Origin: a virus
Length of the DNA stretch: 39,947 bases
IMG/VR virus record: IMGVR_UViG_3300042402_003405
Span: 1 to 39,947 of that record
Reading direction: 5' to 3' (one strand)
Positions 1 to 39,947 of the stretch are shown in pieces. The notes beneath the pieces are model-generated. The model did no database searches. It saw nothing but the letters and a program-made list of their open reading frames with translations, and was not told where the DNA came from. A program made the position numbers and the translations under genes. Position 1 is the stretch's first letter. The number at the start of each line of letters is the position of its first letter.

Positions 1-271
1 ACTTCACATCCCACTTTTTCAGCGCGAGGTTGATGCGGCTGTTGGGATCACGCGCGGTCTTGGAGGATGTCAGCTTCTCCTTCATACCACACATACGAGC
101 GCGAAAACTGTCGCGCCGCGCAGCCGACGCCGGACTGCTCTTGGCCTTCTCTGCAGAGACAGGCGGCTTGATGTTTTGTCCAGCGGCGCGCAACGACGCC
201 CGCCCCGCGGCGTTCAACCCCCCGGCCGGGTTCTTCCCCTCGTTACGCTGCCATGCTGGTGTGCGAGCCAT
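1..271 (-). CDS. DUF6321-like small phage protein (3' end outside window)
   Basis: The frame is open from an ATG at 271-269 to the left edge, about 90 codons, so the C-terminus is missing. It starts MARTPAWQRNEGKNPAGGLN and continues with GRAS, an IKPPV segment, RRDSFRARMCGMK and a basic end ALKKWDVK. This pattern (GKNPxGGLN, then KPPV, then a Cys-containing RMxGMK) is that of the small basic proteins called DUF6321, which occur near structural genes of many phages. Their function is unknown; the basic composition would suit nucleic-acid contact. The start overlaps the preceding stop as TGATG, so translation is probably coupled to the 116-aa gene upstream. Confidence 0.75.
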   Translation of the reverse strand, partial: MARTPAWQRNEGKNPAGGLNAAGRASLRAAGQNIKPPVSAEKAKSSPASAARRDSFRARMCGMKEKLTSSKTARDPNSRINLALKKWDVK

Positions 272-621
272 CACTTCCCCCACTTGTATTTGGTGCGGGG
301 CATCATTGCGCCGCCCTTCGCAAAGTCCGGCACTGCGCCGCCTTTGCGGTATTCCATCTTGCGGTCTTCGGCGTCCGCCGCGTCTGCCGCGCGCGAGATA
401 TTTTTGTCTCGCTGAAACTGGTCAGTGTTACGCCCGGTCCCAGTACGCCCCTGCCAGTTCGGGCCGAGGGTGTCGAATTCCCTTAGGGGGTTCACGCGCG
501 GCGGCTTACGGCTGTTCTTAGTCGCGCGGCTCACCTCTACATCGAGGTCGTCGAGCGGGGCCTTACCGTTGGCACGTCGCAACACGTTCACCGCATCGCG
601 TGCCTCTTTGTTGTCGGTCAC
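271..621 (-). CDS. Hypothetical 116-aa phage protein
   Basis: This is a highly charged, hydrophilic protein with no membrane segment. The N-terminal half is rich in Arg, Lys and Asp; the C-terminus is Gly/Lys-rich (RKGGAVPDFAKGGAMMPRTK). I do not recognise a family. The start is a GTG at 621-619 with a strong AGGAGG Shine-Dalgarno, which lies in the right arm of a dyad element (624-639). The gene lies 18 bases after the stop of the 2213-aa gene and overlaps the next gene by one base, so it belongs to the late leftward operon. Similar KGGAV-type tails occur in small proteins beside podovirus structural genes. A minor virion role is a guess. Confidence 0.7.
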   Translation of the reverse strand: MTDNKEARDAVNVLRRANGKAPLDDLDVEVSRATKNSRKPPRVNPLREFDTLGPNWQGRTGTGRNTDQFQRDKNISRAADAADAEDRKMEYRKGGAVPDFAKGGAMMPRTKYKWGK

Positions 622-623
622 GA

Positions 624-639
624 TAACCTCCTCAGGTAA
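624..639. repeat. Dyad element TAACC-N6-GGTAA
   Basis: Copy of the window-wide 16-bp dyad, in the 18-base gap between two leftward genes. Its right arm on the minus strand supplies the Shine-Dalgarno of the GTG-started 116-aa gene. Confidence 0.7.
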
Positions 640-3600
640 TTAGCGCACGTTGTAGTATTGCACGCCCTCGCGGATGTGCGCATCGCGGGTCGACGTACGG
701 AACCCGAACTCGTTGTTGCTGTCCTTCGTCTCGCGGATCCGGCGTTGCTGGTTGTCAGTCAGCTCCTTCATCTCGAGGCGCGCACCCTTGGGCTGACCCG
801 CGTTCCACTCGCGGATCTTGACCCACATGGCGCTCTTCTCCGCCGGCGTGGCCTGCACCCACTTGGTGATCAGCTTCGTGCGTTCCTCACGTTCCTGCTG
901 CTGTTGCTTCATGAGCGAGCCGCGCATCTCGCCAGTCTCGGCTTCGCGGCCCGGGGTGAAGCCCAACACCTTGAGCGCTGCCTCGCCCGGCGAGTAGGGC
1001 GACAGCGTCTCGCGCCCGGACGGCGTCTGCTTGCCCTTCTCGTACTTCTGGTAGGCCTGCATGCTGTCGGCCCATACCTTCAGGGGTACGAGCTTCTCCA
1101 TGGCCAGCGCCACGTCCCCTTCCCACAGCGCCTTCACACCGGCCGGGTACTCGGTCAGCATGCTGATCGGCGCGCCGGCAAACGCCTTGGCGGCGTAGGC
1201 CAGCAGGTCTTCGGGCTTGCGCGACTTCGGCTCGCCCATCGGGAAGATCATGCTCTCCAGACCGAAGCGACCCGATAGGTCCACCCCGAGGTACCGCGGC
1301 AAGCCCCGAGTGACGATCTGCCCACCAGCCACACCCAGCGACGACGCCGCCAGCTCACGTGTCCAGCGCTCGAAGTCGTCGTAACCAGAGTTGGTCATCC
1401 CCAGCAGGTTGGCCGTGATGAAGCCCACCTTGATCGCTTCGATCGGCAGTCCCAGCGTGCCGGCCAGCGTCGCGTGCGTGGCCATGATGCCAGCGAACGC
1501 CTTCATCGCTTCCTTGTCGCCCCTCAGAGCAGCAGCGGCCGTCTTCCCGAGCAGGAAGTAGGTCTTCTGCGCGTACTTCTTGAACTGCAGTGCCAGTCGA
1601 CCGAGGCCATGGTTGAAGATCGGCGCGGCGTTCCAGCTCGAGTAGTCGCCCATCGCGTCGTGCGTGATCTCCTGAGCGTAGGCCTTTGCCCGAGCGTGGT
1701 CCTTGGTCTTGGCGTACTCGAGGCGGTAGGCCGCGACCGCAGTGACCGTGCGGTTGATGCTCTCGATCGCCGTGCCCACCTGCCGGGCCATCAGGTCAGC
1801 TCGATCCAGCGCCCGGCCCACCAGCGGCGAGTTGGGCGTCGACATGCGCCCCAGCTCCATGCCGGCGTCGCGGGACAGCAGGCCGACGTCGTAGAGGTGC
1901 TCCAGCATGTCCGCGATGTGCTTGCCGTCGGGCAGCTTGCGCAGGCGGTCTTGGAACCTCGTCAGGTAATTGGTGAGGCCCTGATCGGTCTTGAACGCCT
2001 TGACCGTGTCGCTCAGGCCGGCACCTGCGGCGCTCATCGCCCCGATGTCCCGGTACGCCTGATTGAGCGCAGCCATCGTGCGGCCCACCTTGAAGCGCCC
2101 TGCCAGCAGGGGCATCGAGATGGTCCACGGCTCGGCCGCGTTGATCATGTGGAACGCCGGGCTGGCCAGCTTGTCGAGGAACGACAGCTGCAAGAGGCGG
2201 CTGCTCGCCTGATGCCACATGCCCGTCGGCTCCGGGTCGCCCTGCCGGTAGACGCGCTCCTTGAGCTCCTTGAGGATTTGCCCGCGGGGGTAAGTGCGCT
2301 CGGTCGCCTCGTAGCCGTAGTCGTTGTTGTAGTCCGTCATCGCCTTGAGGGTGGCGTCGATCTGGGGCTGGAAGCGAGCCCTAGAGAGATAGCCGGCACT
2401 CGAGGAGGCGTACTTGCCGGTGGTGCTGGTGATGTCCGTGCTGGCACCGGCGACAAACGTACGCGGCAGGCGGCGGCTCTGCGCCCGGGTGGATCCCATC
2501 GCAGCCAGTGACGCATTGCGGAGATGGTCGACCAGCTGCCGCTTGGCACCGGCGTCCAGCTCCTGAAACCCCTTGCGCTGCTGCAGAGAGTTGAGCGCTT
2601 GGTTGAACGCCTCACTCATGAACGACGAGTTGGCGCCGTGCGGTTCCCAGCGTCGGGGAGCGACGCCGTCCATGACCACGTCGTTGCGTGCCGACATTTC
2701 GGCATGGTGTTGGCGGGCGTGCACTTCGCGCTCGAAGAACGCGAGGTACTTGTCCTGCACCGTGACGCGGAACTTCTCGTCGGCGACACCCCACGCAGCG
2801 TCGGACGCCGTCAGCTTGTACTTCTCCGTGCCATCGGCAGTCGTGATCTCGACGAAGCGCTCGCCGGTGGCCGGGTCGGTGAAGACGCGCTGGGTCTTGA
2901 GCACCTTGAGCGTCTGGTTCTCAGCGAACGACTTGGCCTCAGCCTTGGTCTTGAACTCGAAGATGTTGCTGTTGTCGTCGGGCTTGCCTGCCGCGTCGAC
3001 ACGGGTCGCGTTACCCGGCGAGGTAATGGTGAAGCGGCCGGACACGACGTGGTCGCCTTCGCGCATCAGCGGCACGTAGGGGCCTTTGATCTTCGACATG
3101 GCCCGAGCGTCGCGGATCGCCTTGAACACGGCGTCCTTCTCGAGGATCGCCTTCTCAGCTGGGTCGAGCTTGTTCTCGAAGATCTTCATCGCCAGCGCGT
3201 CGTCCGGCACGCCGTCGTTGATCACGCGGACAATGTTCTTGATCAGGTCCTTCGAGATGTCGTTCTGCCGCTCCCTGAAATAGTCGTGCATCCGCTTGCG
3301 CATGGCGCGCAGGTCGGGCGGCAGCTCGTTGAGGCGGCGCTGCAGGTCAGCGTGCTGGGCGCGCCCCTGCCACAGGGCGACGCTCTCACCCTTGGGCACG
3401 GGGGCGTCGGCAAACACGCCGGCCATCGTCTCGTCGAGCAGGAAACGCGAGAAGTCGTTCCACGCCTCCGGCGACGTCTTGCGTTGCAGGGCAGCCATAT
3501 CCCCCACGAGCTGGCGATCGCCGCTGTTGAGGATGCGCTCCTTTTCAGTGGCTGCTTTGCCCAGCAGGTTGCTGAGGCGCGTGCCCAGATTGTCGGGGCC

Positions 3601-6600
3601 GAACAGCCTGTTGGCGCTCTCGCCGATCTGGATGACCGTGCCCAACTTGAGCCCCAGACCCCGCAGCTTGGTGCGCAGCGTGCGCGGCGCCTCACGCGTG
3701 AAGTCGACGACCTCCGCCTTCATGCGGTCGGTGCGCTCGGAGTACGCGAGCATCCCGTCGGCGTCGCGGCCCTTCGCTGCCTTGGGCTCGTAGGCAAACA
3801 TGTCGTCGCTCTTGCGCAGGATGGCGTCGAGCATCGTCATCGACTGCGCCTTCGGGAAGGGCAGCTTCAGGAAGTCGACGACCTTTTCTACCAGCGCCTT
3901 CCAGACCGACGTGGCCTTCGGCTCGATGCCCCATGCACGTGCGACCGAGGCCGGCACCTCGATCTCCGAGAGCAGCTTCTGGAAGCTAGGGTTGGCCATT
4001 GCTTCGGCGACGAACTCGAGCGGGTCCATGTCCCGCATACCGTATTCACTGCCGACGCGCTCAGACAGGTTGGTATTGCGGGTCTTAAGTTTGACCCACG
4101 CCATCATGAGATTTACTTGGTTGAACAGCTTTGGGTCGTTGCGCAGAGCATGAGCTGTCGCCGCGTGCACAGCCTCATGCAGCGTTACCCGCAGGGGTCC
4201 GCCGGCGACGGTGTCGTACATCTCAGGGAACAGGCGGATCGTGCCGCGCGTGCCGTTCGCCTGCAGGCCCCCGTAGTTGTAGCCGAAGATCCCCTCGACG
4301 TCCTTGTTGAGCACATCGAGCCCAGCCGCGACACGCATGGTGTTGTACTCGTCGAGGCTCATGACCTCGATGGGCGTGTCTCCGACGCGGTCGATGACCT
4401 TGCGGATGATGGCCACGGCCAGCCGGGGCAGCGGCTTGTCGCTGTTCTCGTACCTCTGCAGGTACGGCTCGAGCTCGTCGCGGACAGTCGTCTTCCGGCG
4501 TTGGGTCGGCGCCCGCTTCGAGCCAACCATGCGCTGGGAGTAGCTCTCGTCGCGCTGGTCAGCAAGATCGACGTCAGCGTCGTCGCGCGCAGCGACGTCA
4601 TCGAGCGCGTCGGTCTTGGTGTCGTCGGCTTCGTCAGCGCTTTTCTTTTTAGCCGTTGCCTTCTCACGAGCAGCGTCGTCACTCTGCTCTTTAATGAGCG
4701 CGTCCAGCTCCTCGGCTTCCGTCAGCTTACGTGCCGGCGCGACATCCGAGAGAGGCGTGCTGTCAGCATCGGTGTCTGTGTCGTCGGGGTCTTTCTCGTC
4801 GCCGAGTTTCTTTCTAGCTGTCTCAGCGTCGGCCTGCTCTCCCTCAGCTCGGGTCGCGTTCTCGTTTTTTGCGCGTGTGCTACCCGCGTTCGCGGCTTCG
4901 TTCGCAGCAATGCGCCGTGCAGCAGCAGCCTGCAAATCACCTGAACGGAGGGCGCGCTCGGCAGTGATGTAGTTCGTGAAAGCGTCAGCGATAGCAGCCT
5001 TCCGCTTGCTCTCAGTCTTTAGGTTTGCTGCGTCCTTGACAGCCTTCAGAAAGCGGACCGTCTCGATCAGGTGCGATGTGTAGGGCGTCGGATTGGTGTT
5101 AGCGCCGCGCGTCGTCCGCTGCGGGATCTCAACGCCTGCTTCTTTAGCGTCGGCCACAAGCTTCACCGCCGACTGCACCACCTCACGTTGGGCAGCTTCG
5201 TCGCCCTTGAGCGCGTTGCTCTCGACCGTACCCACACGGGTAATGTCCTCGACCGACTTCGGGTGCCGGCCGGTGATGTACTCTCGGGCCTTATTCTCGT
5301 TGGGGGTAGTCTTGTTCTCCTTGCGGGCGACGACCTTCCTCTTCGCCTCAGCTGCATTTTTGCGCTCGGTCGCGAGTTCTTCCTGTCGTGCTTTGCGCTC
5401 CTGTTCCTGCTGCTTCGCCCAAGTGTTCTCAACACGGAACACACGGGGCTTACCCGCTTCCGCAGAGACAAGTTTAGCAGGAGCAGCTTTATCGGCCACG
5501 AGCCTGTCTTGCGCGACGGGCGCGTCAGGCTCTTCAGCTTTACCCGTAGGGGCAAGCGGCTCGGGGTAAGTGAGTTCGGCCTTCTTCTCGCCGACGACTT
5601 CGAACCGCGGGGGTATTACCTCGTCCCCTACAGCCATAACCCGCAGGACTTTGTCCGCGCCACGAGAGGCACGGGGACCACCCTCTGGGTACTGCCATAC
5701 AGCTTCGCCGTTGGCGTTGTCCCCAAGGTAAGTCGAGCCCTTGGGCATCCCTCTCGGGACTTCGGGGGCCTCCTTCGGTGCCGGCTTTTCGGGAGCTGGC
5801 GCCGGCGCTTCTGTGGGGCGCGGCGACGGGGGCGGCTCAGCGGCCTTCTGCGGCATCTCCCTGACAGCGGCCTGCACCTCTGCAGCGCGCAGCGGAGCGC
5901 CTTCGGCCGGGGGGAGGGGGATCTCCGGCTCGGCGGTCACGCGGGGCGGCGCAACCACTTCCTCCTCGAGCGGCACAGCGGTGCGCTCAGCCGGTGCCTT
6001 GCGACGGCCGGGGGCAAGCATCGTGTCCGTCGGGGGCGGCGGCACGAGCTGCTCGGTGCGCGGGTTGGGCACCCTTGGGCCAGCTGCAGGGGGAGGCGGC
6101 ACGACACCGCGCGGCATCGGGGGGATGCCCGGCTCGGAGCCCGGCGGCTTGGTGATGTCGGTTGGGGGCACGACAGGCGGCGCGCCCGCTGCTGGCGGAG
6201 TAGCTTCGGCAGCCTGTCGTGCACGCTCAGCCTCGATCTGCTGGGCCAACGTGCCCGTCGCGGCGCCGGCGGCCGGCGGCGTTACCTCGGGAGGTGACGG
6301 CGTGCGTGTGCTGTCTGGCTCGTTGTCGGTGACGAGGGCAGCGGTCTGCGCCGGGTCCGGTGCGCCCGGCGGGACTTCGGTGCCGTTGGCGCGGTCGCGG
6401 ATACGATCGCGGCGCGAGCCCACTGAGCCGACTGCGCCGAATGCACCGCCAAGGAAGCCGCCCTCAACGCTGGAGTTGAGGATCGCGAGCGCCATCCTAT
6501 CCGGGTCGTACTCGGGTTTAAAGCCACCCCTGATGTCGGCCCGCTGACTGGCACCCTCTTGTCCAGCGCCACCCGCCGCACCACCCACCAGTCCGTCCGC

Positions 6601-7281
6601 GACGCCAACGCCAATACCTCCGAGAAGGCTCCTGCCAGCCGTGCCTCTCAGGGCATGAGCCATCGTGCCGCCACCGATCGCGTTGCCAGCGCCTGTCATA
6701 GCCAGCGACGTGGGGTCGTCCATACCCTTGATCAGCTTCTCGCGCGCTTCAGCCTCGCCCATCTCGGTGCGGAGGTTCTTGTAGATGAACGACTGCTTCT
6801 GCAGGACATCGTCCGGCAGGCTGTCGATCTTCTTGCGAGAGCGGTCGAGCTGTTCGGCGACACCAAGCGTTCCATAAAACGCGCTGCCGGCGGCCACGCC
6901 AGCCCAGCCCGGCGGCAGTAGAAACGCTCCCAGAATGTCAGGTCCCATAGACGCCAGCTTCATCACAGCCGCTTTGCCCGGTGAGGCAAACATCGACTTC
7001 TGGCCTTCCTCAGGGAACGCCGCGCTGTCACGCCAGCTCCGGTTGGCCGGCGAGATGGTGTCTTCGACAGCGTCCGAGGCCGCATGGAACAGCTTCTGGA
7101 CTTCTCGAGTGGGCTCGCCCGGCTGGCTGCCAATTACGTCGGCGATGCCGCCGGTGACCGCTCCCTGCACGTCCAGCGCCCGCTTGCCAAAAGTCTTGGC
7201 CGCGTCGAGCAGCAGCGACCCGCTCTCTTCGGTGGGCGGCGCGGGCGGGGTGTTTCCGAGATAGTCCGGCTCGACAGCCAT
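640..7281 (-). CDS. Giant polyvalent internal virion protein (2213 aa) with zincin-like motif
   Basis: By size, position and composition this is a large polyvalent or ejection protein of the kind carried inside podovirus heads and released into the cell with the DNA. The N-terminus has several Gly/Ala-rich hydrophobic stretches (roughly residues 105-145, 200-245 and 270-290) that could enter a membrane. A long Pro/Glu/Ala-rich linker follows (about 295-530), then a charged region. Residues 1033-1040 read TLHEAVHA, an HExxH zinc-metallopeptidase signature with H1035, E1036 and H1039. Downstream LEFVAEA supplies a possible third ligand Glu. The C-terminal part (about 1690-2110) is Trp- and Leu-rich and resembles the LPD38-type C-termini of such proteins (LGVDLSGRFGLES). 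No lytic transglycosylase motif was seen. The ATG at 7281 has an AGGTAA Shine-Dalgarno in a dyad element. Peptidase activity is inferred from the motif only. Confidence 0.8.
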   Translation of the reverse strand: MAVEPDYLGNTPPAPPTEESGSLLLDAAKTFGKRALDVQGAVTGGIADVIGSQPGEPTREVQKLFHAASDAVEDTISPANRSWRDSAAFPEEGQKSMFASPGKAAVMKLASMGPDILGAFLLPPGWAGVAAGSAFYGTLGVAEQLDRSRKKIDSLPDDVLQKQSFIYKNLRTEMGEAEAREKLIKGMDDPTSLAMTGAGNAIGGGTMAHALRGTAGRSLLGGIGVGVADGLVGGAAGGAGQEGASQRADIRGGFKPEYDPDRMALAILNSSVEGGFLGGAFGAVGSVGSRRDRIRDRANGTEVPPGAPDPAQTAALVTDNEPDSTRTPSPPEVTPPAAGAATGTLAQQIEAERARQAAEATPPAAGAPPVVPPTDITKPPGSEPGIPPMPRGVVPPPPAAGPRVPNPRTEQLVPPPPTDTMLAPGRRKAPAERTAVPLEEEVVAPPRVTAEPEIPLPPAEGAPLRAAEVQAAVREMPQKAAEPPPSPRPTEAPAPAPEKPAPKEAPEVPRGMPKGSTYLGDNANGEAVWQYPEGGPRASRGADKVLRVMAVGDEVIPPRFEVVGEKKAELTYPEPLAPTGKAEEPDAPVAQDRLVADKAAPAKLVSAEAGKPRVFRVENTWAKQQEQERKARQEELATERKNAAEAKRKVVARKENKTTPNENKAREYITGRHPKSVEDITRVGTVESNALKGDEAAQREVVQSAVKLVADAKEAGVEIPQRTTRGANTNPTPYTSHLIETVRFLKAVKDAANLKTESKRKAAIADAFTNYITAERALRSGDLQAAAARRIAANEAANAGSTRAKNENATRAEGEQADAETARKKLGDEKDPDDTDTDADSTPLSDVAPARKLTEAEELDALIKEQSDDAAREKATAKKKSADEADDTKTDALDDVAARDDADVDLADQRDESYSQRMVGSKRAPTQRRKTTVRDELEPYLQRYENSDKPLPRLAVAIIRKVIDRVGDTPIEVMSLDEYNTMRVAAGLDVLNKDVEGIFGYNYGGLQANGTRGTIRLFPEMYDTVAGGPLRVTLHEAVHAATAHALRNDPKLFNQVNLMMAWVKLKTRNTNLSERVGSEYGMRDMDPLEFVAEAMANPSFQKLLSEIEVPASVARAWGIEPKATSVWKALVEKVVDFLKLPFPKAQSMTMLDAILRKSDDMFAYEPKAAKGRDADGMLAYSERTDRMKAEVVDFTREAPRTLRTKLRGLGLKLGTVIQIGESANRLFGPDNLGTRLSNLLGKAATEKERILNSGDRQLVGDMAALQRKTSPEAWNDFSRFLLDETMAGVFADAPVPKGESVALWQGRAQHADLQRRLNELPPDLRAMRKRMHDYFRERQNDISKDLIKNIVRVINDGVPDDALAMKIFENKLDPAEKAILEKDAVFKAIRDARAMSKIKGPYVPLMREGDHVVSGRFTITSPGNATRVDAAGKPDDNSNIFEFKTKAEAKSFAENQTLKVLKTQRVFTDPATGERFVEITTADGTEKYKLTASDAAWGVADEKFRVTVQDKYLAFFEREVHARQHHAEMSARNDVVMDGVAPRRWEPHGANSSFMSEAFNQALNSLQQRKGFQELDAGAKRQLVDHLRNASLAAMGSTRAQSRRLPRTFVAGASTDITSTTGKYASSSAGYLSRARFQPQIDATLKAMTDYNNDYGYEATERTYPRGQILKELKERVYRQGDPEPTGMWHQASSRLLQLSFLDKLASPAFHMINAAEPWTISMPLLAGRFKVGRTMAALNQAYRDIGAMSAAGAGLSDTVKAFKTDQGLTNYLTRFQDRLRKLPDGKHIADMLEHLYDVGLLSRDAGMELGRMSTPNSPLVGRALDRADLMARQVGTAIESINRTVTAVAAYRLEYAKTKDHARAKAYAQEITHDAMGDYSSWNAAPIFNHGLGRLALQFKKYAQKTYFLLGKTAAAALRGDKEAMKAFAGIMATHATLAGTLGLPIEAIKVGFITANLLGMTNSGYDDFERWTRELAASSLGVAGGQIVTRGLPRYLGVDLSGRFGLESMIFPMGEPKSRKPEDLLAYAAKAFAGAPISMLTEYPAGVKALWEGDVALAMEKLVPLKVWADSMQAYQKYEKGKQTPSGRETLSPYSPGEAALKVLGFTPGREAETGEMRGSLMKQQQQEREERTKLITKWVQATPAEKSAMWVKIREWNAGQPKGARLEMKELTDNQQRRIRETKDSNNEFGFRTSTRDAHIREGVQYYNVR

Positions 7282-7284
7282 GTG

Positions 7285-7300
7285 TTACCTACGCAGGTTA
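7285..7300. repeat. Dyad element TTACC-N6-GGTTA
   Basis: Junction copy between the stop of the 1064-aa gene (TAG at 7304-7302) and the ATG at 7281. On the minus strand the right arm AGGTAA is the ribosome-binding site of the giant protein. Confidence 0.7.
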
Positions 7301-7301
7301 T

Positions 7302-10300
7302 CTAGCGGCTGAAAGGCGACTTGTTGGTGCCGTCGCTGGGTGGCGGCTTGTCTTTGCTGCGGTTGAAAAAACTACGCATGTCGGGGGGTGCCGTGGGTAT
7401 AGCTTGCCCACGGTTGAAAGGCGACGGGTTGGTGACCGGCGGCGGGTTGTCCTTGTTGCGCTCTTGGATCTGCTTCTTCTGCCGGTCCGCCTCTTCGCCC
7501 AGCTTGACCGTGGCGTCGTAGTCCTTGTCGCCGGGCAGCGTCTGGCCGAACACTGAGCGCTGCACTGCGTTCACCGTAGCCTTGCGCTGCTTCTGCAGGG
7601 CGCTAGGCTCGCCCGGCTTCAGGGCCTTCTCGCGCTTGGCCACAGCCGTGGCGATGCGTTCGCGGGCGATCTCGGTGAGGTCCTTGTACGCCTCCGGGCG
7701 CAGGTGGACGTAGCCGATGCCGTCTACGCTAACGACGACGTTGCCGAGGATGTCGCGACCCTGCGGTTTGTAGAAGCGCTGCGACGGGTTCTCATCGTCC
7801 CAGCGGGTCATCTTCGAAATGATCGTCACCGCGCGGTTGGCGTCCGGCAGGGGGTTGCTGGTCATGACCTCGAGAGCGAGGTTCTTGAGCCGGCCGTCGT
7901 CGACCGTGCTGAAGATCGTGTCCTCGAGCTTTACGCGCCGGTCGGCAGGCGTCTCAGGAGGCGGGTTCTTGATCTTCTCGATCGCCCCCTGCACAGCCTT
8001 GTCGATGTTTTCGACCAGCGCGGCGCGCTCCGGCGGCCGGGGCTTGTAGTCGTACTCCTCCTTCGCGCGAGCCTTCAGCTCGGCCATCGACTTCGTCTGC
8101 TCGCCCTTCACTCGATCTTTCTCAGCGCGAGCATGCGCCCGGCTGTCGGCCTGCCACTGCTTGAGCTCGGCATTGTAAGCGGCCGTCGCCGACCGTAGGG
8201 CGGTCTGTACCGCGGCGCGGTCGCGGGCTGGCAGCTTGGCGGCGGCAGTTTCGTACTGCGCGTACGGGTTCGGCCCCGGATGCGGACGGTCGAACGGGCG
8301 TTCGGCTCCCTGAGGAGCAGCCACCTCTTTGCCCCGACGAAGTATGCGGTACTGCGCGCCGTCTCGGGCGACCTCGATGTCGGGGATCTCGTCGGGGTCG
8401 ACTTGCTGGCCCGGTGGAGCAGGAGCCGGTGCGGGTGCGGGTGCGAGTGCGGGTGCGAGTGCGGGTGCGGGTGCGGGTGCGGGTGCGGGTGCGGGTGCGG
8501 GTGCGGGTGCGGGTGCGGGTGCGGGTGCGACTTGGTTCGGGCGCTGCGGCGTAACACGAAGGCTGGGTTTGGGCTGAGTTTGCTCAAGGACACGAGCGCG
8601 GTTCTGCATATACCGCTCTTCGTCTGCAGCAAGGCCGCCGCTCTCGCCGCCACCCTGACCGTCGGCGTTCGCCGGACGAGCGCCGCCCAGAGGCATGGAG
8701 GGGCTGTCGCCGGCGCCTTGGCTGGCTGCAGGAGCACCGTCGGTTTCGTCGTCGCTGTAGCCATCGCCAGCGCCGTCGCCCGTACCATCGTTGGGGGCAG
8801 AGGGAGCGGCCGGCGTGCGCGGCGTAGCTTGGCCTCGGTCGGCGGCGGACTTGCCGATGGCGTCGATGAGCTGCTGCGCGGCAGGTGAAGGGCCGCCACC
8901 GCCACCGCCCCGGCCGGCGCCGACATTGGCCGTGCGCTTCTTGGTCAGCTCGATCTGGGCGCGGGTCAGTTCTTCTTGCGCCTCGGTGCGCGTCGAGCGG
9001 CCCTTCATGGTGGCCGACGCGCGGCTCATGAGCTGGTCCCAGTACAGGCTGCGGTCTGACAGGCCGAGGGCGACGTTGAAGATCGTCTGCGGCGTGATGG
9101 GGATACGCTGCACGACTTGGCCGGTGCGCGCGTCCGTGATGTCTACTTCCTTGCCGTTGACAGAAGCGCGCTGGCCATTGGGGATCTGGTTGAAGCCGTT
9201 CACGGAGGTCTGCACCGCGCCGCGCTGGTCGTTGGCCTTGAGCTGGTTGAGCGCCGCGTCGCCGTACTTCGCGGCCATGCCGGCGCTGTACTGCATGAGC
9301 TCGAACACCGCCTTGTTGGCCTTGTCCGTCTCACCCCGGCGCGAGTAGAAGCGATACACGGCCTCGAGCCGACGGATGCCCCAGATGGCTTCGTCGTTGG
9401 GCACGCCGGGGATCATGTTGACGCGCTGGTCGATCGCTCGAACCATGTCGGGGGTCGCCGCGCCGACGCCCTTCCTGAGAAACGCTTCGCGGCCAGCCGC
9501 GGTAGCGCGGTCGGTGCCGGGGAGCGCTGCACCCGAGTTGTCCAAGTTGAAGATCTTCGTGGCGAACTTGATACCGCCGTCGAGCGCCGTCGTGTAGTCC
9601 GCGTTGGCGTTGGGGCTGGTGCCCTCACCGGCGGCACCCGTCATCTGATAATCGACCGGGCCAGCCGCGCCGGCCTTCGGGGCGTCACCTTCGGGGGTAA
9701 CAGCGGCGGGAGCGGCCGGCAGCGCCTCCGTCGGACCATCAAGCTCCGGGTCGTAGGCCTCGACGCGGGTCTGGTCGTTGAGTGCCTTGCGCTTGGCCGG
9801 CGGGGCAGCAGCGCGGCCTCCCGTGCCGGTTCCTGTGCCGGTCCCGCCGCCCGCGCTGGCCGCAGCGGGGCGCGTCGGGATGGCCTGTGACTTGCCCGGG
9901 GGGATGGCGTCCTTGCGCGGCGCCTGCCGGTTCGGCATGACGTCGTTGGACGCGCCGACCCGCGCGTACGGGGCGCTGAACACAGGATCGCCGCGCCCGG
10001 TGGCGCCGCCCGGAGCGTCTTCGCCGGCGTTCATCGGCGGCTGCGGCACCGGCGGCTCGTTCCAGCTCTCGTCGCTGCGCGGCCCCAGCGGGGTCTGGCC
10101 CTCGACCACCTGCTGGCCGTCTTCGTTGAATTCACGGTACGGAAGGTCGGGGACGTCGACATAGTCGGGGGCCGGCTCGGCATAGTTGATGGCCGTCTGG
10201 CGCGCGCGGATGTAGCCCGGCGTGTCCATCACGAGGCCGCCCTTACGATAGCGCTCTGTGGGCTGGTCTTCGTAGTCTGCTGGGTACGACGTCGCCGGAA

Positions 10301-10496
10301 CCGCGGGCGGCTTCGTGCCGTAGTCCTTGTAGTATTGGTCCGCAGCGGCCTGCACCTCGGGCGACTTATTCGGGTCACGCGCTTCGCGCTCTTTGCGACG
10401 GTCGCGACGGTCAGCCATCGCGGCAAACGAGCCCATCGTGTTGATGGTCGAGCCGAAAGCACTCGAGAATTCTTTGAGTTCGCGGCCGAGGGACAT
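7302..10496 (-). CDS. Large internal or structural virion protein (1064 aa), Ala-Pro repeat
   Basis: I do not recognise a catalytic domain. The N-terminus (MSLGRELKEFSSAFGSTINT) is followed by a Pro-rich, low-complexity region. A more ordered middle part (about residues 300-510) has helical features, and there are Gly-rich tracts. Near residues 655-690 lies an Ala-Pro repeat encoded by 17 hexanucleotide units. The C-terminal quarter is basic and coiled-coil-like and ends with repeats of a PSPFNRG / KSPFSR motif. The gene sits between the S74-like protein and the 2213-aa polyvalent protein. That position usually belongs to internal core or ejection proteins in podoviruses, which is the basis for the call. 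The start ATG at 10496 has a GAGGT Shine-Dalgarno. Confidence 0.7.
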   Translation of the reverse strand: MSLGRELKEFSSAFGSTINTMGSFAAMADRRDRRKEREARDPNKSPEVQAAADQYYKDYGTKPPAVPATSYPADYEDQPTERYRKGGLVMDTPGYIRARQTAINYAEPAPDYVDVPDLPYREFNEDGQQVVEGQTPLGPRSDESWNEPPVPQPPMNAGEDAPGGATGRGDPVFSAPYARVGASNDVMPNRQAPRKDAIPPGKSQAIPTRPAAASAGGGTGTGTGTGGRAAAPPAKRKALNDQTRVEAYDPELDGPTEALPAAPAAVTPEGDAPKAGAAGPVDYQMTGAAGEGTSPNANADYTTALDGGIKFATKIFNLDNSGAALPGTDRATAAGREAFLRKGVGAATPDMVRAIDQRVNMIPGVPNDEAIWGIRRLEAVYRFYSRRGETDKANKAVFELMQYSAGMAAKYGDAALNQLKANDQRGAVQTSVNGFNQIPNGQRASVNGKEVDITDARTGQVVQRIPITPQTIFNVALGLSDRSLYWDQLMSRASATMKGRSTRTEAQEELTRAQIELTKKRTANVGAGRGGGGGGPSPAAQQLIDAIGKSAADRGQATPRTPAAPSAPNDGTGDGAGDGYSDDETDGAPAASQGAGDSPSMPLGGARPANADGQGGGESGGLAADEERYMQNRARVLEQTQPKPSLRVTPQRPNQVAPAPAPAPAPAPAPAPAPAPAPALAPALAPAPAPAPAPPGQQVDPDEIPDIEVARDGAQYRILRRGKEVAAPQGAERPFDRPHPGPNPYAQYETAAAKLPARDRAAVQTALRSATAAYNAELKQWQADSRAHARAEKDRVKGEQTKSMAELKARAKEEYDYKPRPPERAALVENIDKAVQGAIEKIKNPPPETPADRRVKLEDTIFSTVDDGRLKNLALEVMTSNPLPDANRAVTIISKMTRWDDENPSQRFYKPQGRDILGNVVVSVDGIGYVHLRPEAYKDLTEIARERIATAVAKREKALKPGEPSALQKQRKATVNAVQRSVFGQTLPGDKDYDATVKLGEEADRQKKQIQERNKDNPPPVTNPSPFNRGQAIPTAPPDMRSFFNRSKDKPPPSDGTNKSPFSR
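8428..8529 (-). repeat. In-frame hexanucleotide microsatellite, 17 units of GGTGCG
   Basis: Seventeen consecutive 6-bp units on the plus strand; two units are AGTGCG instead of GGTGCG. On the coding strand each unit gives Ala-Pro (or Ala-Leu for the two variants), forming a stiff linker in the 1064-aa protein. The near-perfect identity suggests recent slippage expansion. Unit gain or loss keeps the frame. Confidence 0.95.
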
Positions 10497-10504
10497 GGTG
10501 ACCT

Positions 10505-11881
10505 CTATACGGGTAGGGCGGCGCGCATCTCGGGCTTGGCAGGGGCTCCCTGCTTCGCCTGACGGGCCTTCTCGATCAGCTTCTGGAGTTTCTCTTCGCC
10601 GTACCAGCGCGTCACGTCTTCGGGGAAAATGAACTCCCCGACGTCGATGGCAGCCTTCGGGCCAGCCTGCCCGTTCTGGCTGAACGTCTGGGCCGGCACG
10701 TCGTCGATGGCGCGGCCGCGCGAGGGGGACATCTCCTGCGGGACGACGCCGCCGTCCATGTTCTGGTACTCACCCGCCTCGTCGCTCGGGTCTTCCGGAT
10801 ACTCGTCGAGGTAGTTGGAGACGGCACCACCCTCAGCGTAGCGGTTACCCCTGCGGGTATCATCGGTCGGCAGGGCGCGGTCGTAGTTCACCCGCAGTAG
10901 GCCGTCACGCCCGCGGGCCACCGCCTCAGGCCGGCGCTTGGCCGTCTCCTGCGCCGACAGGCCGATCTGGGTCTTGGGGTCGCCTTTGAGGTTGTACTTG
11001 ATGATCTCCTGACCATCATACGTCTCACCGATCGGCTTGATGTTGTCCTTCGCACGCTCGTCGGACATCATCATCATGCCGCCGGCGATGCCTGCGAGCG
11101 AGCCCAGCGTCGAGCCGATGCCCGACGACTGGCTGTTGTTGGCGTTGTACTGCGCCATCTGGCTCTGGTACTGGTTGCTGAGCGTGTTGCCCCACTGCCC
11201 GATCGCTTGGTTTTGGAGGCCGCCGAAGGCCGCCGGGTTGCCGAGAGCCGGCGCCGACGCTGAGTAAGTGCTGTTCTGGGCACCCACGCCCGCCGAGCCG
11301 CCTGCAGTGGAGGATCCGAACTGGCCGGCGATCTGGCCGGGGTAGCCCTTGCCGACGTTGATCGCCTCCGAACGCAGGGCACGGCCGCGGTCTTCGACCA
11401 TCACGTCGCTCTGGTTGGCCGCCGCAGCCATGGCCGCCGCCTTCTGGGTCTTCACGCCAAGGTCGAGCGCCGCGTAGCGCGTAGCGGACGGGTCGATGCC
11501 GAAGCTTTCGAGCTGGCGCTTGGCCGCCTCGCCGGCAGTGTCGAACTGCTGGGAGACAGTGCCCATGCTGCGGCCGCGCTCGAGCTCCTTGCGCTCGTCC
11601 GTCGCGTACGACTTGGCATCATCGACGAGGTCGTTTTCCAGCGGCTGGTAATACTGCTCGTAGCGGGCGCGATCCTTGCGCGCCGTCTCCGAGTTAAACT
11701 GCATGTCGGATGCAAAGACATCCTTGACTTGGTCGGCAAACGCCTTGTTGTCGGCGTACTGCTCTTTCGCCCACGCCAGCTGCTCGCGCATGATCGCAGC
11801 GTATTCTTTCGCGCTTTCACGGGAGGCATTGGCGACGCCGCTATAGTCGGGCGGGGCAGGAGCCGAGGAACCACCACTCAT
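10505..11881 (-). CDS. Virion protein with S74-type intramolecular chaperone-like segment
   Basis: The 458-aa protein opens with an Ala/Gln-rich helical half (MSGGSSAPAPPDYSG, many A/Q/Y). From residue 273 it carries MSDERAKDNIKPIGE, then IGLSAQETAKRRPEAV and LRVNYDRAL. This is the layout of peptidase S74 / endosialidase-chaperone domains, in which the Ser and the Lys five residues later (S273 and K278 here) are the self-cleavage pair. Unlike the classical tail-spike case, about 120 residues follow the domain. They end in a segment (DVGEFIFPEDVTRWYGEEKL) that I associate with podovirus structural proteins. Self-cleavage is not proven. The start ATG has an AAGGTG Shine-Dalgarno. Confidence 0.75.
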   Translation of the reverse strand: MSGGSSAPAPPDYSGVANASRESAKEYAAIMREQLAWAKEQYADNKAFADQVKDVFASDMQFNSETARKDRARYEQYYQPLENDLVDDAKSYATDERKELERGRSMGTVSQQFDTAGEAAKRQLESFGIDPSATRYAALDLGVKTQKAAAMAAAANQSDVMVEDRGRALRSEAINVGKGYPGQIAGQFGSSTAGGSAGVGAQNSTYSASAPALGNPAAFGGLQNQAIGQWGNTLSNQYQSQMAQYNANNSQSSGIGSTLGSLAGIAGGMMMMSDERAKDNIKPIGETYDGQEIIKYNLKGDPKTQIGLSAQETAKRRPEAVARGRDGLLRVNYDRALPTDDTRRGNRYAEGGAVSNYLDEYPEDPSDEAGEYQNMDGGVVPQEMSPSRGRAIDDVPAQTFSQNGQAGPKAAIDVGEFIFPEDVTRWYGEEKLQKLIEKARQAKQGAPAKPEMRAALPV

Positions 11882-11897
11882 ATTGCACCTTTCGGCC

Positions 11898-12338
11898 TTA
11901 ACCCAGCGGCGGCGTTCCGCGGGGCAGTTTAAGCCAACGACATTGGGGCCTCGTCATAGATACTACTACGAGGCCACCTCCTTCGACAACGTCTGTTATC
12001 GCCGTCTCTACGACGAAGCCGATTTTGAGGTCAAACGCGAGCACTTCGGGTCGGGTCGACGGCACGAAGCCGATGATCTTCTCAACGCCGAGCTGATTGA
12101 ACGGATAGTCGAACGCCATCCAGAGAAGCCACTTGCTGCGCCAGCCGGGCTCGAAGCCCTGCACGTGCATCTCAATAGATCGCTTGCGGTAGTTCTGGAA
12201 CAGCACGCCCCCCAGTAGGCGCCCGTCGTTACCTGAGCGGGTAATGCAGTGGTCGTGTCCGGGGATGAAAGGGTGACCCAGATGCTCCAGTGCACAGCCG
12301 TGCTCCAAATTGTCGATGTGGATCAAAACTTGTTCCAC
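11898..12338 (-). CDS. GNAT-like acetyltransferase
   Basis: The 146-aa protein resembles the small GNAT-type acetyltransferases found among tail genes of many phages. It has a strand GVLFQNY, a segment SIEMHVQGFEPGW, helix WMAFDYPFNQLG, then VEKIIGFVPSTRPEVLAFDLKIGF, which corresponds to the acetyl-CoA-fold end where a neighbour residue and a conserved GF occur. A typical R/Q-x-x-G-x-G loop is not obvious. Its target is unknown; modification of host or virion protein is possible. The gene overlaps the upstream 90-aa gene by 16 bases. The start is GTG at 12338 or a TTG four codons later; the AAGGTGA Shine-Dalgarno suits either imperfectly. It contains an intragenic dyad element at 12229-12244. 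Confidence 0.7.
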   Translation of the reverse strand: MEQVLIHIDNLEHGCALEHLGHPFIPGHDHCITRSGNDGRLLGGVLFQNYRKRSIEMHVQGFEPGWRSKWLLWMAFDYPFNQLGVEKIIGFVPSTRPEVLAFDLKIGFVVETAITDVVEGGGLVVVSMTRPQCRWLKLPRGTPPLG

Positions 12339-12595
12339 TCACCTTTGTGCCAGACTGAGATCTTCCAAGCGTCCGTCGGCTTGATGGGGTACTGCACCCA
12401 GAGATCGCCGACGTTGGTGCCCACCGGAATGGGATCGCCGGCGTCGGGGTTGAGCACGAACACCGTCGCTGCGCCGCCACCCACCGGGCCGCGCGAGCCC
12501 ATCAGGACTTCGAGGTTCTGCTTCATGGCAGACACAACGGCCTGCAGGTTCTCACCTGACTGGTACAGCTCGGGGATGGCCGTGAAGTTAGACAC
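12323..12595 (-). CDS. Small tail-associated protein (90 aa)
   Basis: Not assigned to a family. The first 35 residues (NFTAIPELYQSGENLQAVVSA) look like an amphipathic helix. The rest (AATVFVLNPDAGDPIPVGTNVGDLWVQY, ending WHKGEWNKF) is a beta-rich, Trp-containing fold resembling small fibre or neck proteins. The GTG start at 12595 has AAGGA eight bases upstream, overlaps the end of the 575-aa gene by 8 bases and is followed by the overlapping acetyltransferase, so the three are probably translationally coupled. Confidence 0.7.
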   Translation of the reverse strand: MSNFTAIPELYQSGENLQAVVSAMKQNLEVLMGSRGPVGGGAATVFVLNPDAGDPIPVGTNVGDLWVQYPIKPTDAWKISVWHKGEWNKF

Positions 12596-14315
12596 TCTGC
12601 AGGTCCTTCACCGTGGAGCCGATCTCGATCGACTTGATGTCGAAGTTGCCTTCGAACACGAATTGGTAGGTTGTCGCCTTAAACCCTGAAGGCAGCCGGA
12701 ACACCTCCTTGTCGGGCGGTGTGCTCTTGGTCTGGACCAGCACGCCGTCGGCGTAAGTCTTCATCGTACCTGTCGGGGTCGCGCCTCCGAGCGGCGCCTC
12801 CCAGATGAACTTGACGGCGCTGAGGTTCTGGGGCTTCGGCATCGTGAAGATCTTGGACGTCCAACGATAGTCGCCCATGACGTCGTACGTGACGTCGAGG
12901 AGCTTCACTTTCCCCTCGCGGATGAGAAGCACCTCGCCGGTCCATGTATCCTGCAGGACGTTGTATGTAGGCTCCGGGTACTCGAGCTTGCTCAGCGCAA
13001 CTCGCTCATCCTGCGTGTCGAGGAATATACCGTCGCGCGTGCCTGTGTAGTCTTCCTGCTGGAAGGCGTCGGTCTGGAAAGCATCGACTTGGAACACGCC
13101 CTCGATAATCCCTGAGAAGGCATAGTACGCTTCGTCGATCAACGCCGCGCGCAGCTGCGTCAGGTTGGTCAGCTCGGCCCAATGATCCTTGGGGATCATA
13201 GCGAGCGTGACGTTCCGGGCGGCGCCGGGTACTGCGAAGATCAACCCGTTCGGCGAAGCGTAGTACACGCCCCTCGGGGTGGCCACGATCGACCCGCGGG
13301 ACACACACGGCTCGGCGGCGGCGATACGCCGGAGAGACACCGTGGTGGGGCTCGAGCCCGTTGCGAAGAACGGGTATGCCTCGGTCCCCACAACGATGGA
13401 CTGATCGAACGCGCCGGCGCCAACGACGTTGTAGTCGACGAGCTGCACGTACTCGACAGGCCAAGCATGCGGCCGGTACGGCTCACTGAACCACACTTCG
13501 TTCAGCCGCCAGCCGACGAGCATGCCGTTGGCCATCGCGACCATACCCTCCAAATCGCTGGGGGGCGCTGTCCACGACGTGCTTTGCAGCGCGCCTTGGC
13601 CGATGATGGTGTCGTCCGACAGAGTGTCGCTGTACGTCGTGTTGGCGATAACTTGGTCAGTGACCAAGTAGTACACCGCGACGCCCTGCGCTGACGTGAT
13701 CGTCCGGTAGATGCGGACGTCTTCCAACACACGACCAGTCGTGTTGCCGCCAGAGGGTGCAGTCAAGGTGACTGCCCACGTGTCGTCGACCTTACCTGTG
13801 ACGACGAGCGGCGGGCTCGGCGGCCCCTCTTCGCCGTAGGCGCTCACCCACGTGTAGACATAGGAGCGGGTCACAGTCGTGGTCGACACGCCGCCGGCCG
13901 GCGCCACAGCGGGCGCTACCGTGGGCGCCGGGATACCCAGAACGAGATTGGGGTCCCCCGCTTCGATACGCTCGAACGTCGTGTAGCCGGGGGGCTCGCT
14001 CATATTCGCCCAATAATACGCCGGCTCCTCGCTGCCGCGCACAGGCGACTTCACGACAGTCGTCGTGATGTCTTCGAACTCGAGCCAGTAGCTGTCTTCG
14101 ATATGCAGAACGTCCGGCGCACCCTTGGGGACGCGGAACACATAGCGCGCCGCAGGGTTCACCAGTGTGTGTATGTCCCGCGGCACACGTATGCCTTCGA
14201 GAGCCCCGGACCGGGTCCAGACGTTAGCGGCATCAGACGCGTTGCTGTCCGGCAAGAGACGATCGTCTCGCGCCGGGATCATGCCGCCAAACGCTTGGAT
14301 TTTGATCCGGGGCAT
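12588..14315 (-). CDS. Tail hub / stabilisation-type structural protein (575 aa)
   Basis: The protein begins FGGMIPARDDRLLPDSNASDA followed by NVWTRSGALEGIR. I know this opening from large podovirus tail or head-completion proteins that bind the tail tube or close the head. A fibronectin-like strand region follows (YVYTWVSAYGEEGPPSPP, about residues 175-195), then a beta-propeller-like remainder with recurring W/Y and GG turns. No enzyme motif is seen. The start ATG at 14315 has a clean GAGGTAA Shine-Dalgarno. The gene lies three bases after the preceding stop, in the operon between the proline-rich 239-aa protein and the small tail proteins. The role is inferred from similarity of the opening and from context. 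Confidence 0.7.
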   Translation of the reverse strand: MPRIKIQAFGGMIPARDDRLLPDSNASDAANVWTRSGALEGIRVPRDIHTLVNPAARYVFRVPKGAPDVLHIEDSYWLEFEDITTTVVKSPVRGSEEPAYYWANMSEPPGYTTFERIEAGDPNLVLGIPAPTVAPAVAPAGGVSTTTVTRSYVYTWVSAYGEEGPPSPPLVVTGKVDDTWAVTLTAPSGGNTTGRVLEDVRIYRTITSAQGVAVYYLVTDQVIANTTYSDTLSDDTIIGQGALQSTSWTAPPSDLEGMVAMANGMLVGWRLNEVWFSEPYRPHAWPVEYVQLVDYNVVGAGAFDQSIVVGTEAYPFFATGSSPTTVSLRRIAAAEPCVSRGSIVATPRGVYYASPNGLIFAVPGAARNVTLAMIPKDHWAELTNLTQLRAALIDEAYYAFSGIIEGVFQVDAFQTDAFQQEDYTGTRDGIFLDTQDERVALSKLEYPEPTYNVLQDTWTGEVLLIREGKVKLLDVTYDVMGDYRWTSKIFTMPKPQNLSAVKFIWEAPLGGATPTGTMKTYADGVLVQTKSTPPDKEVFRLPSGFKATTYQFVFEGNFDIKSIEIGSTVKDLQSV

Positions 14316-14318
14316 ATC

Positions 14319-15038
14319 TTACCTCGTGTTGTAGTCCATATCGCCCGGCCGGGGCGGCGCGGCGGCGGCGAGGCGGTCGTTGCTCTGGTCAGCAAGCTTC
14401 TTGAGTACAGCACGATAGTCCGCGTTGCGCTTAGCCAGAGCCTCGGCGCCGGCGCTGAGCTCGGCCCGGGTCTGTTCGGACAGCTTGCTCCAGTCGAGCG
14501 GTGCCTCTGGCTCGGCGGCCGGCTCGGGCAGGTTGGACGTGGGGAGTGGTGCCGGCTGCGGCATGATCGCTTCCTGCAGGGAGAGATCGCCACCGACCTG
14601 CTTGCGCCCCATCTCTAGCTCGGCGCGGGTGCGCTCAGGCAGGTTGTCCCAGTTCGGCGGCGGGGGTTCTTCCGGCTTGGTGTCGATGATGACCGGCGGC
14701 GCCGACTTGATGCCCTGCGTCACCTCATACGCGTGAACAGGCGCCTGCGGGAATACCCCGGAGCGGGTGCCCGGCTGATACGGCTCGGACGGCGCTACGA
14801 CGGGGGAGGGCATCACAAGCGGCTCGGGGGCGGGGAACTCAGCGAGGAGCTCGGGCGAGAGCGCTTGAAACGTCGGGGCGCCGGTGCCTTCCGGCGGCAG
14901 TTCGGCGATCGGCCCGACAAGCACGTCGAGAATATCGTCGACTTCGGCGTCGCTGATCTTCACCTCGTCGGCTTTTACCTCCAGAGGTACGGCCGGTTCG
15001 GTGGGGGCCTCTTTGCGCTTCACGACGCTACGGCTCAT
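14319..15038 (-). CDS. Pro/Glu-rich structural-region protein (239 aa)
   Basis: The frame could be read open from 15332, but that would overlap the holin gene. The ATG at 15038 has an AGGAGA Shine-Dalgarno and is therefore the start chosen. The protein is acidic and proline-rich and contains a twofold repeat, WDNLPERTRAEL (about residue 168) and WSKLSEQTRAEL (about residue 203), suggesting a duplicated helical binding motif. The C-terminus is predicted helical (NADYRAVLKKLADQSNDRLA). No family recognised. It contains an intragenic dyad element at 14975-14990. It lies between holin and the 575-aa tail protein, after a strong hairpin. Confidence 0.7.
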   Translation of the reverse strand: MSRSVVKRKEAPTEPAVPLEVKADEVKISDAEVDDILDVLVGPIAELPPEGTGAPTFQALSPELLAEFPAPEPLVMPSPVVAPSEPYQPGTRSGVFPQAPVHAYEVTQGIKSAPPVIIDTKPEEPPPPNWDNLPERTRAELEMGRKQVGGDLSLQEAIMPQPAPLPTSNLPEPAAEPEAPLDWSKLSEQTRAELSAGAEALAKRNADYRAVLKKLADQSNDRLAAAAPPRPGDMDYNTR

Positions 15039-15061
15039 AAAAATCTCCTGATGGCGGACTA

Positions 15062-15093
15062 GCGGGGCCAATAGAATACTACATCGGCCCCGC
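15062..15093 (-). terminator. GC-rich hairpin after the holin gene
   Basis: Perfect 8-bp stem GCGGGGCC/GGCCCCGC with a 16-base loop, 16 bases beyond the holin stop on the minus strand. No U-run follows, so it may be an RNA-processing or stability hairpin rather than a terminator. It separates the lysis genes from the downstream tail genes. Confidence 0.55.
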
Positions 15094-15109
15094 GTTGGTA
15101 ACCGGTGTT

Positions 15110-15643
15110 TTACCGGCTGCTGGCGATCTTCTCCAGCGCGGTGGTCTTCTGCGCGGATCCGGCGGAGCTGCCGACCCAGTAGCCCACGACCGCCGTGAAC
15201 GACGTGCCTAGGCTGCCCAGCATGATGTTGGCCAGCGTCTGCGAGCTTTCGGGGATCTCGTTGCGGATCACGAGGTACAGCATGGCAAAGAAGCCGAGCG
15301 TGATGATGGCGCTGATGATCGGGGCGCCCCACGCGATCTTCGAGCCGGCTTCGGCCAGCCGGATCGTCTGGTTGCGAGCGCTCTGGACGTCAGCCAGCTG
15401 CGCTTGCAGCTCATCAAACTGCTGCCGGCGAGCGTCGGCTTCGGCCTGAATGATCGCCATCTTGAACTGCAGGGCGAGGTTCGGGTCAGCGGCGATCGCT
15501 TGCTCGATCCCGTTGGCGTCCGTGGTGCCCAGAAGATCCTGCGCGATGCCGGTGATCTTGGACACGGCGGCGCCGGTTTTGTCGCCCATGATCCAGCTGG
15601 CGACGGTCGGCGCGAGGCCGAGCAGTAGAGGAAGAAACGGCAT
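15110..15643 (-). CDS. Holin, 3TM (gene-transfer-agent) type
   Basis: Holins form holes in the inner membrane at the end of infection so that endolysin can reach the cell wall. The 177-aa protein has the 3TM holin layout: a hydrophobic N-terminus (residues 2-20, FLPLLLGLAPTVASWIMG), a long amphipathic, charged helix (about 50-100, with ADARRQQFDELQAQLADV), then two close membrane segments (about 104-127 and 138-160), the last with GSLGTSFTAVVGYWVGSSAG. This arrangement is characteristic of the GTA-type 3TM holin superfamily, common in alphaproteobacterial phages. The gene follows the endolysin with a TGATG overlap, giving an endolysin-holin cassette. Confidence 0.85.
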   Translation of the reverse strand: MPFLPLLLGLAPTVASWIMGDKTGAAVSKITGIAQDLLGTTDANGIEQAIAADPNLALQFKMAIIQAEADARRQQFDELQAQLADVQSARNQTIRLAEAGSKIAWGAPIISAIITLGFFAMLYLVIRNEIPESSQTLANIMLGSLGTSFTAVVGYWVGSSAGSAQKTTALEKIASSR

Positions 15644-16218
15644 CAGGCGGGCCTTCCGCGTGCATATCGAAGATCGCTCAAGAACCCACGGTGATAGCCG
15701 GCGATCAGGTCGGCCTTGTCGGTTCCGTTGATGATGCGGCGGGCGTTGATCGGGTCATCCACCGTGTCGTTGAAGTAATTCTTGAGGCATTTGCCGGTGA
15801 AGTTTCCCGCCATCATGCCTTCGAACATGATTGCCGCGGCGATATGCTGGTCCATGGCAAGGTCAAGGTTGCCCAGCAGATCGACGCCGAGCAGAGAGCC
15901 CATCTTTTTGTAGTTCTCTTCCCATGTGAGCTGCACGTAGCCGCGGCCGTACCACGGGTAATACCTTAAGTTCTTGCGCCGCCAGTCCTCTGACAGCCAG
16001 TAGGCTTCGCGGACCGGCTGCATAGTCATGTTGGTCTCGTGGTAGGTCGTCGCGAACATGTAAGCCAGCCAGCGCAGATCCACCAGCTTGCGCGCCTCCC
16101 ACTCGTCTAGGATGGCGTCGATGCCATTGACTTGGTCTTGAGTGAGCGTGCCATTGAACAGGTCGGGACGGATGCCGTCGAAGAAAGCCTTTCGGTTGGT
16201 TGTTTGCGGCGCGCTCAT
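15643..16218 (-). CDS. Endolysin, glycoside hydrolase family 19-like
   Basis: Cell-wall-degrading enzyme released through the holin. The 191-aa protein has the lysozyme-like GH19 pattern: residues 57-62 TTYHET, where E61 is the likely catalytic acid, followed by MQPVREAYWLSEDW, then WYGRGYVQLTWEENYKKMG (residues 89-107), the substrate-binding GRGxxQLTW motif of this family. No signal peptide or SAR membrane segment is visible, so export would depend on the holin. The start ATG overlaps the end of the upstream membrane protein by four bases (ATGA). The lysis cassette order in transcription is membrane coiled-coil, endolysin, holin. Confidence 0.88.
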   Translation of the reverse strand: MSAPQTTNRKAFFDGIRPDLFNGTLTQDQVNGIDAILDEWEARKLVDLRWLAYMFATTYHETNMTMQPVREAYWLSEDWRRKNLRYYPWYGRGYVQLTWEENYKKMGSLLGVDLLGNLDLAMDQHIAAAIMFEGMMAGNFTGKCLKNYFNDTVDDPINARRIINGTDKADLIAGYHRGFLSDLRYARGRPA

Positions 16219-16550
16219 GGTTGCCTCGGGGGCTGTTTTGCGGGGGGGTTTTCGGCGCGGATGAGATGCTCAATCCGATCAAGCTGCCGGGCGACGCGAG
16301 CTGCTTCATCGCGCACAGCTCTTTGCTCTGTCTCGATACGAATGATTGAGTTCTTCAAGTCGCTAAGAGTATCGACCGCTTTTTCGTCTTTGCGGTCGTT
16401 GCTTTCGACACGCTGCGCGAGCGCCTTGAAATCCGCCGTCAACGTGCCGTAAAGCACGCCCATCGCCAAGACGCCCACGATTATCGTGTAGACGTTGCCC
16501 GCGGTTATCCGGTTCTCAAACTTGAAATCTTTGCTAACGCCCGTGTTCAT
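16215..16550 (-). CDS. Membrane-anchored coiled-coil protein, possible inner-membrane spanin
   Basis: The 111-aa protein has one N-terminal membrane segment (about residues 19-41, VYTIIVGVLAMGVLYG), then a long charged coiled coil (RVESNDRKDEKAVDTLSDLKNSI, continuing to RQLDRIEHLI) and a proline-rich tail. This topology fits an inner-membrane (i-)spanin, but no partner outer-membrane lipoprotein gene (o-spanin) is seen embedded or nearby. It directly precedes the endolysin (ATGA overlap), which supports a lysis role. The start ATG at 16550 is preceded by a dyad element whose arm GGGGTAA is the Shine-Dalgarno. Confidence 0.65.
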   Translation of the reverse strand: MNTGVSKDFKFENRITAGNVYTIIVGVLAMGVLYGTLTADFKALAQRVESNDRKDEKAVDTLSDLKNSIIRIETEQRAVRDEAARVARQLDRIEHLIRAENPPAKQPPRQP

Positions 16551-16555
16551 TTTCG

Positions 16556-16571
16556 TTACCCCAGCAGGTTA
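16556..16571. repeat. Dyad element TTACC-N6-GGTTA
   Basis: Junction copy before the lysis cassette. The minus-strand right arm GGGGTAA acts as Shine-Dalgarno for the coiled-coil protein. It abuts a plus-strand terminator. Confidence 0.7.
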
Positions 16572-16594
16572 CAAGCTCCCGCTTGTTTTTATTT
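16571..16594 (+). terminator. Rho-independent terminator pointing against the genes
   Basis: Stem ACAAGC / GCTTGT with tetraloop TCCC, followed by TTTTATTT on the plus strand. No rightward gene ends here; both neighbours are leftward. It would stop antisense transcripts. On the minus strand the same hairpin has a GGGA loop but no U-run. Confidence 0.6.
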
Positions 16595-16606
16595 GGGCGT
16601 AGACAC

Positions 16607-19600
16607 TCATGATGTCGGCACCCCAAGGAACTGCGCGAGACGCTGATTCGGGATGCGCTCGAGGCTGCCGCCGAACCGGGCATACAGCGGCGTTATCCAA
16701 CAGTGCGTGAAGCCGTAAGTGGTACGGAGAGAGCGCAGAGCATCGATGTAGTCGACTTTAATCTCTGACAAGTGACCACCGACACGCAGCTCGAGCGCCA
16801 GCTTGCTGATCGGCACCGGGAGTGTACCGTCTACGCCCCGGAAGAAGTTCATTTGCAAGAGGATGTCGTCTACCATCGCCTGGGCGGTTGGCTTGTTCTG
16901 ATACGTAAGCAGCGCCAGAAGGTCTATGTTCTCGTCGATGCCATCAACGCCCGGCGCGGATGTGAGCAGAGCATTGGCGTTGCTTTTCCGCCATCCGCTA
17001 TAGGTGCCCGTCCCCTTGTGAACGGCGTGCGAAGTGGCATTAAGTGTGTAGTTCTTGGCGTGGCACAGACGCGCAAGACCCTTGATTGAACGCTCGAATT
17101 GAGCTGCCGATCGGCCGTCCGCCCACTCAAGGTCAAGAAAGAGGCCGCCAACGGGCGAATTACCTCGTGCCCGAACGTCTGAAAGACGGCCCTGCCCGAG
17201 AATGATTACGTTCCTCACGGCCTTGAACGCGCCGCCAACAGCATCGTTGACAAAGATTGCGTTGGCGTTGGTGCGGAAATAGCGCCAGTGCCCGACAGCC
17301 CCCGTGTTGACGTTCACGTCGGTGGTGAGAACCGTATCGTTCTTCACCGTCCCGGCGCTGGCGTAGGTTCCCGAGAACGTCGTGCCGACGAGATCGAATG
17401 TCGTGGTGTTGATGACCGTTGCAACAGCAGTCGTGTTGGCCGCGCCAACGCCGACAACATTAGCGACCGTAACGGTATTGCCGGTAGTGATGCCGTGCGC
17501 CGCCGAGGTGGTGATGCGGACGAGACCTGCGCCGTTGTCCACGGCGTTGGTTACTGTGCTGGAGACATGCGCGGCCCAAGCGGAAACGTCGTAGCCGAAC
17601 TGTTCAGCAATATCGAGGAACCCCCAGCCGCCAGCGCGGTAGTTGCCATCGAATGTCGTCAACGTCGTGTCGTTTCGGGGGAGATACCCCAGCGTGTAGG
17701 CTCCCTTCACGAACATTTCGCCCATCGCGAGTTCATAGGTGTCGAACTCCGTGCGACCTGAAAAGCCGGTGGATGCCCCGGAGCCGTCAGTCAGCCCGAT
17801 GCCGCCCATCGTGTCGTTGCCTTTTTTGGCATATGCCGTGATCGTGCCGGGTACGTCACCAAGTCCGCGTGTGCCCCAAAAGAATTCATCGAGGGTGATA
17901 AGTGTTTGCTTTGTGTAAGCCGGATGACCCCAGGGTCTGATCGCCAACCGGGTGGCGGGGAAAGCGATAAAGCCAACCTCGAGCGGCGCGATAGTCTGAT
18001 CCTGCGTCCAGATCGCTCCGTTGCTCTCGAAAGAAGCAAAGTCGTACATCTCGGAGAGGACGACGCCCTCGACTGTGATGGTTCCGACGCCCGTATCCAT
18101 CTTGCGGACGACGACAGAAGAACCGTTGCCAGCTGAAGCAGCCGACATAAGAGTGACGGTGCGATTGGTGCTACCACTGTAGGCGTGGATATTTCGACCA
18201 AGGTCGAGCGCGATGGCTGTGTAGTCGTTGGAAGCCCACTCTGAGTCCGGGCGGTACAGGACGTCTCTCGTCCACGTTGTGCCATTCGATACGAAGTAAA
18301 CCCAGTCACCCTTGTTCGCCAAAGCAACACCGTTGACCGTGACGATACCAATGCCTGAATCGACTTTGCGGACAAACATATCATTGCCGGCATTGGAGGT
18401 TGCGGCAGTCAGCAGCGTCACAGTCTTGTTGGTCGCGCCCGCTGTTGCTTGCAGGTTCCGGCCAAGGTCGGCCACCACGGTGGTGTAAGCGTCAGCCGTG
18501 AAGGTGATCGCGTAACCGAGAACAATGTTGACGGAAGGAATATAATCCTGAGCTTTGTTCCAAGCCGCGCCGTCGCTGATGTAGACCACGTAGGCATACT
18601 GCTCGCTGAGAGCGTAGCCGTTGACCGTGACGCTGGCAGATCCTCTGTCGATCTTGCGAACGACCTGTATCGCGTCCGCTCCCGCCGTGACAGCAGACAT
18701 AAGTGTCACTGTCTTTGCCACCTCGCCAGAGGTTGCCTCGAGGGTTGTGCCCAGATCTCCTGCGACAGTCGTGTACGCATTAGCGGTCCAGGTGATCGCC
18801 GTTCTAACGCGGGTGTACTGTGTGACGTTTTCCTGCGTGTCGCTCATGGGCGGCTGGAGGATGCGGCCAATAGTGCCCGTCCAGTCGCCAGTATCGGTGC
18901 GCTCGAATGCGTTGAGGTTCGTGACTGGAATCTCAGGCTCGTCCTCGGTCTGGGCGTCCAACGTCTTGAGGGCCGTTTCAACAGCGTTATGGATGCTATC
19001 TGCCTGACTTTGGGTGACGCTCGGACCATCAAAGCCATAGGCAAGCTGAGCGACTTCATAAGTCCCGCTATTGCCGGCGCGGCCATATCGAAAAGTCCCG
19101 GTGGCAAGAGATGCCGCCGTGGCCAAGATAGGGGTGCTGGTCCCGTTTTTTTGAACAAAGCCGCCGCTGGTGCTGTCGATAACAACACCAGCCAGACCGC
19201 GTCCAGATGGAGACCCAACAACGACCTGCAACCTGGAAGAGCCCCACACACCCATGGTCGGCCCGCCGCCACGAAGACGGATAACTCCGGTACTCACGCC
19301 GATAGTTGCACCGCAAGCAGAGTAGACGCCGGGCAAGTCGGACTGCGAGTACACCATCGCCGTAATCGAAGGTGTGGCTCCCGCTGTCATCCCAAGCTGT
19401 GCAGGTGTTTTGCCAGTGTCGAGGTAGGCGGTGGAGCCGTCGCCCTGCCACCCATAGTACGCATTCTGGCTGGCGGTTCCGTATGCCGTCATCCGCTCGG
19501 TCGGGGTCTTCACATTGATGAGGTAGCCGTCGGTTCCCGGCGCGTTCAGGAACCGGATACCGCTCAACGTAGTCCACCAACCGTCAGCCTTGGCTTGTTG

Positions 19601-19726
19601 AACAAGGCGGTGATGAGCCATCAAGTACTTCGAGTCGGGCGGCTCGGCGCATTGCCGCGCCCACGTCATGAGATCGGCGTCGATCTGTGGCGCGGCAATA
19701 CCGGCAAGGGCGGCTACTGGCATCAT
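16607..19726 (-). CDS. Long tail fibre with three internal repeats and a C-terminal barrel-like domain
   Basis: Likely receptor-binding fibre, about 1039 aa. After an N-terminal part with GWQGDGSTAYLDTGKTPA (lectin/glucanase-like beta repeats to about residue 270) come three repeats of about 95 residues, at roughly 316, 415 and 507. Each contains YTTVxxDLG or YTAIALDLG, later TVTLxxA, VRKxDxG and WxxD. The last 450 residues are different. Here GLFLDLEWADGRSAAQFERS plus many W/Y/D positions suggest a glycosidase-type TIM-barrel fold, possibly a depolymerase, though no active site is proven. I chose the ATG at 19726 because it overlaps the upstream stop (ATGA); an in-frame ATG further upstream at 19753 overlaps the neighbour more. 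Confidence 0.75.
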   Translation of the reverse strand: MMPVAALAGIAAPQIDADLMTWARQCAEPPDSKYLMAHHRLVQQAKADGWWTTLSGIRFLNAPGTDGYLINVKTPTERMTAYGTASQNAYYGWQGDGSTAYLDTGKTPAQLGMTAGATPSITAMVYSQSDLPGVYSACGATIGVSTGVIRLRGGGPTMGVWGSSRLQVVVGSPSGRGLAGVVIDSTSGGFVQKNGTSTPILATAASLATGTFRYGRAGNSGTYEVAQLAYGFDGPSVTQSQADSIHNAVETALKTLDAQTEDEPEIPVTNLNAFERTDTGDWTGTIGRILQPPMSDTQENVTQYTRVRTAITWTANAYTTVAGDLGTTLEATSGEVAKTVTLMSAVTAGADAIQVVRKIDRGSASVTVNGYALSEQYAYVVYISDGAAWNKAQDYIPSVNIVLGYAITFTADAYTTVVADLGRNLQATAGATNKTVTLLTAATSNAGNDMFVRKVDSGIGIVTVNGVALANKGDWVYFVSNGTTWTRDVLYRPDSEWASNDYTAIALDLGRNIHAYSGSTNRTVTLMSAASAGNGSSVVVRKMDTGVGTITVEGVVLSEMYDFASFESNGAIWTQDQTIAPLEVGFIAFPATRLAIRPWGHPAYTKQTLITLDEFFWGTRGLGDVPGTITAYAKKGNDTMGGIGLTDGSGASTGFSGRTEFDTYELAMGEMFVKGAYTLGYLPRNDTTLTTFDGNYRAGGWGFLDIAEQFGYDVSAWAAHVSSTVTNAVDNGAGLVRITTSAAHGITTGNTVTVANVVGVGAANTTAVATVINTTTFDLVGTTFSGTYASAGTVKNDTVLTTDVNVNTGAVGHWRYFRTNANAIFVNDAVGGAFKAVRNVIILGQGRLSDVRARGNSPVGGLFLDLEWADGRSAAQFERSIKGLARLCHAKNYTLNATSHAVHKGTGTYSGWRKSNANALLTSAPGVDGIDENIDLLALLTYQNKPTAQAMVDDILLQMNFFRGVDGTLPVPISKLALELRVGGHLSEIKVDYIDALRSLRTTYGFTHCWITPLYARFGGSLERIPNQRLAQFLGVPTS

Positions 19727-20079
19727 GTCGTCATTGGCCCCGACACAACCCACTCGGCGGACGAGCCGTCTGTGTTGTTCATCACGGTCAGGGAAAACTC
19801 AGCGTACTCGCCGCCTGTCGTGTCGTACCCGAGAAGGTTGTCGACGGGAGGTGCGGAGGCTTCCTCTACGAAGGTAATCGCACCCGCGCCCTGAATGCCG
19901 CGCAGTGCAGTGCCGCGTGGAGCCGTCTTTGAAAGAGTCCACGTTACCGCCGCTGCCGACGTGCTGCGAAGGCACTTGCCGCTGTCGGCGGAAACCACGG
20001 TGTAGGTTGTCGGGATGTCGGTGATCGGAAGCAGCCCACCAAAACGCAGGCCGGTCACGATGTCACTGAGCAGCGCCAT
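19723..20079 (-). CDS. Small fibre-associated protein (118 aa)
   Basis: MALLSDIVTGLRFGGLL is followed by TYTVVSADSGKCLRSTSAA, which matches the beta motif repeated in both neighbouring fibres, so this is probably a small fibre module or a fibre-tip/chaperone protein. The start at 20079 has a GGAGG Shine-Dalgarno and overlaps the upstream 68-aa gene by 17 bases; an upstream in-frame start (20115) would overlap more and lacks a site. It overlaps the long-fibre gene at its end. Confidence 0.65.
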   Translation of the reverse strand: MALLSDIVTGLRFGGLLPITDIPTTYTVVSADSGKCLRSTSAAAVTWTLSKTAPRGTALRGIQGAGAITFVEEASAPPVDNLLGYDTTGGEYAEFSLTVMNNTDGSSAEWVVSGPMTT

Positions 20080-20269
20080 CTTCAGCCTCCACCGGGATGC
20101 GCTCGAACACACCATTGACCAAGCGGAAGCCCTTGGCTTGCGTGAGCGGGTCTGTCTGTAGTTGGACCGTATAGCCCTCTGGCGGGGTCCAAGGCGTAAC
20201 GCCGTCCCACACGCACACGTTATCGACCGTGCCGTCCGGAGCGATAATGACGTAGCTCTCTAGTGCCAT
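20063..20269 (-). CDS. Small hypothetical protein (68 aa), fibre region
   Basis: MALESYVIIAPDGTVDNVCVWDG and a Trp-rich core resemble short beta-sheet proteins that accompany tail fibres (some are fibre-assembly proteins). The family could not be named. An AGGAGTAA Shine-Dalgarno precedes the ATG at 20269. It sits between the glycine-rich fibre and the 118-aa protein and overlaps the latter. Confidence 0.65.
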   Translation of the reverse strand: MALESYVIIAPDGTVDNVCVWDGVTPWTPPEGYTVQLQTDPLTQAKGFRLVNGVFERIPVEAEDGAAQ

Positions 20270-20278
20270 TTCTTACTC

Positions 20279-21754
20279 CTAGAACCGTTGCGTGACGCGG
20301 ATCTCGCCGCGGGCGCCGGCCGCCCCAGCACCGGAGGCGAAGCCGTTGACCGAAGCCCCGCCGCCGCCGCCACCGCCACCGGGCGACCCGCCAGCCGCAC
20401 CGGAGCCGCCTATTCCCGCCGCGTTGGCCCCACCGCCACCGCCGCCACTGCCGCCTTCCTGCGTCAATGAATTGCTGATGCTGTTTCCAGCCGTGCCGGC
20501 TGCGCCACCGACCGCCCCACCCGCGCCGGCGGACACGGTCGTAAAGGAAGCCGACGAACCAGTGCCGGGCGTGCCCCCGGCGCGCTCAACATTTGCCGCA
20601 GAAAGGCCACCGCCAGCGGAGCCAGAGCCCACGACGTTCGTACCAACGCTGGTCGGCGTGGCGCTGGTGCTGGACGCGCTGCCACCCGTGATCGGCACTC
20701 GCATGGTTGTCGTGGTCGATGCGACGCCGCCCGTTCCGGCGGTCGCCGTGCCGCCGCTGCCGGCGTTGCCGGCCTTGCCTTTGATAAGAGAGCCGAACGA
20801 GCTGTCGTTACCGTTAGTGCCGGCGTTTCCATCGGTGTCGTCAACTGTAACTGCCGCTCCACCCGCCGCCGGCGCGGCGACGGTAACGGTCTCCGTGGCA
20901 GCAAGGGAACTAGCGGGGATATCGTTCAAAAAGTTGATGCCGCTTGCCGCGCCACCGCCGCCGCCAAAACGCTGTCCGCCGGCAGCGCCACGCCGCCCAG
21001 AACCGCCGCCGGCACCGCCGCCGATCGCCCAAACGTCAACGCTTTTGAGCAGCGGCGGCTTGGTCCATGTGTCGTTGGCGGTGTAGACGACGATAGTCGT
21101 TGCGATCTTGCAGTCGACGGCCTCCCATGTCGTGCCGTTGACGCGCAGCCGCACCGTGTCGCCCTGCGTCAGAAGCCACGCATGAGCCGTCGAGCCGTCC
21201 GTAATGATGACCTTGCCGGCGCCGCTGTCAGCCTTGCGGAAGGAAATGTGCTTGCCGTCACCAGCCAGCGACGCCGAGGACAGTGTGATCGTGGCGTCGG
21301 TCGCCCCGGTCGTGACCAGCAGCGTCTTGCGGAGGTCGCCAGTGACCGTTGTGTACGCCTGGGCCGTGAGCGTAACCGTCGAGCTGGCGCTGTCAGCCGT
21401 GCCAGACGCGCCGGTCGATCCCGCTGGGCCAGGAGGGCCAAGCCTTACCGTCCAACCGCCGCCGGCTGAGTAGTAGACCAGCTCGAACCGGCAGGAGACG
21501 TCGCACGTCAGGTTGGCGGCGGCGCCGTGGATGTTGTTGCCGTTCCTGGCGATCGTGAGGTTGTTCGTCGCCCACGTACCGAGCGGGTCATCGAACCAGA
21601 CGGACTGGCCATTCGTCGGGTTACCCGGAAGGGTAATAGTGAAAGGCCCCGAAGTCGTGTTCGCGGCAATGCGCTCGAACATACTCGCGCTGTAGGCGGC
21701 AGTTTTGATGCGCCACGGGAGCGGTATTGGGAAAGCGTTGAGGCCAATACTCAT
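20279..21754 (-). CDS. Glycine-rich tail fibre / adhesin (491 aa)
   Basis: The N-terminal half is beta-rich (FERIAANTTSGPFTITLPG) and holds one copy of the shared repeat (YTTVTGDLRKTL) at about residue 130. The C-terminal half (from about residue 240) is a run of glycine-rich segments: GGGAGGGSGRRGAAGG, GGGGGAASG, GGSGGGGGGANAAG, GGGGGGGGASVNG, ending ARGEIRVTQRF. Such blocks form polyglycine-II sandwiches in some phage adhesins (for example Salmonella phage S16 gp38), where loops between blocks bind receptors; that comparison is inference. It has its own dyad element with Shine-Dalgarno just upstream (21758-21773) and an intragenic one (21621-21636). Confidence 0.75.
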   Translation of the reverse strand: MSIGLNAFPIPLPWRIKTAAYSASMFERIAANTTSGPFTITLPGNPTNGQSVWFDDPLGTWATNNLTIARNGNNIHGAAANLTCDVSCRFELVYYSAGGGWTVRLGPPGPAGSTGASGTADSASSTVTLTAQAYTTVTGDLRKTLLVTTGATDATITLSSASLAGDGKHISFRKADSGAGKVIITDGSTAHAWLLTQGDTVRLRVNGTTWEAVDCKIATTIVVYTANDTWTKPPLLKSVDVWAIGGGAGGGSGRRGAAGGQRFGGGGGAASGINFLNDIPASSLAATETVTVAAPAAGGAAVTVDDTDGNAGTNGNDSSFGSLIKGKAGNAGSGGTATAGTGGVASTTTTMRVPITGGSASSTSATPTSVGTNVVGSGSAGGGLSAANVERAGGTPGTGSSASFTTVSAGAGGAVGGAAGTAGNSISNSLTQEGGSGGGGGGANAAGIGGSGAAGGSPGGGGGGGGASVNGFASGAGAAGARGEIRVTQRF

Positions 21755-21757
21755 GTG

Positions 21758-21773
21758 TTACCCTCAGAGGTTA
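21758..21773. repeat. Dyad element TTACC-N6-GGTTA containing a stop codon
   Basis: On the minus strand it reads TAACC-N6-GGTAA. The first three bases are the TAA stop of the 226-aa gene, and the right arm is the Shine-Dalgarno of the glycine-rich fibre gene. Confidence 0.75.
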
Positions 21774-22451
21774 CGCGGTCGTGCCGGTGTACAGCGTGAT
21801 GATGTTGCCAGCAGTGCCCGTAACCGTAACTGTGCCCGTGGGGGTGTCTTGCCCGCTGTAGGTGTGGACAGTAGCCCCAGCGAGAAGTGAAATGCCTTCA
21901 TCCGCGGCGACATTGATCGACTGCCCGGCGATATCGTACCGGGCGATGTCGTTGCTCGCGCGGTTGTAAATCAGCAGCGCGCGACGATTGGCGTTCGCAG
22001 CGAGCAGAACTTGGTCAGTGGCCCCGGTAAGTGTGACCGCGCTGCGAGCCCACGTAAGCGCCGACGTATCGTCAGTGGACACAGGCAGCGTCGCGGGGCC
22101 AGACGTGACCCTGATCGAAACATCTGCCTCGAGTGTAATCGCCGTCGTACGCACACGGAACTTAGAGTAGCCGGCGACGTTGGTCAGCCAAGCGCCGTTG
22201 CCGGTTGCAGAGAGAACCAGCGCTCCTGAGGGCAGCGGCTGCATCTCCATGGAGACGTAGTCATCGCCGTTGATTGTGCCCTCGAACAGGAGTGTCGCCG
22301 TCCAAGACCCGGTGATCTGCACGGCCAGCGTTGACGCGTCGATCGGAAGCAAGATCTCGACGTAGAGATTGCTCGTCTCGATGGTGCCGGTCTCGGCGTA
22401 CGACGTAGAGCAGGTGTCGCAGCCGTCGGTGAATAGTGGGGTCAAGGCCAT
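21771..22451 (-). CDS. Structural protein of the fibre cluster (226 aa)
   Basis: Beta-rich, Thr/Gly/Val-rich protein with no charged motif cluster. It contains a Cys pair near the N-terminus (DGCDTCSTSYAETG). The repeated YVSMEMQPLPSG, ITLEADVSIRVTSGP and TVTVTGTAG strands suit a small virion or fibre attachment protein. Its stop codon forms the first three bases of the dyad element before the adhesin. The start has a GGGAGGCGTAA Shine-Dalgarno. Unknown family. Confidence 0.65.
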   Translation of the reverse strand: MALTPLFTDGCDTCSTSYAETGTIETSNLYVEILLPIDASTLAVQITGSWTATLLFEGTINGDDYVSMEMQPLPSGALVLSATGNGAWLTNVAGYSKFRVRTTAITLEADVSIRVTSGPATLPVSTDDTSALTWARSAVTLTGATDQVLLAANANRRALLIYNRASNDIARYDIAGQSINVAADEGISLLAGATVHTYSGQDTPTGTVTVTGTAGNIITLYTGTTA

Positions 22452-22455
22452 CGCG

Positions 22456-22812
22456 TTACGCCTCCCAGCGATAGACCGCCGTCACTTGAGTATTGCTCAC
22501 GTCAACACGTCGCACGGAGAGCTCGTTCGCGTTGGCGAGCCCCTCGAAAGTAAACGTCGCGGCGGAAGCAACCGGCACCGCGACACCAGATCCACCTTGT
22601 CTGACCTCAAGCGCGGTGCCTGAGTTGTTGAACAAGGTCACGCGCTTGGCAGCTTGCGATGTCAGAGCCACATATGTAGCTCCCGTAGCCGAAGTCTGCA
22701 CCGAGCCATTACCCCCAGATAGGGCATAGATCGCCACAGGGAGCGGCTTATCATGCGCGACGACAGCAGTATCCGTCGTACCGTCGTCAAACATAATCCG
22801 GTCGTTGGCCAT
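22456..22812 (-). CDS. Small structural protein (118 aa)
   Basis: MANDRIMFDDGTTDTAVVAHDKPLPVAIY is a beta-rich, hydrophobic N-terminus. The rest (VALTSQAAKRVTLFNNSGTALEV) resembles the same type of jelly-roll head or tail decoration proteins. Not assigned to a family. The ATG at 22812 is preceded by a dyad element with AAAGGTAAA as Shine-Dalgarno. It lies in the middle of the fibre cluster. Confidence 0.6.
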   Translation of the reverse strand: MANDRIMFDDGTTDTAVVAHDKPLPVAIYALSGGNGSVQTSATGATYVALTSQAAKRVTLFNNSGTALEVRQGGSGVAVPVASAATFTFEGLANANELSVRRVDVSNTQVTAVYRWEA

Positions 22813-22815
22813 AGT

Positions 22816-22831
22816 TTACCTTTCCGGGTAA
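22816..22831. repeat. Dyad element TTACC-N6-GGTAA (fully symmetric arms)
   Basis: With one flanking base on each side the two arms pair over 6 bp (TTTACC/GGTAAA). It precedes the ATG at 22812 by three bases and supplies its ribosome-binding site. Confidence 0.75.
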
Positions 22832-22844
22832 AGCCCCGACGTGC

Positions 22845-23456
22845 CTAGTAGAGGCCGCCCATCGGACCCAAATCGGCCGCAAACGTCGTCGGCGGCGTGA
22901 TCGTAGTGAGCGTGCCGTAGACTTCGCCGGTCTTCTTCGAGGCGCCGAAGTTGCCGAAGGGGTGCGTGTTGAAGCGAGCCGTCGTGTTGTCGACCTGCAG
23001 GCCGATGTAGTACGTGCCCGGCGCCAGCTGGTACGTCGCCGTGAGCGGCACGCGCTGGAAGACGTCCGTGCCCGACATCGCCGTCGAGGCAGACGACGCG
23101 AGAACGGCGCCGGCCTTGCTGTAGAGGCCGATCTTGATGTTGCCGCTGGCGACGCTGCCGTTGAACAGGGCGAACCCGGTCATGAGCATCGCGGTCGGCA
23201 CGAGGATCTCGACGATGTACGTCTCGGTGACGACCGGCGTTGTGTTGGTGCCTGAGGCGTTGGTCCCCGGTGGGTGACTGCCGGTATAGACACATCGCGG
23301 CGAAGCGCCGGTGGTTCCCGACCCGAAGCTGGCAACCTTCACGCCGCCGACGGCAATCGCGATCTCGGTCGCGCTGGGGCGGTACATGCCGTAGTCGGGA
23401 GCGTCTTCTCCGGTCGGCTCGAAAAACTGAGCCCTTACTGCGTCGAAATCCTGCAT
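22845..23456 (-). CDS. Putative tail/fibre structural protein (203 aa)
   Basis: N-terminus MQDFDAVRAQFFEPTGEDAP, then a beta-sandwich-like C-terminal half (GNIKIGLYSKAGAVLAS, TYQLAPGTYYIGLQVD) of the kind seen in carbohydrate-binding or fibre-attached modules. It ends GPMGGLY. AGGAGG lies just upstream of the ATG. An overlapping frame (22816-23295) is a shadow of it. Function unknown; location in the fibre cluster suggests the tip or neck. Confidence 0.65.
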   Translation of the reverse strand: MQDFDAVRAQFFEPTGEDAPDYGMYRPSATEIAIAVGGVKVASFGSGTTGASPRCVYTGSHPPGTNASGTNTTPVVTETYIVEILVPTAMLMTGFALFNGSVASGNIKIGLYSKAGAVLASSASTAMSGTDVFQRVPLTATYQLAPGTYYIGLQVDNTTARFNTHPFGNFGASKKTGEVYGTLTTITPPTTFAADLGPMGGLY

Positions 23457-23502
23457 GGATGCCTCCTGTTGGGGATACTTTATCAGAACGCGGGTACTAC
23501 GC

Positions 23503-24390
23503 CTAGAGCTTGATCTGCACGCAGACTACCAGCGCGGGTGGGATCGCCTTACCGTTGGCAACCGTGATTACGTGTGTATGGCTGCTAGCCGCCGGGCCGC
23601 TACCGACGATGCCCCAAACACCCGGGGCAGTATCTGCTGTGGCGGTGTGCGTATGTGCTTCGTCGCCGCCGGTGTTGCCCATAATTGTCGTGTCGAACAA
23701 CGAGATCAGGGCCGCGTCGCTGTTGCCCATCGTGGCCATACCCACCAAGACCCGGTCGCGGGACGAGGGGAGCGTGATGCGCTTGTTGGAAGCCCAGTCT
23801 GCCGCCGCCGAAACGCCACGGCCACCAGACACAGGGGCTCGCGTGTCATCGAGGTTGTCCCAGAGATACTTGAACAACGTCTCGCAGTCGGCGTTGGCCC
23901 GCTCGGTAGCCGCCGAGGAAGCCGATCCAATCGTCAGCCCGTTGAGCCGCACCCAACCCGTGTCTGCTGTCAGTTTAAGGCAGGGGCGGATCGAGCCGGT
24001 CGGCACTGCGGCGGCTACTGCGGCGGCGATCGCCGCGGTAATAGCGGCCTCGAGCGCGTACGGAACCCAATTGGCCCCGTCGTAGATCTCCTTGACGGCA
24101 AGGGTCGTGTTCCACCGCTCCATGCCTGCCAGAGGCGTTCCGGGGCGCTGGGCCGTCGTACCCGCCGTCAGCTTGACCGCACCCGTCGCAGTGAACGTAG
24201 CGTCACCTGCAGAGGTAAACGACAGGGGGAGCTCTTGCGCTGCGCCGGCGCCAGACGTGTCGCGGCCAAGGACTTTGCCCGCAGCCAACGTGATCGTGTG
24301 GTCGTCGTTCCAGTCCGACGGGCGCACGACGGTCGTGTCGACGCCGTCGGCTTTCAGGTTCACAAAGGGGTGGACAATTTGCAGGGTCAT
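23503..24390 (-). CDS. Collar-type tail fibre with C-terminal HxH motifs (295 aa)
   Basis: Probable short tail fibre. After an N-terminal beta region (MTLQIVHPFVNLKADGVDTT) and an Ala-rich helical spacer, residues 130-215 match a collar domain: GSIRPCLKLTADTGWVRLNG, then LFKYLWDNLDDTRAP, GRGVSAAADWASNKRITLPS and RDRVLVGMATMGN. The C-terminus carries two HTH metal-binding motifs, EAHTHTATAD and SSHTHVITV, as in the iron-binding tips of T4-like and lambda-like fibres. It ends IPPALVVCVQIKL. The ATG at 24390 overlaps the previous gene by 4 bases (ATGA). Confidence 0.8.
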   Translation of the reverse strand: MTLQIVHPFVNLKADGVDTTVVRPSDWNDDHTITLAAGKVLGRDTSGAGAAQELPLSFTSAGDATFTATGAVKLTAGTTAQRPGTPLAGMERWNTTLAVKEIYDGANWVPYALEAAITAAIAAAVAAAVPTGSIRPCLKLTADTGWVRLNGLTIGSASSAATERANADCETLFKYLWDNLDDTRAPVSGGRGVSAAADWASNKRITLPSSRDRVLVGMATMGNSDAALISLFDTTIMGNTGGDEAHTHTATADTAPGVWGIVGSGPAASSHTHVITVANGKAIPPALVVCVQIKL

Positions 24391-25010
24391 ACGCCGCGCT
24401 GCCTTCCGACGTTAGCGATGCCGGCTTGAGGGTAACCCCACGTCGGGGCGTTGTGGACGTTCTGGCGGGCCACAGTAGCCCGCGCCAGCCCGCGACCCGA
24501 GTAGTACGCGCGCAGATGGGCGGCACCCAGCTGCGTGTTGGAGTAGGGCTTCAACGGCTGCGTCTGGAGGCGGCCGACGAGCCCTTGAAAGAGGGTGTCG
24601 TAGTACATGCTCAGGACCCAAGACGGGATGAGCCGCTTGCAGTCGCTCGGGTTGGACCCATCGACGGCGTAGACGCTGCACTGCGCCACCCAGCAGGCGT
24701 CGAGGCTAGGGTCGCGGGCGAGCATGATCGTGCCGGGTGTAGGCATCGACGCGGCAGTCACCCACCGCTTGTCGATGTCTTCACTGTCGAACAGGCAGAG
24801 CAGCGACTTGATGGCGACGCCGTTGCCCGGCGTGATCGTGTAGCAGCGGGTGCCGGGGACGATGCAGAGGTCGAACCCCATCTGCCAAGCATTGGTCTGC
24901 TGGAGAAAATCTCGGAGGAGCATGAACAGCTCGGCTTCGATGCCAGACGGCAAGGCGCCCGGCGCATGCACCGAGGCGTCAGCGATCAGGCGGTCGAATT
25001 CAGCGCTCAT
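24387..25010 (-). CDS. Head-tail connector / tail accessory protein (207 aa)
   Basis: Likely tail-tube or connector protein that follows the adaptor. Helical N-terminus (FDRLIADASVHAPG) and internal WQMGFDLCIVPGTRCYTITPG and YYDTLFQGLVGRL. It has four or more Cys residues, unusual for virion proteins of this group. I do not recognise a family with confidence. Its start ATG overlaps the adaptor stop (TAATG), and the collar fibre follows with a 4-base overlap, so the three form a coupled set. Confidence 0.6.
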   Translation of the reverse strand: MSAEFDRLIADASVHAPGALPSGIEAELFMLLRDFLQQTNAWQMGFDLCIVPGTRCYTITPGNGVAIKSLLCLFDSEDIDKRWVTAASMPTPGTIMLARDPSLDACWVAQCSVYAVDGSNPSDCKRLIPSWVLSMYYDTLFQGLVGRLQTQPLKPYSNTQLGAAHLRAYYSGRGLARATVARQNVHNAPTWGYPQAGIANVGRQRGV

Positions 25011-25354
25011 TACCCCAACCCTGTAAGCTTGGAGAGGAACGTGTTGAAGAACACCACGGCGCGGCCGTCGCTGTTGGCCTCGTCGTCCTGCATCTGGATC
25101 CGGCCGGTCACGAAGTTGATCAGCGCCGGCACGTACATCTGCTCGTAGTCGATGTAGGTCGAGAACTGGGAAGTCGTGTACTGCGGCACGTTCGAGAGGC
25201 GGTCGCGGTACATGTCGGGGCGCAGTCGGCGCGTCTCGAGGAGGCCTTCGTTGAGGGCCTGCACCATCTGAGTGTCGGTGTATCGCTCGCCGTCGACGTC
25301 CTGCAAAAGGACGCGCGCTTCAGTGAGGATGTCGCCGACTGTTCTAAACGCCAC
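25010..25354 (-). CDS. Phage adaptor protein, SU10/DUF6682-like
   Basis: Adaptor between portal ring and tail. The 114-aa protein opens VGDILTEARVLLQDVDGERYTDTQMV, followed by QALNEGLLETRRLRPDMYRD. The (I)LxEARxLLQDxDGxRYTDxxMxxALNEG pattern and the RRLRPD segment match what I know of DUF6682/phage SU10-type adaptors. The remaining part (FSTYIDYEQMYVPALINFVTG) is helical. It starts 60 bases after the capsid stop, across a hairpin, and sits next to the connector gene, as expected for a podovirus head-to-tail module. Confidence 0.75.
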   Translation of the reverse strand: MAFRTVGDILTEARVLLQDVDGERYTDTQMVQALNEGLLETRRLRPDMYRDRLSNVPQYTTSQFSTYIDYEQMYVPALINFVTGRIQMQDDEANSDGRAVVFFNTFLSKLTGLG

Positions 25355-25374
25355 GAGAGCCTCCCTAGGAAGAC

Positions 25375-25402
25375 GGGGCCGGAGGTTTTACCCCCCAGCC
25401 CC
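25375..25402 (-). terminator. Strong hairpin after the major capsid gene
   Basis: Stem GGGGCCGGAGG / CCCCCAGCCCC with loop TTTTAC. On the minus-strand RNA two positions become G-U pairs, so the RNA stem is about 11 bp, and it lies 12 bases past the capsid stop. No U-run follows, so partial termination or protection of the abundant capsid message is more likely than a full terminator. Confidence 0.6.
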
Positions 25403-25414
25403 TAGTCCCCCCAC

Positions 25415-26515
25415 TTAGCCCGCCGTGACGATCGCCTGCGCCAGCGCCTGACCGTCGAGCACCTTGTAGCCGTAGACCTGCAGGCCACGGAGCAGGGTGC
25501 CGAAGGTGCGCTCGGAGCGGAGCGTCTCGACCTTGGTCATCTGCGACGCGAAGGTGAGCGCGTGCGGATGGCCGGCGTAGACGGCGAACTCGCCGGCAGC
25601 CAGACCGCCAGCCACGCCGTTCGGCAGGAGGTTGGACACATAGACCGTGAACCGGTCGATCATGCCCAGTCGGCCGTTGCGCAGCATGGTGACGCTGTCG
25701 CCCGACATGAACACCTGACGGAGCTCGGAGCGCTTGATCAGCGTGCCGACCCACGTCGGGATCAGGATCCAGCGGCCCATCTCCGGGATGTTCTGCTCGT
25801 CGAGCACCTGCCCGAGGCGGGTGATCACTTCGACGACGTCGACTTTGCCCGCCGGCGCGCTGTTGGCGACGACGGAGAGCGGCGAAGTCGTGACGCCGAG
25901 GTTGATGTTGCCCGAGATCTTGCCCGCGGTGGCGCCGCGGTTGTAGGTCGCGGTGGCCTGTCCGAGGATGCCGGCGAGCACGTCGGTGTCGACGGTGATC
26001 TTCATCTGCTGCGACGCGTCATCCGACCAGAGGGCCATCTGGTTGATGTCCGACTGGACCTTCATCACGTCGTCGAGGATCGTGTTGAAGTATTTGCCCT
26101 TGTCGATCAGCAGGGTGACGATCGCCGAACCCGGGCGCTGCACCGCCAGATCGCCACCGGCGAGGTAGTCGCTGATGGTGATGGTCGGGATGGTGCGGAT
26201 GTTGACGGTGTCGCCGAAGTTCTTGATCTCGCCTTCATAATCCGTGTTCGAGATCGCAGCCAGCACGGTGGCGGCGTAGAACTTCTCGATCAGCTTGCCC
26301 GACCAGATCTCCGGGATGAACGTACCCGAATAGGCCGGCGACGGCTGAGACGACCCCGAGGGGTAAATCGCCGGCGTGGTCATGGCGCCGGCAAGGCCGA
26401 ACGCGAAGGCGATGTTGGGATTGGACGCGCCGAGGTCGTGCCCGAGCGGGAAGTCGATACCGGCAGTCAGGACGCCAGCGGTTCCGGCGGCGCCAATGAG
26501 GTTCTTGATGTCCAC
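25415..26515 (-). CDS. Major capsid protein (HK97-like fold)
   Basis: Main head protein. A GTG start at 26515 has GGAG six bases before it; a second GTG at 26527 is possible but without a good site. About 366 aa. Typical capsid features: flexible N-arm followed by YSGTFIPEIWSGKLIEKFYA; KNFGDTVNIRTIPTITI (E-loop region); VQRPGSAIVTLLIDKGKYFN; a spine-helix-like segment with DDVMKVQSDINQMAL; WILIPTWVGTLIKRSELRQV and LNDEQNIPEMGR-type P-domain patterns; C-terminal LRSERTFGTLLRGLQVYGYKV. These patterns are seen in HK97-fold podovirus capsids near a scaffold and portal, as here. The scaffold gene ends 28 bases upstream. Confidence 0.85.
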   Translation of the reverse strand: MDIKNLIGAAGTAGVLTAGIDFPLGHDLGASNPNIAFAFGLAGAMTTPAIYPSGSSQPSPAYSGTFIPEIWSGKLIEKFYAATVLAAISNTDYEGEIKNFGDTVNIRTIPTITISDYLAGGDLAVQRPGSAIVTLLIDKGKYFNTILDDVMKVQSDINQMALWSDDASQQMKITVDTDVLAGILGQATATYNRGATAGKISGNINLGVTTSPLSVVANSAPAGKVDVVEVITRLGQVLDEQNIPEMGRWILIPTWVGTLIKRSELRQVFMSGDSVTMLRNGRLGMIDRFTVYVSNLLPNGVAGGLAAGEFAVYAGHPHALTFASQMTKVETLRSERTFGTLLRGLQVYGYKVLDGQALAQAIVTAG

Positions 26516-26543
26516 GATGATCTCCACGAGAAACAGGGTTCAG

Positions 26544-27620
26544 CTACCCCGGGATCACGCGGCCTTCAGCCTGAGCAAGGAAGATGTCTCGTTCGAAGAT
26601 GTCGGCATCAGCTTCACGGCCGCGCCACGATCCTCGAGCCTTGTCAGAGAAAAACCGACCGATCTCGGATGTTGAGTACATGCGCTTCGCGTCGGATGCC
26701 GGTGGAGGCGGCGACGATCCGGCTCTTCCCGGAGCGGCCAGCGATGCCAGATCCAAACGGTTCGACGGTGCCGACTGGGTCGGGGGCGTCTGGCCGTTCG
26801 ACTGACCCGCTGAAGGGGCCGGGTGAGCACCATCGGAGATGAAGCTCCTGAAGAAATACGCTACCCGCTGGGGCTCGCCCTTTGCGAAAGCATCTTTCAA
26901 CAGCACGTCACGTATAACACCAGTTCCTTCGTCGCGCAAGTTCAGCCACGCGAGGAACTCCGGGTCCTCGTTGGTGTCGCGCCACTTCGGCAGGTTTCCG
27001 TCGAGGTAGTCGAACATTTGCTTGCGCGTGACCTGCCCCGTGACCTGCGCCAGTTCCCCCCGCATGCCTGCGACCTTGCGCTCGGCGACGCGGTCGATCA
27101 GGGACAGCATGTCGGTGCCCCACGTTGCCTCGTCTTCCTCGGTGAAGGCCGGCGATGTGCTCGACGGCGCGGGCTGGTTTTGCTGCGAGAGCGGCCCGGC
27201 GCGGCGCGCGGCTTCCAGCTCGGCTTCGAGCTCGTTGATCCGGGCAAGTAGCCCCTGCGTGTTGCGGTCGGTGCGCGCCTTGAGCGCGTCATGGCGCCCC
27301 TTCATCGACCGGTAGCGGTGCTCGTACGCCGCGTTCTGGTCGTCGGCGACGTCCGCGTTCGGGTCGACCTGCTGGTTCTGCTGGGGAGGCGGCGGGGCCT
27401 GCTGCTCCGGCGGGGGCGGCGGGGGCTGAACCTGTTGACTGGGCGGGGGAACCTGTTGATCCGGCGGCGGGGGCGCCTGCTGCTCCGGCGGCGGGGGCTG
27501 CTCGAGGCCCAACCGCTGCCTGTGATCGAGCTGCAACGCGTCGGCGCGCTCCGCCGCGGCGCGGATAGCAGCGGGGATGACGACGGATGTGTCGACGGGG
27601 CCAATCTGGGCGGTAGGCAT
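26544..27620 (-). CDS. Scaffolding protein (358 aa)
   Basis: Scaffold that guides capsid assembly, from position and composition. The N-terminal third is a Pro/Gln-rich stretch with repeated PPPPEQQAPPPP-like units (about residues 40-85). A coiled coil follows (KARTDRNTQGLLARINELEAELEAARRAG, about 115-145), then an ordered C-terminal part (ERKVAGMRGELAQVTGQVTR, MFDYLDGNLPKWRDTNEDPE), ending in a basic capsid-binding-like tail. It lies just upstream of the capsid gene, the usual order. The start ATG at 27620 has an AAGGA-like site. Confidence 0.75.
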   Translation of the reverse strand: MPTAQIGPVDTSVVIPAAIRAAAERADALQLDHRQRLGLEQPPPPEQQAPPPPDQQVPPPSQQVQPPPPPPEQQAPPPPQQNQQVDPNADVADDQNAAYEHRYRSMKGRHDALKARTDRNTQGLLARINELEAELEAARRAGPLSQQNQPAPSSTSPAFTEEDEATWGTDMLSLIDRVAERKVAGMRGELAQVTGQVTRKQMFDYLDGNLPKWRDTNEDPEFLAWLNLRDEGTGVIRDVLLKDAFAKGEPQRVAYFFRSFISDGAHPAPSAGQSNGQTPPTQSAPSNRLDLASLAAPGRAGSSPPPPASDAKRMYSTSEIGRFFSDKARGSWRGREADADIFERDIFLAQAEGRVIPG

Positions 27621-27623
27621 GCG

Positions 27624-27884
27624 CTAAGTCCTTGGGGTTTTCTGGAGTTGCTGCTGGTATTGCTGGGCTTTGGCGGCGCAGTTGGTGGCGATGCCCACAA
27701 GCTCGTCGGCTATCTGGGCTCGCCCCTGAGCAAGCTGCACATGCGATGGAGGAGCCGCCAGCAGGGAACGGACCTCAGGCATCGCGAAAGCGTCTAAGGC
27801 AGTCTGGAGTTCGGAAAACAACATAGGGTTGGTCGCCTTGAGTTTGGCGAGCACCATGGTCAGTGGGACGGTCTTGTCGCCCAT
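27624..27884 (-). CDS. Small hypothetical protein (86 aa), head region
   Basis: Helical protein with Ala/Gln/Leu-rich composition (LAKLKATNPMLFSELQTALD, QAQQ-type tail, AKAQQYQQQLQ). No membrane segment, no family recognised. Its stop is three bases before the scaffold start. A small head-assembly cofactor is possible, but that is a guess. Confidence 0.65.
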   Translation of the reverse strand: MGDKTVPLTMVLAKLKATNPMLFSELQTALDAFAMPEVRSLLAAPPSHVQLAQGRAQIADELVGIATNCAAKAQQYQQQLQKTPRT

Positions 27885-27889
27885 ATGCC

Positions 27890-28159
27890 TTACTTTTTGG
27901 AGGCGCCGGGTAGCCCGTCCTCGTTACGGTCGTCGAATACGTCACCCATGTGCTGGATGTCGGCGTACCGGCCGGGCGCGCCGGCACCGATAGGTGTCAG
28001 CTTGGAGTACATGCCAAGGGTACGCTGGGAAGGATCTCCCTTGGTCAGCGTGTCCAGCGCATGGCGGGAAGGCAGCATCTGGCTCTTGCTGCCCTTCCCC
28101 TGATGGTTGACCCTCGAAGGGCGCGACATGCTCGAGTTGAACTTGGGCGTGCGCGCCAT
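27890..28159 (-). CDS. Small basic hypothetical protein (89 aa)
   Basis: MARTPKFNSSMSRPSRVNHQ is followed by Lys/Ser/Arg-rich sequence, then GVGD-type (DIQHMGDVFDDRNEDG) and a basic end GASKK. The opening MARTP resembles the DUF6321 protein at the left edge, but the rest is unrelated. Possibly a small DNA-contacting head protein. The start ATG lies behind a dyad element (28169-28184); its Shine-Dalgarno is GAGGGA, just outside the dyad. Confidence 0.6.
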   Translation of the reverse strand: MARTPKFNSSMSRPSRVNHQGKGSKSQMLPSRHALDTLTKGDPSQRTLGMYSKLTPIGAGAPGRYADIQHMGDVFDDRNEDGLPGASKK

Positions 28160-28168
28160 GTGTCCCTC

Positions 28169-28184
28169 TTACCCGATCAGGTAA
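28169..28184. repeat. Dyad element TTACC-N6-GGTAA
   Basis: Perfect 5-bp arms (TTACC/GGTAA) around CGATCA, between two small leftward genes. Unlike other junction copies, its arm is not the Shine-Dalgarno; an independent GAGGGA follows it. Confidence 0.7.
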
Positions 28185-28186
28185 CG

Positions 28187-28477
28187 CTACATCCCGCCGG
28201 TCGAACCGGGCGAGCGGGTCTGGCTGCCCTTGCGAGGCGCCATCTTGCCCGAGCCACCGGCGGCGAACTTGGACCCGACACCCGAGCCTTCCTTAGACGT
28301 GGTGCCAGCCTTGGCCGGCGTGGCGCCGGTGCGGCCGAACATCTTGCCCGAGCCACCGGCGGCGAACTTGCCGCCCTGCCCGGAGCCTTCCTTGGACGTG
28401 GTACCCGGCTTCTGGGGGGTAGCGCCGGTGCGGCCGAACATCTTGCCCGAGCCACCCTTGGGGAACGAAAAGCTCAT
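28187..28477 (-). CDS. Small repeat protein (96 aa), Gly/Ser/Lys-rich
   Basis: Three tandem units with a period of 99 bp (33 residues) built on GGSGKMFGRTGATPxKxGTTSK and EGSGxGxKFAAGG. The bases around CATCTTGCCC begin at 28241, 28340 and 28439 on the plus strand. The composition is flexible and basic. No family recognised. The ATG at 28477 has AGGAG six bases upstream; a GTG three bases earlier is less well placed. Between it and the portal stop lies the parS box. Confidence 0.65.
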   Translation of the reverse strand: MSFSFPKGGSGKMFGRTGATPQKPGTTSKEGSGQGGKFAAGGSGKMFGRTGATPAKAGTTSKEGSGVGSKFAAGGSGKMAPRKGSQTRSPGSTGGM

Positions 28478-28489
28478 CACAGTCTCCTA

Positions 28490-28505
28490 TGTTTCACGTG
28501 AAACA
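28490..28505. other. Perfect parS box (ParB-binding palindrome)
   Basis: TGTTTCACGTGAAACA, a perfect 16-bp palindrome, is the consensus of chromosomal parS sites bound by ParB in many bacteria. It is in the 43-base gap between the portal stop (28521) and the small repeat gene. I see no second copy and no ParB/ParA gene in this window. By random expectation a perfect 16-mer in 40 kb is very unlikely. What binds it (host ParB or a phage ParB elsewhere) is unknown. Confidence 0.85.
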
Positions 28506-28520
28506 ACAACTTACGCCGTC

Positions 28521-30632
28521 TTACCCAACTCCACCAGACACCCGCGTGGGCGTCAAGCTCGTGCGTGGCCCCATGTCCTTGTTCGGGGGGCCAGCCTGCG
28601 CTCCTTGGGCGGCAGCAGCGTTCTCGCCGACACCGCCATGCCCGGGAACACCCGTGGCCGCGGCGACTTCCTGTGCCATACGCTCTTGGCGGGTCAGATC
28701 CTCGGCGCTGGGGACGATCTGCTCGCCCGGCAGGCCCATCGTGTTGGCCACGGCGCGAAGCACTTCGGCGCGCCCTTTCGGTCCGACGATCTGCATGTCG
28801 ATCGGATTGGCCGTCGCCGCGAGGAATTCGAGCTGGCGAGCGCGGAGCGTCTCGCGCTGGAGCGCCACCGACACGCCCTTGACGACGACTTTCTCGGTGC
28901 CGTCGAGCACGTCGGTCGTGTCCGTCAGCAGGATCATATCCAGCAGGGCTTCAAGCGCCGGCGCGATCTGGTCCCGGTCGATGTTGGCACACACCGTCTG
29001 GAGCACCTTGGACGCATTACCCATGAGCATGGCAAGGCCCGACGCCGTGCGCCCGGCGCCGCCGGATGCCCCACCCTGAAGATACCTTGGAATGGCCGAG
29101 ACGTCGTCCGCCATGGCGAAGAACATCTGGAACGTCGCCATCAGCTCTTGGATGTTGCTGGCCGGCTGGAAGAACTCGATCGGCTTGTTGGCCGAAGACC
29201 CGGCACCCATCGGGTCGCTGGTCACGTGCCAGCGCTTCCACGGATAGATCTCCTCGCCGTTCTCCATGCCCGACAGGCGATCGTCGTTGACGACGACTTG
29301 GGGGCCGGACGACATCGCCATGTTGTTGTTGATGGCCCGAAGCGCCGCGTTGGCGGCCTCCTGCAGGTCTTCGAGCATATCCGGCAGGGCGTTACCTACA
29401 AGGGTACCGGGGACCTTCTCGAACGACGTGATGTAGTACGGCGCGCGCTTCTTGGGGCTGGGCGCCAGCTGCAGCTTGATGATGTAGGAGCCGATCAGCC
29501 ACGCCTCGACCGCATAGTCGCGCATGGGGTCCGGGATCAGGCGCTTGGGCATCCCGGCGTCGAGGAGCATCTGCCCCTGCACGCAGCCATGGAACTCGAG
29601 GCAGTCGATCAGCCCGGTCATGTTCCAGAACGGGTTTTCGCGGCTCTCCAGCACGGCGCGGGAACTGTCGGTACTGTCGGGCTGGTCGCTCAGCCCGTTG
29701 GGGTACTCGGTGAGCACCGCGCGCACAGCCTTGTGGTCATAGCCCGGCAGGTCGAGCGCGTCGTTCAGGTCGGCCCGGGTGAACCGGATGCGCTCGATCA
29801 CGTTTGCGTCACCGATAGTGGACGCCCCCGGCGACCACCAGATGTCGAACGGCGACACGCGGAGCCAGCAAAGCTTAGGCACCATGTCCGTGTAGGGCAC
29901 GCCGTTGCGCCACTCCACAATGTTCTGCATCTTCACTACCGGTCCCTTGAGGCAGGAAAATGGGAATATCGGTAGGTCGACGATGCACTCGGCCAGCGCG
30001 CCGTAGAAATTGCCCTCCTGCAGGAGGGTTTCGATCTTGTCTTCGGCTACTTTCACTTGGACTGTAGCCTTTTTCTTGGCTGCCTGACGAGCAGCTTCGA
30101 GCAGGCTGAGGGTGCGGTCGCGAACGTCGTCCACGCTGGGCTGCGCCCCCTCGGTCACCATCCCCATGACCTCGGACTGGACCTTCTGGATGATCGCCTG
30201 AATGACCCGCTCAGGGATCTCGGCGTCGGCCGGCGCCTCGAGCCCCCAAGGGCGATCGACCGACAGGTAGACATCCCGCAGGAGCGAGCTCGCGCCGCGG
30301 CACTTGACGGCGGTCAGGCGGGCATAGATCTGCGAGCCGCCGAACCGCTGGATCTCGCTGAGTTTCGCCGGGTCGTACTGCCCGTTGAACTGGCGCATCG
30401 CCGACAGCAGCCGCTCGGACCAACCCGAAGCGCCGTTGCGGTGCGTCGTCATGATCTCCCACTGGCGCCGGATCATCGCGGCGAGGCCCACGGCCTGCGT
30501 CGGGGTAACAGTCTGGCTCTGGGCCAGCTGCTCGCGCTGGCGCGTCTCGGCTACCTGCATCTGCGCAGGACCCATCACCTGCAAAGCACCGGCGCCGCCG
30601 GCGTTCTGAGGTGGGACGGGGATGGCCGCCAT
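28521..30632 (-). CDS. Portal protein (703 aa)
   Basis: Forms the DNA-translocating dodecameric vertex. Evidence is size and place (adjacent to terminase, upstream of the capsid and scaffold), plus portal-like features: LAAMIRRQWEIMTTHRNGAS and YARLTAVKCRGASSLLRDVY near the N-terminus, WLRVSPFDIWWSPGA, IRFTRADLNDALDLPGYDHK, ECIVDLPIFPFSCLKGP and the clip/stem LEFHGCVQGQMLLDAGM, and a C-terminal GGASGGAGRTASGLAMLMGN plus helical barrel. The start ATG at 30632 was chosen over TTG at 30635; the ribosome-binding site is weak (GAAG). It contains a dyad element at 29392-29407 inside the coding sequence. Confidence 0.85.
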   Translation of the reverse strand: MAAIPVPPQNAGGAGALQVMGPAQMQVAETRQREQLAQSQTVTPTQAVGLAAMIRRQWEIMTTHRNGASGWSERLLSAMRQFNGQYDPAKLSEIQRFGGSQIYARLTAVKCRGASSLLRDVYLSVDRPWGLEAPADAEIPERVIQAIIQKVQSEVMGMVTEGAQPSVDDVRDRTLSLLEAARQAAKKKATVQVKVAEDKIETLLQEGNFYGALAECIVDLPIFPFSCLKGPVVKMQNIVEWRNGVPYTDMVPKLCWLRVSPFDIWWSPGASTIGDANVIERIRFTRADLNDALDLPGYDHKAVRAVLTEYPNGLSDQPDSTDSSRAVLESRENPFWNMTGLIDCLEFHGCVQGQMLLDAGMPKRLIPDPMRDYAVEAWLIGSYIIKLQLAPSPKKRAPYYITSFEKVPGTLVGNALPDMLEDLQEAANAALRAINNNMAMSSGPQVVVNDDRLSGMENGEEIYPWKRWHVTSDPMGAGSSANKPIEFFQPASNIQELMATFQMFFAMADDVSAIPRYLQGGASGGAGRTASGLAMLMGNASKVLQTVCANIDRDQIAPALEALLDMILLTDTTDVLDGTEKVVVKGVSVALQRETLRARQLEFLAATANPIDMQIVGPKGRAEVLRAVANTMGLPGEQIVPSAEDLTRQERMAQEVAAATGVPGHGGVGENAAAAQGAQAGPPNKDMGPRTSLTPTRVSGGVG

Positions 30633-30722
30633 CAATTTTTCTTCGACATTGGGTGGGCCTCGACCATGAGAGGCGAAGTAGTGTACCCTCTAGTAATAGC
30701 GCTTTTTTGCAAGGTGAGCAAC
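30633..30722. promoter_or_regulatory. Divergent intergenic region between portal and terminase
   Basis: Ninety bases from which portal reads left and terminase reads right. On the minus strand TTGCTC at 30722-30717, a 17-base spacer and TATTAC at 30699-30694 form a weak sigma-70-like promoter that could drive the late leftward block. I find no convincing plus-strand promoter; terminase has an AAGGTGA Shine-Dalgarno. Confidence 0.4.
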
Positions 30723-31220
30723 ATGGGCAGTGCCCCTCCCATCCCGCTACCGATCGACGAGACGATGTTGTCGCGACTGGCGCACGAGTGCGCACGGGAC
30801 ATGTATCCCCTCGAAACGATCCTTCAGACGTTCCGCCTCGACCAAGTTTACTTCCAGACCCACATCGTGAACAACCCCCGGTTCATGCTGTTTTACGCCG
30901 AAGCGCACGCGCTTTGGAACTCCTCCCTCAATGCGAAAGAACGCTCAGCGCTGAAGGCCGCGGTCGTCTTCGAAGAGTGGATTGGGCAGGCCAACACCCT
31001 GCTGCATAAGAGCGATGAGCCCCTGATGGGCAAGGTCAAGCTGGCCGAATTCCTCGCCCGGGTGGCCGGCATCGACAAGGACAAGAGCGCCTCGACGGCG
31101 CCCGGCGATCGCGTTGTCGTGAACATCAACCTCAGCGCGGCCGGCGGGGGCATGACGACCATCGACAAACCCGCCCCGGTTACCCTTGAAGGTACGGCCT
31201 CTCTGGTCCCTGCCCAATGA
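30723..31220 (+). CDS. Terminase small subunit (165 aa)
   Basis: Probable DNA-recognition subunit of the packaging motor. The 165-aa protein opens MGSAPPIPLPIDETMLSRLA. A helical middle (ARDMYPLETILQTFRLDQVYF; ALWNSSLNAKERSALKAAVV; EEWIGQANTLLHKSDEPLMG) could hold the DNA-binding and oligomerisation helices. The call rests on size and on the ATGA overlap with the terminase large subunit. The ATG at 30723 has AAGGTGA seven bases upstream; the frame is open further upstream but no site supports it. It contains a dyad element near its 3' end (31180-31195). Confidence 0.75.
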   Translation: MGSAPPIPLPIDETMLSRLAHECARDMYPLETILQTFRLDQVYFQTHIVNNPRFMLFYAEAHALWNSSLNAKERSALKAAVVFEEWIGQANTLLHKSDEPLMGKVKLAEFLARVAGIDKDKSASTAPGDRVVVNINLSAAGGGMTTIDKPAPVTLEGTASLVPAQ

Positions 31221-32701
31221 GCGTGATCAATTTCACTGCGCCCAAGACCTGTGCGCAGTTCATGCTCTCGGAGCAGTTCATCCGCCTGATCGCCGGGCCT
31301 GTGGGATCCGGCAAGACCACCGCCTGCGTGATCGAGTTGTTCCGGCGCGCCGCGGCGCAGGACCCGGCACCCGACGGCTACCGGTACACCCGCTTTGCCA
31401 TCCTCCGGCAGACGCTGGCGCAGCTGAAGCTGACGATTTTGAAAGACATCATGCAGTGGCTGCACGGGTTTGCCACGTGGCGAGTGTCGGAGAACACGAT
31501 CTACATCGAGGTCGGCGACATCAAGTCCGAGTTCATCCTTGTCCCACTCGAGGATCCAGAAGATCAACGCCGCCTGCTGTCGTCGCAGCTCACCGGCGCG
31601 TGGGTGTCGGAGTGCATCGAGATCGACGCCAACCTGATTTCGGCGATCGCCGGCCGCTGCGGCCGCTACCCGGGCGCCAATATGGGCGGCGCGACACATG
31701 CGTTCATCATCATGGACACCAACATGCCTGAGGAGGGCTCGGCGTGGCACGAGCTCATGGAGAGCCCGCCGCCGGACTGGCAGGTGTTCAAGCAGCCGGG
31801 CGGCCTCACGGCTGAGGCAGAGAACCTCCCATACCTGCTGCAGACAAAAGAGACGCTGGCGCTGCCCGAGAGCCATCCAGACCGCATCGCGCAGGGCCGG
31901 CGGTACTACGAGCGCCTCTCCCGCGGTAACTCCGAGGCGTGGGTCCAGCGCTACGTGCACGCGCAATACGGCATCGACCCGAGCGGCCGCGCTGTCTTCG
32001 GCGCCTCGTTCAAATCGAGCGCCAGCACGGGCGAATTCACCTACCCATGGCACGTCGCCCCGTCGCTGGAGCCGGTCAGCGGCCTGACGCTGATCATCGG
32101 GCAGGACTTCGGCCGCGACCCGTGCGCCGTGATCACGCAGGTCGACCACAATGGTCGGTTCCTGATCCTCGAAGAGATCATCTCCCGGCACCAAGGGCTC
32201 GAGTTGCACGTCAACAACAAGCTGCGCCCGACGCTGCGCCAGCCGCGGTACATCAACCACCCGCTGGCGATCGTCGGCGACCCCGCCGGCGTGTCGAAAG
32301 ACACGCTGTTCGAAATCACCTCGTTCGACTTCCTGAAAACGGCTGGGTTCCACGCCTTCCCGGCGTCGACCAACGACATCGACCCGCGGCTGCGCGCTGT
32401 CGAGAGCTGGCTGCTGGGCGCCCGGGGCACTGGGCCGGCAATCGTGTTCGACGAGAGCCGCTGCCCGACGCTGATCCGAGCCATGAAGATGGGCTACCGG
32501 TACGAAAACGTGCGTTCCAGCGCCGCCAAGGGCGAAACGAAGCCGAAGCCCCTCAAGAACGAGTACAGCCATATTGCCGACGCACTGCAATATGCAGCTC
32601 TGGCAGCGATCGGGGGCGCGCTGGGGTACATCAACCGCCAAGTAACGCGCCCCCGTAGCAATAACTACGGCCGCAAGGTGTCTGCGGCCGGCTGGACCTA
32701 G
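31217..32701 (+). CDS. Terminase large subunit (494 aa)
   Basis: ATPase-nuclease that pumps DNA into the head and cuts it. Residues 27-34 GPVGSGKT form the Walker A motif. LTGAWVSECIEID (about residues 126-137) fits a Walker B with catalytic E132, and HAFIIMDTNMPEEG (161-174) fits the C-motif and following linker. The nuclease domain starts around 290, with IIGQDFGRDPCAVI (D297 likely metal-binding), GDPAGVSKDTLFEI as a second acidic site, and a C-terminal SHIADALQYAA with the last aspartate. Complete length. The start overlaps the small subunit (ATGA), and its stop overlaps the stop of the opposite gene in a shared CTAG. Confidence 0.92.
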   Translation: MSVINFTAPKTCAQFMLSEQFIRLIAGPVGSGKTTACVIELFRRAAAQDPAPDGYRYTRFAILRQTLAQLKLTILKDIMQWLHGFATWRVSENTIYIEVGDIKSEFILVPLEDPEDQRRLLSSQLTGAWVSECIEIDANLISAIAGRCGRYPGANMGGATHAFIIMDTNMPEEGSAWHELMESPPPDWQVFKQPGGLTAEAENLPYLLQTKETLALPESHPDRIAQGRRYYERLSRGNSEAWVQRYVHAQYGIDPSGRAVFGASFKSSASTGEFTYPWHVAPSLEPVSGLTLIIGQDFGRDPCAVITQVDHNGRFLILEEIISRHQGLELHVNNKLRPTLRQPRYINHPLAIVGDPAGVSKDTLFEITSFDFLKTAGFHAFPASTNDIDPRLRAVESWLLGARGTGPAIVFDESRCPTLIRAMKMGYRYENVRSSAAKGETKPKPLKNEYSHIADALQYAALAAIGGALGYINRQVTRPRSNNYGRKVSAAGWT

Positions 32702-33012
32702 AGCGGCAGCTCGATCTGCTTGGGATCGTCGGCGCCGGGGACCTTGTTGACCGGCACGGGGAGCGTCGCCGTGCGCGCGAAGTCGACGAAGTCGGCCTGC
32801 GCCATCAGATAGCCGCCGGCGAGGATACCCGCCGCGAACGGCCCGGCGACGTAGCCGTGCTGCGGGATGTGGTCTTTCGAAGCGACCACGAACGACACTC
32901 CGATGAGCTCGTTGTTGAGCACCCGGCGCTGCACGTCGGAGAGCATCTGGAGCATCTGCATCTGCGTCGGGCTCAGCTGGTCTGCCGTGTTCTGAGGGGC
33001 GTCCTCAGTCAT
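32698..33012 (-). CDS. Hypothetical protein (104 aa), accessory block
   Basis: Last gene of the leftward accessory block, converging on the terminase with overlapping stops. Helical N-terminus (SPTQMQMLQMLSDVQRRVLN) and a Gly/Val-rich middle (AGPFAAGILAGGYLMAQADF) that might be a short membrane-associated or fold-core segment. No family recognised. The start overlaps the preceding gene by 8 bases. Confidence 0.6.
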   Translation of the reverse strand: MTEDAPQNTADQLSPTQMQMLQMLSDVQRRVLNNELIGVSFVVASKDHIPQHGYVAGPFAAGILAGGYLMAQADFVDFARTATLPVPVNKVPGADDPKQIELPL

Positions 33013-33295
33013 TGTTCACTCCGTCGATGTACGTTGCGATGCGGTACTTGGTGTACTCAAGGGCACCCAGCAAAGGCATGGCGCAGAAGCCTTGTGTCAG
33101 CTTGAAGGCCGTCACGGCAGCCTCCTCGCCGGTGCCAACAGTCACCCATGAGAACGCCTTCACTTGGCCGCTCTTAACCTTGTCGAGCAGTTGTTGGGCG
33201 ACGGACAGCATCTTCTCGTCGACCTCGATCTCGGTCGAGACGATGCCCGGCCGGATACCGACGATATTGTTGTCGGGTTTGTTGTCACACGACAT
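33005..33295 (-). CDS. Hypothetical protein (96 aa), accessory block
   Basis: MSCDNKPDNNIVGIRPGIVS with a folded core EIEVDEKMLSVAQQLLDKV and FSWVTVGTGEEAAVTAFK, where V/T strands suggest a small alpha/beta protein. Unknown family. It overlaps the Tad2-like gene by 11 bases and the next gene by 8, so it is read in the same transcript. Confidence 0.6.
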   Translation of the reverse strand: MSCDNKPDNNIVGIRPGIVSTEIEVDEKMLSVAQQLLDKVKSGQVKAFSWVTVGTGEEAAVTAFKLTQGFCAMPLLGALEYTKYRIATYIDGVNND

Positions 33296-33575
33296 GGACT
33301 ACTTCCCAGTCCTCGGCGAGCATATCCGTCTGGCTGCAGAGCCACGGGACAATCTCGCCGGTCGCCGTCTTCATATCGACGTGCGCGTGGTAGTTGATCT
33401 TCGTGCCCATGGGGTAGATGCCGAGCAGCGGCGGCCTGTTGACCTCGAAGGTCGAGCCCGGCACCAGAAATACGAACATGCCCTTCCCGTTCCACCCGGC
33501 GCGCCTCACACGGTGGCCTTCCTTCAACTTGGCCAGCGCCGCACCAAAGCCCATATCGCACATCATCACACTCAT
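33285..33575 (-). CDS. DUF2829 / Thoeris anti-defence 2 (Tad2)-like protein
   Basis: Members of DUF2829, now known as Tad2-like, are small phage proteins; Tad2 sequesters the cyclic-ADP-ribose isomer signal made by the host Thoeris defence system and so blocks it. The 96-aa protein has the family signature: FGAALAKLKEGHRVRRAGWNG (residues 10-30), MFVFLVPG (33-40), then a central YPMGTKINYHAHVDMKTATG and the end IVPWLCSQTDMLAEDWEV (75-92). Family length is normal. The start at 33575 has GGGGTAAG, the right arm of a dyad element, as Shine-Dalgarno. Binding of a signal molecule here is inferred from the family. Confidence 0.85.
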   Translation of the reverse strand: MSVMMCDMGFGAALAKLKEGHRVRRAGWNGKGMFVFLVPGSTFEVNRPPLLGIYPMGTKINYHAHVDMKTATGEIVPWLCSQTDMLAEDWEVVHVV

Positions 33576-33578
33576 GTC

Positions 33579-33594
33579 TTACCCCTACAGGTTA
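33579..33594. repeat. Dyad element TTACC-N6-GGTTA containing a stop codon
   Basis: On the minus strand its loop holds the TAG stop of the GIY-YIG gene (33587-33585), and its right arm is the Shine-Dalgarno of the Tad2-like gene. Confidence 0.7.
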
Positions 33595-34196
33595 GAGAGT
33601 TTCACCTCGGTAGCGCTCGGGTTAGCCTTGCGCCACTTGGATACTTTCAGCCTGACGTCGCCCAGCTCGGGCCGCATCTGGCACGCTTCGTCGTACGTCA
33701 CCCACCCGCCGCTGTCGGTGACGATCTTGACCTTCATCATCTCGATGTGCTGGTCGCGCGGGTCAATGAGCTCGCCGATCAGACCCAACGCCTCTTCAGG
33801 CGTCATGCCCCGCTCGACCCGCTTGTAGACGCTGGCCCATGGTTTGTTATACCTGCGCGCGTGGTCCATCAGCGTCCCCTCGACGCCCTCGACAACGTAT
33901 GTCGTGCGGGTGCGAGACTTGGGATTGATAATCTCCACGCCGCGACCGTCGAGGGTGGCTCGCACGTTGGCCTCGTCGCCACCCGGAAAGGCCAGATACT
34001 CCCACTCATCGAACGGCAGGACAGGCAGCTTGCGAACGCGCGTTGTCTTGGCCACCTTGGGGTTCTTGAGGTGGTATGCCCACATGGCGGCGCGCTGACG
34101 CAGGTCTTTGGCTTTACCCACGTAGGCCACACGCGCCTTGGCGTGCAGTACGACGAAGACGCCGGGCGTCGCAGGGATGACCGGCGCGCGCTTCAT
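33585..34196 (-). CDS. GIY-YIG endonuclease (203 aa)
   Basis: DNA endonuclease. The GIY-YIG domain is at the N-terminus: GVF at residues 12-14, YVG at 25-27 (VAYVGKAKDLRQR), R33, the likely catalytic E75 and N91. The C-terminal half holds a motif YNKPWASVYKRVERGMTPEEAL (about 116-137), like the repeated DNA-binding segments of homing endonucleases (NUMOD type), followed by a beta-hairpin WVTYDEACQMRPELGDV that may aid DNA contact. It sits freely among small genes rather than in an intron. It may be a homing or free-standing mobile nuclease, or may attack competitor or host DNA. Confidence 0.82.
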   Translation of the reverse strand: MKRAPVIPATPGVFVVLHAKARVAYVGKAKDLRQRAAMWAYHLKNPKVAKTTRVRKLPVLPFDEWEYLAFPGGDEANVRATLDGRGVEIINPKSRTRTTYVVEGVEGTLMDHARRYNKPWASVYKRVERGMTPEEALGLIGELIDPRDQHIEMMKVKIVTDSGGWVTYDEACQMRPELGDVRLKVSKWRKANPSATEVKLSNL

Positions 34197-34549
34197 AGGG
34201 TGTACTTATCCCCGTTCGTGATAGTCGGCACCGAAGTGGCTACTGCCTTGGGCCGCACGCTACACTCCAGCGCGATTGCCGCGTAGCCGGCCATGTCGAT
34301 GTAGTCGTCCGGGTTGAAGCGCCCCGCCATCGTCCGCGCCACTTTGAGCAGCACCATCATCACGGCGACGTCGTGCGGCATCAGCTCACCACCCATCCGC
34401 GGCCCGAGGTACGTGTTCCACAGGTCGGCGATGGTCTGGTGCGTCTGCCGCATGTCGCCATGCTGGGCTGCGCGGTCGCCAGTGACGAGCGCCGTCGCCC
34501 GCTCGAGCACGTAGCGCGCCGAGTGCTGGTTTGTTGTCTGATCACCCAT
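34193..34549 (-). CDS. DUF6378-like protein (118 aa)
   Basis: Matches the family signature I associate with DUF6378: an N-terminal region ERATALVTGDRAAQHGDMRQ, then TIADLWNTYLGPRMGG, HDVAVMMVLLKVARTMAGRF and DDYIDMAGYAAIALE. These are helical, MazG-like patterns; the biochemical role is unknown. A frequent phage accessory gene. The stop overlaps the GIY-YIG start by 4 bases. The start ATG at 34549 overlaps the previous stop. Confidence 0.75.
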   Translation of the reverse strand: MGDQTTNQHSARYVLERATALVTGDRAAQHGDMRQTHQTIADLWNTYLGPRMGGELMPHDVAVMMVLLKVARTMAGRFNPDDYIDMAGYAAIALECSVRPKAVATSVPTITNGDKYTL

Positions 34550-34768
34550 TTACCACTCCTGTTTAATCTGGCGCACGCGGATGCCTTTGGTGAGCCCGAC
34601 GCCGGCGCGCACGGCATCGTCTTCAGTGAGAAACTTGATGGCGTTGGTCTTGTCGCGTTCGAAGCGATGCTCGCGTGTTTTACCGTCGAACCCACACCAG
34701 TAGAGATCTGCGACGTCGGTGTCGCCGTGGAGAATTACCCACGCAGGTGACTTGTTGTTGGCAGTCAT
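34550..34768 (-). CDS. Hypothetical protein (72 aa)
   Basis: TVADLYWCGFDGKTREHRFE and IKFLTEDDAVRAGVGLTKG suggest a small alpha/beta protein (with F/Y/W core and a conserved ED/RAG turn). No family recognised. The ATG at 34768 has GGAG seven bases upstream, which beats an in-frame ATG at 34774; it overlaps the HTH gene stop (TGATG). It contains a dyad element at 34735-34750. Confidence 0.65.
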   Translation of the reverse strand: MTANNKSPAWVILHGDTDVADLYWCGFDGKTREHRFERDKTNAIKFLTEDDAVRAGVGLTKGIRVRQIKQEW

Positions 34769-35064
34769 CAACATACTCCGATCTTGAAGCCTTGCTCACG
34801 CGCTGCCTGCCGGTACAGCGTCTCGGCAACGCTCTCCAACTTAAGCACCTCGATGACCTTTTTGAGGCGCGGCGCCGTGAAGGGTCGGTCGCCACGGAAC
34901 AGAGTGCGCATGTGCTGTTCGTTTACGCCGCAGTCGTAGGCCAGCATCTTTGACGTGAAGCTTCGCTTCTGGGCGAGCCTCTTGACTGCCGTGCCCAGCG
35001 GCTTCTTCACCGCCAGCTCTTCATCGCTGAGGTAAAGCGGCACCTGTTCTTTGCGTTTAGTCAT
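34768..35064 (-). CDS. HTH (XRE/Cro-like) DNA-binding protein (98 aa)
   Basis: Residues 35-60 (SFTSKMLAYDCGVNEQHMRT, then LFRGDRPFTA) form an XRE-type helix-turn-helix: short helix, turn with G46, recognition helix NEQHMRTLF. The remaining helices (LKKVIEVLKLESVAETL) would dimerise. It is the only clear small DNA-binding regulator in this window, so it is a candidate reader of the dyad elements or of the CCTATTGACA promoter boxes; this is speculation. No strong Shine-Dalgarno; the start is close behind the 145-aa gene. Confidence 0.75.
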   Translation of the reverse strand: MTKRKEQVPLYLSDEELAVKKPLGTAVKRLAQKRSFTSKMLAYDCGVNEQHMRTLFRGDRPFTAPRLKKVIEVLKLESVAETLYRQAAREQGFKIGVC

Positions 35065-35071
35065 GAGTGGG

Positions 35072-35509
35072 TCACTGCACAGTCTCGGGCTTGGAGTTGA
35101 TGTCGTCGGGGTGGATGATGCTCGTAACCTTCGACACCTCCCCGCGGACGGGCACTCGAGCCAACGTCATGTGCTTGGTGGCCTCTTCAGCCGCCGCGAT
35201 GTTGGCAGCCACGATGACCTCGATGCCCTTGGTGAGCTGGTAGATGTTGTGGCGCCGGGCGTCTTCGTTGGGGCTCATTTGGTGGATGGAGTGGCCGGCA
35301 GCGACGGCAAGGGCGCGCAGGACGATCTGGGGCGACATACCGTTGATGGCCTTGAGCACGTTGCGCGTCACGTTGGCCAGCAGCACGTCTTCGGAGATCT
35401 TGCGGTCTTTTTCTTTTGCAGCTCCGCGCTCGTCATCCTGCGACGGGCTCACGCCCGCCTCGGATGTCTCACCACGGGCTGCTTTGTTGCGGGTGTTGTC
35501 GTTGCTCAT
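35072..35509 (-). CDS. Hypothetical protein (145 aa)
   Basis: MSNDNTRNKAARGETSEAGV opens a disordered, charged N-terminus (to about residue 45). Then comes a helical body (DVLLANVTRNVLKAINGMSP, VLRALAVAAGHSIHQM, YQLTKGIEVIVAANIAAAEE) and a basic C-terminus with HPDDINSKPETVQ. No family recognised. The ATG at 35509 overlaps the small membrane gene stop (ATGA); an apparent longer frame to 35608 would cross that gene. Confidence 0.65.
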   Translation of the reverse strand: MSNDNTRNKAARGETSEAGVSPSQDDERGAAKEKDRKISEDVLLANVTRNVLKAINGMSPQIVLRALAVAAGHSIHQMSPNEDARRHNIYQLTKGIEVIVAANIAAAEEATKHMTLARVPVRGEVSKVTSIIHPDDINSKPETVQ

Positions 35510-35628
35510 GACCAGAGCGTTTCCGCGATGCTGACGATGGCTACTGCCGCCATGACGGCAAGGGACAGGGACAGGACCATGCGGGTGGTCGGGTGGGCTT
35601 GGCGCCAAAAGCGGTAAAGCATGTCCAT
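35506..35628 (-). CDS. Small membrane protein (40 aa)
   Basis: MDMLYRFWRQAHPTTRMVLS followed by a single hydrophobic segment (LSLAVMAAVAIVSIAE) that can cross the inner membrane. AGGACA Shine-Dalgarno upstream of the ATG at 35628. A longer upstream frame start lacks a site. Coupled to the 145-aa gene by ATGA. Function unknown; such peptides occur in early phage operons and may be lysis, exclusion or anti-host factors. Confidence 0.55.
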   Translation of the reverse strand: MDMLYRFWRQAHPTTRMVLSLSLAVMAAVAIVSIAETLWS

Positions 35629-35659
35629 GAGATGTCCTACTCGTTGGGGTGGGTGGGGG

Positions 35660-35794
35660 TTAGCGCGGGAACCATGGCCAGAGCAGCAGACCCATGAGCG
35701 GCAGAACGCCGAGCAGAACAAATACCAGCACCGGGAACCAGAGCGGTGGCCGGGAGGCGGGCGGCGGCAGGAGTGGTGTGCGGGGTCGTTCCAT
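35660..35794 (-). CDS. Small proline-rich membrane peptide (44 aa)
   Basis: A short frame MERPRTPLLPPPASRPPLWF followed by a membrane segment (VLVFVLLGVLPLMGLLLW) and PWFPR. No good Shine-Dalgarno; the predicted promoter box at 35831-35803 would place the transcript start at about 35796, two bases before the ATG, so a leaderless message is possible. A longer overlapping frame (35637-35951) is a shadow. Moderate support only. Confidence 0.45.
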   Translation of the reverse strand: MERPRTPLLPPPASRPPLWFPVLVFVLLGVLPLMGLLLWPWFPR

Positions 35795-35802
35795 GGGGAA
35801 CT

Positions 35803-35831
35803 GTTTTACCTGAGGGACAAGGGGATGTCAA
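35803..35831 (-). promoter_or_regulatory. Leftward promoter with conserved CCTATTGACA box
   Basis: On the minus strand TTGACA (35831-35826), 17-base spacer, TAAAAC (35808-35803). The extension CCTATTGACA is shared with a second box at 35939-35934 and with an inverted repeat at 38066-38102. Probable early promoter of the leftward accessory block. Confidence 0.55.
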
Positions 35832-35841
35832 TAGGTAAGAC

Positions 35842-35875
35842 AATAAAAATGGCCCCAGTTTTTTAGGCTGGGGCC
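35842..35875 (-). terminator. Leftward Rho-independent terminator
   Basis: Stem GGCCCCAG / CTGGGGCC (35851-35858 and 35868-35875). On the minus strand it is followed by ATTTTTATTG. It lies between the two CCTATTGACA promoters, so a transcript from the right-hand one would stop after about 60 bases. Confidence 0.75.
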
Positions 35876-35910
35876 AAGTCAGGGAGGAAACGCCCAAGAC
35901 GGGCAGGGGA

Positions 35911-35939
35911 ATAGTGGGGGAAATGATGGGGCGGGTCAA
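35911..35939 (-). promoter_or_regulatory. Second leftward promoter box upstream of the terminator
   Basis: Minus strand TTGACC (35939-35934), 17-base spacer, CACTAT (35916-35911), with the same CCTATTGAC upstream extension as the 35831 box. The -10 is weak. Predicted start about 35904. Confidence 0.4.
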
Positions 35940-35989
35940 TAGGTAAAACACGTTTTTTCATTCTATATTTGCGAACCCGATAAGCACGA

Positions 35990-36032
35990 CCCCCACCCCC
36001 CTGCCCCCCTGTCCAGTTACCCGGGGGGGTAC
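35990..36032 (-). other. G-tract cluster (possible G-quadruplex) with dyad element
   Basis: On the minus strand 36009-35990 holds tracts of 6, 6 and 5 Gs separated by CA and T. The dyad element TTACC-N6-GGTAC (36017-36032) next to it carries a run of seven Gs on the plus strand. It sits in the gap between the leftward and rightward blocks. Confidence 0.6.
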
Positions 36033-36049
36033 CGGACGTTTAGCTATAG

Positions 36050-36326
36050 ATGAGCCGGATGATTGCCGGACATGGCCTAGCAAGGGGGCCTCAAAAAAGG
36101 AGCGGGATGCTCCACCTCCGATCTACGGGATCCCCCCGACAAGGGGATCGCAGCGGGCGAGCTGACGGCAAGCCCCTTAGACCTAAGACGGTCCCGCAAT
36201 CTAGTCAGGCGGGGGTTAGTCTGACGAGGGGGAAGTTCCCCCTGCAGGTTGAAGGCGAGGAACGCACTCCCTCTCTCAAGGGGGGAGTGTGCGTTTCACA
36301 AGCCTATCGGGTTCGATAGGTTTTTG
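36050..36326 (+). ncRNA. Probable structured RNA of unknown class
   Basis: About 280 bases without a convincing gene but with a chain of hairpins. GGAGC/GCTCC lies at 36099-36113. GATCCCC/GGGGATC (7 bp) lies at 36129-36149. GTCAG/CTGAC lies at 36204-36225. AGGGGGA/TCCCCCT (7 bp, loop AGT) lies at 36227-36243. AACGCACTCCC/GGGAGTGTGCGTT (2-base bulge) lies at 36261-36295. The series ends in a classic terminator at 36303-36325, so a plus-strand transcript is expected. A frame of 89 codons over the same span lacks a ribosome-binding site. I could not match it to RNase P, tmRNA, group I intron, HDV or hammerhead. Ends are approximate. Confidence 0.55.
36303..36325 (+). terminator. Rho-independent terminator
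   Basis: Stem CCTATCG / CGATAGG with loop GGTT, then TTTTT. It ends the structured region and precedes the 77-aa gene, so the two are separate transcription units unless there is read-through. Confidence 0.75.
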
Positions 36327-36331
36327 TAACG

Positions 36332-36347
36332 TAACCTATAAGGGTCA
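36332..36347. repeat. Dyad element TAACC-N6-GGTCA
   Basis: Located between the terminator and the ATG at 36351; the AAGGGT arm is its Shine-Dalgarno. Confidence 0.65.
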
Positions 36348-36350
36348 ATC

Positions 36351-36584
36351 ATGCCGACGTTCACTAGGGGCAAAACCTACGCGTCAACGGCGAAGCTGCC
36401 GCCGGTGCGCCGCGCGATGGAAAGCGGGCTGGCCTCCTACAACAATACGCCGCCGGCGCGCCAGCTTCTCCGCTGGGCCAAGCCGACCGGAGAGGTCAAG
36501 CTGGTCAAGGTCGGCCCGCGTAATCCGCCCACGCCCAAGATGGGCGACAAGCTGGCCGCACTGGCCGCCAAATTTAACCGCTAA
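36351..36584 (+). CDS. Small basic hypothetical protein (77 aa)
   Basis: First gene of the rightward block. MPTFTRGKTYASTAKLPPVR with LRWAKPTGEVKLVKVGPRNP and a helix DKLAALAAKFNR at the end. Rich in Lys/Arg/Pro; may bind nucleic acid. No family recognised. AAGGGT Shine-Dalgarno in a dyad element; its TAA stop begins the next dyad element. Confidence 0.7.
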   Translation: MPTFTRGKTYASTAKLPPVRRAMESGLASYNNTPPARQLLRWAKPTGEVKLVKVGPRNPPTPKMGDKLAALAAKFNR

Positions 36585-36597
36585 CCTACGGAGGTAA
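36582..36597. repeat. Dyad element TAACC-N6-GGTAA with embedded stop
   Basis: The first three bases are the TAA stop of the 77-aa gene. The right arm AGGTAA is followed by a 4-codon frame (ATG at 36605, then a TAG), perhaps a leader peptide or a remnant. Confidence 0.75.
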
Positions 36598-36800
36598 GAC
36601 ACGCATGTTTATACGATAGGCGCATAGGGGTTATAGCCCCCCGGAGCTGCAGGAGCGACGCCACAAGACCGCGCAAAGTAGAGGCGGCTTGACGGCGCGT
36701 TATTGCCTGTGAGCCAACATCAAACCCCCAATCTCTAGACCTTTTGGTCTGCAGCCCCAGCAACGGGGCTGCGTTCCTAAACATCTAGGAGGGTCCATAA
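36598..36800 (+). other. Noncoding structured spacer
   Basis: No gene of convincing length. Contains a 4-codon frame (36605-36619), a weak hairpin GGGG/CCCC near 36630, and two adjacent strong hairpins: AGACC/GGTCT (36737-36750, loop TTTT) and GCAGCCCC/GGGGCTGC (36751-36772, loop AGCAAC). The second is not followed by a U-run. Function unknown; could be a second small RNA or a leader of the next small gene. Confidence 0.5.
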
Positions 36801-36917
36801 ATGGTCAAGTCATCGTATCGCTACTGGTCTGACGCCATCACCGCCCGCAAGGTGGGGGGCATCTGGTTCACGCGCATCTGGCGTCTGCGCGTGAGCATCT
36901 GTGTCGCTCGCGCCTAG
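36801..36917 (+). CDS. Small aromatic/basic protein (38 aa)
   Basis: An ATG at 36801 with an excellent Shine-Dalgarno AGGAGGG (eight bases before). The protein starts MVKSSYRYWSDAITARKVGG, continues IWFTRIWRLRV and ends SICVARA, with four aromatic residues and eight basic ones. Ends with TAG, then the next gene starts 33 bases on. Too short to classify, but the ribosome-binding site and operon position support it. Confidence 0.65.
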   Translation: MVKSSYRYWSDAITARKVGGIWFTRIWRLRVSICVARA

Positions 36918-36927
36918 GTAAAACACT

Positions 36928-36943
36928 CAACCTTGAAAGGTAA
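36928..36943. repeat. Dyad element CAACC-N6-GGTAA
   Basis: Precedes the ATG at 36950 by six bases; AAAGGTAA is the ribosome-binding site of the 274-aa gene. Confidence 0.7.
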
Positions 36944-36949
36944 AACATC

Positions 36950-37774
36950 ATGGAAAACGAGAACACGAACATCGAACAGGCCGAAATGAGCAAGGCCGCG
37001 TTCGGTCGCATGGTCACGACGCTCGGCGAGCGCGAGGGCATGGGCACGAACTCACGGCCCGGTCTCTTCGTGCACTTCACCGAGGGCGCGGCCAAGGGCT
37101 ACATGGATGAGGACGACGTAGAGACGTACTACGGGCGGTACTGCAAGGCCATCGCGGCCAAGCAGAACATCGGCTATCAGCCGCAGTCCAGCGTCAAGCA
37201 GCAGGTGTCCAAGTTCAAGGCCGCCGTCAAACTCGGCAAGCTCGTGCACGTCAACGGGCAGGAGATCGTGAACATCGCGCTCGATGTCCAGAAGGAACAG
37301 CGCGCGGCCAACGAAGGCAAGCTGCCCATGTCGCCGCTCGATGGGCTGGTGAACGTCGCGCGTGCTCAGCTGTCGTTCCCTGACACGCCGCTCACGCGTG
37401 AGCAGATTGATCGCGTCATGCGTCCGACTGAGAAGGACGATCCGACTGAGGCGGACCGGCTCGACAAGGTGGCCACCGCCATCGAGAAGATCCGCACGGA
37501 CGACGACGCGACCGAGGATACGAAGACCGTGCTCGACGCCGTCATCACGCCCATCCTCGATCGCATCCGGGCGCTCGGCGGCACCACGGCGCAGCGTGCG
37601 GCGGTCGCACGTGAGCAGGAGAAGCTGGCCAAGCAGCGCGCCGGCCTTGCGAAGCTGATGGGCGTGCCGGACGTGACCGTTACGCCGGTTCCCGACCGTC
37701 TCGCGGCTTTCCTCGCGGCACGGCGTGCGGAGCTGGCTTCCAAGGTGGTCGAGATGACGGAAGGCGACCTCTAA
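36950..37774 (+). CDS. Hypothetical rightward-block protein (274 aa)
   Basis: Acidic N-terminus (ENENTNIEQAEMSKAAFGRM), a central region with YMDEDDVETYYGRYCKAIAA and QQVSKFKAAVKLGKLVHVNG (looks like a helical DNA-binding or structural fold), then charged helices with TEDTKTVLDAVITPILDRIR and a basic coiled-coil tail AAFLAARRAELASKVVEMTE. No catalytic motif. I do not recognise a family. Its TAA stop forms the start of a dyad element. Confidence 0.75.
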   Translation: MENENTNIEQAEMSKAAFGRMVTTLGEREGMGTNSRPGLFVHFTEGAAKGYMDEDDVETYYGRYCKAIAAKQNIGYQPQSSVKQQVSKFKAAVKLGKLVHVNGQEIVNIALDVQKEQRAANEGKLPMSPLDGLVNVARAQLSFPDTPLTREQIDRVMRPTEKDDPTEADRLDKVATAIEKIRTDDDATEDTKTVLDAVITPILDRIRALGGTTAQRAAVAREQEKLAKQRAGLAKLMGVPDVTVTPVPDRLAAFLAARRAELASKVVEMTEGDL

Positions 37775-37787
37775 CCTACGGAGGTAC
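37772..37787. repeat. Dyad element TAACC-N6-GGTAC with stop, no gene follows
   Basis: Same 12-base core as 36582 and 39190 but here no ATG is within 25 bases; the AT-rich noncoding gap starts. The TAA is the stop of the 274-aa gene. Confidence 0.7.
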
Positions 37788-37807
37788 GTCGAATAAGATA
37801 CTCGACA

Positions 37808-37860
37808 ATAAGATATGCGGCGGTGTGGTAGGTTGCTGCCACATCGCCCGCTTATCTTGT
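37808..37860 (+). ncRNA. Long imperfect hairpin RNA candidate
   Basis: Arms of about 24 bases pair around loop GTTG at 37832-37835: a 13-bp inner helix (37819-37831 with 37836-37848) including one G-U and one U-G pair, then a bulge and an outer helix down to 37808-37860. The wobble pairs fit plus-strand RNA but would be C-A mismatches on the other strand, pointing to a plus-strand transcript. Confidence 0.6.
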
Positions 37861-38065
37861 TAATACTGCAAGTAAGTGCCTAAGATGCAGCCGGCATGGG
37901 GTACCATAAAGAATCCCGGCAACTCTGCGCCTAACATTATTATCGCGCGCAACACCTTAATACTGGTAGTCGGCAGCTAAGGTTAAGCCCTGCAAGGCTC
38001 CTACTACTACTATCTATTCTAAAACCATTAATAAAGAAGAAGTACTTGCTGGGATTTTTTGGGTC

Positions 38066-38102
38066 TTTTCCTATTGTCATGCCCTGTATGTCAATAGGAA
38101 AA
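38066..38102. repeat. 15-bp inverted repeat with CCTATTGACA-like arms
   Basis: Arm 38066-38080 pairs with 38088-38102 with one mismatch and a 7-base spacer. The right arm contains TGTCAATAGG, the same word as the promoter boxes at 35826-35835 and 35934-35943. Likely operator. A plus-strand ATGTCA-17-TATATA promoter (38088-38116) could begin here. Confidence 0.65.
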
Positions 38103-38231
38103 CACGTAAATATATAAGTCTCCTTTTTAATTTAGAGCGATATTACGCCGCTTACCTACTAAACCACCAAACCATCGCATTCTTACACTCTGTCATCGGT
38201 CCTAAATCTTTGATTTAAGGGTGCCTCATAG

Positions 38232-38260
38232 TTGACATTAGCGCCCCAGAGCTGTATTTG
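38232..38260 (+). promoter_or_regulatory. Sigma-70-like promoter of the rightward block
   Basis: TTGACA (38232-38237), 17-base spacer, TATTTG (38255-38260). The -35 is perfect; the -10 is weak. It would start transcription around 38267, just before the dyad element and the 299-aa gene. Confidence 0.5.
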
Positions 38261-38270
38261 GTCCCAGAGT

Positions 38271-38286
38271 TGACCTAGCGAGGTAA
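38271..38286. repeat. Dyad element TGACC-N6-GGTAA
   Basis: Six bases before the ATG at 38293; GAGGTAA is the ribosome-binding site. Placed at the start of the transcript predicted from 38232. Confidence 0.7.
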
Positions 38287-38292
38287 AAACAC

Positions 38293-39192
38293 ATGCCATT
38301 GGACCTACTTAAGCACTACGCACTGTCAGCTGCGAACATCCAAGCAGCGCCCGATAAGCCTGCCGTTTTCATGTTGAAGCACACTCCGACCGGGCGTTTC
38401 TATTTTAGCTACACAAAGTCAGCCCGCCCGCGCATCTATTGGTGGTTCAACCGGCTTGGTCGCGTCGGTGGTTCCGGTCATCTGCCGGCTTCCATGAAGC
38501 GGCTGATCGGCGAGATCGGTGCCGACACCTCCCAATGGACGTTCTCGCTCATCGAGATGGGTCCGCACATGGAGACGGGCGACCCTAACGAAGCCGACCA
38601 CGCCGCCAAGTGGATCGAGCGCGCGCACCGTATCCAGCCAAAGAACCTCTTCAACAACGTGCGGGCGCCTCGACCTGTGCAGGTAAGCGGCTTCACCGGC
38701 AAGCAGCGGGGCATGTCTCCGCGGTCATGGCTGAAGGCACGCATGGGCATGGCCGACATCACTGTGGGCGAGACGCCGCCGCCCCATCGCTGGGCGATCG
38801 ACCCACATCAGCTCATGCCGACCGGGCATCCCGCCGTGCCGTTCGGCGAGTACCTCTTCAGGTCATGCCGGTCGACGCCGGTGTCTGGCCGCCTCAACGG
38901 TGTGCAGAACCCGAGCGAGCACGCTATCGCTGAGCTGTTCGAGGTCTGGCGCAAGGAGAACATCCACGACCCTGCGATCAAGGCGATCACGACGCCGCCC
39001 AAGAACGTCGCTGAGGCGGCAGCTCTGCCGGCGCCCATCGACACGGCTCTAATGAAGGTCGCGCCGCGGGGCGAGGAGGAACCGGCAAGCCGGGAGGAAG
39101 GGACCATAAATGCGCCCGTGCCCAACACGACGTTTGCGCCGGCGCCGCTGTCCGACGAAGACAGCCTGATACTCGATCGGTTCGGGCTCTAA
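38293..39192 (+). CDS. Hypothetical protein with degenerate GIY-YIG-like N-terminus (299 aa)
   Basis: The first 120 residues look like a GIY-YIG nuclease: AVFMLKHTPTGRFYFSYTKS at about 24-43 in place of GIY...YIG, RIYWWFNRLGR, then SMKRLIGEIGADTSQWTFSL, and EADHAAKWIERAHRIQPKNL near residue 110 as in the family end. The key Gly/Ile/Tyr residues are changed, so nuclease activity is doubtful. The rest (MSPRSWLKARMGMADITVGE, a Pro-rich C-terminus with PLSDEDSLILDRFGL) is not recognised. It has an early promoter and dyad element upstream; its stop starts another dyad element. Confidence 0.6.
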   Translation: MPLDLLKHYALSAANIQAAPDKPAVFMLKHTPTGRFYFSYTKSARPRIYWWFNRLGRVGGSGHLPASMKRLIGEIGADTSQWTFSLIEMGPHMETGDPNEADHAAKWIERAHRIQPKNLFNNVRAPRPVQVSGFTGKQRGMSPRSWLKARMGMADITVGETPPPHRWAIDPHQLMPTGHPAVPFGEYLFRSCRSTPVSGRLNGVQNPSEHAIAELFEVWRKENIHDPAIKAITTPPKNVAEAAALPAPIDTALMKVAPRGEEEPASREEGTINAPVPNTTFAPAPLSDEDSLILDRFGL

Positions 39193-39205
39193 CCTACGGA
39201 GGTAA
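39190..39205. repeat. Dyad element TAACC-N6-GGTAA with embedded stop
   Basis: TAA of the 299-aa gene forms the first three bases; the right arm AGGTAA is the Shine-Dalgarno for the ATG at 39209. Same core as 36582. Confidence 0.75.
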
Positions 39206-39208
39206 CAC

Positions 39209-39448
39209 ATGAAGCACAAGTTCAGTGAGTTCTACGCTGCACTTGCGCTGGCAGGTGCTATCCAAGCGCAGCGTACCAACGTGGTGTTCTACGTTGACTT
39301 CAACAGCGACGCTTACGACGCCATCGTGAGTGTATTCGAGGCGTATGGCATCGAGCCAACGGCACATCACAGTGCCTTTCTGGGTGTGCGCGCCATACGT
39401 CTCGAAGAGGCGTTGGACATGGACATCCCCATGCCGGAGATGAAATGA
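39209..39448 (+). CDS. Hypothetical protein (79 aa)
   Basis: MKHKFSEFYAALALAGAIQA, then VVFYVDFNSDAYDAIVSVFE and LGVRAIRLEEALDMDIP. Looks like a small alpha/beta protein; no membrane segment of sufficient length; family unknown. The gene ends at TGA within a dyad element and is followed by the partial DUF6878-like gene, so both are probably in one operon. Confidence 0.65.
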   Translation: MKHKFSEFYAALALAGAIQAQRTNVVFYVDFNSDAYDAIVSVFEAYGIEPTAHHSAFLGVRAIRLEEALDMDIPMPEMK

Positions 39449-39461
39449 CCTTAGGAGGTAA
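39446..39461. repeat. Dyad element TGACC-N6-GGTAA with embedded stop
   Basis: The TGA stop of the 79-aa gene is its first three bases; AGGAGGTAA is the strong Shine-Dalgarno of the gene starting at 39465. Confidence 0.75.
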
Positions 39462-39464
39462 CGT

Positions 39465-39947
39465 ATGAAAGTATCGTATCAGTCGCTGCGTGCGGCAATG
39501 GCTCTGGTCGATCCCGAGCTGTCATGGTGGGAAGGGACCATAAAAGGGAGCAACGACTGGCAGTACGTCGTGGCCCAGTGCAAGCCCGAGACCCAGCTCA
39601 AAGTCATCGCGTGCCTTCAGGGGTACGGGCTACAGTATTCAGATAATCCGGGGCAGCAGGACACGCTGTTCGCAGTCCATGCCGACAACATCGAGATGGA
39701 CTTACCTCCCAAGGTCATCCCCGAGTATGGCGAGGACGACGCGCACGGCAGCTTCAAGCGCAGCGTGCTGGAGCAGATGCACGCGCTGGGCATCGCGCGC
39801 ATCGACTTCGAGTATTCGGGCGGCGGTGACAGCGGCAACCCGGACGACATCACCGCATGGCGCAGCCATGAGAACTGGTGGAGTAGTGAAGCGTCGCGCA
39901 ACGCAGGCATCAACGACGCGGTGGAGCTTTCGGAGGCTCTTGCCGAC
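39465..39947 (+). CDS. DUF6878-like protein, truncated at the window edge
   Basis: The frame is open from ATG 39465 to the end of the window (161 codons), so the C-terminus is missing. Residues 113-131 (IARIDFEYSGGGDSGNPDDI) match the vtFdGxGDSGxxExI pattern that marks DUF6878-like phage proteins of unknown function. The N-terminal part (MKVSYQSLRAAMALVDPELS) is helical. Excellent Shine-Dalgarno AGGAGGTAA inside a dyad element; it contains another dyad element at 39702-39717 in the coding sequence. Confidence 0.75.
   Translation, partial: MKVSYQSLRAAMALVDPELSWWEGTIKGSNDWQYVVAQCKPETQLKVIACLQGYGLQYSDNPGQQDTLFAVHADNIEMDLPPKVIPEYGEDDAHGSFKRSVLEQMHALGIARIDFEYSGGGDSGNPDDITAWRSHENWWSSEASRNAGINDAVELSEALAD

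Follow-up and report, generated by a model that had tools for sequence, protein, structure and literature searches.

The window analysed here (39,947 bases) is a whole IMG/VR record that probably covers only part of the genome of a tailed phage, with about a third missing, and it carries one exact copy of the chromosomal-type parS site of bacteria, TGTTTCACGTGAAACA, at 28490-28505. We think it rather probable that this is a genuine loading site for the ParB protein of the host, possibly evolved from a pre-existing hairpin. Exact parS is strongly over-represented in many viruses that lack ParB, which suggests that phages may borrow this segregation protein from the bacteria they infect.

All 16 positions of the site agree with the 16-bp consensus tGTTNCACGTGAAACa that defines chromosomal-type parS (PMC7022226), and no second site in the window matches when up to three mismatches are allowed, a looseness at which shuffled sequences average 0.06 sites. 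The initial annotation had recognised a parS here and placed it in the small gap that separates the portal from a repeat gene, and we agree on both points: the site lies in a gap of 40 nt (28481-28520), with the portal gene on one side and a small G/S/K-rich repeat gene, starting with ATG at 28477, on the other, and it takes up much of the stretch from the portal stop codon to the Shine-Dalgarno sequence (SD) of the repeat gene (Table 1). The same annotation had called a single perfect 16-bp palindrome unlikely to arise by chance. That is right for the exact parS word, for which the chance expectation in 40 kb is about 1e-5, but not for palindromy as such, since a further perfect 16-bp palindrome, CCCTCCTGCAGGAGGG, is found inside the portal gene (30013-30028). 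CACGTG is not in general excess in the window, with 9 copies observed vs 12.5 expected. Inside the small repeat gene, tandem repeats of about 99 bp, 86% identical, occupy 28241-28456 and encode GGSGKMFGRTGATP.

Table 1. Features of the window around the parS site and the head genes.
Feature	Position	Strand	Remarks
parS palindrome TGTTTCACGTGAAACA	28490-28505		As RNA, 6 bp could pair around an ACGU loop
Shine-Dalgarno sequence of the small repeat gene, AGGAG	28484-28488	-	One base past the palindrome
Small repeat gene of 96 aa with recurring motif KGGSGKMFGRTGATP	28187-28477	-	Homologous to the post-portal gene in L005-L007
Small inverted repeat TTACCTGATCGGGTAA	28169-28184	-	Next gene junction, also just ahead of an SD
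Portal / head-tail connector gene	28521-30635	-	phrog_332, SU10_portal; stop codon 28521-28523
Major capsid protein gene	25415-26527	-	72% to Rhizobium phage RHph_TM27A
Terminase large subunit gene	31217-32701	+	Divergent from portal, as in RHph_TM27A

The head and tail genes lie on the minus strand and the gene for the large terminase subunit on the opposite one. The closest relatives among isolates are the Rhizobium phages RHph_TM27A/B, TM29 and TM3_14A (portal 54%, capsid 72%), and the next-closest are Roseobacter, Pelagibacter and HMO-2011 podoviruses, so the host is likely to be an alphaproteobacterium. Genome contigs searched with the portal gave relatives at 33-37% only, 3/4 of them in MAG-like or unclassified assemblies. 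Contamination with host DNA was ruled out by the terminase, portal, capsid and lysis genes that are spread across the window, and complete isolate phages also carry parS. The identical word serves as chromosomal parS in Alphaproteobacteria such as Hyphomonas neptunium and Caulobacter (PMC6650430; PMC7022226), and H. neptunium ParB in purified form binds to exactly this 16-mer (PMC6650430). The window copy differs in location: it is carried by a phage, with neither parAB nor a bacterial origin nearby. The region was also searched for a sigma-70 promoter and for an intrinsic terminator, i.e. a G+C-rich stem followed by a run of T, and neither gave a match.

Exact parS is present in at least 120 IMG/VR contigs, against 11 and 12 for two control palindromes with a base composition matched to that of parS, while its one-step symmetric variants T3C and C6G were found in 40 contigs and 1 contig, respectively. 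The 18-mer with C before and G after the site alone occurs in 69 IMG/VR contigs, where about 0.7 would be expected. These C/G flanks are found on 3 of 120 parS contigs among the matches listed, which gives an estimated total of about 2,800 contigs (about 900-13,000) and an enrichment of exact parS in viruses that is over hundred-fold by estimate, figures that have a wide interval and are based on the three counts. In round figures, some 1,000-10,000 contigs would carry the exact site, and very roughly one viral contig per thousand. In GenBank phages, a 30-mer probe around parS matched 357 records vs 1 for a control probe. The loci pooled from two scans, 186 among the matches listed, form 123 blastn clusters. 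Half of the parS sites are intergenic among the matches listed (120 loci), in DNA of which about 89% is open reading frame, and 26% of the viral sites are followed within 60 nt by an SD and start codon, vs 17% of random positions. One control palindrome, TTTGTCACGTGACAAA, is located between genes in 10 of its 11 viral contigs (L203-L213) and may therefore have some regulatory function of its own. Literature searches, with the exact 16-mer included, turned up no publication about phages with host-type parS.

Most of the carriers have no ParB. The ParB_N domain (PF02195) was found above the cut-off in one of 50 parS contigs and as a weak match in one more, whereas the remaining 48 had none at all, and 12 of the 14 parS phages that were checked over their whole records are without any match to it. 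Phages with parS and without ParB_N include phi29 (4 sites), Listeria phage P100 and two Ruegeria phages, as well as a filamentous inovirus (L308, PQ006135.1, 5,910 bp) that has six exact sites, three of which begin at most 2 bases after a stop codon. Phages with a single site exist as well, e.g. P100 and the Arthrobacter phage Greenhouse. Since exact parS is enriched over the controls and most of its carriers are without ParB, host-type parS in phages that lack ParB is a real phenomenon, and the same two observations make it plausible that host ParB loads at the window site. The initial annotation had also left room for a ParB that the phage itself encodes outside the window. In such a case a ParABS system would lie in the off-record part of the genome, with the window parS as its centromere. 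The probably fragmentary state of the record, 39.9 kb vs about 61 kb in the Rhizobium phage relatives, would allow for this, but ParB_N is absent from the window and, above the cut-off, from 41 relatives, including records of 53-67 kb and RHph_TM27A. Centromeres that belong to phages usually differ from chromosomal parS, which also speaks against such a system, and we regard it as very improbable.

To our knowledge, phi29 is the one phage that exploits ParB clamps and SMC loading, and its parS sites are reportedly bound by Spo0J of its Bacillus host. The likeness to the window phage is that the sites are of the host type, that ParB_N is lacking in phi29 and in the window record, and that one of the four phi29 sites falls in gene 10, which is the portal gene. 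The differences are that phi29 carries its parS four times (TGTTCCACGTGAAACA on one strand), where the window has one exact and intergenic copy, that this copy is not conserved in related phages, and that one would not expect spore trapping in a phage whose kin infect Rhizobium.

Conservation in related phages was proposed by the initial annotation as a check on the site, and the outcome is divided: the exact word is lost, and a palindrome is retained in the nearest relatives. Contigs L002-L004 are essentially the same phage, with two mismatches in 9.8 kb, and carry no information on divergence. Exact parS was found only in such near-identical contigs, and none of the relatives whose portal is at most 63% identical has it; the whole records of the relatives hold just three parS sites at two mismatches, elsewhere than in the portal gap. 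In L005 and L006 (63%) the homologous repeat gene is preceded by GCTTCACGTGAAGC, a palindrome that is not parS. A small zinc-ribbon gene, possibly HNH-like, separates the portal from the repeat gene there (L005 12148-12453, also in L006), and its stop codon falls within the palindrome. H. neptunium ParB no longer binds parS when one arm carries two T-to-C changes (PMC6650430), and the L005 palindrome has one such change in each arm. The core TTCACGTGAA is common to the window palindrome and to L005/L006. This common core, as well as the position immediately upstream of an SD, is what one would see if the palindrome were an operator for another dimeric regulator, of phage or host origin, acting on the small gene or the head operon. 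We find this quite improbable, given that the region has no promoter-like match, that the window holds one copy only and that the parS consensus is matched at all 16 positions.

The homologous gap of the relatives often contains perfect stems of 6-7 bp with loops of 3-4 nt, usually just ahead of the SD, and 9 of 21 non-redundant gaps, the window's included, beat shuffled sequences at p<=0.05 (binomial 3e-7). The window palindrome shares gap, size and position with these stem-loops of HMO-2011/TM27-like phages, but their sequences are unrelated to it and to each other (TTCCTTTTAAAAGGAA, TTCCTCGTACGAGGAA, TTCCCCAGTGGGGAA, TTACCCACAGGGTAA, TCACTAACGTTAGTGA, TCAACTATCGATAGTTGA), several have odd loops, which are incompatible with dimeric DNA sites, and none of them is parS. 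The gap palindromes TCACTA..TAGTGA of L036, L037, L038, L040, L047 and L066 recall half of a T7-like promoter core as an inverted repeat. The palindrome of the window could alternatively be a stem-loop in the mRNA, between the portal stop codon and the next SD, that governs how stable the head-operon transcript is or how well it is translated, and the match to parS would be coincidental. Besides the enrichment of stems in the homologous gaps, this explanation draws on the inverted repeat TTACCTGATCGGGTAA at the next gene junction of the window and on the palindrome that L005 and L006 retain, as a sequence other than parS, upstream of the homologous gene. However, the stem in the window is weak (-3.9 kcal/mol) and absent from the MFE fold of the region, and the loops in several relatives are self-complementary, which an RNA hairpin does not need. 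In addition, a random 8-bp arm would give parS only about once in 65,000, yet exact parS in viruses is estimated to be enriched to the extent described above. We therefore hold a coincidental stem-loop to be unlikely, even if it is the strongest of the alternatives.

If the slot after the portal were filled by a random palindrome, the coincidence of about 1/65,000 can be compared with the approximately 1/1,000 of viral contigs that have parS, about 1/4 of these near an SD and start codon, and the rough odds for a selected parS over coincidence become about 10 to 1 or better. We have lowered our confidence from this to the level of rather probable because the site is not conserved, is present in a single copy and has an uncertain base rate. 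Against the host-parS reading stand the one copy, its loss at 63% portal identity or less, and the unrelated repeats in the gap elsewhere. A stem-loop one symmetric step away from parS could have been converted into it, and both readings can then hold together; since the same short gap often holds inverted repeats in the relatives, the window parS may derive from one of these.

A more distant branch of the same portal superfamily has its parS in another place. Portal relatives at about 33% identity carry the exact site inside the coding sequence directly upstream of their portal, and in L259, L261, L265, L290, L306 and others it encodes TVSRET. A protein search for this upstream gene found 11 loci, and the exact site is present in 7 of 7 non-redundant ones, one of them at 79% identity. 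The six parS codons never vary, while 44% of the codons for other invariant amino acids in the gene do, and we take this as modest evidence (about 0.03) that selection may act on the DNA itself.

The most reasonable scenario for a host-ParB loading site is that the phage borrows the chromosomal ParB of its host and does not encode its own. Host ParB would, with CTP, clamp at parS and slide from it into the genes for the portal and head, and by way of host ParA and/or SMC the phage DNA could be positioned, tethered or co-segregated in a slow infection, a role like the one proposed for the phi29 sites with Spo0J. The possible benefits to the phage are positioning, co-segregation in slow infection, loading of SMC, or titration of ParB. 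Binding, spreading and benefit at the window site are what we infer.

The window parS is ordinary in kind, and the interest lies in its breadth across viruses. It is an evenly balanced question, in our opinion, whether the borrowing of host ParB through one or a few exact parS sites is widespread, repeatedly evolved and independent of sporulation, in virulent tailed phages, microviruses and inoviruses alike, with the window phage as one case. Isolates that are suited to testing such hitch-hiking are Listeria phage P100 and the Arthrobacter, Gordonia and Ruegeria phages. Much of the biology of bacterial chromosomes centres on ParB clamps and on the loading of SMC, and if hitch-hiking on parS is common it would give a simple and testable explanation for the way in which phage DNA may be positioned, segregated or marked inside host cells.

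Follow-up and report, generated by a model that had tools for sequence, protein, structure and literature searches.

Why would a phage keep, between its two opposing gene blocks, a stretch packed with hairpins, and does such a stretch specify an RNA of its own? The window analysed here is an entire virus record, IMGVR_UViG_3300042402_003405 (39,947 bases), for which a preliminary description had proposed a possible new phage RNA at 36050-36326. The record comes from a tailed soil phage, with a portal (PHROG 332; minus strand, 28524-30635), a major head protein (PHROG 267; minus strand, 25415-26527) and an internal virion protein (PHROG 511), and the window also encodes a protein of 2213 residues that has a DarB-like match. 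By portal, the nearest cultured phage is Rhizobium phage RHph_TM27A (54% identity), and HMO-2011-type phages are among the more distant relatives. At the DNA level, 35400-37900 matched none of 50,697 annotated phages.

The two gene blocks do diverge from a gap, which a codon-usage gene model places at 35629-36350; on its left, the first gene of the leftward block begins near 35628, and on its right the early block, read rightward, begins at 36351. The early block opens with r1 (plus strand, 36351-36584), a 77-aa protein of unknown function that has no Pfam or PHROG match and one relative in the metagenomic locus L317 (E 7e-10). A micro-ORF (plus strand, 36801-36917) with a conserved RKVGGIxFxR..RxRxSF motif could be aligned in seven phages, RHph_TM27A (EVB29_027) among them, and in the window, L173/L317 and RHph_TM27A this RKVGGIxFxRxxRxRxSF frame directly precedes r2. 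The latter (plus strand, 36950-37774; 274 aa) is a conserved marker of the module, with relatives in L005, L022, L173/L317, L321 and L323. No early protein matched a Pfam or PHROG family and no N-like gene was recognised among them. Between r2 and r3 lies a 518-nt, partly AT-rich non-coding gap (plus strand, 37775-38292), a candidate replication origin with counterparts in L005, L173 and RHph_TM27A.

Judged by its motifs, the element is larger than 36050-36326, an extent that omits its 5' part; it runs from the promoter-like TTCTATATTT (plus strand, 35961-35970) up to the first early gene at 36351. TTCTATATTT, likely a -10 region, has its sole exact copy in the window here, and relatives share the motif or variants of it. 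A promoter scan scored no sigma-70 hexamer pair, and no -35 box was identified for TTCTATATTT; transcription would start near 35976. The tract CCCCCCTGTCCA follows 34 nt past the promoter-like element (plus strand, 36004-36015), again as a single exact copy in the window and conserved in relatives, and the sequence then reads as a 5' hairpin, GTCC-AG-TTACCC..GGGTA-CC-GGAC (plus strand, 36011-36037). Folding predicts a multibranched body at 36042-36259 (plus strand), hypervariable in sequence and closed by GATTGC (36061-36066) with GCAATC (36196-36201). Both stems singled out in the preliminary description can be read directly in the plus strand as 7-bp pairings, GATCCCC-CCGACAA-GGGGATC at 36129-36149 (36129-36135 with 36143-36149) and AGGGGGA-AGT-TCCCCCT at 36227-36243 (36227-36233 with 36237-36243). 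The hairpin chain described there is present, as is its textbook terminator: a further strong hairpin of about 14 bp, GAACGCACTCCC...GGGAGTGTGCGTTTC (plus strand, 36260-36296), is followed by the intrinsic terminator CCTATCG-GGTT-CGATAGG-TTTTT (plus strand, 36302-36325; stem 36302-36320; z -5.0). The anatomy thus resembles that of an intrinsic-terminator-ended sRNA, with a putative promoter (35961-35970), a structured RNA and a GC hairpin with a U run (36302-36325). A U-run terminator of this type is absent before the first gene in all other comparable leaders.

The earlier view that the stretch has no good gene and fully fits no known RNA class agrees with our searches. The one ATG frame of note (89 codons, 36050-36319) has no ribosome-binding site, family match or relative, and 35960-36350 gave no Rfam match at E<=10; a search for tRNA and tmRNA found none.

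The stretch 36040-36330 folds at -124.3 kcal/mol, compared with -109.3 +/- 5.3 for shuffled versions (z -2.84), and none of 200 shuffles folded as well. The opposite strand is nearly equal in foldability (z -2.73). Hence, the strand cannot be assigned from folding energy alone, and the presumed plus-strand assignment rests on the promoter-like element, the predicted terminator and the relatives. The most unusual part is the last 130 nt ahead of r1 (z -4.66), where the hairpin at 36260-36296 is the positional counterpart of a pre-gene hairpin in relatives. The 12 comparable leaders were chosen after their sequences had been seen, L111 being included as a likely version of the layout and L321 set apart for its different arrangement; in all 12 the pre-gene 130 nt forms a highly stable hairpin, whose arms are unrelated from leader to leader (z -2.9 to -7.6). 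L321 is without a strong pre-gene hairpin (z -1.3), and with this outlier added the Stouffer score over 13 leaders is -15.8. As controls, random 130-mers of the window had a mean z of -0.24, with 2% below -2.8, and 14 other intergenic regions of RHph_TM27A a mean of -1.0, three of them reaching -2.7 or lower. Strong hairpins are not unique to leaders, but in leaders they are the rule. Over the whole leader the z score is modest in some relatives (L005 -1.7, L279 -1.4). The forward strand exceeds the reverse relative to shuffles in most leaders, and in several the reverse is nearly as foldable. G-U near-pairs outnumber A-C near-pairs in long stems by 28 to 16, a trend (p 0.10), and a strand test based on GNRA loops showed no bias.

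Relatives were collected through portal, r2 and promoter-pattern searches, and about a dozen related phages have a common layout in which a strand-switch promoter is followed by a structured non-coding leader of 250-750 nt and then the early genes. The shared order is a promoter-like TCTATATTT, a C-rich stretch usually ending in CTGTCCA, usually a TTACC..GGTA(A) hairpin, 250-750 geneless nt, small early genes (often including the micro-ORF) and r2. It is present in L005, L022, L009, L173, L317, L189, L204, L323, L328 and RHph_TM27A, some of which are without one sequence motif. TTCTATATTT or a close variant occupies the equivalent position in L009, L173, L189, L204 and L207, and the variants TCTACATTT / ACATATTT / TCTATGTTT are found in L005, L022 and L323. 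The CCCCCCTGTCCA tract is kept in L009, L173, L189, L204, L207 and L279 and altered in L005, L022, L317 and L328, and a TTACC..GGTA-type hairpin occurs in 9 of 13 leaders (0.4 expected in shuffles). L279, in an alphaproteobacterial metagenome-assembled genome (MAG), has the promoter, the tract and the start of the leader in common with the phages, and was the one real match when genome contigs were scanned for the promoter pattern. In RHph_TM27A the counterpart (17522-18201) has nothing annotated in the record; early transcription is predicted to start shortly past GCTACATATTT, near 17620, toward EVB29_027.

Two broader pattern scans were mostly unproductive. For the 5' hairpin, apart from the near-identical contig L004, only unrelated coding matches were returned. 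Of the 114 stretches returned by a wide TTCTATATTT..CCTGTCCA scan, almost all were AT-rich coding sequence, and only L173, L189, the copies of L009 (L145, L199) and possibly L111 were kept as real.

Sequence conservation ends soon after the start of the leader. BLAST matches between leaders are confined to the first 60-90 nt, and the body of the window leader can be aligned to L004 (99.7%) and to no other relative; no leader-body relative of intermediate divergence was found in the collections searched. The closest comparison comes from one contig, IMGVR_UViG_3300031251_000020, which carries a version of the locus at each end (L316 and L317). DNA identity between the two is high in the micro-ORF (0.84), in r2 (0.82) and over the promoter and 5' hairpin (0.79); it falls to 0.44 and 0.43 within the leader and to 0.34 between the first genes. 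Aligned alone, the leader body and end reach 0.38 (shuffled 0.32 +/- 0.05), and the first genes differ in type, one being like r1 of the window and the other like that of L005. The contig is possibly a chimaera of two strains, although two close strains would still differ in this way, and the two versions suggest strain variation at exactly this locus. Across the set, structure is kept in place without sequence, a pattern that alignment-based RNA discovery misses.

Four relatives contain a further element. A boxA match of 11-12 of 12 positions occurs in L009, L279, L323 and L324 (RHph_TM27A), offset 139-167 nt from the leader start as defined here, and shuffled sequences yielded none. NusB/S10 bind to boxA, which has been described as both required and sufficient for the rRNA antitermination complex (PMC10250234). 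In the MAG with L279, the 16S leader of the MAG itself, read directly, contains CGCTCTTTCAAA, and the phage-like leader contains CGCTCTTTCACA; three MAGs gave no match to a boxA pattern whose GAA tail was fixed. The boxA region of L323 showed a weak match to a Caballeronia plasmid, which was rejected as a lead when no 16S start was found beside it. For the boxA-bearing relatives, the most economical interpretation is that antitermination of the host rRNA type may protect a long early RNA that is not translated. The window leader is shorter than these leaders, and boxA YGCTCTTWNACA was not found in it (best 8 of 12); hence, rRNA-type antitermination cannot be claimed for the window.

The gap and its surroundings hold two other observations. 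Within the leftward unit, RF00519 (alphaR8/MmgR) matches 35911-35836 on the minus strand with 51.8 bits (cut-off 41), the sole Rfam match both at gathering score and at E<=10. This sRNA has an intact UUUCCUCCCU, which is the core of the alphaR8/MmgR family (PMC12559287), together with a terminator of its own and the promoter-like pair TTGACC-17-CACTAT. Two annotated phage records also match RF00519: PP395640 scores 62.8 bits, and OP596612, at 32 bits, stays below the cut-off. By its family match, the sRNA at 35836-35911 is seemingly a host regulator carried by the phage; it supports a probable alphaproteobacterial host and is a separate lead. The TTACC-GGTAA hairpin was considered as a leader-specific feature and rejected, being spread over gene boundaries in these genomes. 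The palindrome TTACC-N5/6-GGTAA has 34 copies in the 60.9-kb RHph_TM27A genome (L324, L325), and several of those checked lie at gene boundaries and overlap Shine-Dalgarno sequences; in the window it occurs at 3011, 12229, 21621, 22816 and 28169. It is possibly an operator or a translational control hairpin.

We consider the segment to be a long untranslated, structured 5' leader of the rightward early operon that most likely acts in cis, with an attenuator added in this phage, and give this reading a probability of about 0.58. The promoter, 5' hairpin and strong pre-gene hairpin shared with relatives point to an early-operon leader and not to a defined stand-alone RNA. What holds of the proposed new phage RNA is that the segment is non-coding, structured and terminator-ended, with an equivalent at the same place in relatives. 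What does not hold is a single class with conserved stems, given that the stems are unconserved past the 5' ~60 nt and the terminator belongs to this phage only. Early transcription would begin near 35976 at the promoter common to the phage group, and the transcript would cross the C-rich stretch, the conserved 5' hairpin, the fast-evolving hairpin chain and then the very stable pre-gene hairpin. The 5' part, with boxA in some relatives, might condition the elongating host RNA polymerase, allowing a long RNA to be made that is not translated and yet escapes termination by Rho. The hairpin at the end of the leader may serve in processing or stability and define where the early mRNA begins, and the terminator of the window may be an attenuator, which would free an RNA of ~350 nt and let only some of the polymerases continue to the early genes. 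From this arrangement we infer that the segment is transcribed, acts in cis, is processed and is subject to attenuation. Several points count against the leader reading: early expression would be reduced by a terminator directly ahead of r1, one that relatives do not share; the window has neither a boxA nor an identified -35 box; and in several leaders the reverse strand folds nearly as well, with the G-U excess amounting to a trend.

A rival reading is a stand-alone, trans-acting phage RNA of ~350 nt with host or phage targets, the early genes then being reached by read-through or from another promoter. Such an RNA would have its own promoter-like element and textbook terminator, and the adjoining leftward unit, an independent sRNA with promoter and terminator, indicates that the phage carries sRNAs here. 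However, comparable leaders in relatives end without a U-run terminator of this kind, and no seed or core is conserved beyond the 5' ~60 nt. We regard a separate trans-acting RNA as less likely than a cis leader and on the whole unlikely, while the ~350-nt RNA released by the terminator could additionally act in trans. Slightly more doubtful is a signal at the DNA level, in which the strand-switch region would be a replication origin, a protein-binding array or a recombination hot spot with cruciform-forming repeats. Both strands fold alike in many leaders, the TTACC/GGTAA palindrome stands at many gene boundaries (34 in RHph_TM27A), and leader body and first gene look as if swapped as a block between the two versions on one contig, all of which would fit. 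A promoter upstream and a terminator downstream, boxA on the sense strand of four leaders and a hairpin that immediately precedes the first gene in all comparable leaders speak instead for RNA, and the AT-rich gap at 37775-38292 is the more usual origin candidate.

The contrast between L316 and L317, in which r2 (82%) and the micro-ORF (84%) are largely identical in DNA, the body is not (38%; shuffled 32 +/- 5%) and the first gene is replaced too, might also reflect an anti-defence or immunity RNA whose body diversifies under host defences or superinfecting relatives, somewhat like the leader-derived immunity RNA of P4. A single close pair shows this contrast, its members lying at opposite ends of the same metagenomic contig; no target was found, and an absence of sequence constraint would yield the same pattern; we consider it very improbable. 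A broader version is speculative and quite unlikely, if less so: one group of alphaproteobacterial soil phages would carry a hypervariable early RNA cassette, with promoter, 5' hairpin and downstream micro-ORF fixed, while the structured body and the first gene between them are exchanged as a whole among close relatives, the RNA being target or weapon in host defence or phage competition. That the hairpins arose by chance in unremarkable GC-rich intergenic DNA, or in a coding region that escaped recognition, is barely credible: an 89-codon open frame does span 36050-36319 and the leader-wide z of L005 (-1.7) and L279 (-1.4) is modest, yet the frame has neither family match nor relative, and each of the 12 comparable leaders has a significant pre-gene hairpin.

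Beyond the lambda and T7 models, there seems to be little description of long structured early leaders in tailed phages, and the papers searched gave none; the cultured RHph_TM27A has such a leader, unannotated. If the boxA-bearing relatives do borrow the host rRNA antitermination machinery, this is directly testable in Rhizobium. Large phage non-coding RNAs in Rfam, such as ROOL, GOLLD and HEARO, are likewise long, structured and unannotated in phages, but neither they nor any other family matched the region at E<=10, or nine loci from relatives at gathering scores. The early-operon leader of P4 yields an immunity RNA and is structured, with terminators before the early genes; the window leader is similar in its structure, its terminator before early genes and possibly its fast divergence, but its phage is not known to be temperate. 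Lambdoid nut sites (boxA and, beside it, a boxB hairpin with a GNRA-like pentaloop; lambda, P22) and the HK022 put RNA are early-operon leaders with hairpins close to the promoter. The CCGACAA loop (36136-36142) and GGCGC-GACAA-GCGCC in L005 recall what we take to be the GACAA loop of P22 boxB, as a lead only; unlike lambda and P22 nut, the window has no boxA beside this loop and no recognised N-like gene, and the hairpin position varies among relatives. In the rrn boxA leaders (NusB/NusE/SuhB), as here, a long untranslated structured RNA opens the transcription unit, and four relatives have a near-perfect boxA at a constant place, but the window leader is without boxA and the downstream RNA is neither rRNA nor conserved. 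In the untranslated early leader of T7, a strong hairpin with an RNase III site lies ahead of gene 0.3, the first early gene; a hairpin likewise precedes the first gene in 12 of 12 comparable leaders, although here its sequence is unrelated from phage to phage. What the sequences themselves show is the anatomy of the leader, its positional conservation around a body that is not conserved in sequence, the recurrent pre-gene hairpin and the boxA of four relatives.
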